Positions 1 through 46,053 of a stretch of 46,053 bases of DNA are shown here, piece after piece (within the stretch, counting starts at the first letter, position 1; each line of letters starts with the position of its first letter). The stretch is from a virus. Position numbers and translations under genes: made by a program. The notes below the pieces were generated by a model. That model worked only from the letters and a program-made list of their open reading frames with translations. It was not told the origin of the DNA and made no database searches. The DNA lies in IMG/VR virus record IMGVR_UViG_3300030101_004030, positions 10,415-56,467 of that record, one strand, 5' to 3'.

Positions 1-890
1 AACTAGTCAAAGAACTAGAGCCAGGTTTGAATGCCTTATTCGGCCTGGAATACAATCGTTATGAGAATCAGCATGCTGAGATCTATACTACTGAAAGTTC
101 AGACAGAGCGTTTGAAGAGGAAGTAATGTTATCAGGATTTGCTCAAGCTCAAGTTAAACCAGAAGGATCTGGTGTAGCTTTTGACAATGCTCAAGAGACT
201 TACACTGCAAGATATACACACGAAACTGTGGCTCTTGCCTTCTCAATAACTGAAGAAGCAATCGAAGATAACTTGTACGACCAACTTTCATCTAGATATA
301 CAAAAGCATTAGCTAGATCGATGGCGAACACTAAACAAGTTAAAGCAGCGGGCATCCTAATCAATGGATTACCTGGTGGATCTTTCCAATCAGGAGACGG
401 TGTAACGCTATTTAACACTGCTCACCCAACAATTGCTGGTAATGTTAAAAACACATTATCAACAGCAGCTGACTTAAATGAGACTTCATTAGAGCAATCA
501 TTAATTGATATTAATGCATTCACTGATGAGAGAGGACTTAAAGTTGCTGCAAGAGGAGTAAAAATGATTATTCCTAGTGAGTTACAATTCACAGCTGAAA
601 GGTTGATGAAAACTCAGGGTAGAACAGGAACAGCAGATAATGACATTAACGCAATTGCGTCAATGGGAATGATTCCTCAAGGTTACAGAGTGAATAATTA
701 CCTAACTGATACTGATGCGTTTTACATTATCACTGATGTACCTAACGGTATGAAGTATTTCGAAAGATCTCCTATCAAAACAGCGATGGAAGGTGATTTC
801 GATACTGGTAACGTAAGATACAAAGCTAGAGAAAGATACTCATTTGGAGTATCTGACTTCAGAGGTATCTTTGCATCACCAGGTGCTTAA
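1..890 (+). CDS. Major capsid protein, 5' end cut by window edge
   Basis: This is probably the major capsid protein that forms the HK97-fold head shell. The frame is open to the left edge: codons before the TTG at 27 read LVKELEPG directly into LNALFGLEY, so the true start is outside the window and about 295 residues are visible. The N-terminal pattern (a leader followed by ALFGLEYNRYENQ) and the C-terminal SPIKTAMEGDFDTGNVRYKARERYSFG resemble capsid proteins of marine podoviruses and Mu-like gpT heads; this is recalled resemblance. It heads the virion operon and is followed by a strong intrinsic terminator, which fits a highly expressed gene. Protease, scaffold and portal genes would be expected upstream. 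Confidence 0.85.
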   Translation, partial: LVKELEPGLNALFGLEYNRYENQHAEIYTTESSDRAFEEEVMLSGFAQAQVKPEGSGVAFDNAQETYTARYTHETVALAFSITEEAIEDNLYDQLSSRYTKALARSMANTKQVKAAGILINGLPGGSFQSGDGVTLFNTAHPTIAGNVKNTLSTAADLNETSLEQSLIDINAFTDERGLKVAARGVKMIIPSELQFTAERLMKTQGRTGTADNDINAIASMGMIPQGYRVNNYLTDTDAFYIITDVPNGMKYFERSPIKTAMEGDFDTGNVRYKARERYSFGVSDFRGIFASPGA

Positions 891-902
891 TATCTAATTT
901 TA

Positions 903-933
903 GGGGGCGAACACAATTTCGCCCCCTTTTTTA
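903..933 (+). terminator. Rho-independent terminator after capsid gene
   Basis: A 9-bp perfect stem (GGGGGCGAA at 903-911 with TTCGCCCCC at 918-926) with a 6-nt loop is followed by a run of T residues. It lies 13 nt after the capsid stop codon. Confidence 0.92.
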
Positions 934-947
934 TTTAGAAAGAAAAA

Positions 948-1226
948 ATGTCTCCAAAAAAATTTAGAGTTCAAATATACGCATATCGACACCACGCTGA
1001 TTTCAACATAACATGCATCGAATTACCTTTAGATATAGAAAACGCTATTATTGACAAGTTAGGAAAAGGTGATATAAAATGGGAGTATCTTGGAGAAATG
1101 AACGATCCCAAGATAAAACGAATAACCTACGAGGAGGTTATCGATGGAGAATATGATGCAACATCTAAACGACCTTTACACGAAAAAAAAGGGTCTGGAT
1201 CTCGAATGGGAGCAGGAGCATCTTAA
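948..1226 (+). CDS. Hypothetical protein, 92 aa
   Basis: I do not recognise this protein. It begins RVQIYAYRHHADFNITCIELP and carries an acidic central stretch. The last ~28 residues are low in complexity (KKGSGSRMGAGAS) and overlap the next gene out of frame by 83 nt. The start ATG follows an A/G-rich AGAAAG stretch just after the capsid terminator. The N-terminal ~65 residues look like ordinary coding sequence. Its position next to the capsid gene suggests a minor head or assembly role, which is inference only. Confidence 0.6.
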   Translation: MSPKKFRVQIYAYRHHADFNITCIELPLDIENAIIDKLGKGDIKWEYLGEMNDPKIKRITYEEVIDGEYDATSKRPLHEKKGSGSRMGAGAS

Positions 1227-1371
1227 AGAGGGTAGATATACTCTTAATATGGTTAAGATTGACAGAAAAGTCAGAGACGTAATTAGCCATATTAAACTTG
1301 CGGAGGCTAAAAAAGAGCATTTGCAAAATAAGATTGAAGGTTCTGCACCACAAGTTTCTGTAGCTACTTAA
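1144..1371 (+). CDS. Hypothetical small charged protein, 75 aa
   Basis: I do not recognise this protein. It is rich in Lys and Glu and predicted helical (KIDRKVRDVISHIKLAEAKKEHLQNKIEG), possibly a coiled coil. A near-perfect Shine-Dalgarno (AGGAGG at 1131-1136) precedes the ATG at ideal spacing, inside the previous gene. That makes this start convincing even though the two frames overlap by 83 nt. It may be a small virion or assembly protein. Confidence 0.65.
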   Translation: MENMMQHLNDLYTKKKGLDLEWEQEHLKEGRYTLNMVKIDRKVRDVISHIKLAEAKKEHLQNKIEGSAPQVSVAT

Positions 1372-1532
1372 TAAAAAGCTACATCGTTGGAAAATTCCGA
1401 TCCACATTACAGGCCCTCTTGCGCTCTACTTAAAACTACTATATACATTAATTACTATACAATTAAATTGAATATCGACGCGTATAGTCGACGGCCTAGA
1501 GACGATATTCAAATAACTAGGAGGATAACACT
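1372..1532. other. 161-bp intergenic region with inverted repeat
   Basis: No gene is seen here. The region holds AT-rich -10-like sequences (TATATA near 1440 and TATACA at 1442-1447, the latter 17 bp after a poor TTGCGC -35), the inverted repeat described separately, and the AGGAGGA ribosome-binding site of the next gene at about 1519. A promoter here is possible but weakly supported. Confidence 0.45.
1468..1512. repeat. 10-bp perfect inverted repeat upstream of structural gene
   Basis: TTGAATATCG (1468-1477) is mirrored exactly by CGATATTCAA (1503-1512), with 25 nt between that include the palindrome GTCGAC. It ends a few bases before the ribosome-binding site of the gene at 1533. It could be an mRNA leader hairpin or a protein-binding site. 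Confidence 0.75.
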
Positions 1533-2069
1533 ATGGCAAACACTACGTTCCAAGGACCAGTAACATCCAAAAATGGATTTATTACTACAGGTCCGGCTAA
1601 TGTTGTAGATGCTGATTCAAGCGTTGCATTAACAGTTGCTACTCATGCGGGTAGAATTGTACACAATAATGCTGCTGGAGCAGTAACTTACACATTACCA
1701 GCAATTAATGCTAACTCTGATTCTGCAATTGCAGGACCAGGAGCAGATCTAAACAATCTAAGTAACATAGGTGCAAGTTTTGAAATTTTTGCATCAATTA
1801 CTAAGACTGGAGATTTTGTTGTACAAGTTGCAAATGCTAACGATGTTATGGTTGGAGGTGCAAAATTTATTGACGACTCTTCTGACAACATGGTTGGTTT
1901 TGAAACTGTTGCAGCATCAGACACTATTACTTTAAACGGTAGTACAACTGGTGGTGTAACTTTTGCAAAAGTTACGTGTACTGCAATTAGTTCTACTCAA
2001 TGGAAAGTTGATGTAGAGTCTGGTTGTACTGGTACACCAGCGACTCCGTTTAGCGCGGCAGTAAGTTAA
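1533..2069 (+). CDS. Putative virion decoration or fibre-like protein
   Basis: This 178-aa protein is rich in Ala, Thr, Ser and Gly, with beta-prone alternation (VALTVATHAGRIVHNNAAGAVTYTLP and DTITLNGSTTGGVTF). This composition is typical of phage head-decoration or fibre-shaft proteins. It starts MANTTFQGPVTSKNGF after a strong AGGAGGA site. It lies between the capsid gene and the head-tail adaptors and is followed by its own hairpin terminator. A head decoration protein fits the location, but no family motif identifies it. Confidence 0.6.
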   Translation: MANTTFQGPVTSKNGFITTGPANVVDADSSVALTVATHAGRIVHNNAAGAVTYTLPAINANSDSAIAGPGADLNNLSNIGASFEIFASITKTGDFVVQVANANDVMVGGAKFIDDSSDNMVGFETVAASDTITLNGSTTGGVTFAKVTCTAISSTQWKVDVESGCTGTPATPFSAAVS

Positions 2070-2080
2070 TAATTAATTTA

Positions 2081-2111
2081 GTGTGGGCCTTCGGGCCCAT
2101 ACTTAAATTTT
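2081..2111 (+). terminator. Hairpin terminator with UUCG tetraloop
   Basis: A 9-bp stem GTGTGGGCC (2081-2089) / GGCCCATAC (2094-2102), with one G-T pair, closes a TTCG tetraloop, an unusually stable loop in RNA. TTAAATTTT follows. The T tract is imperfect, so termination may be partial. Confidence 0.75.
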
Positions 2112-2122
2112 AAGGAGATAAA

Positions 2123-2404
2123 ATGATGAAGGGTGACGTAAAAGCAGTTAGAGTTACAGCTACAGGAGCAGTATTCGCTGGAAGAACTAGACTTAGAGGA
2201 ATTGTATTAGCATCCGATGCAGGTGGTGCTGGAACTATAATTCTTCAAGATAATTCTGATAGCACAACTTTGTTTCAAGCTGACGTTCCTAATGGAGATG
2301 TTTTTTCAATGAACATTCCTGAAGATGGAATATTGTTTCCAGGTGGAATGAAAGTCTCTACTATTACAAACATAGAAGCAGCCACTTTATTAATTGATAA
2401 ATAG
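2123..2404 (+). CDS. Small putative virion protein, 93 aa
   Basis: The protein is compact and beta-rich: VKAVRVTATGAVFAGRTRLRGIVLASDAG, then TIILQDNSDSTTLFQADVP and an Ile/Leu-rich end. It has no cysteines and no transmembrane segment. The pattern looks like the small single-domain beta-sandwich proteins found near head-tail genes of marine phages. Translation starts from one of two adjacent ATG codons behind AAGGAG. A structural role is inferred from position and composition. Confidence 0.55.
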   Translation: MMKGDVKAVRVTATGAVFAGRTRLRGIVLASDAGGAGTIILQDNSDSTTLFQADVPNGDVFSMNIPEDGILFPGGMKVSTITNIEAATLLIDK

Positions 2405-2412
2405 GAGGTTAA

Positions 2413-3141
2413 ATGGCTAACACTACCTCTGGAACTGTAATTTTTGATAAAAACTTTTCTATTGATGAAATAGTAGAAGAGGCTTATGAAAGAATTGGTT
2501 TACAAAATGTTTCAGGTTATCAATTAAAAACAGCTAGAAGATCATTAAATATATTATTTCAAGAGTGGGGTAATAGAGGATTACATTATTGGCAAATAGC
2601 TAATAATGATATCACTTTAGTTGATGGTCAAGCCGTTTATACCATGTTTAGATCATCAGCAGATGGAACCTCTGATGCAACTGCTGTATTTGGAGTTGAT
2701 GATATATTAGAGGCTGTTTACAGAAATTCATCTAATGTAGATACACCTCTAACAAAAATAAATAGATCAACATATCAAGCGCTATCAAACAAAACTTCTG
2801 AAGGACAACCAACACAGTATTACGTTCAAAGATTTATAGATAAAGTTACAATAACTTTATATTTAACTCCAGGTAGTTCAGAGGCAGGAAATAAATTAAA
2901 TTATTATTATGTGAAAAGAATTCAAGATGTTGGAGATTATACAAACGCAACAGATCTCCCATATAGATTTGTGCCTTGCATGGTTTCAGGACTAGCTTTT
3001 TATTTATCACAAAAATTTAATCCTCAATCAACACAGGCTATGAAGTTGTACTATGAAGATGAATTACAAAGAGCACTAGCTGAAGATGGTTCTTCATCTA
3101 GCTCACATATAACACCAAAAGTTTACTACCCAGGGGTATAA
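2413..3141 (+). CDS. Head-to-tail adaptor, P22 gp4-like (tentative)
   Basis: The 242-aa protein opens with a helical segment, SIDEIVEEAYERIGLQNVSGYQLKTARRSLNILFQEWGNRGL (about residues 16-57). This recalls the N-terminal four-helix domain of podovirus head-to-tail adaptors such as P22 gp4 (I..A....G....Q...A...LN..F..W). Such proteins form a ring below the portal and close the head after packaging. The C-terminus is Ser-rich. AGGAGG precedes the start, and the gene ends in a TAATG overlap with the next, indicating translational coupling. The assignment is from remembered motif pattern. Confidence 0.6.
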   Translation: MANTTSGTVIFDKNFSIDEIVEEAYERIGLQNVSGYQLKTARRSLNILFQEWGNRGLHYWQIANNDITLVDGQAVYTMFRSSADGTSDATAVFGVDDILEAVYRNSSNVDTPLTKINRSTYQALSNKTSEGQPTQYYVQRFIDKVTITLYLTPGSSEAGNKLNYYYVKRIQDVGDYTNATDLPYRFVPCMVSGLAFYLSQKFNPQSTQAMKLYYEDELQRALAEDGSSSSSHITPKVYYPGV

Positions 3142-3638
3142 TGGCTAAATTATCTAGTGGAAAATATGCAAAAGCAATTTCAGACAGAAGCGGTCAAGAG
3201 TTTCCATACAATGAAATGGTAAAAGAATGGAATGGTTCTTTTGTTCATATTTCTGAATTTGAAGCAAAACAGCCTCAATTAGAGCCAAGCAGATATACAG
3301 GTGATCCACAAGGATTAATGAATGCTAGACCAGATAGAACAGAGCCAGCAACACAAAATTTACTACCTGACAATCCTTTTAGTTTAACTTCGGGATCTGC
3401 TGTGGTTACTGTTACAGAACCAAATCATGGTAGATCAACCAGTAATACTGTTAGATTTAGAAACGTAGATGGCAGCCCAGGAGGGCTTGCTTTTACTGTA
3501 TTTGAAAATGCTTCAGGATTTAGTATAACTAAAATAAATGATAACAGTTATAGTTTTAATTGTGGTAGCAGTGCAACTATAACAGATAACTCAGGGGGAA
3601 CTTTTGTAACTGCAGGTCCAGTTACACAGTTAGCATAA
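3141..3638 (+). CDS. Hypothetical virion-associated protein, 165 aa
   Basis: Unrecognised by function. The N-terminal ~60 residues contain FPYNEMVKEWNGSFVHISEFEAKQPQLEPSRY, ending in the short motif NARPDRTEPATQNLLPDNPF. The remainder is a Ser/Thr/Gly-rich beta-type domain (SGSAVVTVTEPNHGRSTSNTVRF). It shares one base with the gene on each side (TAATG junctions), so it is co-translated with the two adaptor-like genes and is probably a connector or tail component. Confidence 0.55.
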   Translation: MAKLSSGKYAKAISDRSGQEFPYNEMVKEWNGSFVHISEFEAKQPQLEPSRYTGDPQGLMNARPDRTEPATQNLLPDNPFSLTSGSAVVTVTEPNHGRSTSNTVRFRNVDGSPGGLAFTVFENASGFSITKINDNSYSFNCGSSATITDNSGGTFVTAGPVTQLA

Positions 3639-4342
3639 TGGCAGGATTAAGCGCTTCAGGATTAAAAACACAGATAAGAAGTTATACAGAGGTAGACTCT
3701 AATGTACTAACAGATTCTGTTTTAGAAAATATTATTTTAAATGCTCAATACAGAATATTTAGAGATGTTCCTATTGATGCTGATAGAAAACAACAAACAG
3801 GTAATTTAGTTACTGGTCAGGAAACAATTAATGCTCCAGCAGGAGCAGTTTTTATAAGAGCCATACAAGTCTATGATTCAACATCCGCTACAACTGGAGC
3901 GAATGTTTGGTTAGAGAAAAAAGACATTACCTATCTACAAGAATATGTATCATCAACAGAAACAGCAAAAAGAGGGCAACCTAAATATTATGCTATGTTT
4001 GGAGGAGCAACAGGAGAATCTGACACTACATCAGGGAGAATGATGTTTGCCCCAGTTCCAGACACTACATATAAATTTAGAGTTCACTACAATGCAGCTC
4101 CTGCTTTATTAGAGAATAATGATACTAATTATATCAGTCTTAACTTTCCAAATGGGTTATTATATTGCTGTTTATCAGAGACATATAGTTATTTAAAAGG
4201 GCCAACAGATATGTTGACTTTATATGAAGGAAAGTATAAACAAGAGGTTGAAAAGTTCGCAAGTGAACAAATTGGAAGACGAAGAAGAGACGACTACACC
4301 GATGGCACAATAAGAATACCATTACCTTCTCGTAATCCATAA
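3638..4342 (+). CDS. Second head-tail adaptor or tail protein
   Basis: This 234-aa protein has an N-terminal helical part (LKTQIRSYTEVDSNVLTDSVLENIILNAQYRIFRDVPIDADR) followed by beta-rich sequence and a C-terminal amphipathic helix ending EQIGRRRRDDYTDGTIRIPLPSRNP. This organisation resembles phage adaptor proteins that build the tail, in the role of T7 gp11, although no direct family assignment is possible by eye. Its place after the gp4-like gene supports the role. The basic RRRR near the C-terminus is notable. Confidence 0.5.
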   Translation: MAGLSASGLKTQIRSYTEVDSNVLTDSVLENIILNAQYRIFRDVPIDADRKQQTGNLVTGQETINAPAGAVFIRAIQVYDSTSATTGANVWLEKKDITYLQEYVSSTETAKRGQPKYYAMFGGATGESDTTSGRMMFAPVPDTTYKFRVHYNAAPALLENNDTNYISLNFPNGLLYCCLSETYSYLKGPTDMLTLYEGKYKQEVEKFASEQIGRRRRDDYTDGTIRIPLPSRNP

Positions 4343-4357
4343 GTAAGGAGATAAATT

Positions 4358-4795
4358 ATGGCAATAACATCTGCAATCTGCACAAGTTTTAAACAAGAAC
4401 TTTTGGTAGGTACACACAATTTTACGGCTACAACAGGTAACACCTTTAAAATAGCTTTGTTCACTAGCTCCGCTAGTTTGGGAGCGAGCACAACAGCTTA
4501 CTCAACATCGAACGAAATTACAAATTCATCTGGAACTGCATATACCGCAGGTGGTGCAACTCTTACAAGTGTAACACCAACAACAGATGGAACTACTGCC
4601 GTTTGTGATTTTGCTGATGTAAGTTATACTTCAGCATCTTTTACAGCTAATGGTGCTTTAATATATAACGATACTCAATCTGATAAAGCAGTAGCTGTGA
4701 TAGCTTTTGGCGCAGACAAAACTGTAACTAGTGGAACCTTCACCATTCAATTTCCAACAGCAGACGCAACGAACGCTATCATAAGATTAGCATAA
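4358..4795 (+). CDS. Putative virion beta-domain protein, 145 aa
   Basis: Thr-, Ser- and Ala-rich, with clear beta alternation (NTFKIALFTSSASLGASTTAYSTSNEI and GTFTIQFPTADATNAIIRLA). There is no signal peptide or transmembrane segment. Proteins of this type recur between adaptor and fibre genes in marine podoviruses. The start follows AAGGAG and the next gene follows after 13 nt containing another GGAGG site. Probably a tail or capsid accessory protein; function unproven. Confidence 0.55.
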   Translation: MAITSAICTSFKQELLVGTHNFTATTGNTFKIALFTSSASLGASTTAYSTSNEITNSSGTAYTAGGATLTSVTPTTDGTTAVCDFADVSYTSASFTANGALIYNDTQSDKAVAVIAFGADKTVTSGTFTIQFPTADATNAIIRLA

Positions 4796-4808
4796 GGAGG
4801 TCTTCCTT

Positions 4809-5828
4809 ATGGCATCAACCTGGGGCACTAATACTTGGGGAGCTAACGCATGGCAAGATGATGAAATAACTGTTTCATTAACTTCTCCAGCAGCGACAAC
4901 AGTATTAGGAACATCACAATCTTTTAATGTTGAAGGTTGGGGCAGACAACAATGGAATAACTCTGGTTGGGGAGTAGAATATTCTGTTGAACCATCTGGT
5001 TTATCTATTACCTCTTCACAAGGAACTGCATCGGCAATTCCTTTAACTATTGTTAATCCAACAGGTATTTCAACAACACTGTCTGTTGGTGAAATATCTC
5101 CAGCTGACGTGTTAGGACTATCGGGTCAATCAATAACATCTACAATAGGGGAGCTATCAAGTGTTGGAACTCTCGTTGGTTGGGGTAGAAATGGTTGGGG
5201 AGAAGAGCCATATGGAGACTCGGTTAATAAAGTTATAGTTCTTGTTTTAGGTGAGGAAGTAACAACAGCTGTAGGGTCTATAAGCCCTGCTGATGTGGTG
5301 GGAGTATCAGGAATTTCTGCAACATTTAACGTTGGATCTCCTACGATAATTGGTAGTGTGGTTGTTACGCCTACAGGAGTGTCTTCTACTTTTAGTGTCG
5401 GTTCACTGTCTCCCGCAGATGTAATAGGATTAACAGGAGTTTCTTCAACATCAGCTGTAGGATCAATTACACCTGCTGATGTAATGGGAGTGTCAGGAGT
5501 TTCTGCAACATTTAGTGTTGGTGATATAGAAATTAATTCAAGCCCATTAGTAACATTAACTGGTGTATCAGCAACAATGTCTGTTGGAACATTAACGCCT
5601 GCAGATGTAATGGGAGTGTCAGGAGTTTCTGCAACATTTTCTGTAGGATCTATATCTCCAGCTGATGTGATGGGATTAACGGGTCAATCATCAACTGTTT
5701 CTGTGGCTGGATTTGGAACTGCAACAGGCTTTGGAATCCAAGCATATTCAAGCGTTGACACAGGGTCAAATTCTTCGTATACAAATGTTGCAACTGGCTC
5801 AAATACAAGTTATAGTGACGTAGCATAG
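4809..5828 (+). CDS. Repeat-containing fibre-like protein, 339 aa
   Basis: The N-terminus is Trp-rich with WG motifs (STWGTNTWGANAWQDDE, WGRQQWNNSGWG, WGRNGWGEEPYG). From about residue 65 the protein consists of imperfect repeats of the form GVSATFSVGSISPADVMG, roughly every 18-22 residues and matched at the DNA level (for example PADVMGVSGVSATF around 5470-5520 and 5600-5640). Such regular beta repeats suit an extended fibre shaft. Intragenic repeat recombination could change its length. No known fibre family is identified. Confidence 0.6.
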   Translation: MASTWGTNTWGANAWQDDEITVSLTSPAATTVLGTSQSFNVEGWGRQQWNNSGWGVEYSVEPSGLSITSSQGTASAIPLTIVNPTGISTTLSVGEISPADVLGLSGQSITSTIGELSSVGTLVGWGRNGWGEEPYGDSVNKVIVLVLGEEVTTAVGSISPADVVGVSGISATFNVGSPTIIGSVVVTPTGVSSTFSVGSLSPADVIGLTGVSSTSAVGSITPADVMGVSGVSATFSVGDIEINSSPLVTLTGVSATMSVGTLTPADVMGVSGVSATFSVGSISPADVMGLTGQSSTVSVAGFGTATGFGIQAYSSVDTGSNSSYTNVATGSNTSYSDVA

Positions 5829-5838
5829 GAGATAAAAT

Positions 5839-7269
5839 ATGGCATCAACATTCACACCTTTGGGAGTAGAACTTCAAGCAACTGGTGAAAACGCTGGTAC
5901 ATGGGGAACTAAAACCAATACTAATTTACAAATTATAGAACAAATTTCTGGTGGATACATTGCTAAATCAATAGCAGGTGGAGCCCAAACAACTGCATTA
6001 GCAGTTTCTGATGGATCAGCTGGTGCAGAACTTGCACATAGAATGATTGAGTTCACAGGAACAATTACAGGAAACCAAATTGTAACAATACCTTTAGATG
6101 TTCAAACTTTTTATTTTTTAAGAAATTCAACTTCAGGATCACACACAGTTCAGTTTAAATACGCATCAGGAAGTGGTGATTCATTTACTTTTGCAGCGGG
6201 AGATAAAGGTGATGCCTTAGTATTTGCGACTGCAAATGATGGAACTAATCCAGATATAGATACTTTACCAGCTGGTGATGTTACACTTACTGGAACACAA
6301 ACTTTAACTAATAAAACCCTAACTTCACCTAAAATTGGAACTTCAATTTTAGATACTAACGGAAATCAATTAGCTCTTTTAACAGCCACAGGTTCCGCAG
6401 TTAATGAATTTACAATTGCAAACGCCGCAACTGGTGCAGGTCCAACTATTTCATCTACAGGAGATGATTCAAATATTGATATAAACATTACACCAAAAGG
6501 AACTGGAGATGTTGTTCTTGCTGGAGATACAGTAAAAGTCGGAGACTCAGGAGCAGCAGCTACTTTAACTTCAAATGGTGCAGGTACACTTACAGTTACA
6601 ACAGGCGGTGCAGCAGATTTAGTTTTAAGCACAAATAGTGGAACTGATTCAGGTACAATAACTATTACAGATGCAGCCGATGGTAATATTAATATTGCTC
6701 CAAACGGAGATGGTGTTGCTCAAGTTGGTGGTTCTGCAATAAAAGTTGCAGGTAAAGAAACTATTTGGGTACCTGCAGTTGCTATGTATCCCACTACAAC
6801 AAATGGCTGTGCAGATCTAACACAAGTAGAACTTACTGCAGGTCGACCAGAATTAAAATGTTTAGATTTTGATAAAGATTCAGATGAAAATGCACAATTT
6901 GCTGTTGCTTTTCCAAAATCATGGAACGAAGGAACAGTAACTTATCAAGCATATTTTACAGCAAACAGTACGAACACAGGTAATGCAATTTTTAAATTAC
7001 AAGGAGTTGCTATTTCTGACGATGGTGCAATTGATACTGCAATGGGTACAGGAGTAGCTGTAACTAAAGCTCATAGTGGTACAGCAAATGATTTAGATGT
7101 ATCAGCCGAAAGTTCAGCAATAACTATAGCTGGTTCACCTGCTGCTGGCGATGAAGTATTCTTTCAAATATTTAGAGATGCAAATGATGGTAGTGATACT
7201 TTAACAGCAGATGCGAGATTATTAGGAATTAAATTATTCTTCACTACTGATGCTGCTAACGACGCGTAA
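5839..7269 (+). CDS. Tail fibre-type protein, 476 aa
   Basis: The N-terminal segment TFTPLGVELQATGENAGTWGTKTNTNLQIIEQ resembles the attachment end of fibre proteins from marine phages. The middle contains beta-helix-like stretches (LTGTQTLTNKTLTSPKIGTS, then ITPKGTGDVVLAGDTVKVG and ITDAADGNINIAPNGDG). The C-terminal ~170 residues (from about KETIWVPAVAMYPTTTNGC) look like a separate globular domain and may bind ligand. The LTNKTLTSP motif is common in fibre shafts. It lies between the repeat protein and the glycine-rich adhesin. Confidence 0.7.
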   Translation: MASTFTPLGVELQATGENAGTWGTKTNTNLQIIEQISGGYIAKSIAGGAQTTALAVSDGSAGAELAHRMIEFTGTITGNQIVTIPLDVQTFYFLRNSTSGSHTVQFKYASGSGDSFTFAAGDKGDALVFATANDGTNPDIDTLPAGDVTLTGTQTLTNKTLTSPKIGTSILDTNGNQLALLTATGSAVNEFTIANAATGAGPTISSTGDDSNIDINITPKGTGDVVLAGDTVKVGDSGAAATLTSNGAGTLTVTTGGAADLVLSTNSGTDSGTITITDAADGNINIAPNGDGVAQVGGSAIKVAGKETIWVPAVAMYPTTTNGCADLTQVELTAGRPELKCLDFDKDSDENAQFAVAFPKSWNEGTVTYQAYFTANSTNTGNAIFKLQGVAISDDGAIDTAMGTGVAVTKAHSGTANDLDVSAESSAITIAGSPAAGDEVFFQIFRDANDGSDTLTADARLLGIKLFFTTDAANDA

Positions 7270-7281
7270 GGAGAACAGAAT

Positions 7282-8307
7282 ATGAAAGAATGGGATCTTA
7301 ATTATATTGAGAATCTTATAAACAACAGTAAGAACAGTAAGAAAAAAAATCTTGGTCCTAAGAAAAAATCTTTTGGATATCAAGTTTTAGGTTTTGGTTC
7401 AGGAGGAGCTGCTGCTAAATTTATACAAGCAACAGGAGGGAACTCTACTGCTAGTGGGGGTGGTTTTAAGTACCACATTTTTACAAGCCCTGGGACATTT
7501 TCAGTATCTGAACTAGGAAATGCTCTAGCCGCACCCGGTTCGGACGTCGATGTTTTAGTTGTCGGCGGCGGAGGAGGTGGCGGCGGCACAGGAGGAAACG
7601 ATGGTGCAGGTGGCGGCGGAGCTGGAGGATTTAGGCAAGTAGATACAATTCCGGTTTCAGTTACAAACTTTTCTATGACTATTGGTAGCGGCGGTGGCGG
7701 CGGTAGTAACAGAGGAAAAGGTGGAACAGGAGGATCGTCTTCAGGAATGGGATTCACTTCTGCTGGAGGCGGCGGTGGAGGATGTGAAGGTCCTAACCCT
7801 AGAAACGGAAACTCAGGAGGATCTGGCGGCGGTGGCGGCGGATTCACTGGCCGAGGTGGAACAGGTAATTCACCCTCTGTAAACCCTGCACAGGGAACTC
7901 CTGGTGCAGACGATGGTGGAGTAAGATTAGGTGCACCCGTAACATGCGCAGGAGGCGGTGGAGGACTTAACGCTACCGATCAAAGTTCACCTACAAATAT
8001 TCAAGATGGTGGTCAAGGTGGAGATGCAGGAGGTTTTGCAACCACTACGTCAAAAGGAGAAGGCGGAAGATTCGCTGGCGGTGGCGGAGGCGGAAAAGAT
8101 CACAGAAATACTGGTGTATCCCCTGGAGGAACAGGTGGACAAGGTGGTGGTGGAAATGGTTTTGGACAACCATCAGGAGCACAAGCTGGAGACACTAACA
8201 CTGGCGGCGGAGGTGGAGCAGCCGGAGGACAAAACGGTGGATCACCAAATGGAGCCTCTGGAGGTTCTGGTATAGTAATTGTAAGATACAAGGATGGATC
8301 AGCATAA
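7282..8307 (+). CDS. Glycine-rich tail-tip adhesin, 341 aa
   Basis: After a Lys/Asn-rich N-terminus (~35 aa) there is a beta domain (KYHIFTSPGTFSVSELGNAL, DVDVLVVGGGG), then more than 200 residues dominated by Gly runs, ending SGGSGIVIVRYKDGSA. Glycine-rich repeats of this kind form polyglycine-II sandwich tips in some T4-like gp38 adhesins, which contact the receptor; that comparison is from family knowledge. GC content rises sharply here because of GGN codons, and this produces long proline-rich antisense open frames that are artefacts. It couples by TAATG to the next gene. Confidence 0.7.
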   Translation: MKEWDLNYIENLINNSKNSKKKNLGPKKKSFGYQVLGFGSGGAAAKFIQATGGNSTASGGGFKYHIFTSPGTFSVSELGNALAAPGSDVDVLVVGGGGGGGGTGGNDGAGGGGAGGFRQVDTIPVSVTNFSMTIGSGGGGGSNRGKGGTGGSSSGMGFTSAGGGGGGCEGPNPRNGNSGGSGGGGGGFTGRGGTGNSPSVNPAQGTPGADDGGVRLGAPVTCAGGGGGLNATDQSSPTNIQDGGQGGDAGGFATTTSKGEGGRFAGGGGGGKDHRNTGVSPGGTGGQGGGGNGFGQPSGAQAGDTNTGGGGGAAGGQNGGSPNGASGGSGIVIVRYKDGSA

Positions 8308-8765
8308 TGGCTCACTTTGCAAAATTAGATGAAAACAATAAAGTTTTAAATATAGAGGTTGTTGCGGACGAGGACTGCAATAACAATGATGATGAAGCTG
8401 CTGGGATAGCCCATCAAACAGCTATTACTGGTTATTCTAATTGGAAAAGAACTTCATACAATACTTTTGAAAATACACATAAATTAGGTGGTACACCCTT
8501 TAGAGGAAATTATGCAACTATAGGTGGCACGTATGACCCAGTAAACGATCAATTTTATTCAATTAAACCAAACGCATCTTGGGTAAAAGATGTTTCAAAT
8601 GCAAAATGGATAGCACCCATACCTTATCCTACTATTGATGATAACTCCGATATGAGTATTAATTGGGACGAATCTAATTACAGATGGGTTAGAAATACCT
8701 CTGCTAGACCTGAAAATCCAGAGCAAGCTTGGAATTCAGACACTTTATCTTGGACAGATCTATAA
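8307..8765 (+). CDS. Small fibre-associated protein, 152 aa
   Basis: The sequence begins MAHFAKLDENNKVLNIEVVADEDC and contains NTHKLGGTPFRGNYATIGGTYDPVNDQFY, then a Trp/Asp-rich end with NPEQAWNSDTLSWTDL. Proteins with this start are familiar next to fibre genes of marine myo- and podoviruses, where function is unknown. It is translationally coupled to the adhesin (shared base at 8307), so a tail-tip subunit or adhesin chaperone is plausible. It is the last gene before the promoter of the oxygenase array. Confidence 0.6.
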   Translation: MAHFAKLDENNKVLNIEVVADEDCNNNDDEAAGIAHQTAITGYSNWKRTSYNTFENTHKLGGTPFRGNYATIGGTYDPVNDQFYSIKPNASWVKDVSNAKWIAPIPYPTIDDNSDMSINWDESNYRWVRNTSARPENPEQAWNSDTLSWTDL

Positions 8766-8768
8766 TAT

Positions 8769-8796
8769 TTGACATTGATTTTTACTAATATATAAG
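8769..8796 (+). promoter_or_regulatory. Sigma70-like promoter of the oxygenase array
   Basis: Consensus -35 TTGACA (8769-8774), 16-bp spacer, -10 TATAAG (8791-8796). The predicted transcription start near 8803 leaves only about 8 nt before the ATG at 8811. It sits directly after the stop codon of the last fibre-associated gene. Confidence 0.7.
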
Positions 8797-8810
8797 TATT
8801 TTTGAAAGTT

Positions 8811-9338
8811 ATGGAAAGAAAAATACTATCAGAAACAGAAGTTTGTTTTGGAAGCGTTAATCAATTTCAAAAATTTGACAGAAAAGAAATTAAAGACTTT
8901 ATATTAAAACATAAAAACGAAAGATTTTTTGATCCGTTTTTAAATAGGTTTTATGATGTAAAACTTCCATACCATAACAATATATACACTCTTCAATGTT
9001 ATCTTAGAGATGTATATAGAGTAAAATCCGGGCGTGGTTTAGTTCCTTTTTCTTGTTTTGCACAAGTATTAAGTAAAGGAGAAAATTCATTTAAAAGAAA
9101 CCACGTTAATCAAACTGATCTTCAAAACTCATCAGACATAACGTTTGTTGTCCCAATACAAGGAGATACCTTAATAACCATAGAATACTCAGACCATAGA
9201 GATAAGGGAAGATTCTGGGTGGTTCCTTTTACTGAAAATGAATTTGTGGCCTTTAATAGTGACCTAGATTATTACATAAATAAAAATTCAAAAGAAGAAG
9301 ATTTAATATATTTGATATATAATTTTAAAAAAGACTAA
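8811..9338 (+). CDS. Hypothetical protein, possible degenerate 2OG-oxygenase fold
   Basis: First gene of the oxygenase array, about 175 aa from the ATG at 8811. A TTG at 8802 could extend it but lies at the predicted transcription start. It does not show a clear metal triad. Still, its C-terminal half (SFKRNHVNQTDLQNSSD, then beta-like ITFVVPIQGDTLITIEYSD and RFWVVPFTENEFVAFNSDLDYYI) follows the strand order of the double-stranded beta-helix in its neighbours, with Asp where the distal His would be. It may be a catalytically dead paralogue or an unrelated protein. The stop overlaps the next ATG by one base (TAATG). Confidence 0.5.
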   Translation: MERKILSETEVCFGSVNQFQKFDRKEIKDFILKHKNERFFDPFLNRFYDVKLPYHNNIYTLQCYLRDVYRVKSGRGLVPFSCFAQVLSKGENSFKRNHVNQTDLQNSSDITFVVPIQGDTLITIEYSDHRDKGRFWVVPFTENEFVAFNSDLDYYINKNSKEEDLIYLIYNFKKD

Positions 9339-9970
9339 TGAATCTGCAATACACTTATTGGTATTTTCAAGGAGTTTTACCTGAAAAATTTTGTAATCAA
9401 GTCATAGATTTAGGTTTATCAAAAAACGAACAAAGGGCCATGATAGGTGACGAAGTTAAAGCTTTGAAACAAAACAAAAAAATATCTACTAAAGATAGAA
9501 AAAAGTGGAAAGAAATTAGAAACTCAGACATATCTTGGTTGGATGAAAAATGGATATACAGAACAATTGATCCCTTTGTTCAAGATGCAAATAAAAGTGC
9601 AGGTTGGAATTTTCAATATGATTTTGTAGAGTCTACACAATTTACCAAATATAAATTAAATCAATATTATGATTGGCATCAAGACTCTTATCCCGGCACT
9701 TACAGTGAGGGTAATAAGGCGGGAAAAACTAGGAAACTTTCTTTAACTTGTAATTTAAGTGATGGAGATGAATACATAGGGGGAGAGCTAGAGTTTTTAA
9801 ATTTATCTAAAAGACCTGATAAAAAAATACAATCAATAAAATGTAAAGAAATATTAAAAAAAGGATCTATAATTGTATTTCCCTCCTTTGTGTGGCACAG
9901 GGTTACCCCTGTTACAAAAGGCACTAGATATTCTTTAGTTGCTTGGAATTGTGGAAACCCATTTACATGA
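9338..9970 (+). CDS. 2OG-Fe(II) oxygenase, prolyl-4-hydroxylase-like (array member 1)
   Basis: A 210-aa non-haem iron dioxygenase with the canonical triad: His114-Gln-Asp116 (in YYDWHQDSYPG), His187 (in FVWHRVTPV) and the 2-oxoglutarate-binding Arg197 followed by Ser199 (GTRYSLVAW). GGELEF between the motifs is the usual beta-turn of prolyl-4-hydroxylase-type enzymes. Such enzymes hydroxylate protein side chains or small molecules using O2 and 2-oxoglutarate; the substrate here is unknown. The N-terminal ~90 residues are helical and Lys-rich. It overlaps the next gene by ATGA, so the two are co-translated. Confidence 0.88.
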   Translation: MNLQYTYWYFQGVLPEKFCNQVIDLGLSKNEQRAMIGDEVKALKQNKKISTKDRKKWKEIRNSDISWLDEKWIYRTIDPFVQDANKSAGWNFQYDFVESTQFTKYKLNQYYDWHQDSYPGTYSEGNKAGKTRKLSLTCNLSDGDEYIGGELEFLNLSKRPDKKIQSIKCKEILKKGSIIVFPSFVWHRVTPVTKGTRYSLVAWNCGNPFT

Positions 9971-10602
9971 TTAATAAATTTAAAAAACAAAATTATATTG
10001 TTATAAAAAATGCTATAGAAAAAAATCTTGCCGGTTTTTTATACAATTATTTTTTATTAAAAAGACAGTCTACCGATACTTTTTTTAAAGCTAGGTACAT
10101 ATCTCCAAAAGAAACAATGTTTGGAACCTGGAACGATCCACAAGTTCCTGATACTTTTTCTATATACGGAGATGTTGCCTTTGAAACTTTGTTATTAAAA
10201 TGTCAACCAATTATGGAGTCTACAACAAAATTAAAACTATACCCTAATTATTCTTACGCTAGAATATATAAAAAAGGCGATGTTCTTGAAAGACACAAGG
10301 ATAGATTTAGTTGTGAAATATCAACCACTTTGTTTTTAGGCGGAGATAGGTGGCCAATTTATTTAGAACCCTCTGGTAAGAATAATAAAAAAGGTGTTAA
10401 GGTAGATTTATTACCAGGGGATATGTTAGTTTACAAAGGCCAGTTTTTAGAACATTGGAGGGATGAATTCAAAGGGGACAATTGTGCTCAAGTTTTTCTA
10501 CATTATACAGACGTAAAAACTAAAGGATCAAAAGAAAATTTGTTTGATGGAAGATACCACATTGGTATTCCGAAAGATATAAAAGCTGGAGACATAAAAT
10601 GA
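9967..10602 (+). CDS. 2OG-Fe(II) oxygenase family protein (array member 2)
   Basis: 211 aa from the ATG in the ATGA overlap. The metal motif is His110-Lys-Asp112 (VLERHKDRFSCEIS) and the distal His163 lies in FLEHWRDEF. The last strand reads CAQVFLHY, so the usual Arg is replaced, with Lys169 or Gln175 nearby. The pattern YARIYKKGDVLERHKDR...LPGDMLVYKG...EHWR is one I recall in oxygenase-like proteins of cyanophages and other marine viruses. The altered 2OG-binding site may indicate a distinct cosubstrate geometry. Confidence 0.82.
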   Translation: MINKFKKQNYIVIKNAIEKNLAGFLYNYFLLKRQSTDTFFKARYISPKETMFGTWNDPQVPDTFSIYGDVAFETLLLKCQPIMESTTKLKLYPNYSYARIYKKGDVLERHKDRFSCEISTTLFLGGDRWPIYLEPSGKNNKKGVKVDLLPGDMLVYKGQFLEHWRDEFKGDNCAQVFLHYTDVKTKGSKENLFDGRYHIGIPKDIKAGDIK

Positions 10603-11210
10603 ACGATGTATTTCAAATATTTTCAACACCTATATTAAAAAAGAAATTAGATTTAAATTTAAACATATTAAATAAAACAATAAAAAAAATACAGAAGAAA
10701 AATAAAACAGCCAATAAAACTAACATAGGAGGTTATCAAAGCCCTGAGTTAAATCATAAAAACATAAAAGAGTTTAAACCTTTAATCGACAGTATTTTAT
10801 TAGAATCACATAGATTTGCCTCAAATGTTTTAGCCTATAAAAACAAATTAAAAATAAATAATATTTGGTTTAATATAAATAATTATAAAGATTTTAATAA
10901 AAGCCATACACACCCAAGATCTTTGGTGTCAGGAGTATTTTACGTTAAATCACCCTTGATTGAATCAAACGACTATGAAACATGTAGATTAAAAGGTATG
11001 CTAACTTTTCAAAATCCCCAAGACGATATTGAACACTATTATCCATGGGTTTATCGAGGGGGAGACAATGCGTTTATAACAGATGAGTTTTCTTTTCCAC
11101 CATTTGACAATGGGCTATTTTTATTTCCATCTTGGGTAAAACATTATGTAAATCCAAATATGTCAAAAGAAGAACGAATATCCGTAGCTTTTAATGTGAG
11201 TCCCGTATGA
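10599..11210 (+). CDS. Putative 2OG-Fe(II) oxygenase, HxH type (array member 3)
   Basis: 203 aa. It matches the TIGR02466/2OG-FeII_Oxy_5 pattern: FNKSHTHPRSLVSGVFYVK with His103 and His105, then GLFLFPSWVKHYVNP with His182, and ERISVAFN with Arg193 and Ser195. The second metal-ligand position is His instead of Asp. The first ~60 residues are extremely Lys/Asn-rich. The enzyme family is well known but its substrates are not. ATGA overlaps occur at both ends. Confidence 0.82.
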   Translation: MNDVFQIFSTPILKKKLDLNLNILNKTIKKIQKKNKTANKTNIGGYQSPELNHKNIKEFKPLIDSILLESHRFASNVLAYKNKLKINNIWFNINNYKDFNKSHTHPRSLVSGVFYVKSPLIESNDYETCRLKGMLTFQNPQDDIEHYYPWVYRGGDNAFITDEFSFPPFDNGLFLFPSWVKHYVNPNMSKEERISVAFNVSPV

Positions 11211-11767
11211 TTAAAATAAAACCAATGACAACATATTATGGCATAGCCAGAGTTCCTAATTTTAAAAAACATAAAAAAATTTTGTTAAAATATTTTGAAG
11301 AAATGGAAGGAGCTCCTTTTGATGAAGACAGACAGGAGATATCAAAAACAGATTGGAATGTACCATCAAGTGTCCCAAGAAACTACATGCAGTATTTTAT
11401 AGACATGATCGTGCCAGTTTACAGTAAAGCAGTAGAGCAGCTATCCTACGGTAGTTTTATGATAGATAATGTTTGGTTTCAACAATATGTTAAGGATGGA
11501 ATGCACGATTGGCATATGCACCCTGAACACACCTTCTCTAATGTGTTGTTTGTTGAACTACCAAAAGGAACAGAAACACAATTTTTAGATCCGTTTAGAA
11601 AAAAAGTTTTAATACCAGAAGTTAAAGAGGGGGATATATTAATTGCTTTAGGGGCTTTATGGCATAGATCTCCTCCAAATAAAACAAACAAAAGAAAAAC
11701 CTCCCTTGTGTTTAATAGTAAATTTAAAGGTAATAAACCTTTTGAACATAGAAATGATTATCCGTGA
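11207..11767 (+). CDS. Putative 2OG-Fe(II) oxygenase, HxH type (array member 4)
   Basis: 186 aa. Metal-site candidates are His103-Met-His105 (HDWHMHPEHTF) and His153 (ALWHRSPPNKT). The 2-oxoglutarate anchor is probably Lys164 in KRKTSLVFN. The core strand order (NVLFVELP, then VKEGDILIALGALWH) is that of the double-stranded beta-helix. The N-terminus lacks the Lys/Asn-rich extension of its neighbour, so the array is not a simple recent duplication. It ends in a GTGA overlap with the next gene. Confidence 0.78.
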   Translation: MIKIKPMTTYYGIARVPNFKKHKKILLKYFEEMEGAPFDEDRQEISKTDWNVPSSVPRNYMQYFIDMIVPVYSKAVEQLSYGSFMIDNVWFQQYVKDGMHDWHMHPEHTFSNVLFVELPKGTETQFLDPFRKKVLIPEVKEGDILIALGALWHRSPPNKTNKRKTSLVFNSKFKGNKPFEHRNDYP

Positions 11768-12291
11768 AAGTGGTTTCTAATATATTTACAAAATCAACCA
11801 ATAAAACTATTCTAAGACATTTAGGGGAGCTTCCTTTTTACATAGCTAAAGATCATGGATCTAGAAAAAGAATTGATGCTGTGTTCGAAAAAAGTAACTC
11901 TGGTTTTAGTCATTCTACTTGGCTACATAGAAAAGGCGGTGAAACATATAAAACACCTCTTAATTTATATGCTGATATAATTTTTGAAAAAGTTGTTGAT
12001 AATTTAAAATTAGGAAAAGTTGCTTTAAACAGAATATTTTGGAACATGTATTTTAAAAATTCTGAAACAGAATTGCATCAAGATGTTTCTAAAAAAATGC
12101 CTAATGCTTATTCAATAGTGTACTCAATACATGACAGTGGCGGTGGTCTAATAATAGACAATAAATTTATAAAAGATGTTCCGGGAGAAGCAAAAATTTT
12201 TAAAAGTAATTTATTTCACAAAGGAACAGGACCTAAAAAAACAAATGTGAGATTTAGTTTAAATATTTTGTATGAAGAAATTGATAGTTAA
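11764..12291 (+). CDS. 2OG-Fe(II) oxygenase, HxD type (array member 5)
   Basis: 175 aa with a GTG start inside the GTGA overlap. Metal motif His105-Gln-Asp107 (TELHQDVSKK), distal His152 (NLFHKGTGP) and Arg163-Phe-Ser165 (VRFSLNILY) give a complete canonical site. SIHDSGGGLIID supplies the Gly-rich turn between strands. The N-terminal ~90 residues contain two Trp and a HxxxxTW stretch that may shape substrate binding. It overlaps the following gene by 20 nt. Confidence 0.84.
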   Translation: MKVVSNIFTKSTNKTILRHLGELPFYIAKDHGSRKRIDAVFEKSNSGFSHSTWLHRKGGETYKTPLNLYADIIFEKVVDNLKLGKVALNRIFWNMYFKNSETELHQDVSKKMPNAYSIVYSIHDSGGGLIIDNKFIKDVPGEAKIFKSNLFHKGTGPKKTNVRFSLNILYEEIDS

Positions 12292-12775
12292 AGATAATTT
12301 TTTAGGGGTTAAAAAAATAAAAGCTTTAAATGAGTATTGTATAAATATTCCCCATCAATATGGACATACCTCTAATTGTAGAAAAGAGGACACTAATTTT
12401 TATAAAGCTAACATTGATGCTGAACTAGAAAACATAAACTATATATGTAAAAAAATAGTCGAATTACATGGCGGTGATTTAGCTTTTTTTGAGACATATA
12501 TAAATATTCAGTACGCCGGAATGAATGGATCTTTTCATAAAGACATAGGACAATACACTTGGGTATTAATGGTGTCGCCCACATTGACTAAAGGCTCTGG
12601 ATGTTTTATAACAAAAAAACAAAGCATAGATTTTGTACAGGATAGATTAATTTGTCTTCCTGCTAAAACGCTTCACAAGGGTATGGCTCCAAAAGAGTTA
12701 GCTATTCCAAGAATAACGATGGCGTTTAAAACGGAGAAAGTAAATGAATTTTATAAAAGAGTATACGGTAAGTAA
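12272..12775 (+). CDS. 2OG-Fe(II) oxygenase, HxD type (array member 6)
   Basis: 167 aa, the smallest clear member. Metal motif His89-Lys-Asp91 (GSFHKDIGQYTWVL), distal His135 (KTLHKGMAP) and Arg147-Ile-Thr149 (PRITMAFKTE) are all present. Strands between them include GSGCFITKKQSIDFV. The start lies 20 nt inside the previous gene, and the 3' end overlaps the next gene by 32 nt, so expression is strongly coupled. It is close in architecture to array member 5. Confidence 0.84.
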   Translation: MKKLIVKDNFLGVKKIKALNEYCINIPHQYGHTSNCRKEDTNFYKANIDAELENINYICKKIVELHGGDLAFFETYINIQYAGMNGSFHKDIGQYTWVLMVSPTLTKGSGCFITKKQSIDFVQDRLICLPAKTLHKGMAPKELAIPRITMAFKTEKVNEFYKRVYGK

Positions 12776-13265
12776 ACGCATCTGTAAAAAATTAATTAAG
12801 TACTACGAAGATAGTTTAGATAAAAAAATTTTAAAAGATGAAATTAGGGATATGGGGTACGTTTTTGTAAACGCTTCAAATCCTATTCTTGCGCCATATT
12901 TAAAAAGTTTAAAAAAAGCTATAGAGAAGTACAAAGAAGAGTATCCTGTTTTATATACCATACCTGGTTATTGGAGATTATATCCAAATGTAAAAATACA
13001 AAAGTATGATCCAGGTCAATCTTATTTTTCTTGGCATTGTGAGAGATCGGGAAACACAGGAGATGTTACAAGAGTTTTAGTTTTTATGACATATTTAAAT
13101 ACTGTAAAATCTGGCGGTGAAACAGAGTGGAGATATCAAAAGTACATTACAAAACCTGTGGAAGGCTCTACTGTTATATGGCCTGCTGAATGGACCCATG
13201 AACATAGAGGTAAAAAATCAAAACAAACTAAATACATAATTACTGGGTGGTACAACTATGATTAA
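12744..13265 (+). CDS. 2OG-Fe(II) oxygenase, HxE type (array member 7)
   Basis: 173 aa. The first metal pair reads His98-Cys-Glu100 (SYFSWHCERSGN), so the carboxylate ligand is Glu rather than Asp. The distal His is His152 (AEWTHEHRGK) and the basic cosubstrate residue is probably Lys163 (TKYIITGWY). LNTVKSGGETEW is the standard turn of prolyl-hydroxylase-like folds, and similar sequences occur in viral P4H-type proteins. It overlaps its neighbours by 32 and 8 nt. Confidence 0.84.
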   Translation: MNFIKEYTVSKRICKKLIKYYEDSLDKKILKDEIRDMGYVFVNASNPILAPYLKSLKKAIEKYKEEYPVLYTIPGYWRLYPNVKIQKYDPGQSYFSWHCERSGNTGDVTRVLVFMTYLNTVKSGGETEWRYQKYITKPVEGSTVIWPAEWTHEHRGKKSKQTKYIITGWYNYD

Positions 13266-13839
13266 AGCAGGTTTTGCATATTGGGGACCACTTCTGTATT
13301 TTACTAGAATAAGTGATAAAGATGTAAAGACCTTATTAAAAAATTGTAAAAAAGATATTAAATTTGATGCCAGAAAAAAATTAGCTGGAATAATAAAAGA
13401 TGAGTACAACTTTAATTTTCATGTATACCAACAAGTTATAGCTAAATACATACCTGATTTTTTAAAGGCATGGCAGATGTATTATAATCAAAAAATAAAC
13501 AAAATAGAAATTACAAACTGTTGGGTTAATTATATGAAAGCTGGAGAAAGTAATCCTAATCATGTTCACACCGAATGTGATCTTTCTAGTGTTCTATATT
13601 TAAAAATTCCAAAGGGACTCAAAAAAGAAAATGAGCAATACATAGGTACATCAAGAGGCCCGGGAGTTGTTAATTTTACATATGGAGATGTTAGGCCATA
13701 TAATACAATAGAGCACTCTTTCATGCCAGAGGTAGGGCAGTTTTTTATATTTCCGTTTAACTTAGAACATTCTGTAAATTCTTTTAAATCTAAGGGAGAA
13801 CGAATATCTTTAGCCACAAATTTTCAAATTGTTAAATGA
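13258..13839 (+). CDS. Putative 2OG-Fe(II) oxygenase, HxH type (array member 8)
   Basis: 193 aa. Motifs: His102-Val-His104 (NPNHVHTECDLSSVLYLK), His171 (FNLEHSVNS), Arg182-Ile-Ser184 (GERISLATNFQ). It shares a block (LKKENEQYIGTSRGPG, then SFMPEVGQFFIFPF...EH) with the protein encoded at 39850-40503. The two are therefore paralogues within one genome although 26 kb apart. An N-terminal region WGPLLYFTRISD corresponds to NWGPCVVKMKISD of the other. ATGA coupling links it to the last array gene. Confidence 0.84.
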   Translation: MIKAGFAYWGPLLYFTRISDKDVKTLLKNCKKDIKFDARKKLAGIIKDEYNFNFHVYQQVIAKYIPDFLKAWQMYYNQKINKIEITNCWVNYMKAGESNPNHVHTECDLSSVLYLKIPKGLKKENEQYIGTSRGPGVVNFTYGDVRPYNTIEHSFMPEVGQFFIFPFNLEHSVNSFKSKGERISLATNFQIVK

Positions 13840-14381
13840 TACCATTTGATTATTATTATTTAAATAACGTATTAGATGATTATCAAATAAAAGGATTATT
13901 AGACATAATAGATAAAAATAAAGTATACTCTACTGATAACCAAGCAACATCCTCCTTAAAAACATCTAAAGTAAAATACACAGAATGGCGTTTTATAAAA
14001 AACTGGTTGGACGATGTTTATTGTAGTGTGTTAGAAATAAACAAACAACATTTTGGCTATAATATCTACCCTTTAAAAAACGATGATATAATTAATATAA
14101 ATGAGTATGGTCCAAAAACTGAATATACTTGGCATAAAGACTCATCTAATAATTTTAACAATGATGTAAAACTTACCGTTATATTAAACATATCCACCAG
14201 CAAATATACAGGAGGCGATTTTGAGTTATTTTTAAATGGGGTTCATGAAAATAAAAATTTAGTAAAAGAACCAGGATCTTTGATTATTTTTAAGTCACAC
14301 ATAAATCACAGAGTAAAACCAGTTATTAATGGCACTAGAAAGACACTTACGCTTTGGTTGACGGGGCCCAGATTTATATAG
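13836..14381 (+). CDS. 2OG-Fe(II) oxygenase, PKHD/P4H-like (array member 9)
   Basis: 181 aa and the most canonical member. Metal motif His100-Lys-Asp102 (TEYTWHKDSSNN), the GGDFELF turn, distal His158 (SHINHRVKPV) and Arg168-Lys-Thr170 (GTRKTLTLWLTGP) match PiuC/PKHD-type hydroxylases. In such enzymes the reaction couples decarboxylation of 2-oxoglutarate to hydroxylation of a substrate. This gene ends the array, 34 nt before the next virion gene. Confidence 0.88.
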   Translation: MIPFDYYYLNNVLDDYQIKGLLDIIDKNKVYSTDNQATSSLKTSKVKYTEWRFIKNWLDDVYCSVLEINKQHFGYNIYPLKNDDIININEYGPKTEYTWHKDSSNNFNNDVKLTVILNISTSKYTGGDFELFLNGVHENKNLVKEPGSLIIFKSHINHRVKPVINGTRKTLTLWLTGPRFI

Positions 14382-14407
14382 TATAAGACACTAAAACCTT
14401 ATATAAT
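14358..14407 (+). promoter_or_regulatory. Possible promoter before the large tail/hub gene
   Basis: TTGACG (14358-14363), an 18-bp spacer and TATAAG (14382-14387) form a weak promoter. A perfect TATAAT (14402-14407) lies closer to the ATG at 14416 but has no -35. No Shine-Dalgarno is visible; the 14-nt context AATGGGCCGCTATG at the start recurs at 36531-36544 with one change. Confidence 0.4.
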
Positions 14408-14415
14408 GGGCCGCT

Positions 14416-16605
14416 ATGCTACAAAAGATCGGATTTCAACCAGGTATAAACAAACAAATTACTCCCACAGGAGCGGAAGGTCAGTGGGTAGACTGTGATA
14501 ATGTCAGGTTTAGATATGGCACACCTGAAAAAATAGGTGGTTGGAATCAATTAGGAACTCAAAATGAGAATGAACTGACAGGAGCAGGTAGGGGTTTACA
14601 TCATTTTGTTAATACTTTAGGTAGAAAATACGCAATTATTGGTACGAACAGAATTTTATACGCTTTTTCTGGAGGTGTGTTTTATGACATACACCCCATT
14701 GAATCAACTACAACTCTTACAAACGCATTCACTACAACCAATGGATCACCAACTATAACAATAACTTTTTCTAGCGCACACACTTTAGTTCCAGGAGACA
14801 TACTGTTGATGGATAATTTCACTGCCATCACTAATTCTAATTTTAGTGCATCTAATTTTGATGATAGAAAATTTATGGTAGTAACAACACCTACTAATAC
14901 AACAATAACAATCACTATGGATTCAAACGAAACAGGTTCTGGGGCAACCACATCTGGTGGTATTAGAATACAAAAATATTTTACTGTAGGACCCGCTGTT
15001 CAAGCAAAAGGATTTGGTTGGGGGTTAGGATCTTGGGGCGGAGAGGACACTTCTGCTATCTCTACAACTTTAAATGGAGCATTATTAGATGACACTGCAG
15101 GGACAGGTGGGTCAGGGACCTCTATTACTTTAGCCGATACTTCTCAACTTCCATCTTCTGGCACAAATTTTATTCAAGTTGGAAACGAAGAAATTTCTTA
15201 TACAGGAGTTTCTGGTAATGATTTAACTGGTATAACTAGAGCTGTAAGAGGCTCTACGAGATCTTCACACTCCGATGGCGCAGCAGTAAAAAATTCATCA
15301 AACTATGTTGCTTGGGGTGAAGCTGCTTCGGGAGATTTAGTCATTGATCCTGGAATGTGGTCCTTAGATAATTTTGGTGATAAAGCTATTTGTTTAATAC
15401 ATGATGGCCCTGTTTTTTCTTGGGACTCTAGTTTATCAAATGCAACATCTACAAGGGCAACTATCATAACGGGAGCTCCAACTGCATCAAGACACATGTT
15501 AGTGTCAACACCGGATAGACACTTAGTATTTTTTGGAACAGAGACAACTATTGGAGATACATCAACACAGGATGATATGTTTATTAGATTCTCCGATCAA
15601 GAGGATATAAATACTTATATACCCACGGCAACTAATACAGCCGGCACACAAAGACTAGCTGATGGATCTCAAATTAGAGGAGCTATTAGGGGTAGAGATG
15701 CAATCTACGTTTGGACCGATACAGCTTTATTTACGCAACGTTTTATTGGCCCACCTTTTACTTTTGGTTTTTCTCAAGTGGGAACTAATTGTGGATTAGC
15801 TGGACAAAATGCATGCGTTGAAGTAGATGGTTCTGCATACTGGATGTCAGAAAATGGTTTTTTTAGATACGCAGGTAAATTAGAATCTTTACCTTGTTTA
15901 GTAGAGGATCACGTTTATGATGACATAAATATGGAATCTGGTAATCAAATGATATCTGCTGGTTTAAATAATTTATTTGGAGAGGTAATGTGGTTTTATC
16001 CTAGTTCAACATCTTCTGTTGTTAATAAAATGGTTTGCTATAATTATTTTGATTCTACCCCACAAAGACCTGTGTGGACAGTAGGAACACTTGCTAGAAC
16101 AATGTGGCAAGATTCTGCTGTTTTTGGCACGCCTCATGCTTTAGAATATGATGCTGATACTGATACATCATTTGATGTGGTTGGAAATACAGAGGGCAGA
16201 ACTTCTTACTATGAACATGAAACAGGGACTGACCAAAATAGAAATGGTACGATTACAGCAGTTACAGCAAACATATTGTCAGGAGATTTTGACATAACAC
16301 AGCAACAGCAAGGCGTTGCAAATCTTAGAGGAGATGGAGAATTTATAATGAAGATAAGAAGGTTTATACCAGATTTTATTTCACAAACAGGTAACTCACA
16401 AGTAACTTTAAATTTAAGAGATTTTCCTAATGACACAGCTTCTAGTTCGTCACTTGGACCTTTTACTGTAACGTCCTCAACTTCTAAAGTGGATACCAGG
16501 GCTAGGGCTAGAGCAATAGCTCTAAAAGTAGCAAATACAGGGTCTGGTCAGGATTGGAAACTTGGAACTTTTAGATTAGATATACAACCGGATGGGAGAA
16601 GGTAA
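14416..16605 (+). CDS. Large tail hub / packaged-DNA stabilisation-type protein
   Basis: 729 aa. The N-terminal signature KIGFQPGINKQITPTGAEG followed by WVDCDNVRFRYGTPEKIGGW is characteristic of a large structural family in podoviruses. I recall it annotated as phage stabilisation protein (P22 gp10-like role) or tail nozzle; this is moderate. The body is beta-rich with a short Gly/Thr-rich insertion (GTGGSGTSITLADTSQL) around residues 230-250. Its position, after fibres and before internal-virion genes, fits a tail-tube closure component. It couples to the next gene by TAATG. Confidence 0.6.
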   Translation: MLQKIGFQPGINKQITPTGAEGQWVDCDNVRFRYGTPEKIGGWNQLGTQNENELTGAGRGLHHFVNTLGRKYAIIGTNRILYAFSGGVFYDIHPIESTTTLTNAFTTTNGSPTITITFSSAHTLVPGDILLMDNFTAITNSNFSASNFDDRKFMVVTTPTNTTITITMDSNETGSGATTSGGIRIQKYFTVGPAVQAKGFGWGLGSWGGEDTSAISTTLNGALLDDTAGTGGSGTSITLADTSQLPSSGTNFIQVGNEEISYTGVSGNDLTGITRAVRGSTRSSHSDGAAVKNSSNYVAWGEAASGDLVIDPGMWSLDNFGDKAICLIHDGPVFSWDSSLSNATSTRATIITGAPTASRHMLVSTPDRHLVFFGTETTIGDTSTQDDMFIRFSDQEDINTYIPTATNTAGTQRLADGSQIRGAIRGRDAIYVWTDTALFTQRFIGPPFTFGFSQVGTNCGLAGQNACVEVDGSAYWMSENGFFRYAGKLESLPCLVEDHVYDDINMESGNQMISAGLNNLFGEVMWFYPSSTSSVVNKMVCYNYFDSTPQRPVWTVGTLARTMWQDSAVFGTPHALEYDADTDTSFDVVGNTEGRTSYYEHETGTDQNRNGTITAVTANILSGDFDITQQQQGVANLRGDGEFIMKIRRFIPDFISQTGNSQVTLNLRDFPNDTASSSSLGPFTVTSSTSKVDTRARARAIALKVANTGSGQDWKLGTFRLDIQPDGRR

Positions 16606-17498
16606 TGGCTACATTAGAAGATATAGGATTTAACAACGAGACCATGTTTATAGACGGAGACGGTCAAATAAGATTGAGAGATCCGAACGAAGCTAGAGCT
16701 ATGTTAGCTGCAAATGAACCTAATTTTGATTTAAGTAATTACACAATGTCTACGTTTCCTGTAACAAATATAAATCAAAGTTTAGATGGTATTCTTGGAA
16801 TAGAGGGCGTTCAATCAGTTAATAATTTAACTAAAAGACCTTTGGATAAAATAGATACAAGAAATAATTTAAATGTTTCATCAAATTTAATGCAGTCAGG
16901 TCCTTTAGTTGAAGTAGGATTAACAGAACTAGGTGAGCCAATAATGGGAACAGAGGCGCCCACACCAACAAACAGATTTTCTATTGATGGCTTAAAAGAT
17001 TTTATAATGAGTGGTGGTATTACAGGTAACATATTAAGAGGTATAGGATCTCTTGTTACACGAGATCCAAGACAGGCCGCATTAGATAAATTTTATTCAG
17101 ACCAATCTAGAAATACTGCGGGCACTCTTACTTCAGGATTAATGGCAGGTTATAATCCTGTGTCAGGTGGGTTGTTAAATATGATAACAGGTGGTAGATT
17201 AGGTGACCCTACGACATTTGGATTACAAAGAGCTTATCAAAAAAGAATAGACACAATTAAAAATACTTTAAAAAGAAAAGAGTCTGAAGTGTTAGAAGCT
17301 AGATTAGCTCAACTAGAAGCAGAAAAAGCTAGAGAGTTACAAGCGTTACAAACAGCTCAAAAAGAAAAAGATAGACGAATTAAAGCAGATGCTTATGCAA
17401 CACAATTAGGAGATAGATACACTGGAGGAGAGAATACTAGATCAGCTAGAACTACAGGTAACTATGATGATCCATTTAATCCAGGGTTCGCAGACTAA
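16605..17498 (+). CDS. Hypothetical virion-module protein, 297 aa
   Basis: No family recognised. The N-terminus (ATLEDIGFNNETMFIDGDGQIRLRDPNEA) is acidic. The middle contains Gly-rich stretches (IMSGGITGNILRGIGSLV, SGGLLNMITGGRLGDP). From about residue 215 a coiled-coil helix rich in Ala, Glu and Lys (KRKESEVLEARLAQLEAEK) ends in a disordered tail. The mix of small hydrophobic and coiled-coil segments suits an internal or tail-associated protein. It overlaps both neighbours by one base. Confidence 0.55.
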   Translation: MATLEDIGFNNETMFIDGDGQIRLRDPNEARAMLAANEPNFDLSNYTMSTFPVTNINQSLDGILGIEGVQSVNNLTKRPLDKIDTRNNLNVSSNLMQSGPLVEVGLTELGEPIMGTEAPTPTNRFSIDGLKDFIMSGGITGNILRGIGSLVTRDPRQAALDKFYSDQSRNTAGTLTSGLMAGYNPVSGGLLNMITGGRLGDPTTFGLQRAYQKRIDTIKNTLKRKESEVLEARLAQLEAEKARELQALQTAQKEKDRRIKADAYATQLGDRYTGGENTRSARTTGNYDDPFNPGFAD

Positions 17499-17662
17499 TG
17501 GCTAAGATAGTACAAGTATTAACAAGACCTAGTAAAGACTATGATCTCTCCACTGCAGAAGCACAAGTAAGGGATCTTGATGCAATAGTGGAAAAATTAA
17601 ATACTACGTTTCAAGAAGAATTAAAACAAGAGGTAGAAGCGCAAAACTTCTTTTTAAATTAA
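17498..17662 (+). CDS. Small conserved protein, 54 aa
   Basis: Starts MAKIVQVLTRPSKDYDLSTA and ends in an amphipathic helix (VRDLDAIVEKLNTTFQEELK). It joins both neighbours through TAATG junctions. The MAKIVQVLTRPSK start is one I recall in short proteins at this place in marine podovirus genomes. Function unknown; probably a small virion assembly factor. The coupled starts and stops support it as a true gene despite its size. Confidence 0.7.
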   Translation: MAKIVQVLTRPSKDYDLSTAEAQVRDLDAIVEKLNTTFQEELKQEVEAQNFFLN

Positions 17663-18003
17663 TGTCTAATAGTTTTTTAAATAAAAAAGTAGATTTAACT
17701 ACCACAGATAATACAACGCTGTATACTGTGCCAGATGCAAATACAGCTGTCATAAAGTCTATATTAGTATCAGAGGACGCCGGATCAGGGACCACGATAA
17801 CCGTAACCTTAACAGACGCTAGTTCTAATGTGTTTAGTTTATTTAAAACAAAGACCATATCCAGTAATGCAACAACAGAATTATTAACCCAACCGTTAGT
17901 TATGGAAGAAAAAGAAATACTAAAGGTTCAAGCAGCAGATGCTAATGAGCTACATGTTATAGCTTCCATACTACAAATACAGCCAAGAGAGGTAACCACG
18001 TAA
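17662..18003 (+). CDS. Small beta-rich putative virion protein, 113 aa
   Basis: The sequence (SFLNKKVDLTTTDNTTLYTVPDANTAVIKSILVSED, then GTTITVTLTDASSNVFSLF) is beta-rich and ends with an EEKEILKVQAADANELHVIAS segment. This pattern resembles small tail-associated proteins of marine phages. No enzymatic motif or cysteine is present. It shares one base with each neighbour, so it is part of the same translational chain as the hub gene. Confidence 0.55.
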   Translation: MSNSFLNKKVDLTTTDNTTLYTVPDANTAVIKSILVSEDAGSGTTITVTLTDASSNVFSLFKTKTISSNATTELLTQPLVMEEKEILKVQAADANELHVIASILQIQPREVTT

Positions 18004-18173
18004 TGAAAGAGCTACATCCTGAAAAAATAATAGAAAAAATAACAAATAAAAAAACAGGTGAAAACTATAAAGATGATAATGATTGGAAATCAAAAGGAAT
18101 ATCACCAGAAGATATAAGAAGAGATATTACTGTGGTGATGCCTAGTCTTGACTTATTTGGGGAAACAAAATAG
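18003..18173 (+). CDS. Hypothetical small charged protein, 56 aa
   Basis: Translation runs from the ATG at 18003 (TAATG junction) to TAG at 18171. The protein starts MKELHPEKIIEKITNKKTGE and ends VVMPSLDLFGETK, strongly hydrophilic with alternating Lys and Asp/Glu. It has no recognisable family. The chain of coupled starts continuing from upstream supports it as a real gene. Confidence 0.6.
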   Translation: MKELHPEKIIEKITNKKTGENYKDDNDWKSKGISPEDIRRDITVVMPSLDLFGETK

Positions 18174-18226
18174 AGTGATAAATTCAGGATATTCATACCT
18201 GCTTTATCATCAACTTTGGCAAAACT

Positions 18227-20326
18227 ATGGCAATAACTAGAGGACAAATGCAGAGACAATTAAGACAAGATGGCGGGATCATGGATCTTTCACCAGTGCC
18301 AAGAGAAAACTTTGGACTAGGTAGTAAACTTAAAAGAACCATTAGAAAAATTATTCCAAACGAAGTAGCAGAAGTTGCAGTTAAAGCTGCTCCTTTTGTT
18401 GCACCATTCAATCCCGCAGTTGCTGCAGCTATGGCAGGTATTGGTTCTTTTGATCAAACAGGAAGTATAAGTGACTCTTTAAAAAGAGGTGCACTAACTT
18501 ATGGTGGTGGACAACTAGCTAGATTTATAGGTGGTGCAGGATTTCAACAAAATCCTTTTACACAAGGTGGAGCATTCAGAGGTGGCCTTGAAGGATTTAA
18601 GGGAGGTTTTAGTTCTCCTCTTGGAACAGAGACAGGTCTTAAATTAGGTAAAAGCAATACGGTACAATCAAAACCTGTAGAGGGGGTAAAATCAATTGAT
18701 CAAAGTGCTCTTATTGAAACTCAAGCAGCAGAGGCACCAGTTACAGTTGGAGAAATGGAAGCTTTTAATAAAATAGGTGTAGAGGCTGCAAGTGGAGATT
18801 CCATATTAGATAAAGGTTTTGATTTAATTAAAAAAGGTGGAAAAGAATTTTTTTACAAAGATGGTAAGTTAGATAAGACAGCTGTTATCGCTGCCGTATC
18901 TGGAGCAGCTAGTTATGCAGAGGCATTGGCACTGGCTAAAGACGCTGGTACAGAAATCACTGAAGAAGAATATGATGAAGCTAAAAAAGCAGAGAAGAAA
19001 GCAGAGTACGCTGGTTATTTAGAAACCTTTTTTGATAGTAAAAAAGACGGTGGCAGAATAGGTTTTAGTAAAGGCGGTAGCCGTGTAACTCAACTATTTA
19101 AATTATTAGAAGAGGCAGAAACTGCAGGAGACGACGATAAGATTAGAGAGATTAAATCAGATTTATTTAAAGAGTTTAATTTAAAATTAGCTAAAGGTGG
19201 TAGAATAGGTTTTGCACGTGGAACTGATAAAGACTCTGATGAGATTGAAGAGTTTAAACAATTAATAAGTGGTGACATTATTGAAAACGAAGACCCAGAC
19301 ATGAGAGACATGGATGATCTAATGGCTGGTGGAGGCATTAGTTTTAGTAGACAAGAAAAATCATTTCTATTTAGAAAACTAGGTGGGTCTGGTGGTTCTG
19401 AAAGATCTTATACAATGCCTCAATTGTATAGAATATTAAATAGCCCTAATAGTCCTAATAACATAGGTGATGCAAGAATATTAAAAGAGATAGCTGTTAT
19501 AGGACTAGGTGGTGGTAGAAAAGACGGTGGCAGAATAGGGTTTAGAAAAGGTTCACCTAAAAATCTTGTAGGTATAGAAACTTTAAAATTAGGTGAGTAC
19601 GATATGGAAGGTTTTAGAGATAAAGATAAATTCAATACTTTAACTTTTGGTAGTGATGATTTAAAGGCTTTGTCACAAGCTTTAGATTATGGTGAGTTAT
19701 CAGATTTGTCTGATAGACAAAAAGAAAAAATAAGAGAGAGAATTTTATTATCTAGAGCTGGAATAATAGATGCAACAGAATTTGAAAAAGAAATTGGAAT
19801 AAAACTTAATGAAGCACAAAAAAAATTTTTAAAAACAGTTACTCCAGATAAAACAATTAATAAAATATTTTTAGATGAAGAGGGTGATTTTAGAAAAGGT
19901 ATTCAACTTGGAAGAAAATTAGGAGAAGATGCATTTTTCTTTGGTCAAAAAACTCCAACACTAACTAGCATGGACTATAATAAATTAGGGGACGAGTATA
20001 TAAAAGAACAAAAAGAAGCTGTACAACAACGTATAAATTTACTTAGAGATTTTGACCGTAAAAATTATTTAAATTTTAAAATGGGTGGAGAGGTGCCTGT
20101 AAGAAAAAACAAAGTGGGAATCGAAGAGCTTGACTACAGACAAAGTGGTGGCTTTGTGCCTGTAGGAGTAAAAGAAAAAGCAGACGACGTACCTGCAATG
20201 TTGTCTAAAAACGAATTTGTAATGACCGCAGATGCCGTAAGAGGTATCGGTGGAGGAGATGTTGATAAAGGTGCTGAAAAGCTATACAACGTCATGAAAC
20301 AAGCAGAAAAAGTAGGTAGAGCATAA
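18227..20326 (+). CDS. Large putative internal-virion protein with GGRIGF repeats
   Basis: 699 aa. The N-terminus (AITRGQMQRQLRQDGGIMDL) precedes a hydrophobic Gly/Ala-rich region (residues ~50-125). The motif GGRIGF occurs at residues 275-280, 324-329 and 434-439, each within a Lys/Asp-Gly-rich patch, and two copies share a 21-bp identical DNA stretch (19042-19062 and 19519-19539). The C-terminus contains DDVPAMLSKNEFVMTADAVRG and GAEKLYNVMKQ, a block I recall as highly conserved in marine phages. Role probably in the virion core or DNA ejection; unproven. The ribosome-binding site is weak. Confidence 0.6.
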   Translation: MAITRGQMQRQLRQDGGIMDLSPVPRENFGLGSKLKRTIRKIIPNEVAEVAVKAAPFVAPFNPAVAAAMAGIGSFDQTGSISDSLKRGALTYGGGQLARFIGGAGFQQNPFTQGGAFRGGLEGFKGGFSSPLGTETGLKLGKSNTVQSKPVEGVKSIDQSALIETQAAEAPVTVGEMEAFNKIGVEAASGDSILDKGFDLIKKGGKEFFYKDGKLDKTAVIAAVSGAASYAEALALAKDAGTEITEEEYDEAKKAEKKAEYAGYLETFFDSKKDGGRIGFSKGGSRVTQLFKLLEEAETAGDDDKIREIKSDLFKEFNLKLAKGGRIGFARGTDKDSDEIEEFKQLISGDIIENEDPDMRDMDDLMAGGGISFSRQEKSFLFRKLGGSGGSERSYTMPQLYRILNSPNSPNNIGDARILKEIAVIGLGGGRKDGGRIGFRKGSPKNLVGIETLKLGEYDMEGFRDKDKFNTLTFGSDDLKALSQALDYGELSDLSDRQKEKIRERILLSRAGIIDATEFEKEIGIKLNEAQKKFLKTVTPDKTINKIFLDEEGDFRKGIQLGRKLGEDAFFFGQKTPTLTSMDYNKLGDEYIKEQKEAVQQRINLLRDFDRKNYLNFKMGGEVPVRKNKVGIEELDYRQSGGFVPVGVKEKADDVPAMLSKNEFVMTADAVRGIGGGDVDKGAEKLYNVMKQAEKVGRA

Positions 20327-21336
20327 TGGTAGCAGAAACTAGAGTAAGACGATCCCCAGAATTTGAAGCGGCGCAAGAGTCGTATATTGACCTATTAACA
20401 CAACAGGTAGGTCGTGCTCCAGGCACAGCTGGTATACCTACTCTTGCACAACTTGGACCACAGGTTGCAGGAGTTGATCCCTTAACTCAAGCAGCGCAAC
20501 AAAGAGCAGCTACACAAGCAGGATTAGGTCAATTAACATTTACACCAGAGGGAACCGTAGATACTATTGGAACAGGAACAGGTGTTGCAGGGTTTCAACC
20601 ATTCTTAGATCAAGCTCAACAATTTCAAACCGACGCAGCAACTACATTAGGAGCAGTGCCCACAGACATTGCTGCAGCTAGGGCTTTAACGGGACCAACC
20701 GCTTTTCAACAATTTATGTCTCCATATCAACAACAAGTTATTGATGCAACATTGACAGAGTTTGATCAACAAGCAGCAGCTGGAATACCTGCTATACAAG
20801 CTAGTGCTGTTGCGGCAGGTGCTTTTGGTGGTGGTAGAGAAGGTGTTAGATTAGCTGAGTATCAAGCTCAATCAGATAGAAATAGAGCAGCGTTACAGGC
20901 ACAATTATTACAACAAGGATTTACACAAGCTCAAAATTTAGCTCAACAAGACTTTGCTAGAAGACAATCATTAGCACAGCAACAAGGTGGTTTAGCATCT
21001 TCACAATTAGGACTAGGTGAGTTCTCAAGAGGACTTGCATCATTACAGCCTTCTTTAGAATCTGCAACACAACAGCAATTAGGTACAGCTGGAACTGGTG
21101 CACTATCACTAAGACAAGCTTTATTAGATGCAAACCAACAAAGAGCACAACTAGCTTATCAAGAACCAATAAGTCGAATCCAGGCTCTTGGATCAGGGCT
21201 TGCATCACAAGTCGGTGGTGTCCCAACAACTACTCAAACACTAGGAACAACGCAACCAGTAGCAAGTCCATTGTCACAAGCATTACAAGTTGGATTAACA
21301 GCTTATGGTCTAGGTAACATATTTGGAGGAAACTAA
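20326..21336 (+). CDS. Gln/Ala-rich putative internal-virion protein, 336 aa
   Basis: More than a quarter of the residues are Gln or Ala, as in QDFARRQSLAQQQGGLASSQ and AALQAQLLQQGFTQAQNL, predicting long helices. The N-terminal ~30 residues (VAETRVRRSPEFEAAQESYIDLLTQQVG) look globular, and the C-terminus (SPLSQALQVGLTAYGLGNIFGGN) is a hydrophobic Gly-containing tail that might interact with membrane. Composition and place resemble the ejection proteins of podoviruses (T7 gp14-like role), by analogy only. One-base overlaps link it to both neighbours. Confidence 0.6.
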   Translation: MVAETRVRRSPEFEAAQESYIDLLTQQVGRAPGTAGIPTLAQLGPQVAGVDPLTQAAQQRAATQAGLGQLTFTPEGTVDTIGTGTGVAGFQPFLDQAQQFQTDAATTLGAVPTDIAAARALTGPTAFQQFMSPYQQQVIDATLTEFDQQAAAGIPAIQASAVAAGAFGGGREGVRLAEYQAQSDRNRAALQAQLLQQGFTQAQNLAQQDFARRQSLAQQQGGLASSQLGLGEFSRGLASLQPSLESATQQQLGTAGTGALSLRQALLDANQQRAQLAYQEPISRIQALGSGLASQVGGVPTTTQTLGTTQPVASPLSQALQVGLTAYGLGNIFGGN

Positions 21337-22853
21337 TGTTTTATAAAAGACCTTCATTTAAAATGGGTGGAACGCCCACTGGCATAGACAGTTTAACCCC
21401 AAGAGTACAAGCTCGAGAGGGCTTCTTTGGTAATAGAAATATGTTTTTGTTACCATCTAATTTAAAAAATTTACAAAATCAAAGATTTGATGTTGGCACA
21501 TCTGGAGGGCAAATTAATTTAGATCAAAGAATGAAAAGTTTTCCTCAAGATGCATCTGAAATGGGTGTAGCTTCTGTTGCCAAAACTAAACCAGTAAAAC
21601 AAGCAAAATTCATGATAGATGATTTTTCAATGAGTGAAATGCCTTTAGATGCCTTTCAAACTTCAGAGGAGATGTTTGAAGATAAGTTAGATATGATAGC
21701 TAGAATAGCTAATAAAGGTAAGTTTTTAACTAAAGAACAAAGAGCACTAGCAGAGAAATATGGAATTGTTTACGGTCAAGAGTTATTTAACAGTGAAAAC
21801 AGAAAAGAAATTGAACAACAAAATCTAGATAAAACTGCAACAACTAAAATTGATATGAATGAGGTATCTAATAAAGTTCTTGGGTACGATAAAAAAGAAG
21901 ATGTAAAATCTTTTGTTGAACAAATGAAGAAAAAAAATCCTACGGAGGATCCAAAAATTATTATAGATGATAATCTTGATGGAGAAAACCTTGAAGATAG
22001 TTTTGAATCTGAGTTTGAAAAACAATACAAAAGATTACAAAAATATTTAGGAGCAGACAAAGATGAACAAAAAGGCAGACTAGCTTTAGCTTTATCTGAT
22101 GCTGTTGGAACTCCTGGTACATTAGCAGATAAAGCGGCTGTATTAAATAAAGCTTTATTAGGTATAGCCACGCAGAAGAAAAAAGATAAAAAAGAAATCG
22201 CTAAATTAGCATTTGCTGCAGCAACTGATCTTGAAGGTAAAAGAATTAGTGCTGGTAAAAAAACATCAGCACAACAACTTATAGATAGGTATGTAGCTTT
22301 AAAAGGTAAAGATAAAAGAACTAAAGAAGAAGAGTTAGAATTAAAAGCTCTTGAGGCAGATTTAAAAATAACTAAGGATGACACTTTAAGTATCTCAGGT
22401 GCATTAAATTATTCAACTGCTTTAGATACTTTAAAGAAAAATTTAGAACAAATTTTTGATAAAAATACTACGGATGAAACTGAACAAAGAATTTTACGTA
22501 ATAGAATAAAAAGTATAATTGCAGGTTTAAGAAAAGCAGGCATAGCAGATGATACCATAAAAAAAGATCTTACTGATTATCCAGGTGCTTCAGAATTTTT
22601 TAGTCAAGGTGGTAGAGTAAACATGGCTAACGGTGGTGCTACAGATGCCCCAGCTGCACCAGTAGATACAAAATTAAATTTTGAACAACTTAGAACAAGA
22701 TTACCACAAGAAATTACAGACGATATAATAAGATTAATAGCTAATAATGAGGAGGCTCTACAAGATTTTTCATTCATCAGAACACAAGGTGATGTAAGTA
22801 AGTTTAATGTCAAATATGGAGTTAATTTAGTTCTTCCACAAGACACAGTATAG
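21336..22853 (+). CDS. Putative internal-virion protein, 505 aa
   Basis: The start FYKRPSFKMGGTPTGIDSLTPRVQAREGFFG is Gly/Pro-rich. The centre is a long Lys/Glu-rich helical region (KKDKKEIAKLAFAAATDLEG, EEELELKALEADLKITKDD). Near residue 425, SQGGRVNMANGG repeats the GGR-x-x-x-x-GG type motif of the protein two genes upstream. No catalytic motif is seen. It lies between the Gln-rich and the 1428-aa proteins, so a role in the ejection machinery is plausible. The next gene starts behind AGGAGG. Confidence 0.55.
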   Translation: MFYKRPSFKMGGTPTGIDSLTPRVQAREGFFGNRNMFLLPSNLKNLQNQRFDVGTSGGQINLDQRMKSFPQDASEMGVASVAKTKPVKQAKFMIDDFSMSEMPLDAFQTSEEMFEDKLDMIARIANKGKFLTKEQRALAEKYGIVYGQELFNSENRKEIEQQNLDKTATTKIDMNEVSNKVLGYDKKEDVKSFVEQMKKKNPTEDPKIIIDDNLDGENLEDSFESEFEKQYKRLQKYLGADKDEQKGRLALALSDAVGTPGTLADKAAVLNKALLGIATQKKKDKKEIAKLAFAAATDLEGKRISAGKKTSAQQLIDRYVALKGKDKRTKEEELELKALEADLKITKDDTLSISGALNYSTALDTLKKNLEQIFDKNTTDETEQRILRNRIKSIIAGLRKAGIADDTIKKDLTDYPGASEFFSQGGRVNMANGGATDAPAAPVDTKLNFEQLRTRLPQEITDDIIRLIANNEEALQDFSFIRTQGDVSKFNVKYGVNLVLPQDTV

Positions 22854-22860
22854 GAGGATC

Positions 22861-25800
22861 ATGGCTGACGAGCTTTTCGATTTTAGTTTATTCAACACAG
22901 AACCAGAAAATGTTGACCCAGAAGGTAAACCTGGATTTACAGATTATGTAACCGACATACCTGTAGGAGCTATAAGAGGGGCTAGTATAGCTGTTAAAGA
23001 ATTAATAAAGTTAGGTGCTTTACCTATAGACTACGCTGCTGATACTAATCTTCTCTCTGCAATAGATAATATCTTTGAAAAAATCACACCAGAAGTCGAT
23101 ACCCCTGTGGGTACAATTACATCTGTTTTATCTCAATTTGCACTACCTGCTGGAGTTTTAGTAAAACTTTCACAAGGAATAAAAGTTTTATCTGGTGCAA
23201 GTAAAATGACTAAACTGTCCAGTCTTCCAAACATGGGAGCAAAGACAGCGGAACTTGCAAAAAGAACAGGATTCTACGGTTCAATTGGTGGTATCACAGA
23301 CTTTGTAGTCTCAGACCCAGAAGAAAATAAAACTATAGCACAGACATTAGGGTATGCAGAAGACTATAGAGGGGATGAGTTAGAGGGATCAGAAAAAGCA
23401 GCAGAAGCTTTTAAACAAAAAATAAAATTTGGAGCAGAGGGTGCTTTAATTGGTGGTGGTTTAACAGCAGCCCTACCGGTTGCAGGTACGTTAGGATTTA
23501 AATATGGTTTAGTTCCTGCGGGAAAAGGAATTGCTTTTGTTGGCGGCAACACGTTAAGAGCACTGGATTACACAGTTGTTAATCCACTAACAAAAATTAT
23601 TGGTAGTGAAGTTGTGGGCGCAGGCGCAAGAGGAGCTGGTTCTTTGTATGATAAAGCGGTGGATAAAGCCATGAAAAAACTAAACATACCCGAGGCAGAT
23701 TCTTGGAAGTTTTTATCTAAAAGTCCAAACGCGCCTTTAAAAGAAAGATTTTTAAAAACATTGGACAATTATAAAAATATTTTTAAATCAACGGGTCCAT
23801 TAGATGTAGAGTCTAAAAGGTTATTAGAACAAGTTGGATATCAAGTAAACAGAGATGAAAAAACATTAATTAAATTAATGGATAATATCGATAAAGAATT
23901 TAAAGATATTGCAAGTAATTATGCCGTTAGATTTAAAGAAGGATTTAAAAGTGTTCCAATAGCTCAAGCAGAAAATGATTTAATATTTAATTATTTAAGA
24001 GCCTCTGGAAAAGAAGCTGATGATATATTTAAACAACTACCAAATCAGGCAATACAAAGAAGTGCTAGAAGATTAAAAGCTTTGATGAGAAAAATAGGTA
24101 AAGGTTATGGAAGACTTTTATCTGAATCTTCAGATGATGCATTACAAAATTTAGGCGCAAGTATAACTGCTAACGGTGGTGCTTATTTAAAACAAGTATT
24201 TTCTGCGTTTAAAAATAAAGCATATAAATTTGATCCCGAAAAAGTAAAAGGTGCAAAAGATTTTTTTAAAAATTTAGTTAGAAGCAATAGAGATTTAGCA
24301 GATAAAGTAAATGAAATAGCAAAAACTACCGATAGAACAAGTGATGTTTGGAAAAAATCTTTAGATGATTTTGCTACTAACAGAATGGAATATTTAAAAA
24401 GACAAATAATTGAAAGCGATAGATCTCCAGATACCATATTTAATGCTGTTGCAAAAACTTTTAGAATACCAACAAAAGAATTAAGAGAGAAAATAGTAGA
24501 TGTAAAAGGTTTTAAACTAACTGAGGCAGGTCAGGCGAGAAAAACTACAACAAAAATAGGTGAAAGGATAACATCAAAAGAAGGAGAACTTCTTAAAAAA
24601 GGGGCAGATGTTAGAGACATAGTAGACGTTAGAAAGTATAAAGCAGTTACTGATGCTTTCTTAGAAACTTCAACTGACTATAGAGCAGCTGTTACAGATA
24701 CATTTATGCAAACAGCTAAACAAGTTTATTCAAAAAATTTTTTTGATAAATTAGCTGACAGTGGATTAGAGTCTGGTTTATTCTTTAGATCTTTTGATGA
24801 TGCGGTAGCAAAAGGTGTAAACCCTAATAATTTAATCCAAGTTACAAAAGAATCTGGAAGAAGATTTGGACAAGAGTTTGATAGCAAATTATTTCAAGCT
24901 GGTGATAATCAAAGTGGTTTACTTACAACTCCTGAAATAGCAAATGCTATTAGAGGTGTTGATCAATCGTTTTCGTCTTTATATGACATACCTCTTTATA
25001 AGGCTTTAATGTCTGTAAAAGCTACCGGTCAAATAGGTAAAACAGTTTTCTCACCAATGACTCAAATAAGAAACGTATCAACAGCATCTTTCTTTGCATT
25101 AGCTAGTGGATTGATTGGAGGTAAAGCGAGTTTAGGAGCATCATTTAAATTATTAGCTGATGATCTATTTCCTGGTAAAAATATAAGTGCAGCACAAGTT
25201 GCTAAAATGTTAGGTAAAAGAATTGAAAGAGGTATTGTTGATACAAACATAGAGGTTAATGAGATAAAGACTATATTAAATCAAGCACAAGATGGTAAAT
25301 TTAGTTTGTCTGCCTTGATGAATAACCCAACCGTCAAAAGAGCTTTTGATCTTTATCAAGGTGGTGATAACGTTTGGAAAATATACGCCGACGATTTTTA
25401 TCAAGATGCATTAGATACAGCTTTTAAATTTAATAAAAGAGGTGTTCAGGGTGACCAAGCTTACAGAGAAAATTTAATTGATTGGTATAGAACGGTTGGT
25501 AGAGAATCTAGAAAATCAGAAGAATTAGCTAGAATAAATCAAAAAATATTAAACACTACTGACATTAGTCAGAAAGAAGCCTTAGTAAAACAATTTAAAG
25601 AGCTAGGAAATATAGAAGATGTATCAGCATATTTAGTAACCAATACGATACCAACATACAGTAAAGTTCCTGAAGTAATTAGAGCAATTAGAAAACTACC
25701 AGTTGGTAACTTTATAGCATTTCCTGCAGAAATTTTAAGAACGAGTGCACACTTATTAAATATAGGTGCAAGAGAATTAGCTAGTTCAAATCCTTTTATT

Positions 25801-27147
25801 AGACAGATGGGAGCTAGAAGACTTTTAGGAGCCTCTGCTGTTTTTGGAGGAATAGGATCAACTATAGCTTACACAGCAGAACAAATTACAGGAGTTACGA
25901 AAGATAAGATAGAAGCTTTTCAAAGATCAGCCGCTCCTGTTTATCAAAAAAATGCCACGCTAATACCTTTGACAGAACCTGATGCAAAAGGTGAGTTTAA
26001 ATATTTTAATTTTTCTTACACTAATCCATACGATTCTTTAGTAAGGCCTGTTAATGCTGTATTAAACGCATATGCAATCGGTGAACTAACCCAAGATAGT
26101 GTTGATGATATAGTTTTTAAAGCCTTGTTTGGTGATAATATTACAAGAACACCAGGAGCTCTCTCAGAATTTTTTGACCCGTTTGTATCAGAATCTCTTG
26201 GAACAGAAGCTGTTTTTGACATAGCTTTTAGAGGAGGAGAAACTAGAGATGGTAAAAAAATATATTTTGACAAAGATAGCCCTCTTGAAAAAATAGATAA
26301 ATCATTGGCTCACTTATTTACTCAATTAGAACCAGGTGCGAATAGAAGTATTAGAAGAATATACAAAGGTGTGACAGGTACATTCACACAATTTGGTACA
26401 CAGTTAGATGCTAAAACAGAGATTGGAGCTTTGTTAGCTGGGGTAAGGGTAGAGAATGCAAAACCATTAAATAGTATGCCATTTATAATTACATCTTATA
26501 ACAAAGATAAATCAAATCTTAGAAAATCTTTTAGTAGAGACGCTTTATCTGCTAACGCAACTGGTGAACAAAGACTAGCTGCTTTTAAAAAATATGTTTT
26601 AGACTCATTTGAATCACAAAAAATATTTGGTCAAGTTTTAGATGACATGAGAACCATGGGTGTATCTAGATTTAAATTAGAAGAGATACTTGGAGATCGT
26701 TTAACTAAATCTGAAATAATAAATTTTGAAGATAGAACATTTAAAGTTCCAGGTTTCAGTGAAGAGACTTTTGAAAAATTAATAGACAGATTAAGATTAG
26801 AAGATCCTGTGCAGGCTGCTAAGATAGCTTCAGAAATTAGATCCAGTATTTTAACAATGGATATTTTAAGAGATAGATTAGGTTTTATTAGATTAAATAC
26901 AAGCAGGGATGATTTAGACAAAAGAATAAATAGAATTCTATTTCCAAAAATAGAGGTCTTTAGATCAAGAGAAGATACTCCAGCAGTGAGGGAAGAACCA
27001 AAGGTAGAACTACCCGCAGATCCAAACTTAGCTAACGCACCAAGCTCACAGATTATTGCTCAAACTAAAAAACCTATAACTTTGACAGAGCTAGAAACAT
27101 CACCTATATTTAACTTGCTAAGAAACAGAAACAGAGGAATTGCATAA
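22861..27147 (+). CDS. Very large internal-virion / DNA-ejection-type protein, 1428 aa
   Basis: The largest gene of the window. The N-terminal ~250 residues contain several hydrophobic Gly/Ala stretches (PVGAIRGASIAVKELIKLGALP, GAEGALIGGGLTAALPVAGTLGF) that could insert in membrane. The rest is long helical sequence with Lys/Glu clusters, another hydrophobic patch near residue 990 (RRLLGASAVFGGIGSTIAYTAEQ), and a Pro-rich linker near the end. Size and position are those of the giant ejection protein of podoviruses (T7 gp16-like role). No transglycosylase motif is obvious. A TAATG junction links the following holin-like gene. Confidence 0.65.
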   Translation: MADELFDFSLFNTEPENVDPEGKPGFTDYVTDIPVGAIRGASIAVKELIKLGALPIDYAADTNLLSAIDNIFEKITPEVDTPVGTITSVLSQFALPAGVLVKLSQGIKVLSGASKMTKLSSLPNMGAKTAELAKRTGFYGSIGGITDFVVSDPEENKTIAQTLGYAEDYRGDELEGSEKAAEAFKQKIKFGAEGALIGGGLTAALPVAGTLGFKYGLVPAGKGIAFVGGNTLRALDYTVVNPLTKIIGSEVVGAGARGAGSLYDKAVDKAMKKLNIPEADSWKFLSKSPNAPLKERFLKTLDNYKNIFKSTGPLDVESKRLLEQVGYQVNRDEKTLIKLMDNIDKEFKDIASNYAVRFKEGFKSVPIAQAENDLIFNYLRASGKEADDIFKQLPNQAIQRSARRLKALMRKIGKGYGRLLSESSDDALQNLGASITANGGAYLKQVFSAFKNKAYKFDPEKVKGAKDFFKNLVRSNRDLADKVNEIAKTTDRTSDVWKKSLDDFATNRMEYLKRQIIESDRSPDTIFNAVAKTFRIPTKELREKIVDVKGFKLTEAGQARKTTTKIGERITSKEGELLKKGADVRDIVDVRKYKAVTDAFLETSTDYRAAVTDTFMQTAKQVYSKNFFDKLADSGLESGLFFRSFDDAVAKGVNPNNLIQVTKESGRRFGQEFDSKLFQAGDNQSGLLTTPEIANAIRGVDQSFSSLYDIPLYKALMSVKATGQIGKTVFSPMTQIRNVSTASFFALASGLIGGKASLGASFKLLADDLFPGKNISAAQVAKMLGKRIERGIVDTNIEVNEIKTILNQAQDGKFSLSALMNNPTVKRAFDLYQGGDNVWKIYADDFYQDALDTAFKFNKRGVQGDQAYRENLIDWYRTVGRESRKSEELARINQKILNTTDISQKEALVKQFKELGNIEDVSAYLVTNTIPTYSKVPEVIRAIRKLPVGNFIAFPAEILRTSAHLLNIGARELASSNPFIRQMGARRLLGASAVFGGIGSTIAYTAEQITGVTKDKIEAFQRSAAPVYQKNATLIPLTEPDAKGEFKYFNFSYTNPYDSLVRPVNAVLNAYAIGELTQDSVDDIVFKALFGDNITRTPGALSEFFDPFVSESLGTEAVFDIAFRGGETRDGKKIYFDKDSPLEKIDKSLAHLFTQLEPGANRSIRRIYKGVTGTFTQFGTQLDAKTEIGALLAGVRVENAKPLNSMPFIITSYNKDKSNLRKSFSRDALSANATGEQRLAAFKKYVLDSFESQKIFGQVLDDMRTMGVSRFKLEEILGDRLTKSEIINFEDRTFKVPGFSEETFEKLIDRLRLEDPVQAAKIASEIRSSILTMDILRDRLGFIRLNTSRDDLDKRINRILFPKIEVFRSREDTPAVREEPKVELPADPNLANAPSSQIIAQTKKPITLTELETSPIFNLLRNRNRGIA

Positions 27148-27344
27148 TGAGTAAAAAATATGATGCACTACAAAGAATAGAATCACACGAAAAACTTTGC
27201 AGAATAATGCAAAAACAAACACACGATCGTATTAATCAATTACAAACTCAAATAACTAGAATAGAGAGAATACTTTTAGTATCTGTCGGTGCATTAATTA
27301 CTGGCATGGGTGGTGTGATTGTGGTGTTATTACAAAAACTTTAA
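27147..27344 (+). CDS. Holin-like small membrane protein, 65 aa
   Basis: An N-terminal hydrophilic helix with heptad character (RIESHEKLCRIMQKQTHDRINQLQTQITRIER) is followed by one transmembrane segment (ILLVSVGALITGMGGVIVVLL) and a short basic tail. This coiled-coil plus C-terminal transmembrane layout resembles XhlA-type haemolysin/holin proteins. It is the last gene of the virion module and meets the SNF2 gene tail to tail with a 4-nt overlap. A role in membrane permeabilisation at lysis or DNA entry is inferred. Confidence 0.6.
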   Translation: MSKKYDALQRIESHEKLCRIMQKQTHDRINQLQTQITRIERILLVSVGALITGMGGVIVVLLQKL

Positions 27345-28774
27345 ATCCAATCTTTTAATTCTTCACCCATGATTTGACTAGCTATATTAATTTTTTTACG
27401 TAAAGCTTTTACAATTTTTTCATCTACAGTATTCTCTGCAATTATATCCACATAGGTCATATTTCTAGTCTGACCGATACGATCTATTCTAGCTTCTGAT
27501 TGTGTCCTTTTTTCTAGGTCATAGCCATTAGAAAAATAAATCATTGTGTTTGCTTCTGTTAAAGTAATTCCATACCCACCGGTTTGTGGTGTGCCAACTA
27601 AAAATCTTACTTCACTATCTGGATTTTGTATTTGTTTAATAGCATCCTGTCTATCTTCAGTGGTAGTGTCACCATAATAAGTAACCAAGGATCGAGGACC
27701 ATATTCTTTTTCTATTACTTTAACCACACTCTCGATATCATGTCTCCAATGACACCAGATAATAGCTTTACCCTCTACTTCATTTAAGACATCTAATAAT
27801 TCAGTAACCCTATTATTTTTTATCTGTTTAATAGTGCCATCATCCGCCTTAAAGTGGCCACAGGTTATTTGTTGTAAACGCATTAACTGAACTAGGGCTG
27901 TAGCTGTAGTCATAGTTTTGCCACTAAGTTCAGCAATCGCCATTCTTTTCATTTGATTGTAAAGCTTTTGTTGCTCTGAGGATAATTGTATTGTCCTCTT
28001 AATATAATTAGTAGGAGGCAGGTCTAAGCAATCTTTTTTTAATACTCTATCAGAAAAAGGTTTTATTATTTCAGACAACTCATCTAAATTTTTATACCCA
28101 ACAACTAATTGAAAAGACTTACCACCAAAGTTAGTAGTTTTTAATTTAGCATATCTTGCTCTAAAAGCATAATATGAAGTATACCCCAGTAAATCTGGAT
28201 GTAAAAATTCGCACTGTTTAAATAAATCTAAAGGTGATTTAGTTACAGGTGAACCTGTTAGTATTCTAGTAAACTTAGCAGCAAGACCAAGCTGACAAAT
28301 GTTTTTAGTTCGTTTTGCATCGGGATTTTTTATTGTGGTGCTTTCGTCCACAGCCATTAAAGTTTTGTGTGAAAATAAAAACTTATGTGCAAAATCATAC
28401 CCTTTTTGTGTGGACAAAGCCTCAACATTCATAATTAAAATGTGCAGATCTTCACCAGTTTCAAACAAACTATCCAACTCTCTTTGTTGTTTTTGACTAA
28501 TAGTTGCTTGCCACAACACAGTTTTTTTCTCTATGTGATCAACCATGTGTGTAGGAATTTCTTGATCATACCAATTTTTATAAACGCCTTTTGGTGCCAC
28601 AATTAAGACACCGTTTATTTTACCGTTGTCATAAAGCATGGAAATATTATCTATTAATACTTTTGATTTACCAGTACCCATCTCCATAAAATATGCAAAG
28701 TAAGTTTTTTTCCAAGATTTTTTTAAAGCTTTTAATTGATGCGCGAACGGCTTTGTTTTAAATTTGTAATCCAT
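27341..28774 (-). CDS. SNF2-family DNA helicase/translocase
   Basis: About 477 aa from the ATG at 28774. An upstream TTG at 28831 is rejected because it coincides with the -35 box. Motifs in order: FAHQLKAL (Q-like), MEMGTGKSKVLID (Walker A), LIVAPKGVYKNW (Ia), VDEST (DEAD-box variant, II), LTGSPVTKSP (III), AIIWCHWRHDIE (IV), LVGTPQTGGYGITLTEA (V), RTQSEARIDRIGQT (VI). This is a superfamily 2 SNF2 ATPase translocating on duplex DNA, perhaps in replication, recombination or stripping host proteins. It stands alone on the minus strand between the late and early modules with its own promoter. Confidence 0.92.
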   Translation of the reverse strand: MDYKFKTKPFAHQLKALKKSWKKTYFAYFMEMGTGKSKVLIDNISMLYDNGKINGVLIVAPKGVYKNWYDQEIPTHMVDHIEKKTVLWQATISQKQQRELDSLFETGEDLHILIMNVEALSTQKGYDFAHKFLFSHKTLMAVDESTTIKNPDAKRTKNICQLGLAAKFTRILTGSPVTKSPLDLFKQCEFLHPDLLGYTSYYAFRARYAKLKTTNFGGKSFQLVVGYKNLDELSEIIKPFSDRVLKKDCLDLPPTNYIKRTIQLSSEQQKLYNQMKRMAIAELSGKTMTTATALVQLMRLQQITCGHFKADDGTIKQIKNNRVTELLDVLNEVEGKAIIWCHWRHDIESVVKVIEKEYGPRSLVTYYGDTTTEDRQDAIKQIQNPDSEVRFLVGTPQTGGYGITLTEANTMIYFSNGYDLEKRTQSEARIDRIGQTRNMTYVDIIAENTVDEKIVKALRKKINIASQIMGEELKDWI

Positions 28775-28801
28775 AAATAATCTGTTATTCTTTCTTGCAA
28801 T

Positions 28802-28831
28802 ACTATATAAACATGTTAAATAGAATGTCAA
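28802..28831 (-). promoter_or_regulatory. Promoter of the SNF2 gene
   Basis: On the minus strand, -35 TTGACA (28831-28826), 18-bp spacer and -10 TATAGT (28807-28802), about 28 nt ahead of the ATG at 28774. It lies in the divergent region shared with the gene starting at 28839. Confidence 0.75.
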
Positions 28832-28838
28832 GAAAGTT

Positions 28839-29189
28839 ATGAGTACAGTTTACATTATACAAGAATTACCAGGAACTAAAATAGGTGTTCCTAAATATAA
28901 TATTATGGGGGCCGCAAAGTATGGTGAATTAAAAACTTTATTACCCGAAAACTCTCAAATGATTATGTCTCCAGGTCCACTAATATTCAAACTTAGAAAA
29001 CTTTTAAAAAATTTTACTGAAGATGATTATTTATTATTAACAGGGGATCCTGCCATAATTGGGGTAGCTTGCTCTATCGTATCAGAAATTAATAATGGAA
29101 AGTTTAGTTTTTTAAAATGGGATAGGCAAGAAAAAATGTACTATCCAATAAGAGTCAACTTATACGAGAAGGGAGATATTGAAGATTAA
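28839..29189 (+). CDS. Hypothetical early protein, 116 aa
   Basis: A compact alpha/beta-type sequence: VYIIQELPGTKIGVPKYNIMGAAKYGELKTLLPE, then LIFKLRKLLKNFTEDDYLLLTGDPAIIGVACSIVSE and LKWDRQEKMYYPIRVNLY. The LTGDPxxIGxA and LKWDRQE elements are familiar to me from small proteins of marine podoviruses that precede the ssDNA-related genes, with no assigned function. It is divergent from the SNF2 gene. An AGAAAG stretch serves as a weak ribosome-binding site. Confidence 0.65.
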   Translation: MSTVYIIQELPGTKIGVPKYNIMGAAKYGELKTLLPENSQMIMSPGPLIFKLRKLLKNFTEDDYLLLTGDPAIIGVACSIVSEINNGKFSFLKWDRQEKMYYPIRVNLYEKGDIED

Positions 29190-29191
29190 AC

Positions 29192-29219
29192 TTGACATAG
29201 GATTTTATGTAACTATATT
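29192..29219 (+). promoter_or_regulatory. Early promoter with TAGGAT in spacer
   Basis: TTGACA (29192-29197), 16-bp spacer, TATATT (29214-29219). A TAGGAT half-site (29198-29203) follows the -35 box directly. An AAAGGA site precedes the ATG at 29241. Confidence 0.75.
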
Positions 29220-29240
29220 GTATACACGAAAGGATAACTT

Positions 29241-29789
29241 ATGAATATAAACTTTGAACAAGATAAACAAGACTCATTAGCAAAAGTTAGTGAGGCTAAG
29301 TCTTTGTCTGAGCAAGTAATAAAATTACAAGCTATGGAAGCTGACTTAGCAGCAAGAGAAGATCAAATAAAAAAATTAAAAAAAGATATTGATTTAATTT
29401 CAGGTGAGGTCATTCCTACCATGATGCAGGAAATGAATTTGTCTACTTTAAAATTATCGGACGGATCTTCTGTTGAAGTTAAACCCGTCTATGGTGCCTC
29501 GATATCACCTGCAAAAAAGGAAGAGGCATATAACTGGCTTCGTAATAATGGCCTAGGAGATCTTATTAAAAATGAGGTCACCGTTTCCTTCGGTCGTAAC
29601 GAAGATAACAAGGCAATTGCTTATGCAACCCTTGCACAAGGTCAAGGATATCAACCTGTCCAGAAGTTAAAGGTTGAACCCATGACACTTAAAGCTTTAG
29701 TTCGTGAGCGTCTTGAGTCTGGACAAGAGATGCCCACGGAACTATTTAATGTGTTCGCAGGAAACCGAACCAAAATAACCAAGAGGTAA
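29241..29789 (+). CDS. Hypothetical early replication-module protein, 182 aa
   Basis: The N-terminal ~65 residues form a coiled coil (LSEQVIKLQAMEADLAAREDQIKKLKKDIDLISGEV). A globular domain follows with SVEVKPVYGASISPAKKEEAYNWLRNNGLGDLIKNEVTVSFGRNED and a C-terminal MTLKALVRERLESGQEMPTELF. I recall this arrangement from many phages, where it pairs with the next gene near ssDNA-binding functions, but I know no proven activity. Its own promoter and good ribosome-binding site suggest strong early expression. Confidence 0.65.
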   Translation: MNINFEQDKQDSLAKVSEAKSLSEQVIKLQAMEADLAAREDQIKKLKKDIDLISGEVIPTMMQEMNLSTLKLSDGSSVEVKPVYGASISPAKKEEAYNWLRNNGLGDLIKNEVTVSFGRNEDNKAIAYATLAQGQGYQPVQKLKVEPMTLKALVRERLESGQEMPTELFNVFAGNRTKITKR

Positions 29790-29794
29790 TAACG

Positions 29795-30559
29795 ATGAGT
29801 AAAGAACCAATAAAGAAGGCTAATGGGTCATTGGCGATTAGTAACTTTGAAGAAGATGCAAACAAAGGAATGGGTAATCTAACACAAGATGATTTAGCAT
29901 TACCGTTTCTTAAAATACTTGGACAACTATCTCCGGAAGTAAACAAAAGAGATGGCAAGTATGTAGAGGGAGCGCAGCCTGGAATGATATTTAATTCAGT
30001 AACAGGTGATCTCTTTGACGGTGAGCGAGGTGTAAATATTATACCTTGTCACTACAAGTTGGAGTATGTTGAGTGGAGAGATAGAGGTAAAGATGGGTCT
30101 GGAGCACCAGTAAACATCTACCCTTCTTCTTCAGACATCATGACTAAAACTACAAGAGGTGCGGACTTTAAAGATAGATTACAAAACGGTAATTATATCG
30201 AGAAGACTGCGCAGCACTTTGTAATAGTTTGTGGTGAAATTCCAACCACAGCTTTGATTGCTATGAAATCTACTCAATTAAAAATTAGTAGAAAATGGAA
30301 TAGTATGATGCAAAGTGTCAAGCTCAAGGGTAAGAATGGTATGTTCACCCCGGCTTCTTTTAGTCACGAATACTTATTAAAAACTAATCAGCAATCAAAT
30401 GATAAAGGTAGTTGGTTTGGTTGGGAGATAAGTAAGATTGGACCAATAGAAAATGCCGATCTTTATCAACAAGCAAAAACTTTTGCTGAAAGCATTAGTA
30501 AAGGGGATGTGCAAGTAAAACATGGTGAAGAGCAAACAGGTGAATCATCACATTACTAG
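29795..30559 (+). CDS. Putative single-stranded-DNA-associated protein, 254 aa
   Basis: Assignment is tentative. The domain begins LTQDDLALPFLKILGQLSPEVNKRDGKYVEGAQPGMIFNSVTGDLF and continues with beta strands (GVNIIPCHYKLEYVEWRDRG) and TALIAMKSTQLKISRKWNSMM. The C-terminal ~30 residues are acidic and flexible (GEEQTGESSHY), as in ssDNA-binding proteins, which use acidic tails to contact replication partners. It lies next to the primase and follows the previous gene at 5 nt. A strong terminator follows. No canonical OB-fold motif can be read by eye. Confidence 0.5.
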   Translation: MSKEPIKKANGSLAISNFEEDANKGMGNLTQDDLALPFLKILGQLSPEVNKRDGKYVEGAQPGMIFNSVTGDLFDGERGVNIIPCHYKLEYVEWRDRGKDGSGAPVNIYPSSSDIMTKTTRGADFKDRLQNGNYIEKTAQHFVIVCGEIPTTALIAMKSTQLKISRKWNSMMQSVKLKGKNGMFTPASFSHEYLLKTNQQSNDKGSWFGWEISKIGPIENADLYQQAKTFAESISKGDVQVKHGEEQTGESSHY

Positions 30560-30570
30560 AATCCTAGGTG

Positions 30571-30610
30571 GTGGGCAACAAAGCGAGAGTGGAGTTGCCC
30601 ACTTTTATTT
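30571..30610 (+). terminator. Rho-independent terminator before primase gene
   Basis: Stem GTGGGCAAC (30571-30579) / GTTGCCCAC (30594-30602), 9 perfect pairs with a 14-nt loop, then TTTTATTT. It separates the abundant early proteins from the primase-helicase-polymerase genes; partial readthrough is likely because no strong promoter is seen after it. Confidence 0.9.
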
Positions 30611-30613
30611 CGC

Positions 30614-32248
30614 ATGGAAGAAAAATTTGTTAAAATTTTTGATGGATTAAGAAGAGATTATGGTTACGCAGAAATTAGCAACGGCTACAAAGACACAACC
30701 ACAGGGAAGTTTAAAGTAAAACACGGTTGGGCAGGTAAACCTCTTACTAGTTCAGATTATATGGACCACCTTAGTGGTCGTAAATCTATAGGTATCCAAC
30801 CTTGTGACGATACTGGCATGGTTAATTTTGGTGCCATAGATATAGATTCAAAAGCATACCATGATTTTAGTCCAAGAAAATATTTAGAAATAATTGAAAA
30901 AAATAATTTACCAGTAATTCCTGTTAAGTCTAAGAGCGGTGGATTACACTTATACATTCACACAAAAGAAAAAGTCAAAGCTAGCTTTTTAAGAAATTTT
31001 TTAGACAAACTATTATATACACTAGAATTAAATCCAACAACCGAAATATATCCAAAGCAAACGGAGCTAGGAACAGGGCCCGATGGTAGTTTTACAAACG
31101 GTAATTTTATAAACTTACCTTACTACAATAAAACAGAAAGAGTTGCTTTGAATTTAAACGGAGAGGAGTTTTCTTTTGATCAATATGTTCAAGTTGTGGA
31201 GGCAAATTTAAAATCAGAAAAAGAACTTAATGAGTTTATAGATGCACATATAACTAAAATATTAATGGGCGGTGCTGAAGAGTTTAAAGATGGCCCTCCT
31301 TGTCTACAAGCAATATCAAAAACAATTGATGATAGTAATAAACTACCGGATGAAAGAGACAGATTTTTATTTAATTACATGGTGTTCTGTAAAAAGAAAT
31401 ATCCAGATCTTTGGGAGAAAAGGGTTTTAGATGGCGCAAGAAAATATATTTTATACGACGAAGAGTGGGGTGATAAAAAAGTTTTAGACAAAATAAAATC
31501 TTGGCGTAAACCAACCGCAGGGCATCTTTGTGATCAAGATCCTATTAGAAATTTTTGTATAAAATCAGAGTGTGCTAAAAGACAGTTTGGATACATGTCT
31601 GATAAACAAAAAAAGTTCCCGCAGCTATCTGCTTTAATTAGAATTGATTACCAACCAGAACCAGAATTTAGATTTACAGTTCATTTCAATGACAAGCAGG
31701 ATGGAGAAATGAGTAAACAAGTTGTGGCAAGAGACATTAATTATTTAATGGACATGGAAAAATGCAGAAGATTAATAGGTGCACATACACCGATAGCACC
31801 ACCTAGAATTAAACAAGATGAATTTCAAAACATAGTAGAAAAATTAAAAGAAACAGAAACGGTGCAGCCGCCTCCAGCAGGAACATCACCAAAAGAAATA
31901 CTACACAAGTATTTAGAAGAGCACATACACGGTGTTCCAGCAATTAGTGCAACATCATTTGGCAGTGGCTCTATATTAAAAGAAGAAGGCTTCGCATATT
32001 TTACCATGGAAGTATTTTTTAATTATTTAAAAAATAAAGAATGGAAGATGAAGTATGAAAAAACTGGTAGGATGTTAATAGAAGAATTTAAAGCTGAGTT
32101 AGGATATTTAAAAAGGTATCCTAAAAAAGACACAGATAAAAAATCACATAACCCAATTAGATGTATTAAGATTCCAATGTCATTCTTTGAAAGAAATGAA
32201 GAGGAAGTGGAGATCATAGACATGAAAAACAAAGAGGATATACTTTGA
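30614..32248 (+). CDS. Archaeo-eukaryotic-type (AEP) DNA primase
   Basis: 544 aa. The AEP catalytic core shows Asp76-x-Asp78 (FGAIDIDSK), Ser108-Gly-Gly-x-His112 (KSKSGGLHLYIH) and an acidic residue at about Glu144 (EIYPKQTELG). Cys230 (GPPCLQ), Cys306, Cys315 and Cys320 (CDQDPIRNFCIKSEC) form a four-cysteine set like the metal cluster of TOTE-type or PriL-like primase C-terminal domains. The C-terminal ~200 residues are Lys/Glu-rich. It makes primers for the phage polymerase downstream. It is followed by a UvrD-like helicase gene overlapping by 4 nt, so primase and helicase are made together. Confidence 0.85.
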   Translation: MEEKFVKIFDGLRRDYGYAEISNGYKDTTTGKFKVKHGWAGKPLTSSDYMDHLSGRKSIGIQPCDDTGMVNFGAIDIDSKAYHDFSPRKYLEIIEKNNLPVIPVKSKSGGLHLYIHTKEKVKASFLRNFLDKLLYTLELNPTTEIYPKQTELGTGPDGSFTNGNFINLPYYNKTERVALNLNGEEFSFDQYVQVVEANLKSEKELNEFIDAHITKILMGGAEEFKDGPPCLQAISKTIDDSNKLPDERDRFLFNYMVFCKKKYPDLWEKRVLDGARKYILYDEEWGDKKVLDKIKSWRKPTAGHLCDQDPIRNFCIKSECAKRQFGYMSDKQKKFPQLSALIRIDYQPEPEFRFTVHFNDKQDGEMSKQVVARDINYLMDMEKCRRLIGAHTPIAPPRIKQDEFQNIVEKLKETETVQPPPAGTSPKEILHKYLEEHIHGVPAISATSFGSGSILKEEGFAYFTMEVFFNYLKNKEWKMKYEKTGRMLIEEFKAELGYLKRYPKKDTDKKSHNPIRCIKIPMSFFERNEEEVEIIDMKNKEDIL

Positions 32249-33678
32249 TAAAAAAATTTTATGGGCCACCGGGCACAGGTAAAACAGAGAAGTTAATAAG
32301 AAGAGCTTTAGCCTATGTGAGGTCCGGCACCCCTATAAAAAACATTGGGTACTTTGCATTTACAAAAAAAGCGGCCAACACTGCTAAAGAAAGAATGTTA
32401 AATAAAAACAGACAGTTTCAAAAGAAAGATCTTAAATATTTTCAAACACTTCACTCCTTAGCTTTTCGCACTTTAGGACTTAAAGAAGAGAATGTTATGC
32501 AAGACTATCACTATGATGACATAGGAAAAACTTTAAGCATTAGTGTGAAAGCAAAGAGGGATTTAGATTCATCACCTTATTTAACCTGTGATAACGAGTA
32601 CTTTCAAATCATATTAAAATCTAGAGAGAAGAATATAAAAGTTTGGGATGAATATTGTACAGCCGAATACGACAAGGATATAAATCCAGGCATTTTAAAA
32701 CACATAGCTGCTAATTATTTTAAGTATAAAGAAAATAACGCCTTAATAGATTACACTGATATGATTCATCAGTTTATTGAAAAAAAATATTTGTGTCCTA
32801 AATTTGATGTGGTGTTTATAGATGAAGCGCAAGACTTATCACCAATACAATGGATGATGTATGATATATTAAAAGCTAATACAAAAGATATGTATTTAGC
32901 GGGTGATGACGATCAGGCCATATATGCATGGGCAGGTGCGGATGTTGATAGATTTATACAGGAACCAGCCAAAGAGGTAGTATTAAAAAAATCAAGAAGA
33001 GTTCCTGTTAAAATTCAAGAAGTATCTAACCTTATAATTAGTCGTATAGAGGGGTTAAGAGCAGATAAAGTATACTATCCAAAAAAAGAAGAGGGCTCAT
33101 TAATAAAAATTAATAATCTAGAAAACGTAGATTTATCAAAAGACAACTGGTTAATTTTAACCAGAACTATTAACAAATCTATAGAGATTGCAAAGCAAAT
33201 AAAACAAAAAGGTTTTTTATTTGAAAATAAATATATTAAAAATTTTAACTCAAAGCTGCACAAAGCAGCTGTGTATTATTCAAGATGGACTGACGGTGAA
33301 GATTTGGAACAAACACAAAAAGAAGACGTGGAGGATTATATGTCAGAGGATAATTGGAACGAATTGGTCCCCTGGTATGAGGCTTTTGATAAAGCAAATC
33401 TTGAAGATAAAAACTACATACGATTACTACTATCAAACAAAGAAAAATTAACAGAGGATCCAAGAATAAAAATATCCACCATACATGCAGCAAAAGGAGG
33501 AGAGTCTGAAAATGTAATATTAGTTTTGGATAATGCTAGGAAAATTAGAGAAGGTGTGTTAAAAAGTAGTAAGAAAAGAGACGAAGAACATAGAGTCTGG
33601 TATGTAGGCATAACTCGTAGTAAAAATAATTTATATTTAATGCGAGCAAAAATAGAAAGGCACGGTTATAATTTATGA
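32245..33678 (+). CDS. UvrD/Rep-like superfamily 1 DNA helicase
   Basis: 477 aa with a TTG start in a TTGA overlap; the first motif begins only 6 residues later, so no better start exists. Motifs: GPPGTGKT (residues 7-14), FTKKAANTAKERM (Ia), VVFIDEAQDLSPIQW (II), AGDDDQAIYAWAGAD (III), STIHAAKGGESENVILV (V) and HRVWYVGITRSKNNLYL (VI). It is short relative to UvrD (about 720 aa), probably with reduced 1B/2B insertions. It presumably unwinds DNA at the phage fork or in recombination. Confidence 0.92.
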   Translation: MIKKFYGPPGTGKTEKLIRRALAYVRSGTPIKNIGYFAFTKKAANTAKERMLNKNRQFQKKDLKYFQTLHSLAFRTLGLKEENVMQDYHYDDIGKTLSISVKAKRDLDSSPYLTCDNEYFQIILKSREKNIKVWDEYCTAEYDKDINPGILKHIAANYFKYKENNALIDYTDMIHQFIEKKYLCPKFDVVFIDEAQDLSPIQWMMYDILKANTKDMYLAGDDDQAIYAWAGADVDRFIQEPAKEVVLKKSRRVPVKIQEVSNLIISRIEGLRADKVYYPKKEEGSLIKINNLENVDLSKDNWLILTRTINKSIEIAKQIKQKGFLFENKYIKNFNSKLHKAAVYYSRWTDGEDLEQTQKEDVEDYMSEDNWNELVPWYEAFDKANLEDKNYIRLLLSNKEKLTEDPRIKISTIHAAKGGESENVILVLDNARKIREGVLKSSKKRDEEHRVWYVGITRSKNNLYLMRAKIERHGYNL

Positions 33679-33917
33679 CAACAAAAGATATATTTGAAGA
33701 AGCATTTCCACAATTTACCCAGGTAGGTGGAAACCACTACACCAAGTTTCCTATACAACCCTACGAATTTATTTCTAAAAATAATCTTTCGTTTTTTCAG
33801 GGTAACGTAATAAAATATGTTTGTAGATACCAGCGTAAAGGAGGGGCAGAAGACCTTAAAAAAATTGTTCATTATTGTCAGTTAGAAATGTTAAAATTAA
33901 AAGATAATAAAAAATGA
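33675..33917 (+). CDS. DUF3310-family protein, 80 aa
   Basis: The signature QVGGNHYTKFPIQPYEFISKNNLSFFQGNVIKYVCRYQRKGGAEDLKKIVHYCQLE covers nearly the whole protein and matches the DUF3310 family, common in phages and sometimes labelled nucleotide kinase-like without proof. It lies between helicase and polymerase with 4-nt overlaps on both sides (ATGA). Function in nucleotide metabolism or replication is inferred from this placement. Confidence 0.88.
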   Translation: MTTKDIFEEAFPQFTQVGGNHYTKFPIQPYEFISKNNLSFFQGNVIKYVCRYQRKGGAEDLKKIVHYCQLEMLKLKDNKK

Positions 33918-35776
33918 AGGTGCCTATGTTCGAGGCACAGACAGAATGGATAGAGCCTGAAGAGTATCCAGATTTAAGATCGTATGATGAGATAGCGATT
34001 GACTTAGAGACTAGAGATCCAGAGTTAAAAACAAGGGGGTCTGGTTCTGTTATAGGTTTAGGAGAGGTGGTAGGTATAGCCGTTGCTGTACCTGGCAAGA
34101 AATTTTACTTTCCAATCGCTCACAGCTCTGGGCCTAACATGGATAAAGTTAGAACTTTAGAATGGTTTAAAGATATTTTGTTGTCAGATGCTACAAAAAT
34201 TTTTCATAACGCAATGTATGATGTGTGTTGGATAAGAAAATTAGGTTTAAAAATCAATGGTTTAATTGTTGATACAATGATAGCTGCATCTTTAATAGAT
34301 GAAAATAGGTTCAGGTATGATTTAAATACTTTGTCCTGGGATTATCTTGGTTATGGTAAGTCCGAGGCAGCATTAAACGAAGCTGCAAAATCGAGAGGAC
34401 TAGACCCTAAAGCTGACTTATGGCAATTACCAGCTATGGAAGTTGGATCTTACGCAGAGAAAGATGCAGAGCTCACTCTAGAGCTTTGGCAAGTTTTTAA
34501 AAAAGAAATTATTTATCAAGATGTAGAATCTATATTTAATTTAGAGACTGATCTTTTTCCTTGTTTGGTTGATATGCGTTTCTTAGGAGTGAGAGTAGAT
34601 GTCGAGAATGCTCATAAATTAAAGCAAGACTTAGAATACCAAGAAAACCTATTACTGAAACAGATAAAAAAAGAAAGTAACATAGATGTTCAAATATGGG
34701 CAGCACGATCGATCGCCACAGTTTTTGACAAATTAAAATTACCTTACGAACGAACAAAGAAAACACAGGCACCTTCTTTCACAAAAAATTTTTTACAGGA
34801 ACATCCTCATCCTGTTGTTAAACAAATAGCAAAAGCTAGAGAAATAAACAAGGCTCATACCACATTTATTGATACCATAATTAAGTACGAACATAATGGT
34901 AGAATTCATGCAGAAATAAATCAAATAAGATCCGATACTGGAGGAACAGTCACCGGTAGATTTAGTTATAATAACCCTAATTTACAGCAACTTCCTGCAA
35001 GGAACAAGGAACTTGGACCTATGATTAGGTCTTTGTTTCTACCAGAAGAAGGATGCACTTGGGGATGTTTTGATTACTCACAACAAGAACCAAGACTAGT
35101 TGTGCACTATGCTTCTCTTCATAAATTTCCAACCGTACATGATGTAATAGATGCATATGAAAACGATTCATCAACAGACTTCCATCAAATCGTAGCCGAT
35201 ATGGCTAAGATTCCAAGAGATCAAGCGAAGACAATTAATCTAGGATTATTTTATGGAATGGGTAAAGCTAAACTTCAGGCGGAACTAGGAGTATCAAAAG
35301 AAAAAGCAGCAGAATTGTTTGACCAATACCATGCGAAGGTTCCTTTTGTTAAACAGCTAATGAACTCGGCCTCTAATCGTGCACAAGAACGTGGACAAAT
35401 ACGTACACTTCTTGGTCGGTTATGCCGGTTTCATTTGTGGGAACCAAATCAATTTGGTATGCATAAAGCCATGTCTCATGAAGATGCACTCAGGGAACAC
35501 GGACCAGGGATAAGAAGAGCATTTACATACAAGGCTTTAAATAAATTAATACAAGGTAGCGCAGCTGACATGACTAAAAAAGCTATGTTAGAACTGTATA
35601 AGGAGGGAATTTTAGCACACATACAAATACATGACGAATTAGATTTATCGGTAGAGTCAAATACAAAGGCAAAAAAGATAATTGAAATTATGGAAAATGC
35701 CGTTAGTCTAGAAGTTCCCAACAAAGTTGATTATGAGTCTGGTAAAACTTGGGGAGACATTTATGATAAGGATTAA
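33914..35776 (+). CDS. polA: Family A DNA polymerase with 3'-5' exonuclease
   Basis: 620 aa. Exonuclease motif AIDLETRDPE near residue 30 and YAEKDAELTLELW near residue 180. Polymerase motifs: TGRFSYNNPNLQQLP, CFDYSQQEPRLVVHYA (motif A), RDQAKTINLGLFYGMG (motif B) and HIQIHDELDLSV (motif C). There is no 5'-nuclease domain, like T7 gp5. The motif B residue matching E. coli Phe762 is Leu443, a variant studied in marine viral polymerases. It starts in an ATGA overlap; a second in-frame ATG lies four codons on. It replicates the genome with the upstream primase and helicase. Confidence 0.95.
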   Translation: MKVPMFEAQTEWIEPEEYPDLRSYDEIAIDLETRDPELKTRGSGSVIGLGEVVGIAVAVPGKKFYFPIAHSSGPNMDKVRTLEWFKDILLSDATKIFHNAMYDVCWIRKLGLKINGLIVDTMIAASLIDENRFRYDLNTLSWDYLGYGKSEAALNEAAKSRGLDPKADLWQLPAMEVGSYAEKDAELTLELWQVFKKEIIYQDVESIFNLETDLFPCLVDMRFLGVRVDVENAHKLKQDLEYQENLLLKQIKKESNIDVQIWAARSIATVFDKLKLPYERTKKTQAPSFTKNFLQEHPHPVVKQIAKAREINKAHTTFIDTIIKYEHNGRIHAEINQIRSDTGGTVTGRFSYNNPNLQQLPARNKELGPMIRSLFLPEEGCTWGCFDYSQQEPRLVVHYASLHKFPTVHDVIDAYENDSSTDFHQIVADMAKIPRDQAKTINLGLFYGMGKAKLQAELGVSKEKAAELFDQYHAKVPFVKQLMNSASNRAQERGQIRTLLGRLCRFHLWEPNQFGMHKAMSHEDALREHGPGIRRAFTYKALNKLIQGSAADMTKKAMLELYKEGILAHIQIHDELDLSVESNTKAKKIIEIMENAVSLEVPNKVDYESGKTWGDIYDKD

Positions 35777-35778
35777 TT

Positions 35779-36429
35779 ATGGCTTATTTAAACGGAAACA
35801 TACCAGTAGAGTATGCACAAATCAGAAGAGAATATTTATACGATCTTAAAAAACATCATGGAGAAGTTGAAGATTGTATTATCTTTGGTGTTACTTGTAT
35901 TACAGGTCGTGCATTGTTATTTCATGCAATTATGGAAAACGGTGCGATCTTTTACAGATTACCTATTACAGCTTTTATTCAAAGAGGATTTAAGATTACC
36001 GATGTACCACAAAGACGACTTGATGAACTTCAGCTTTGGAATTGTTTTAGTTATTACCCTGCTATTACTAGTTGGGATATCTTAGAAGCACAATCGGGTA
36101 AATACATTGGTAAAGATAAAAAATGGCACTGGGGTCGATATTTATTTACTGTTGACTTTGCTCATCCAGAGCCTAATATATTAGACACTGATCATTCAGA
36201 GATCCCGCACGAACATAAGTGCGCTCACGTACTTGCATTAAATGATGGCAACTACGCAGCACAACCTAACAACAGACTTATCTGGGATATACCATCGTTT
36301 ACGGTAAAAGACCAAGTACCTGATTGGAAGGTTCAAACTAACTACTGGAACGTAGAGGACACACAGCAGTGGAGAACTGAAGACACTGATAATTTCTTTT
36401 ACGAGATGGAGGAGAAAAAAAATGATTAA
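35779..36429 (+). CDS. Hypothetical replication-module protein, 216 aa
   Basis: Unrecognised function. Sequence features: a start with VEYAQIRREYLYDLKKHHGEVEDCIIFGVTC, then LPITAFIQRGF and the segment HWGRYLFTVDFAHPEPNILDTDHSEIPHEHKCAHVLALNDG, which carries several His and Asp residues that could bind metal. The C-terminus is acidic. It starts 2 nt after the polymerase stop, so it is probably co-expressed. I recall similar proteins downstream of polymerase in marine phages without function. Confidence 0.6.
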   Translation: MAYLNGNIPVEYAQIRREYLYDLKKHHGEVEDCIIFGVTCITGRALLFHAIMENGAIFYRLPITAFIQRGFKITDVPQRRLDELQLWNCFSYYPAITSWDILEAQSGKYIGKDKKWHWGRYLFTVDFAHPEPNILDTDHSEIPHEHKCAHVLALNDGNYAAQPNNRLIWDIPSFTVKDQVPDWKVQTNYWNVEDTQQWRTEDTDNFFYEMEEKKND

Positions 36430-36523
36430 TAAAATTAAAACCAAAGCTATGCATTACTGGGCTAATCACAAAATAGAATCTATTATATTTGTGGCTTTAA
36501 TTGTAGCTTTAATAGTAAAATAA
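36422..36523 (+). CDS. Transmembrane micropeptide, 33 aa
   Basis: Begins MINKIKTKAMHYWANHKIES, then a single hydrophobic segment IIFVALIVALIVK. The ATG lies 8 nt inside the preceding gene, behind GGAGGAG. The short basic N-terminus followed by one transmembrane helix predicts an N-in membrane peptide. It starts the run of membrane peptides leading to the endolysin, so a holin or regulator of lysis is possible. Confidence 0.6.
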   Translation: MINKIKTKAMHYWANHKIESIIFVALIVALIVK

Positions 36524-36541
36524 TCAATAAAATGGACCGCT

Positions 36542-36628
36542 ATGAACTACACATTCACAGCAGTTTTAATAGTTTTATTGTGTTTACTGGCTTTTTTTGT
36601 GGAACCAGGGTATATACCTATTAGATGA
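36542..36628 (+). CDS. Transmembrane micropeptide, 28 aa
   Basis: Starts MNYTFTAVLIVLLCLLAFFV and ends EPGYIPIR: one transmembrane helix with a short polar tail. The stop overlaps the next start (ATGA at 36625), which supports it as a real gene. The start context AATGGACCGCTATG lacks a Shine-Dalgarno and is nearly identical to the start context of the gene at 14416. Likely part of the lysis or membrane cassette. Confidence 0.6.
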   Translation: MNYTFTAVLIVLLCLLAFFVEPGYIPIR

Positions 36629-37050
36629 GTAATAAACCTTTATCAATATCTGAGTCCGCTGCCGTGCAGATGCCAATGAAGACGGTTGCCAGCCTGATAA
36701 TTATCGTGGCACTCGGCACCATGGGCTATTTTCAGATGGTTGAACGTCTGAACATTGCAGACACCAAGATTAAGATAATGGAACAGGATGTTGAACAGAA
36801 CACAGAGTTTAGAATCAAGTGGCCACGTGGACAGATGGGTTCATTGCCCGCGGATTCTGAGCAGTACATGATGTTGGAGGATTTGTACAAGACTACTGAT
36901 CGTATCAACAAACACATCGAGGACATGGCCCTAAACAAAGTCAACATAGAATTTTTATCAAAACAGATGGATAAGGTTTTGGTAGATATAGAAAAATTAA
37001 AAGATTCAAACAGGGACATGAAATACAATGGCAACGGGACGAATAACTAG
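36625..37050 (+). CDS. Membrane-anchored coiled-coil protein, 141 aa
   Basis: Layout: N-terminal SNKPLSISESAAVQMPMKT, one transmembrane segment (VASLIIIVALGTMGYF, residues ~21-37), then coiled coil with FRIKWPRGQMGSLPADSEQYMMLEDLYKTT in between. The KWPRGxxGSLPADSEQ block is one I recall as strongly conserved in marine phages at the lysis region. It may be a spanin-like or holin-partner protein spanning to the periplasm. GC content here is noticeably higher than in the flanking genes. Confidence 0.65.
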   Translation: MSNKPLSISESAAVQMPMKTVASLIIIVALGTMGYFQMVERLNIADTKIKIMEQDVEQNTEFRIKWPRGQMGSLPADSEQYMMLEDLYKTTDRINKHIEDMALNKVNIEFLSKQMDKVLVDIEKLKDSNRDMKYNGNGTNN

Positions 37051-37198
37051 AAAAGTTTTAAATTATATTGCTGATATAAACAAACAAGCAAAACAAAAAA
37101 TATTTACAAAAGAATTAAAAAAAGAAGTAGAAATTGGTAAACATGGCACTCAAAAATATGTTATTAAAAAGGGTGAAAACAAAGGAAAAGTATTATGA
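37028..37198 (+). CDS. Small basic protein, 56 aa
   Basis: Starts MATGRITRKVLNYIADINKQ and is rich in Lys (AKQKIFTKELKKEVEIGKHG), with a positive C-terminus. It begins 22 nt inside the upstream gene and overlaps the next start as ATGA. The predicted pI is very high. No family is recognised; nucleic-acid binding or a cationic membrane-active role is possible. Confidence 0.6.
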   Translation: MATGRITRKVLNYIADINKQAKQKIFTKELKKEVEIGKHGTQKYVIKKGENKGKVL

Positions 37199-37410
37199 TT
37201 GAAACTGTGGTGGCCCTCTTGATGTTTGTAAATGCCGAGATTAAGGAAGCTCGTTTACAGGTTAATGGTATGGCGCAATGTTTACGTGGTAAGCGCCAGG
37301 CTGAGAGACAATACAGTGAAACTGTAATGTATAAATGCTGGAAGGGCGAGGCCGAAGTAGAATCGAACATCGATGGCTCAAAATCAATTAAAAAATTAAT
37401 TATTAAATAA
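37195..37410 (+). CDS. Small putative exported protein, 71 aa
   Basis: N-terminus IETVVALLMFVNAEI resembles a short signal or anchor helix; the mature part has two cysteines (MAQCLRGKRQ and YKCWKGEAEVE) that might pair, and ends SNIDGSKSIKKLIIK. The same layout (hydrophobic start, Cys ... Cys, NIDGSKSI) is familiar from marine phage lysis regions. It lies directly before the endolysin with a one-base overlap, so a role in the cell envelope at lysis is inferred. Confidence 0.6.
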   Translation: MIETVVALLMFVNAEIKEARLQVNGMAQCLRGKRQAERQYSETVMYKCWKGEAEVESNIDGSKSIKKLIIK

Positions 37411-37886
37411 TGAATCTTAGTCGTAATTTTAGCCTTCAAGAACTTACCAAATCAGACACAGCTATCAGAATGGATATTGATAACAATCCTAATGCAGATC
37501 AGATAGAAAAATTAAAAGCACTTTGTGAAAATATTCTACAACCTGTACGTGATCACTTTGGTAGAGTTAAAGTGACAAGTGGATTTCGTAGCAGTGAGTT
37601 ATGTGTAGCTATTGGTAGCTCCGTAAATTCGCAACATGCAAAAGCGGAGGCGGCGGACTTCGAAGTGATAGGCACAGACAACGCTGAACTTTTTGATTGG
37701 ATAAAAGCAAACCTCGAACCAGATCAAATGATCCTCGAGTTTTACACTCCGGGTGAACCTAACTCTGGATGGATTCATTGTTCTTGGATACCTGAAGGCA
37801 GACGTGCATCTTTCTTACATGCTTATAAATCTGAGGGCAAAACAAAATACAAACCTATTCTAGGTAAAGCTGCAGACATAGCATGA
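37410..37886 (+). CDS. Endolysin, M15-family peptidase
   Basis: 158 aa peptidoglycan L,D- or D,D-peptidase. The M15 zinc site is readable: VTSGFRSSELCVAIGSSVNSQHAKAEAADFE gives His76 and Asp83, and GWIHCSW gives His123. FSLQELTKSDTA at the N-terminus is the standard start of Peptidase_M15_3 phage proteins. No signal peptide is present, so export would depend on one of the neighbouring transmembrane proteins. It overlaps genes at both ends and closes the lysis cassette. Confidence 0.88.
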   Translation: MNLSRNFSLQELTKSDTAIRMDIDNNPNADQIEKLKALCENILQPVRDHFGRVKVTSGFRSSELCVAIGSSVNSQHAKAEAADFEVIGTDNAELFDWIKANLEPDQMILEFYTPGEPNSGWIHCSWIPEGRRASFLHAYKSEGKTKYKPILGKAADIA

Positions 37887-38098
37887 AAAAATTAAGTTTT
37901 AATTTTCAAAACATAGACACGGTGCAAGGGCATTGCCACCACTGTGAGGAAGAAAGTATTTTAGTTGCAATTGTATCTGAGTTTTATAGATGCACTAATT
38001 GTGGATCGGATACTAAACAACACGTTAATGGTAGAATTAGATACATACAACTTACAGATGAAGAAAAAAATTGGTTAAGAGAGCATGGCAAAGCGTAA
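37883..38098 (+). CDS. Zinc-ribbon protein, 71 aa
   Basis: Cys18-His-His-Cys21 and Cys37-Thr-Asn-Cys40 form a CxxC...CxxC zinc ribbon (GHCHHCEEESILV ... FYRCTNCGSDTKQ). The C-terminal ~30 residues (NGRIRYIQLTDEEKNWLREHGKA) are helical. I recall close relatives in marine podoviruses. Such ribbons often bind nucleic acids or RNA polymerase; here no target is known. It overlaps the endolysin by 4 nt. Confidence 0.75.
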   Translation: MKKLSFNFQNIDTVQGHCHHCEEESILVAIVSEFYRCTNCGSDTKQHVNGRIRYIQLTDEEKNWLREHGKA

Positions 38099-38219
38099 GT
38101 TTACAAATTTTGTACCAAGACCAAAGCCTCGTAAACGTCCTAGAAGACACTCAAAATCATTAAATAAACATAAAAAAAGATCGCATAAACCTTACCATCG
38201 TCAAGGTAGACCACAATAG
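38085..38219 (+). CDS. Highly basic protamine-like protein, 44 aa
   Basis: Begins MAKRKFTNFVPRPKPRKRPR and continues with further Lys, Arg and His to the end. It has 18 Lys/Arg plus 4 His among 44 residues and no acidic residues. It overlaps the zinc-ribbon gene by 14 nt in another frame. Similar short MAK+RF..FVPRPKPRKRPRRH proteins are familiar from marine phages. A role in condensing DNA or binding ribosomal or nucleoid RNA/DNA is inferred from charge alone. Confidence 0.65.
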   Translation: MAKRKFTNFVPRPKPRKRPRRHSKSLNKHKKRSHKPYHRQGRPQ

Positions 38220-38222
38220 GGA

Positions 38223-38250
38223 TTGACATTTTAGTATAGGATATTATATT
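38223..38250 (+). promoter_or_regulatory. Early promoter with TAGGAT beside the -10 box
   Basis: TTGACA (38223-38228), 16-bp spacer, TATATT (38245-38250). TAGGAT occupies 38237-38242, two bases before the -10. The predicted start near 38257 gives a ~9-nt leader without Shine-Dalgarno before the ATG at 38266. Confidence 0.75.
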
Positions 38251-38265
38251 AAATAGTATTAACGA

Positions 38266-38478
38266 ATGGAATTAATAATTGTAAGCGACGGAGTATATCA
38301 ACTTATTCCAGTAACAAAGCAAATGTTACTGGATATGAAGTTGTATGCTACTGAGATAAATCTATTTGATCTTTGTGATATTCTAAGGTTAAAGCTTACA
38401 ACCTATGCTGATTATCCTATCAACGCTCATATTATGAATGATGGTAGTGGTGATTTTTATGGTTGTTTGTGGAATTAA
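38266..38478 (+). CDS. Hypothetical protein, 70 aa
   Basis: Unrecognised. The sequence starts MELIIVSDGVYQLIPVTKQM, continues LLDMKLYATEINLFDLCDILRLKLT and ends GSGDFYGCLWN. It is compact, mostly helical and without a signal peptide. It has its own strong promoter and probably a near-leaderless transcript. It converges on the secreted-protein gene of the minus strand, with a 4-nt overlap of the 3' ends, and no terminator is seen between them. Confidence 0.6.
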   Translation: MELIIVSDGVYQLIPVTKQMLLDMKLYATEINLFDLCDILRLKLTTYADYPINAHIMNDGSGDFYGCLWN

Positions 38479-38687
38479 GTAGTGGTTACTTTTTGGCAAT
38501 AAAATTTTATATGGGCGTGAATTTCATTTACTGTGTCTGGGCCTATTTGTGCTAATTTTTTAGATGATTCGCCGTAGCCAAACTGTAAACATTCGTAAAT
38601 TGAATCAAATCTCTCTGGCCACTCATATGGATCAATGCATTGATTACTCACGGCTGAACACATTATTAAAACTAAAATAAACTTCAT
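38475..38687 (-). CDS. Small secreted cysteine-containing protein, 70 aa
   Basis: Starts MKFILVLIMCSAVSNQ, a classic signal peptide (the ATG at 38687 follows AGGGAG; a GTG at 38693 is less likely). The mature part has Cys17, Cys33 and Cys64 in NQCIDPYEWPERFDSIYECLQFGYGES ... IKFYCQKV. Cysteines and export predict a periplasmic disulfide-bonded protein. The pattern CIxPYxxPxxF..YxC...G is one I recall from marine phages. It could affect the host envelope, for example superinfection exclusion; this is a guess. Confidence 0.7.
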   Translation of the reverse strand: MKFILVLIMCSAVSNQCIDPYEWPERFDSIYECLQFGYGESSKKLAQIGPDTVNEIHAHIKFYCQKVTTT

Positions 38688-38697
38688 TGACACTCCC

Positions 38698-38727
38698 TTG
38701 TAATTATAATAGGATATCCTACATTAT
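38698..38727. promoter_or_regulatory. Divergent promoter region with palindromic operator TAGGATATCCTA
   Basis: The perfect 12-bp palindrome TAGGATATCCTA (38710-38721) lies between divergent genes. On the minus strand TATAAT (38710-38705) is the -10 of the secreted-protein gene. On the plus strand TTGTAA (38698-38703), 16-bp spacer and TACATT (38720-38725) serve the ribbon-helix-helix gene. The palindrome overlaps both promoters and is a likely operator. Confidence 0.7.
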
Positions 38728-38751
38728 GAAGAAAAAGAAAGGTTATAACAT

Positions 38752-38940
38752 ATGACAGATTTTAGCAAATATAAAAACGTATCACTAGCTTTGGATACAT
38801 ATTCTAAGGTAGATAAATTGAGAAAGGTTATAGTGCCGAATACTACACTATCCCGTGCTCAAACTATTAATATCTTAGTTAATGAAAAAATTTCAAAGAT
38901 GAATGGTAAAATATCTAAGGCAAAGAATGGCAACTCTTGA
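38752..38940 (+). CDS. Ribbon-helix-helix DNA-binding regulator, 62 aa
   Basis: Pattern: YKNVSLALDTYSKVDKLRKV (beta strand NVSLAL then helix A), followed by TTLSRAQTINILVNEKISKM (helix B), the layout of Arc/MetJ/CopG-type proteins. These bind palindromic operators as dimers, the N-terminal beta ribbon contacting bases. It lies 31 nt after the palindrome TAGGATATCCTA, so autoregulation is likely. The C-terminal NGKISKAKNGNS is a flexible tail. A good AAAGG site precedes the start at 38752. Confidence 0.72.
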   Translation: MTDFSKYKNVSLALDTYSKVDKLRKVIVPNTTLSRAQTINILVNEKISKMNGKISKAKNGNS

Positions 38941-39115
38941 CGGTAAGAGAGATGGTAAAAAAATTTGCCCCGTGTGTAAGGGTAATGGATTCGTAAGGGT
39001 GCCATACTCCTTAACAAAGGAGGAGCAATGGGCCGATTGTGAAGATTGCCAAAACCAAGGAGAGATAGACTATGATCGAGGACCGTGGATCTCTGGATCT
39101 AACTTACAGGATTGA
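38927..39115 (+). CDS. DnaJ-type zinc-finger-like protein, 62 aa
   Basis: Starts MATLDGKRDGKKICPVCKGN. Two CxxC motifs, Cys14/Cys17 (ICPVCKGNGFV) and Cys38/Cys41 (DCEDCQNQGE), have the CxxCxGxG spacing typical of DnaJ cysteine-rich domains. An ATG at 38903 would lengthen it by 8 residues, but the one at 38927 gives the start I recall in relatives. It overlaps the regulator gene by 14 nt. Function unknown; a small zinc protein possibly binding other proteins or nucleic acid. Confidence 0.7.
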   Translation: MATLDGKRDGKKICPVCKGNGFVRVPYSLTKEEQWADCEDCQNQGEIDYDRGPWISGSNLQD

Positions 39116-39248
39116 ACAGTTAGAAAAACAGAAAAAAATTTTACAAGATGCTTGTAGAAAAGCAGGTAGGACCATAAAAGAGCAACAACAAATACTGGAT
39201 GCAATACAAAAGGGAGCAGAGTATGAACATAAAATCGGTATTGATTAA
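39072..39248 (+). CDS. Small coiled-coil protein, 58 aa
   Basis: Starts MIEDRGSLDLTYRIEQLEKQ and continues as a coiled-coil helix (KKILQDACRKAGRTIKEQQQ) to ILDAIQKGAEYEHKIGID. It overlaps the previous gene by 44 nt and the next by 26 nt in different frames. That is dense packing even for a phage, but both flanking genes look genuine. No family is recognised. Confidence 0.5.
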   Translation: MIEDRGSLDLTYRIEQLEKQKKILQDACRKAGRTIKEQQQILDAIQKGAEYEHKIGID

Positions 39249-39435
39249 AGCTTTAGAGGATAAATATAATGCACAAATATCTGAGGCTGATGCAACTATA
39301 AAAATTTATTTTGAGAATAGTGTTGGTATAGGTGAACACCCACAGCACGTTGATGAAGTAGATAAGTTGATTGAAAAGATTGCCAACGCTGAAGAAAAAT
39401 TAATTATTCTAAAAGAATTCTATAATGATCAGTGA
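39223..39435 (+). CDS. Hypothetical helical protein, 70 aa
   Basis: From the ATG at 39223 it reads MNIKSVLIKALEDKYNAQIS, then EADATIKIYFENSVGIGEHPQHVDEVDKLIEKIANAEEKL. The start is chosen because GGGAGCAGAGT upstream is a good ribosome-binding site; an ATG at 39199 lacks one. The VGIGEHPQH motif with a helical C-terminus is one I recall from marine phages and cyanophages, function unknown. It overlaps the endonuclease gene by 11 nt. Confidence 0.65.
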   Translation: MNIKSVLIKALEDKYNAQISEADATIKIYFENSVGIGEHPQHVDEVDKLIEKIANAEEKLIILKEFYNDQ

Positions 39436-39865
39436 TGTTAATGCTGCTTACATAGCAGGTTTATTTGATGGTGAGGGCCACATTCAATACAAACAATACA
39501 TGCGTCAACGACCACATAATAAAAAACCCTACCCAACATGGTCAGTTAGGATGGAAATAGCGATGACCGATAAGTCTGTATTACTATTAGTTCATGACTT
39601 ACTAGGTGTTGGCACTGTTACGGAGAAAAAATATAAAACTTCCTACACTGTTGGTTGGAAAAAACAATGGCGTTGGAGATGTCAACTTAGGGATGCGTAC
39701 TATGTTTGTTTAATGCTGCAGCCTTATGCCCACGTAAAATTAGGGCAGATAAATAAAATAATAAAGCATTATTCTGAACTTGGAAAAGAAAAGATAAAGG
39801 CTAAAGTAATAAGTATAGCTAATTATAAAATAAAACAGCAAGGAGAAAAATGGAAAAGAAAATAA
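39425..39865 (+). CDS. LAGLIDADG-type homing endonuclease-like protein, 146 aa
   Basis: Residues 8-20 AYIAGLFDGEGHI form a LAGLIDADG motif; only one copy is present, so it would act as a dimer. The remainder (HDLLGVGTVTEKKYKTSYTVGWKKQWRWRCQL) matches the beta-sheet saddle pattern with basic residues for DNA contact, and a helical KLGQINKIIKHY follows. It is free-standing in the replication module rather than inside an intron. It could promote its own spread or cut competing genomes. It overlaps the oxygenase gene by 16 nt. Confidence 0.78.
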   Translation: MISDVNAAYIAGLFDGEGHIQYKQYMRQRPHNKKPYPTWSVRMEIAMTDKSVLLLVHDLLGVGTVTEKKYKTSYTVGWKKQWRWRCQLRDAYYVCLMLQPYAHVKLGQINKIIKHYSELGKEKIKAKVISIANYKIKQQGEKWKRK

Positions 39866-40503
39866 ATATACAAATATTTAACTGGGGACCTTGTGTGGTT
39901 AAAATGAAAATATCAGACAGCTTTAAAAAATTATTGTTAGATGAAGGTGGAGCAAGCAACATAGATTTTACTACAAAACTTGCAGGGATTTTAGAAAAAG
40001 AAACGGGCTACGGCGATGCTGCTAAACAAAAAGTTTTACCTGAGATAGCGCAATGCCTTGGTGTGTACGATCAGGCTTATGAGAAATATGTAAATAAAAA
40101 ATATGATAAGAAGCCTGAATATATACTGTCCGCCCTGTGGATAAATTATCAAAGACCAAACGATTTCAACCCACCACACGACCATGATGGTAAATTATCT
40201 TTTGTTACTTACCTATCGATACCGGAAGAACTTAAAAAAGAAAATGCTGAGTACACTGGTAAAAGTTGCGGTCCTGGTGGTATACAATTTATCTACGGTA
40301 ATGGTCCAAGAGATTGTATAACTTATATGTCTTTCATGCCGGAGGAGAATGATATGTTTATATTCCCTGCATGGCTAAAGCATTGGGTTGCGCCTTACAG
40401 ATCTGATTGCACTAGAATATCTGTTAGTGGTAACGTTCATGACTCTGCGCCTTTAAACAATATTACTAACTTTGCCCCTGAATATTTAAGGAATAAAAAA
40501 TGA
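39850..40503 (+). CDS. Putative 2OG-Fe(II) oxygenase, stand-alone paralogue
   Basis: 217 aa. Motifs: His110-Asp-His112 (NPPHDHDGKLSFVTYLS), distal His178 (AWLKHWVAP), Arg189-Ile-Ser191 (TRISVSGNVH). Its shared block LKKENAEYTGKSCGPG...SFMPEENDMFIFPAWLKH and NWGPCVVKMKISD show it to be the closest relative of array member 8 (13258-13839). Located between the LAGLIDADG gene and the exonuclease, it is expressed with early genes, unlike the array. Substrate unknown. Confidence 0.84.
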   Translation: MEKKINIQIFNWGPCVVKMKISDSFKKLLLDEGGASNIDFTTKLAGILEKETGYGDAAKQKVLPEIAQCLGVYDQAYEKYVNKKYDKKPEYILSALWINYQRPNDFNPPHDHDGKLSFVTYLSIPEELKKENAEYTGKSCGPGGIQFIYGNGPRDCITYMSFMPEENDMFIFPAWLKHWVAPYRSDCTRISVSGNVHDSAPLNNITNFAPEYLRNKK

Positions 40504-41231
40504 TGGAAGATAAAGATCTAGAAGAATATAATAAAAATAGCTGGACTCTTAAATGGAATAAACAATTCTCTTACCCAAAGAGTCAAAGAGAACTAGTCAT
40601 GGGTCAAAGACACTACGCAGTAGATAATCAAAAATTACCATCTGTAACAACCATAATATCACAGACTCAATCAAAAGAGAAGCAAGATTCATTGGCCAAT
40701 TGGCGTGCTAAAGTGGGTGATACCGAAGCAACAAGGATCATGGACCAAGCAGCTGCCCGTGGAACAGCCATGCATACCCTTTTAGAACGCTATTTGCTGG
40801 GCCAAAACCACGCTGATTTAACAGATGTAGGGCAAGAGGCTACCTCTATGGCTCAAAAGGTGATTGATGAGGGTATAAAGGGCTCTCTGGACGAAATATG
40901 GGGGTCTGAGGTCACAGTATGGTACCCAGATTTATACGCAGGTCAAACAGACGTGGTAGGTGTTTATAATGGACGCGAAAGCATAGTGGATTTTAAGCAA
41001 ACAAACAAGCCTAAACGTAGGGAGTGGGTAGAAGACTACTTTGTTCAACTGGCTGCATACGCCATGGCTCACAACCATATATATCATACTAGAATACAAT
41101 CTGGAGTGATTCTAATGTGCAGCAAAGATGGATACTTCCAAAAATTTGAGGTGTCGGATGAGGAATTTAGGCAATATATGTACAAATGGTTGTCCAAAAT
41201 AGGGCAATACCACTCCCATAGGTCTGTATAG
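40500..41231 (+). CDS. PD-(D/E)XK exonuclease, RecB/Cas4-like
   Basis: 243 aa. Nuclease motifs: GTAMHTLLERYL with His92, AGQTDVVGVYN with Asp151, and SIVDFKQTNK with Asp164-x-Lys166, followed by QLAAYAMAH (the QxxxY motif). This order is typical of RecB-like phage exonucleases that degrade host DNA or resect ends in recombination, in the role of T7 gp6. The start is in an ATGA overlap with the oxygenase gene. It ends the early operon; its stop codon lies inside the left arm of the inverted repeat of the next intergenic region. Confidence 0.88.
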   Translation: MMEDKDLEEYNKNSWTLKWNKQFSYPKSQRELVMGQRHYAVDNQKLPSVTTIISQTQSKEKQDSLANWRAKVGDTEATRIMDQAAARGTAMHTLLERYLLGQNHADLTDVGQEATSMAQKVIDEGIKGSLDEIWGSEVTVWYPDLYAGQTDVVGVYNGRESIVDFKQTNKPKRREWVEDYFVQLAAYAMAHNHIYHTRIQSGVILMCSKDGYFQKFEVSDEEFRQYMYKWLSKIGQYHSHRSV

Positions 41232-41244
41232 ACTTTTTTTCTAG
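41226..41244. repeat. Left arm of 19-bp inverted repeat
   Basis: GTATAGACTTTTTTTCTAG pairs with the right arm at 41456-41474 with one mismatch (18 of 19). It includes the stop codon of the exonuclease gene, and the T run could also help termination. Confidence 0.85.
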
Positions 41245-41277
41245 AAATAAAAAAATAAATTTTTATTTTCAAAACCA

Positions 41278-41407
41278 TGTTACAGCTCTATATATGTTAC
41301 AATGTTAAATAAGCATTGATATAAGCTGTTTATTTAAGATAAAATTGTAACACCATCATGTTACACGTGTTACAATGCGCATATTTATTGACTTTTCAAA
41401 TGTTACA
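41278..41407. repeat. Six TGTTACA repeats (iteron-like)
   Basis: TGTTACA occurs at 41278, 41295, 41359, 41368 and 41401, and inverted (TGTAACA) at 41346. The inverted copy and the one at 41359 form a dyad, TGTAACA-N6-TGTTACA. Copies at 41359 and 41368 are 9 bp apart around ACACGTGT. Spacing is irregular. Confidence 0.85.
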
Positions 41408-41455
41408 ATTTTTCCGGGGCGCGCGTATGGAAAAATATTTTTTGTAAAAATGTTC

Positions 41456-41474
41456 CTAGAGAAAAAGTCTATAC
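41456..41474. repeat. Right arm of 19-bp inverted repeat
   Basis: CTAGAGAAAAAGTCTATAC is the near-perfect reverse complement of 41226-41244. It ends one base before a potential GTG start (41476) of the next gene. Confidence 0.85.
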
Positions 41475-41490
41475 GGTGATATATCGGGGT

Positions 41491-41778
41491 ATGCCTAGGA
41501 AAAGAAGAAAAGCTGCCATCACTCAAACAACTCTTGATATACCTTATCCAAAGGTGCGAGTTGAATGGGTTGATTGTGTATCCGATAGTGGTTGGGCTAC
41601 TGATAAAGAATTCGATAAGATGAAGTTAGCCATGCCTGTCAATGAAGGTTGGTTGTATTCCAAAGATAAGACTTCAATTAAAATGTTTGCAAGTTACGAT
41701 AAGGATGATGACGGAATTACTTTTGGTGATCGGACAATGATTCCTCGTGCTTGGGTAAAGAAGATAACTCGTCTGTGA
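41491..41778 (+). CDS. Hypothetical protein, 95 aa
   Basis: Start at the ATG 41491 (MPRKRRKAAITQTTLDIPYP); a GTG at 41476 lies against the inverted repeat. The core VRVEWVDCVSDSGWATDKEFDKMKLAMPVNEGWLYSKDKTSIKMFASYDKDDDGITFGDRTMIPRAWVKKI looks like a small beta-barrel domain. I recall similar proteins near the small terminase gene in marine phages. The N-terminus is basic, which could bind DNA. Its 3' end overlaps the small terminase gene on the other strand by 62 nt. Confidence 0.65.
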   Translation: MPRKRRKAAITQTTLDIPYPKVRVEWVDCVSDSGWATDKEFDKMKLAMPVNEGWLYSKDKTSIKMFASYDKDDDGITFGDRTMIPRAWVKKITRL

Positions 41779-42235
41779 CTACCTCTGCATTCTTGTCTAT
41801 GATTGGTTGGTAGTGTTTTAAAGCCTCGACAACCTTTGCATCTATTTCTTCTTGTGATAGGCCATCATGTTTGTGTAAATGTATTTGTTGATTATTGTAG
41901 TATCCAGCAGCTTTTCCACGTGAAACTTCCATATTACCTGCTGCGGTCCAGGCTTTATTTTCTCTAAACTCATCTCTAAGTTTACCTAATTCTACCATGT
42001 GTCCATCAAAACTTATGTCATACTTCTTTAACATTTCAGATCTTCTCTTACCTATATACTCTACAACAAGCGGATACTTTTTAGGGTTTTGTAGTTCTGA
42101 AGCTCTAACATAGGCAGACTCTTCATCATAGCCAGCTAAGACTGCGCACTCTGTTGCTGTCTTCCTACCTTCATTTGCTATGATTAGATTAGCAAACTTT
42201 AATTGTTTTTCTGTTAATCTTTTTGGTACTCCCAT
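41717..42235 (-). CDS. terS: Terminase small subunit
   Basis: 172 aa. The N-terminal domain RLTEKQLKFANLIIANEGRKTATECAVLAGYDEESAYVRASELQNPKKYPLVVEYI matches the Terminase_2 family helix-turn-helix used to recognise packaging sites. A helical centre and an acidic C-terminus (EVVTDELSSLPKHEESLSD) complete it. It stands on the minus strand, away from the capsid genes, and the large subunit is not in the window. The 3' end overlaps the previous plus-strand gene antisense by 62 nt. The upstream inverted-repeat region lies close and could be a packaging site. Confidence 0.82.
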   Translation of the reverse strand: MGVPKRLTEKQLKFANLIIANEGRKTATECAVLAGYDEESAYVRASELQNPKKYPLVVEYIGKRRSEMLKKYDISFDGHMVELGKLRDEFRENKAWTAAGNMEVSRGKAAGYYNNQQIHLHKHDGLSQEEIDAKVVEALKHYQPIIDKNAEVVTDELSSLPKHEESLSDHQK

Positions 42236-42237
42236 GG

Positions 42238-42265
42238 TTGAAATATATAAAATATAGGATATATT
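42238..42265 (+). promoter_or_regulatory. Promoter with TAGGAT abutting the -10 box
   Basis: TTGAAA (42238-42243), 16-bp spacer, TATATT (42260-42265), with TAGGAT at 42255-42260. The predicted start near 42272 is about 4 nt before the ATG at 42276. It is divergent from the small terminase gene. Confidence 0.72.
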
Positions 42266-42275
42266 GCAAGTAAGA

Positions 42276-42503
42276 ATGAACGGAAAGTTATTAAGTCAGG
42301 TATTGGATAAGATGATGGTATCACCCTCTGCTCAGAATGCTAGAGTGCAGATATGTTTACCAGATGGCAAGTTTTATGATGTAACTTCTTTACAGTTATT
42401 GGAAAATAAAATTATAGGTCACCGTGAGAGTCATAGATTAGTCTTCACAGTTAAGGCTGAGTCTTGGAATATGGGTAAAGTTATCAAGAAGATTAGTGAC
42501 TAA
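42276..42503 (+). CDS. Hypothetical protein, 75 aa
   Basis: Unrecognised. From the ATG at 42276 it reads MNGKLLSQVLDKMMVSPSAQ, then NARVQICLPDGKFYDVTSLQLLENKIIGHRESHRLVFTVKAE. It looks like a single small alpha/beta domain. An upstream TTG at 42264 lies inside the promoter -10 region, so it is rejected. The transcript is predicted to start only about 4 nt before the ATG, so it may be translated as a nearly leaderless mRNA. Confidence 0.6.
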   Translation: MNGKLLSQVLDKMMVSPSAQNARVQICLPDGKFYDVTSLQLLENKIIGHRESHRLVFTVKAESWNMGKVIKKISD

Positions 42504-42540
42504 TTTTAAACCACACTTACTCTAAAAATTACTTTAAAAA

Positions 42541-42924
42541 ATGCCTAAGAATGAGTCTAAATTTTGGAAGCAAATCAGAGAACATAAATGTGAAATAAGC
42601 TGGACTAGGCTTGAAAATTCTGCAGCTCATGGCACACCAGATCTGTTGGGATACAACAAATATAATAAATTTTTTACTGTTGAATTAAAAGTAAGTTTAA
42701 GTAAGTTTCCGAGGCTATCACCACATCAAATATCGTTCCATATTAGACATCCAAAGAACAGTTTCATCATGGTAAAATACCTGCCAAAGGCCCTCGATCC
42801 TTTGGCCATAAAACTTTATGAAGGGACCGCGGTGCACGCGCTTGTGGGCGGGGCCCTCCCTATGCCTACGCCTGTGGCTTGTGGTCTTTCCGCATGTTGC
42901 TTGTTCCTTGAAAATTTAAAATAG
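42541..42924 (+). CDS. VRR-type PD-(D/E)XK nuclease with repeat-derived C-terminus
   Basis: 127 aa. Residues 1-95 are a small nuclease of the VRR/Holliday-junction type: SAAHGTPDLLGYN (Asp34), FFTVELKVS (Glu48-x-Lys50), LSPHQISFHI (Gln63) and KNSFIMVKYL. The C-terminal ~27 residues (ALVGGALPMPTPVACGLSACC) are translated from a copy of the GC-rich repeat at 42844-42884 and do not resemble the rest. This suggests the repeat was inserted into the gene and changed its end. The nuclease could act in recombination or host DNA degradation. Confidence 0.78.
   Translation: MPKNESKFWKQIREHKCEISWTRLENSAAHGTPDLLGYNKYNKFFTVELKVSLSKFPRLSPHQISFHIRHPKNSFIMVKYLPKALDPLAIKLYEGTAVHALVGGALPMPTPVACGLSACCLFLENLK
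42844..42884. repeat. GC-rich palindromic repeat copy A (inside nuclease gene)
   Basis: A 41-bp element starting GTGGGCGGGGCCCTCCCTAT and ending CCTGTGGCTTGTGG. It aligns to copy B (43506-43549) with a few changes. Its GC content is far above the phage background. Confidence 0.85.
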
Positions 42925-42933
42925 GGATTAGTC

Positions 42934-43149
42934 CAGGGCAAGTATGTACCACGATCAACCGAAGTATGTACATGGATCAACTTGCCCTGATCAGTTTTGG
43001 CTGATGCCTGGACCATACCCAGGCATTTAATACTATTGTAAGTCTCGACCAAATCTGATCCCAGGTCCATCACACAGCGGGAGTTACAGTGCACTCTCAG
43101 CCCGATTGCATAATAGACCAGGGATCAGTAGAGCCCGAAGGCCCTACTC
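42934..43149. ncRNA. Candidate structured non-coding RNA or DNA element
   Basis: No convincing gene; the GC content is near half while surroundings are about one third. Stems in order: 42934-42943/42980-42989 (10 bp perfect, CAGGGCAAGT), 42990-42994/43001-43005, 43004-43011/43019-43026 (8 bp perfect, 7-nt loop), 43055-43067/43116-43128 (12 of 13 bp, CTGATCCC...GGGATCAG) and a hairpin at 43128-43149 with TTCG loop on the minus strand. The first loop holds two 19-bp direct repeats (42942-42960, 42964-42982). It may be the 3' part of the minus-strand gene transcript or a separate RNA. Confidence 0.5.
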
Positions 43150-43407
43150 CCAATGAGATGACTCTGAATAATCTTCAGGGCCATGCTCACCTTCAAATAC
43201 ATGAGCTTGAAGTTTAGATTCCCAAGACCACTGACCAGAATTCTTTATCAGAATAGGTCTAAGACGGGCCATGGCTCGCTCAACCTTAGCCTCTGTGTTG
43301 AGGCCAACTTTGATGTCATGAATTTTGTGCCTGACCCAATAGGACCAACCACCTTCCTCATCACCCCCATGCTCACGGACTGCTTCATAAATTGATATAT
43401 ATTTCAT
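43144..43407 (-). CDS. Hypothetical protein, 87 aa
   Basis: Start chosen at the ATG 43407, directly after its promoter; a longer TTG form would overlap the -10 box. The protein begins MKYISIYEAVREHGGDEEGGW, then SYWVRHKIHDIKVGLNTEAKVERAMARLRPIL, and ends with an acidic GEHGPEDYSESSHWE. No family recognised. The central basic helix could bind nucleic acid. The predicted transcript start coincides with the start codon, so it may be leaderless. A strong hairpin lies at its 3' end. Confidence 0.6.
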   Translation of the reverse strand: MKYISIYEAVREHGGDEEGGWSYWVRHKIHDIKVGLNTEAKVERAMARLRPILIKNSGQWSWESKLQAHVFEGEHGPEDYSESSHWE

Positions 43408-43413
43408 GATCCT

Positions 43414-43442
43414 ACAATATCCTAGATCCAAGGTTCTGTCAA
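43414..43442 (-). promoter_or_regulatory. Promoter with two TAGGAT half-sites
   Basis: On the minus strand: -35 TTGACA (43442-43437), 17-bp spacer, -10 TATTGT (43419-43414). TAGGAT motifs at 43424-43419 and 43414-43409 flank the -10 with 10-bp spacing (one helix turn). The predicted start falls at about the ATG (43407). Confidence 0.78.
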
Positions 43443-43505
43443 ATAAAAAAATAAAAAAACTTTCAACTAAAAAGTGATTGACACAAGATGTAGTGTGGCG
43501 TGCAT

Positions 43506-43549
43506 GTGGGCGGGACCCTCCCTATGCCTGCTGCCTGTGGGTTGTGCTT
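43506..43549. repeat. GC-rich palindromic repeat copy B
   Basis: Starts GTGGGCGGGACCCTCCCTAT and ends GTGGGTTGTGCTT. It is nearly the same as copy A apart from GGGACCC for GGGGCCC, a few further changes and one extra base. Copy C follows immediately, so B and C form a tandem pair. Confidence 0.85.
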
Positions 43550-43566
43550 GTGGGCGGGGCCCTCCC
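43550..43566. repeat. GC-rich palindromic repeat copy C (short)
   Basis: GTGGGCGGGGCCCTCCC, identical to the first 17 bases of copy A, cut off by the A-rich tract that forms the minus-strand T run of the terminator. Confidence 0.85.
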
Positions 43567-43614
43567 AAAAAAAATAAAAAACAAAAAAAGAATGGCCCTC
43601 TTGCGAGGGCCATT
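43567..43614 (-). terminator. Rho-independent terminator of the 194-aa gene
   Basis: Perfect 10-bp stem AATGGCCCTC (43591-43600) / GAGGGCCATT (43605-43614) with a TTGC loop; reading on the minus strand it is followed by a long T-rich tract (43590-43567). Confidence 0.92.
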
Positions 43615-43620
43615 GATCGT

Positions 43621-44205
43621 TTAGTTTGAAGCTATTTGAAGTAAGTTGTTAGGAATGGCCAGTCGTATGTCTGCGGTTGCCATTTCTTTTTGAAGCGTCT
43701 TAACTGTATTGTTAATATCACCGCCAGTATGAATGATAACTTTACAATTATCCCGCTTCTCTTGAAGGGCATTATATATCTTATGTCCCTTCTTGATATG
43801 ATCTTCTGCCTCTTGAAAGCATACGTCATCTAGCTTATTGGTAAAGTATTCAACGCCATCATCCTTAGGGCTGAAGTTATCAAAGCGCTCGTTCCATTGT
43901 CTAGTCTTAGACAATCTGTTTAATTTATTGCTAATACCTTCTGCAATATCATTGACCTTCTGCAATAGTTTTCCCTCTACCATTGATTTAGACCTTCTGA
44001 AGTTTAAATACTCATCATTTGCTTTTTTAAGTACCTTCAACTCCTTATCCACGCCACACGCCTTAGGGAATGACGCTTTGTTTTTTTGAGACAGCTTATC
44101 AGCTTCCATGTGGATTTCTGAACTGACTGCCTTTTCTTTGTCGTTGAACTTGTCGTTAATTAAGTCTTTAAAAAACTCAAGTTCGTTGCTTCTTATTGGT
44201 TTCAT
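43621..44205 (-). CDS. Hypothetical helical protein, 194 aa
   Basis: The protein is almost entirely charged helix: FFKDLINDKFNDKEKAVSSEIHMEADKL, ELKVLKKANDEYLNFRRSKSMVEGKLLQKVNDIAEGISNKLNRL and a C-terminal TVKTLQKEMATADIRLAIP. This suggests a coiled-coil oligomer. The start is supported by AAGGAG ahead of the ATG. No transmembrane segment or enzyme motif is present. It has its own terminator and a TAGGAT-type palindrome in its promoter region, so it may be co-regulated with the other early genes. Confidence 0.65.
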   Translation of the reverse strand: MKPIRSNELEFFKDLINDKFNDKEKAVSSEIHMEADKLSQKNKASFPKACGVDKELKVLKKANDEYLNFRRSKSMVEGKLLQKVNDIAEGISNKLNRLSKTRQWNERFDNFSPKDDGVEYFTNKLDDVCFQEAEDHIKKGHKIYNALQEKRDNCKVIIHTGGDINNTVKTLQKEMATADIRLAIPNNLLQIASN

Positions 44206-44225
44206 AACTACTCCTTTTGTTATTA

Positions 44226-44270
44226 GTTATAGGATTATCCTACATTATTATTTGTAGGATAAAATAGGAC
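44226..44270 (-). promoter_or_regulatory. Promoter region with TAGGAT palindrome
   Basis: TAGGATTATCCTA (44230-44242) is a palindrome with one central base; further TAGGAT (44255-44260) and TAGGAC (44265-44270) follow. On the minus strand a -10 TATAAC (44231-44226) abuts the palindrome, ahead of the gene starting at 44205. No good -35 is visible. Confidence 0.6.
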
Positions 44271-44284
44271 ATACTGACGCACCG

Positions 44285-44314
44285 AGAGAAGAGCATGTGG
44301 GCGGGGCCCACCCT
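44285..44314. repeat. GC-rich palindromic repeat copy D
   Basis: 30 bp, starting AGAGAAGAGCATG and containing the hairpin GTGGGC-GGG-GCCCAC (44297-44311). Identical to copies E and F over the whole 30 bp. Confidence 0.9.
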
Positions 44315-44347
44315 AAAAAAATAAGCGCTGATCCTAGATCAGCGCTT
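44312..44347 (-). terminator. Rho-independent terminator of small zinc protein gene
   Basis: Perfect 11-bp stem AAGCGCTGATC (44323-44333) / GATCAGCGCTT (44337-44347) with a 3-nt loop; the minus-strand transcript continues into ATTTTTTTAGGG. Confidence 0.9.
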
Positions 44348-44355
44348 ACTAATAT

Positions 44356-44532
44356 TTACCAAGGCATACAATCTAAACAGTATCTTGGATCAAGCTTCGA
44401 TGTCCAATCAGGTCTGAGAGTGCTGCTACATTTCTTGGCACGGCATTCAATATGAACTTTATCCTCATCCTTCCAACCATCTGGAGGAGCATTCTCTGTG
44501 TTTAATTTTTTTATTAAGTTATTTATTTTCAT
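44356..44532 (-). CDS. Small zinc-binding protein, 58 aa
   Basis: Translation begins MKINNLIKKLNTENAPPDGW and ends with YCLDCMPW. Cysteines at 30 and 35 (ECRAKKC) and at 52 and 55 (YCLDC) give a C-x4-C ... C-x2-C zinc-ribbon-like set. AAAGGAC ahead of the start acts as ribosome-binding site. It is flanked by a strong terminator and divergent from the next plus-strand gene. Function unknown; possibly a nucleic-acid or protein-binding adaptor. Confidence 0.68.
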   Translation of the reverse strand: MKINNLIKKLNTENAPPDGWKDEDKVHIECRAKKCSSTLRPDWTSKLDPRYCLDCMPW

Positions 44533-44550
44533 TTTATTTGTCCTTTCTAC

Positions 44551-44579
44551 TTGACATTATTATCAGAAAATCCTATATT
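44551..44579 (+). promoter_or_regulatory. Strong sigma70-like promoter
   Basis: TTGACA (44551-44556), 17-bp spacer, TATATT (44574-44579). ATCCTA, the reverse of the TAGGAT half-site, lies at 44570-44575 overlapping the -10. The transcript start near 44586 leaves a ~21-nt leader containing AGGAGG. Confidence 0.85.
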
Positions 44580-44606
44580 GTCAATATGAAAGGAGGAAAT
44601 ATAACT

Positions 44607-44840
44607 ATGGAAAATATCAAATATCAATTCGTTGTTTTTAAAATAGAAGAAAATAAAGACAGCGGCAAAGCTGAAATTGCGGTAGCTGCACATTTTAGTA
44701 GTAAAGTTGATGCAGATAGATTCAAAGAGGCAAAGGAATCAATCGAACGATTATCACCAAGTTTCGATTGGATAAAAACAAGTTTTAGAGTTCAACAAGT
44801 TTTTTACAAGTCCTTTGTCGATGTGGAGAAATCTGCATAG
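44607..44840 (+). CDS. Hypothetical protein, 77 aa
   Basis: From the ATG at 44607 (MENIKYQFVVFKIEENKDSG), with AGGAGG at ideal spacing upstream; a longer frame from 44538 would start before the promoter and is rejected. The rest, AEIAVAAHFSSKVDADRFKEAKESIERL then SFDWIKTSFRVQQVFYKSF, looks like a small ferredoxin-like or double-wing alpha/beta domain. No family recognised. With the strongest promoter and ribosome-binding site of the region it may be a host-takeover protein. Confidence 0.65.
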   Translation: MENIKYQFVVFKIEENKDSGKAEIAVAAHFSSKVDADRFKEAKESIERLSPSFDWIKTSFRVQQVFYKSFVDVEKSA

Positions 44841-44854
44841 TTGTAAAAAAGCAA

Positions 44855-44878
44855 TGGTGTTGCCGAAAGGCAACACCA
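44855..44878. terminator. Hairpin with GAAA tetraloop
   Basis: TGGTGTTGCC (44855-44864) / GGCAACACCA (44869-44878), ten perfect pairs closing a GNRA-type GAAA loop, 14 nt after the stop of the upstream gene. There is no T tract, so it may protect the mRNA end or aid termination together with copies E and F. Confidence 0.6.
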
Positions 44879-44881
44879 GCC

Positions 44882-44911
44882 AGAGAAGAGCATGTGGGCG
44901 GGGCCCACCCT
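44882..44911. repeat. GC-rich palindromic repeat copy E
   Basis: 30 bp identical to copy D, containing GTGGGC-GGG-GCCCAC, followed by a short TTTT. Confidence 0.9.
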
Positions 44912-44916
44912 TTTCG

Positions 44917-44953
44917 AGAGAAGAGCATGTGGGCGGGGCCCACCCTTTTTTTA
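44917..44953 (+). repeat. GC-rich palindromic repeat copy F acting as terminator
   Basis: The third identical 30-bp copy (44917-44946), 35 bp after copy E. The hairpin GTGGGC-GGG-GCCCAC is followed by CCTTTTTTT, so on the plus strand it works as a rho-independent terminator. Confidence 0.85.
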
Positions 44954-44994
44954 AAAAAAATAAAAAAACACGGGCCACTGTTCGTGGCCCGTGT
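44953..44994 (-). terminator. Terminator of the minus-strand gene set
   Basis: 11-bp perfect stem ACACGGGCCAC (44968-44978) / GTGGCCCGTGT (44984-44994) with a 5-nt loop. On the minus strand it is followed by TTTTTTATTTTTTTT. It lies just past the stop of the membrane peptide gene. Confidence 0.9.
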
Positions 44995-45000
44995 TCCTAT

Positions 45001-45105
45001 TTAGATAGCGCCAATACCGTACAAGATTGTAAGTGTACAAGCTGCAATTCCAACAACTATGACTATTCCTATAGCTATAGTTATTCCAATATCATTTGGA
45101 TCCAT
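45001..45105 (-). CDS. Transmembrane micropeptide, 34 aa
   Basis: Begins MDPNDIGITIAIGIVIVVGI and continues AACTLTILYGIGAI: a nearly uninterrupted hydrophobic helix with a short acidic N-terminus. GAGGAG lies at good distance before the ATG, so translation is well supported. The start overlaps the 3' end of the upstream gene by 14 nt. A membrane-located phage peptide of unknown function, possibly involved in exclusion or membrane modification. Confidence 0.65.
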   Translation of the reverse strand: MDPNDIGITIAIGIVIVVGIAACTLTILYGIGAI

Positions 45106-45301
45106 GTTTCTCCTCGTATTTTTCTTTTCCGTTTTTAAGCGCTCTTTTGAAATCTTCATCGGATGCATTTAGTATTGCATAGCAAACCAAATACTCATGG
45201 ATGTGTTCTCTAACAGAAAGATTTCCTGCTGCTGCGTCGTGTATTAAATGCAATCTTTCTTTTGCTGCTTTCATCTCTTTTTTAAACTTTGCTTTGTCCA
45301 T
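45092..45301 (-). CDS. Hypothetical charged helical protein, 69 aa
   Basis: Starts MDKAKFKKEMKAAKERLHLI, then HDAAAGNLSVREHIHEYLVCYAILNASDEDFKRALKNGKEKYEEKHGSK. Two charged helices flank a LSVREHIHEYL core. Ribosome-binding site AAGGGA precedes the start. It lies between the ArdC-like gene and the membrane peptide in one minus-strand set. No family recognised. Confidence 0.6.
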   Translation of the reverse strand: MDKAKFKKEMKAAKERLHLIHDAAAGNLSVREHIHEYLVCYAILNASDEDFKRALKNGKEKYEEKHGSK

Positions 45302-45314
45302 TGTCGTCCCTTCC

Positions 45315-45332
45315 GGGCAGCTTACGCTGCCC
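45315..45332. terminator. Hairpin at the junction of ArdC-like and next gene
   Basis: GGGCAGC (45315-45321) / GCTGCCC (45326-45332), seven perfect pairs with a TTAC loop that contains the stop codon of the ArdC-like gene. No T tract follows on the minus strand, so it is more likely an mRNA-stabilising or attenuating hairpin than a full terminator. Confidence 0.5.
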
Positions 45333-46053
45333 TTTGTTTTGATTGTTGATTTAAATAATACTCAACAGCTGCTGATGCTTTTTGAGCGGCGCTAGTCAAA
45401 AAAGTAAAATCTTTTTGTAACGCTTTTATCCAACTGTTTAAGTATTGAGCGTGGTTCTCTCTAACTGTCTTGGTCTGATTGAAATGTTGTGACAGCATTA
45501 TTGAACCCAACTCAGCTACTAATTCCTCATAAGCGTAAGATTTTCTAGAGTCGTCCTCAAATTGATTTCCTCTATCTAATCTAGACTTATGTTTAGTTGC
45601 GTGAGTTAATTCATGAAATAGAGTCGCGTAGTAATGCTGAGTCGCATCCGCGTCGCTAGTGTCATGAAATTTTTCTTTTGGTGTCATGTTAATCAAATCT
45701 TTTGACTCTTGATAATAACATCTAGTGTCGTCTTCAAAGATAATCTTAACGCCGGTATCTTTTACAAACTTGTCAATGTTAGCTACAGAGTATTGAGTAT
45801 TTGTTTTATCTTCTACTTTGTAACTCGAATTAGACAAATCAACCTGCGCAACATTGAACACGCTTGCCGCGCTCATTATTGGGCCAGTTAATCTTTCATG
45901 ATCTGCATAATTAACTTGACCTGTGATTATGTTGCCAGTTTTTTTGTCTTTGTACATTGGCGGCTTATAAAAAATGATCGTTGTAGACTCTGAGCCCTTA
46001 GCAACTTGAGCGCCAACCGTTGCCCATTGTTTGTATGTAGCCCAAATATTTTG
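45322..46053 (-). CDS. ardC: ArdC-like antirestriction/zincin protein, 5' end beyond window
   Basis: At least 243 aa; the frame stays open to the right edge. The first visible residues QNIWATYKQWATVGAQVAKG followed by SESTTIIFYKPP are the end of the ArdC N-terminal ssDNA-binding domain. The C-terminal part has the zincin motif TLFHELTHATKHKSRLDRGN (HEXXH) and YAYEELVAELGS. ArdC proteins protect incoming single-stranded plasmid DNA from restriction; in a phage the analogue would be defence evasion. An internal ATG at 45957 is not the true start, since coding clearly continues upstream. Confidence 0.85.
   Translation of the reverse strand, partial: QNIWATYKQWATVGAQVAKGSESTTIIFYKPPMYKDKKTGNIITGQVNYADHERLTGPIMSAASVFNVAQVDLSNSSYKVEDKTNTQYSVANIDKFVKDTGVKIIFEDDTRCYYQESKDLINMTPKEKFHDTSDADATQHYYATLFHELTHATKHKSRLDRGNQFEDDSRKSYAYEELVAELGSIMLSQHFNQTKTVRENHAQYLNSWIKALQKDFTFLTSAAQKASAAVEYYLNQQSKQRAA

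Follow-up and report, generated by a model that had tools for sequence, protein, structure and literature searches.

The window analysed here, 46,053 nucleotides of a 56-kb viral contig, carries ten adjacent genes of the double-stranded beta-helix (DSBH) type, g0 to g9, nine apparently active and one apparently dead, in a contiguous run of ~5.6 kb on the plus strand. A first-pass annotation had described an array of nine coupled oxygenase genes at 9338-14381, and nine open reading frames (g1-g9) do succeed one another there, each with a complete Fe(II)-binding site; it missed the tenth DSBH-type gene, g0, whose frame opens at a TTG at 8802 and more likely starts at the ATG at 8811 (8811..9338). 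The overlaps that couple the genes are real, with corrected lengths of 4, 4, 4, 4, 20, 32, 8 and 4 nt from g1/g2 to g8/g9, the first of these measured from the ATG of g2 at 9967 (28 nt is obtained only with a TTG start). The array had been placed directly after a glycine-rich adhesin gene, but two genes stand between that gene (7282..8307, plus strand; fibre/adhesin-like, phrog_2295, 84% identical in a sibling contig) and g1, namely g0 and a gene for a small conserved fibre-region protein that begins MAHFAKLDENN... ('mah'; 8307..8765, plus strand; phrog_7759) and is the usual 5' neighbour of the array. On the 3' side, a virion structural or stabilisation-like protein (14416..16605, plus strand; phrog_3287) forms a fixed border to the cassette. 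We found no Rfam elements in 4000-20000, and promoter-like sites were not above shuffles, with terminator-like sites only slightly above them.

Six array genes pass the curated Pfam cut-off for a 2OG-Fe(II) family: g1 (9338..9970; HxD..H..R; PKHD/P4H-like), g7 (12744..13265; HxE..H..K) and g9 (13836..14381; HxD..H..R) as PF13640 oxygenases, and g3 (10599..11210; HxH..H..R), g4 (11207..11767; HxH..H..K) and g8 (13258..13839; HxH..H..R) as PF13759 oxygenases. The other three, g2 (9967..10602; HxDR..C..HxR..Q), g5 (11764..12291; HxD..H..R) and g6 (12272..12775; HxD..H..R), match only PHROG families named 'ferrochelatase' (phrog_2954, for g2) or 'DNA endonuclease V' (phrog_274, for g5 and g6). An iron site, either 2-His-1-carboxylate or HxH..H, is present in all nine and in g10, a lone PF13759-like oxygenase outside the array (39850..40503, plus strand; phrog_81) whose closest match is g8 (39%). 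Against a background identity of 22-52%, the metal ligands hardly vary from one relative to another (171/171, 171/171 and 170/171 for g1; 168/168, 168/168 and 167/168 for g2; complete or nearly so for g3, g4, g8, g9 and g10). Conservation is weaker for g5 (seven relatives, partly misaligned) and g6 (two relatives only), and the distal His of g7 is kept in 29/36 relatives, a shortfall that is partly an alignment effect. Apparent HxA variants among g5 relatives proved to be misalignments, so we make no claim of a halogenase. The basic residue for the 2OG carboxylate, which had been noted for most of the array, occurs in eight of its genes and in g10; g2 instead has an invariant Gln (Gln175, counted from the ATG) at the usual Arg/Lys position. 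Membership of g1-g9 in the Fe(II)/2OG dioxygenase superfamily is well supported as an enzyme class, and from it we infer catalysis and use of 2OG.

The DSBH assignment draws on AF2 models and Foldseek for g0 and g2, on the Pfam cut-off for the six genes above and on Pfam matches of family members for g5 and g6. The first-pass annotation had proposed fold prediction as a check, and both modelled proteins, g0 and g2, match 2OG enzymes, g0 without the metal ligands. For g0 (pLDDT 86.9), the matches include 3bvc, 2rg4, TlxI and other 2OG enzymes, and the metal-ligand positions show no conservation among relatives; it is likely a pseudoenzyme that retains the predicted DSBH fold. Comparisons by hhalign between array families (A1, A2 and A6 against A5; low Neff) were not significant, so for g0 and g2 we base homology on the predicted structures, together with motif conservation in the case of g2.

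Two annotations in current use look wrong in light of these comparisons. The g2 model (pLDDT 96.1) has only 2OG oxygenases among its best 50 PDB matches, none of them a ferrochelatase; PHD and P4H come at the top, at about 10-16% identity to this HIF prolyl hydroxylase/P4H group, and phmmer found nothing for g2 among PDB sequences. None of 49 members of the family matches PF00762, and on both grounds the ferrochelatase label appears mistaken. The label of a T4 DenV-type endonuclease likewise finds no support for g5 and g6: in an alignment of this type, PF13640 is matched by 11 of 15 members and a DenV model by none. What is new here is the reassignment of both labels to the oxygenase superfamily in these phages, including cyanophage 'denV', and it is because of this reassignment that the genes form one contiguous cassette. 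One superfamily thus replaces the pairing of an oxygenase with a ferrochelatase partner that underlies published readings (PMC9599517, PMC11561400), and both types of protein probably hydroxylate proteins.

The contig is from an HTVC023P-type pelagiphage, a podovirus, with SAR11 (Pelagibacter), the ocean's most abundant bacterium, as its probable host. Its border gene is 46-49% identical to those of HTVC023P/027P and 023Pt_psg01, whose gene order agrees with that of the contig, a PolA gene is among the shared features, and related arrays occur on 59.5- and 62-kb contigs from SAR11 single-cell genomes. The first-pass annotation considered nine such genes in a row unusual and proposed to check related contigs for synteny and gene number. 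The synteny held and the number did not: in 58 of the 60 loci examined (window included), the slot that follows the fibre genes and precedes the stabilisation-like gene holds 2-11 DSBH genes in varying combinations, with runs of eleven in locus L054 and in the sibling contig. These counts come from iterated HMMs that share matches between families and may drift; when members of three large arrays were checked against PHROGs, most of them fell into families named 2OG, 'ferrochelatase' or 'endonuclease', and the g0 member had no match. Because gene order and content vary freely among relatives, nothing shows the 'ordered' hydroxylation that had been suggested.

Turnover proceeds by single genes. 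The sibling contig has all ten genes in the same order at 83-91% identity, plus one extra DSBH gene exactly at the g4/g5 boundary, before g5. Purifying selection acts on each of the ten array genes, with dN/dS against the sibling of 0.05-0.15 (0.076 for g0), the range of neighbouring virion genes. The members are divergent, as had been claimed: the best paralogue within the array reaches 26-34% identity, whereas matches in other phages reach up to 69%, and recent tandem duplication is rejected, as only one of 367 genes, the lone g10, finds its best match within its own locus.

Clusters of this kind are known beyond this window. Eight 2OG genes that are unrelated and non-orthologous, in many cases adjoined by one or two 'ferrochelatases', were reported in 2022 from phages of the same group (Wittmers et al.; PMC9599517); there the 2OG genes were described as 'nearby' rather than adjacent and the ferrochelatase as a heme-pathway partner, whereas we find one fold class in a contiguous run. 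The conserved place beside tail-fibre genes, which the first-pass annotation had anticipated, extends to unrelated cyanophages. In the T4-like cyanomyovirus S-SM1 (GU071094), nine of the eleven genes SSM1_051-061 are of the DSBH type and directly follow a 'mah' homologue and the fibre region, under the piecemeal labels 2OG, leprecan, DNA endonuclease V and ferrochelatase; a gene of the g0 type was not detected in S-SM1. Cyanophage S-SCSM1 has 24 2OG-Fe(II) ORFs in a 228-kb genome (PMC9602691), resembling the window in that a single phage has numerous low-identity genes from the same Pfam families, but its ORFs are numbered across the genome rather than gathered in a single run.

We tentatively read the array as a modular cassette of Fe(II)/2OG-type peptidyl hydroxylases that was inserted in a SAR11 podovirus, with the fibre genes on one side and the stabilisation-like gene on the other, and that acts on tail-fibre proteins, a reading that falls somewhat short of an even chance and is still the best explanation we have. 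The nine ligand-bearing members would bind iron and oxidise side chains, and g0, as a dead paralogue, may serve as a partner or substrate-binding subunit. Expression would most likely be late, together with the tail genes, and the candidate targets are the receptor-binding proteins encoded just upstream, namely 'mah', the glycine-rich protein and the fibres, where hydroxylation could change how stable the adhesin tip is or how it binds. Gain and loss of single genes would then make the modification pattern differ between phages. The proposal thus names a substrate class, peptides, and a location, the fibre proteins. The nearest folds and profiles include peptide and protein hydroxylases (PHD, P4H and the Pseudomonas putida P4H bound to EF-Tu), HIF prolyl hydroxylase and bacterial or viral prolyl 4-hydroxylases being the best fold for g2 and a significant profile match for g1. 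We counted in favour of this reading, as suggestive, the fold and active sites, purifying selection on all ten genes, the conserved slot, the same 'mah' neighbour, turnover at a gene boundary and relatives of g2 linked to ribosomally made peptides (RiPPs). Homologues of 'mah' adjoin 2OG genes in freshwater DSL-LC04 as well as in the cyanophages S-SM1, S-SSM5 and P-RSM4. Counted against are the many 'mah' copies in phages with no oxygenase nearby (among 82 copies sampled without regard to oxygenases, 38 have a DSBH gene directly downstream), the small-molecule enzymes among the g2 matches, the null profile-profile comparison and the lack of robust covariation with fibres. A first Mantel test of array content against the 'mah' protein gave r=0.43 (p=0.001), but the correlation vanished on ranks with near-duplicates removed (Spearman 0.03, p=0.33), so covariation is not counted as support; values for other fibre genes were weak (Spearman 0.25-0.28, near-duplicates removed).

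The same enzymes could instead modify host proteins, such as outer-membrane receptors, translation factors (EF-Tu, for example) or ribosomal proteins, so that superinfection is blocked or translation retuned; the place beside the fibre genes would then give only late expression and a spot that tolerates insertion. The P4H co-crystallised with EF-Tu is the second-ranked g2 match, g1 closely resembles PKHD hydroxylases of the PiuC type (an iron-uptake factor by its PDB description), and the composition of the array changes between phages whose flanking virion genes remain alike. Host targets by themselves, however, do not account for a cassette that sits behind one and the same fibre-region gene in phage groups that are unrelated, and we regard them as unlikely. 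It is quite improbable that these are auxiliary metabolic genes that shift the 2-oxoglutarate, nitrogen or iron status of the host, a published proposal for cyanophages (PMC3037559) and pelagiphages (PMC9599517, PMC11561400, PMC12753301). Host iron-transport genes do rise during HTVC027P infection (PMC12753301), but the iron-partner argument leans on the 'ferrochelatase' that has the oxygenase fold, and drawing down a metabolite would not call for as many as ten divergent enzymes, all maintained separately by purifying selection.

AlkB/TET-like modification or repair of DNA or RNA, including protection from host nucleases, seems very improbable. The g2 family has weak profile matches to a TET-like dioxygenase (E=0.08) and PF13532 (E=0.025), and the g5/g6-type alignment a weak one to a DNA N6-methyladenine demethylase (E=0.0018); the stronger profile matches of g1 are protein hydroxylases, the cassette sits in the tail region rather than the replication module, and the window genes scanned include no methylase, thymidylate synthase or base-hypermodification gene, in agreement with the first pass on methylases and hypermodification. 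Least probable of all is the tailoring of a small molecule or a surface glycan or lipid, to which HygX, EvdO1, SnoN and MysH among the g2 Foldseek matches would point, as would a glycosyltransferase downstream of the border gene in HTVC023P and HTVC027P; beside the array in this window we found no glycosyltransferase or biosynthetic gene.

Returning to fibre hydroxylation, bacterial relatives of g2 suggest a possible parallel. Several lie in lasso-peptide clusters (L309, L306, L275, L303 and L304), and in Xanthomonas (L295) the g2 relative is the middle one of three DSBH genes that stand in tandem behind a cyclophane-type radical-SAM peptide maturase; CanE, a 2OG lasso-peptide hydroxylase, acts on the linear precursor (reviewed in PMC9266682). 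A precursor peptide and maturase adjoin the bacterial g2 relatives, whereas the phage genes scanned in the window include no precursor peptide, no radical-SAM maturase and no lasso B/C protein. It is conceivable, if doubtful, that unrelated groups of marine phages subject their own receptor-binding proteins to a RiPP-like hydroxylation line, with up to eleven hydroxylases swapped singly, one of them dead and perhaps an adaptor, and with g2 as a distinct class in which Gln replaces the usual 2OG anchor, so that adhesin-tip chemistry could change without a change in sequence. The isolates HTVC023P, HTVC027P, S-SM1, S-SSM5 and P-RSM4 are suited to the question of fibre modification.

The first-pass annotation described nine consecutive overlapping genes (g1–g9) at 9338–14381, and ORF calling bore this out; six of them match PF13640 or PF13759 above the Pfam cut-off. 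PHROGs names others differently, placing g2 in phrog_2954 ('ferrochelatase') and g5 and g6 in phrog_274 ('DNA endonuclease V'). We modeled the structures of g0 and g2 and assigned g5 and g6 through family members. The g2 model (49 aligned sequences, pLDDT 96) has only 2OG oxygenases among its 50 best PDB matches, led by a Dictyostelium PHD and followed by P. putida P4H in complex with EF-Tu, and none of the 49 family members matches the ferrochelatase model PF00762; the ferrochelatase label looks wrong. For g5 and g6, the DNA endonuclease V label likewise looks wrong: in the alignment of their type, 11 of 15 members match PF13640 and none matches a DenV model. The gene at the head of the run, g0, has no family match of its own in Pfam or PHROGs, and a few of its family members match phrog_81. 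Its model (pLDDT 87) resembles structures 3bvc and 2rg4 and the dioxygenase subunit TlxI, and its metal ligands are not conserved among relatives; the run (8802–14381) is thus ten double-stranded beta-helix (DSBH) genes rather than nine, headed by an apparent pseudoenzyme. We regard the cassette genes as putative hydroxylases, with catalysis and 2OG dependence predicted; the cosubstrate of g2 is uncertain, because an invariant Gln replaces the usual 2OG-anchoring Arg/Lys.

That marine phages can carry many 2OG genes is published: HTVC023P-type phages have eight non-orthologous ones and adjacent 'ferrochelatases' (PMC9599517), S-SCSM1 has 24 (PMC9602691), and PHD-like structures have been recognized across phages (PMC12774648). 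The 2022 paper on HTVC023P-type phages described their 2OG genes as 'nearby', not adjacent (PMC9599517), whereas here recognizing the 'ferrochelatase', the 'DNA endonuclease V' and g0 as one fold class yields a single contiguous cassette. The g2 family already appears as an oxygenase in some deposited records (023Pt_psg01, S-CREM1 and S-SCSM1); 'ferrochelatase' is still used by PHROGs, many RefSeq records and PMC11561400.

Across 60 loci with the structural-type border gene that closes the cassette (14416–16605), window included, 58 carry 2–11 DSBH genes in the same slot, as counted in relatives by iterated HMMs with spot checks rather than gene by gene. The window's ten are the second-longest uninterrupted run in this set, after eleven in locus L054. 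Composition differs strongly among loci, and orientation is inverted in some (HTVC027P, L011, L019 and L024). Outside the pelagiphage group, eleven consecutive genes of the cultured cyanophage S-SM1 (SSM1_051–061) include nine of the DSBH type, annotated piecemeal as 2OG oxygenase, leprecan, DNA endonuclease V and ferrochelatase, and S-SSM5 and P-RSM4 have smaller versions. In the latter two, the oxygenase cluster includes a TPR-annotated gene (L312, 4724–5254; L313, 4726–5253), whose neighbors include leprecan-like genes and genes annotated with PF05721. The immediate upstream neighbor of the cassette in most loci is a small protein gene of the type at 8307–8765, found in the same neighborhood in S-SM1, S-SSM5, P-RSM4 and freshwater DSL-LC04. 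This gene also occurs without oxygenases: in a sample drawn by it alone, a DSBH gene immediately follows 38 of the 82 copies.

Outside g0, metal ligands are essentially invariant among relatives, against a background identity of 22–52%, with few relatives for g5 and g6. All ten genes recur in the same order in the sibling contig L257, at 83–91% identity, and their dN/dS values of 0.053–0.149 (0.076 for g0) are similar to those of neighboring virion genes. The cassette gains or loses single genes: L257 has one additional DSBH gene, joined at gene boundaries, between g4 and g5, where the window has a 4-nt overlap. Its members are not recent duplicates, in agreement with the first-pass annotation. 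The cassette is AT-rich (29.6% GC versus 35% for the window and 38–39% for flanking virion genes). Beside it, the fiber gene at 5839–7269 aligns with its L257 counterpart over just 292 of its 476 residues (90% identical over that part), and 4809–5828 is only 51% identical; this comparison suggests fiber domain swapping at 4809–7269 next to a conserved cassette.

The substrate of the cassette enzymes is probably a peptide or protein, as three lines indicate: nearest folds and profiles, relatives in RiPP clusters and a recurrent fiber-side location. PHD, P4H and PKHD hydroxylases are among the nearest folds and profiles. Peptide-maturation clusters account for at least six of the roughly 36 cellular loci with g2 relatives. 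In Brevundimonas and Legionella the relative is accompanied by lasso-peptide B2 and cyclase genes, and one Acidobacteria contig and two others have at least one of these near the relative. In Xanthomonas cannabis the relative occupies the central position among three DSBH genes in tandem, which follow a radical-SAM peptide maturase from the cyclophane-forming group. The 2OG enzyme CanE is established to hydroxylate a linear lasso precursor (PMC9266682). The location on the fiber-gene side recurs in unrelated phages. The target could be a phage fiber or a host protein. A first signal of covariation between array content and neighboring genes was lost after de-duplication, and the open-access literature searched yielded no published substrate test for these enzymes. 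Among the bacterial loci, the lasso-peptide cluster of Brevundimonas poindexterae (L309:3733–7947) contains a pair of 2OG-type genes, of which one belongs to the phage 'ferrochelatase' family, and the X. cannabis locus (L295:3578–8541) places a small Pro-containing peptide ORF with the cyclophane-type maturase and the DSBH trio.

The window is positions 10415–56467 of a 56.5-kb IMG/VR virus record. Its border gene shares 46–49% identity with genes from Pelagibacter phages HTVC027P and HTVC023P and from phage 023Pt_psg01, with agreeing gene order, and the window also encodes PolA, an SNF2-type helicase and a TOTE-type primase domain. A SAR11 host would fit this contig, since in a genome collection the SAR11 single-cell genomes AG-422-I02 and AG-404-L13 carry related arrays and the same border gene on 59.5- and 62-kb contigs. 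Just ahead of the window start, a capsid ORF (L083, 10393–11304) begins with unresolved bases (X), which probably reflect a gap in the scaffold or masking. A PolyVal-type zincin-like metallopeptidase (PF18818) is encoded on the minus strand at 45322–45957. The eleventh DSBH gene of the window, g10, stands alone at 39850–40503; within 39425–41231, a LAGLIDADG homing endonuclease gene, which may mobilize g10, overlaps its start, and g10 in turn overlaps a PD-(D/E)XK nuclease gene.
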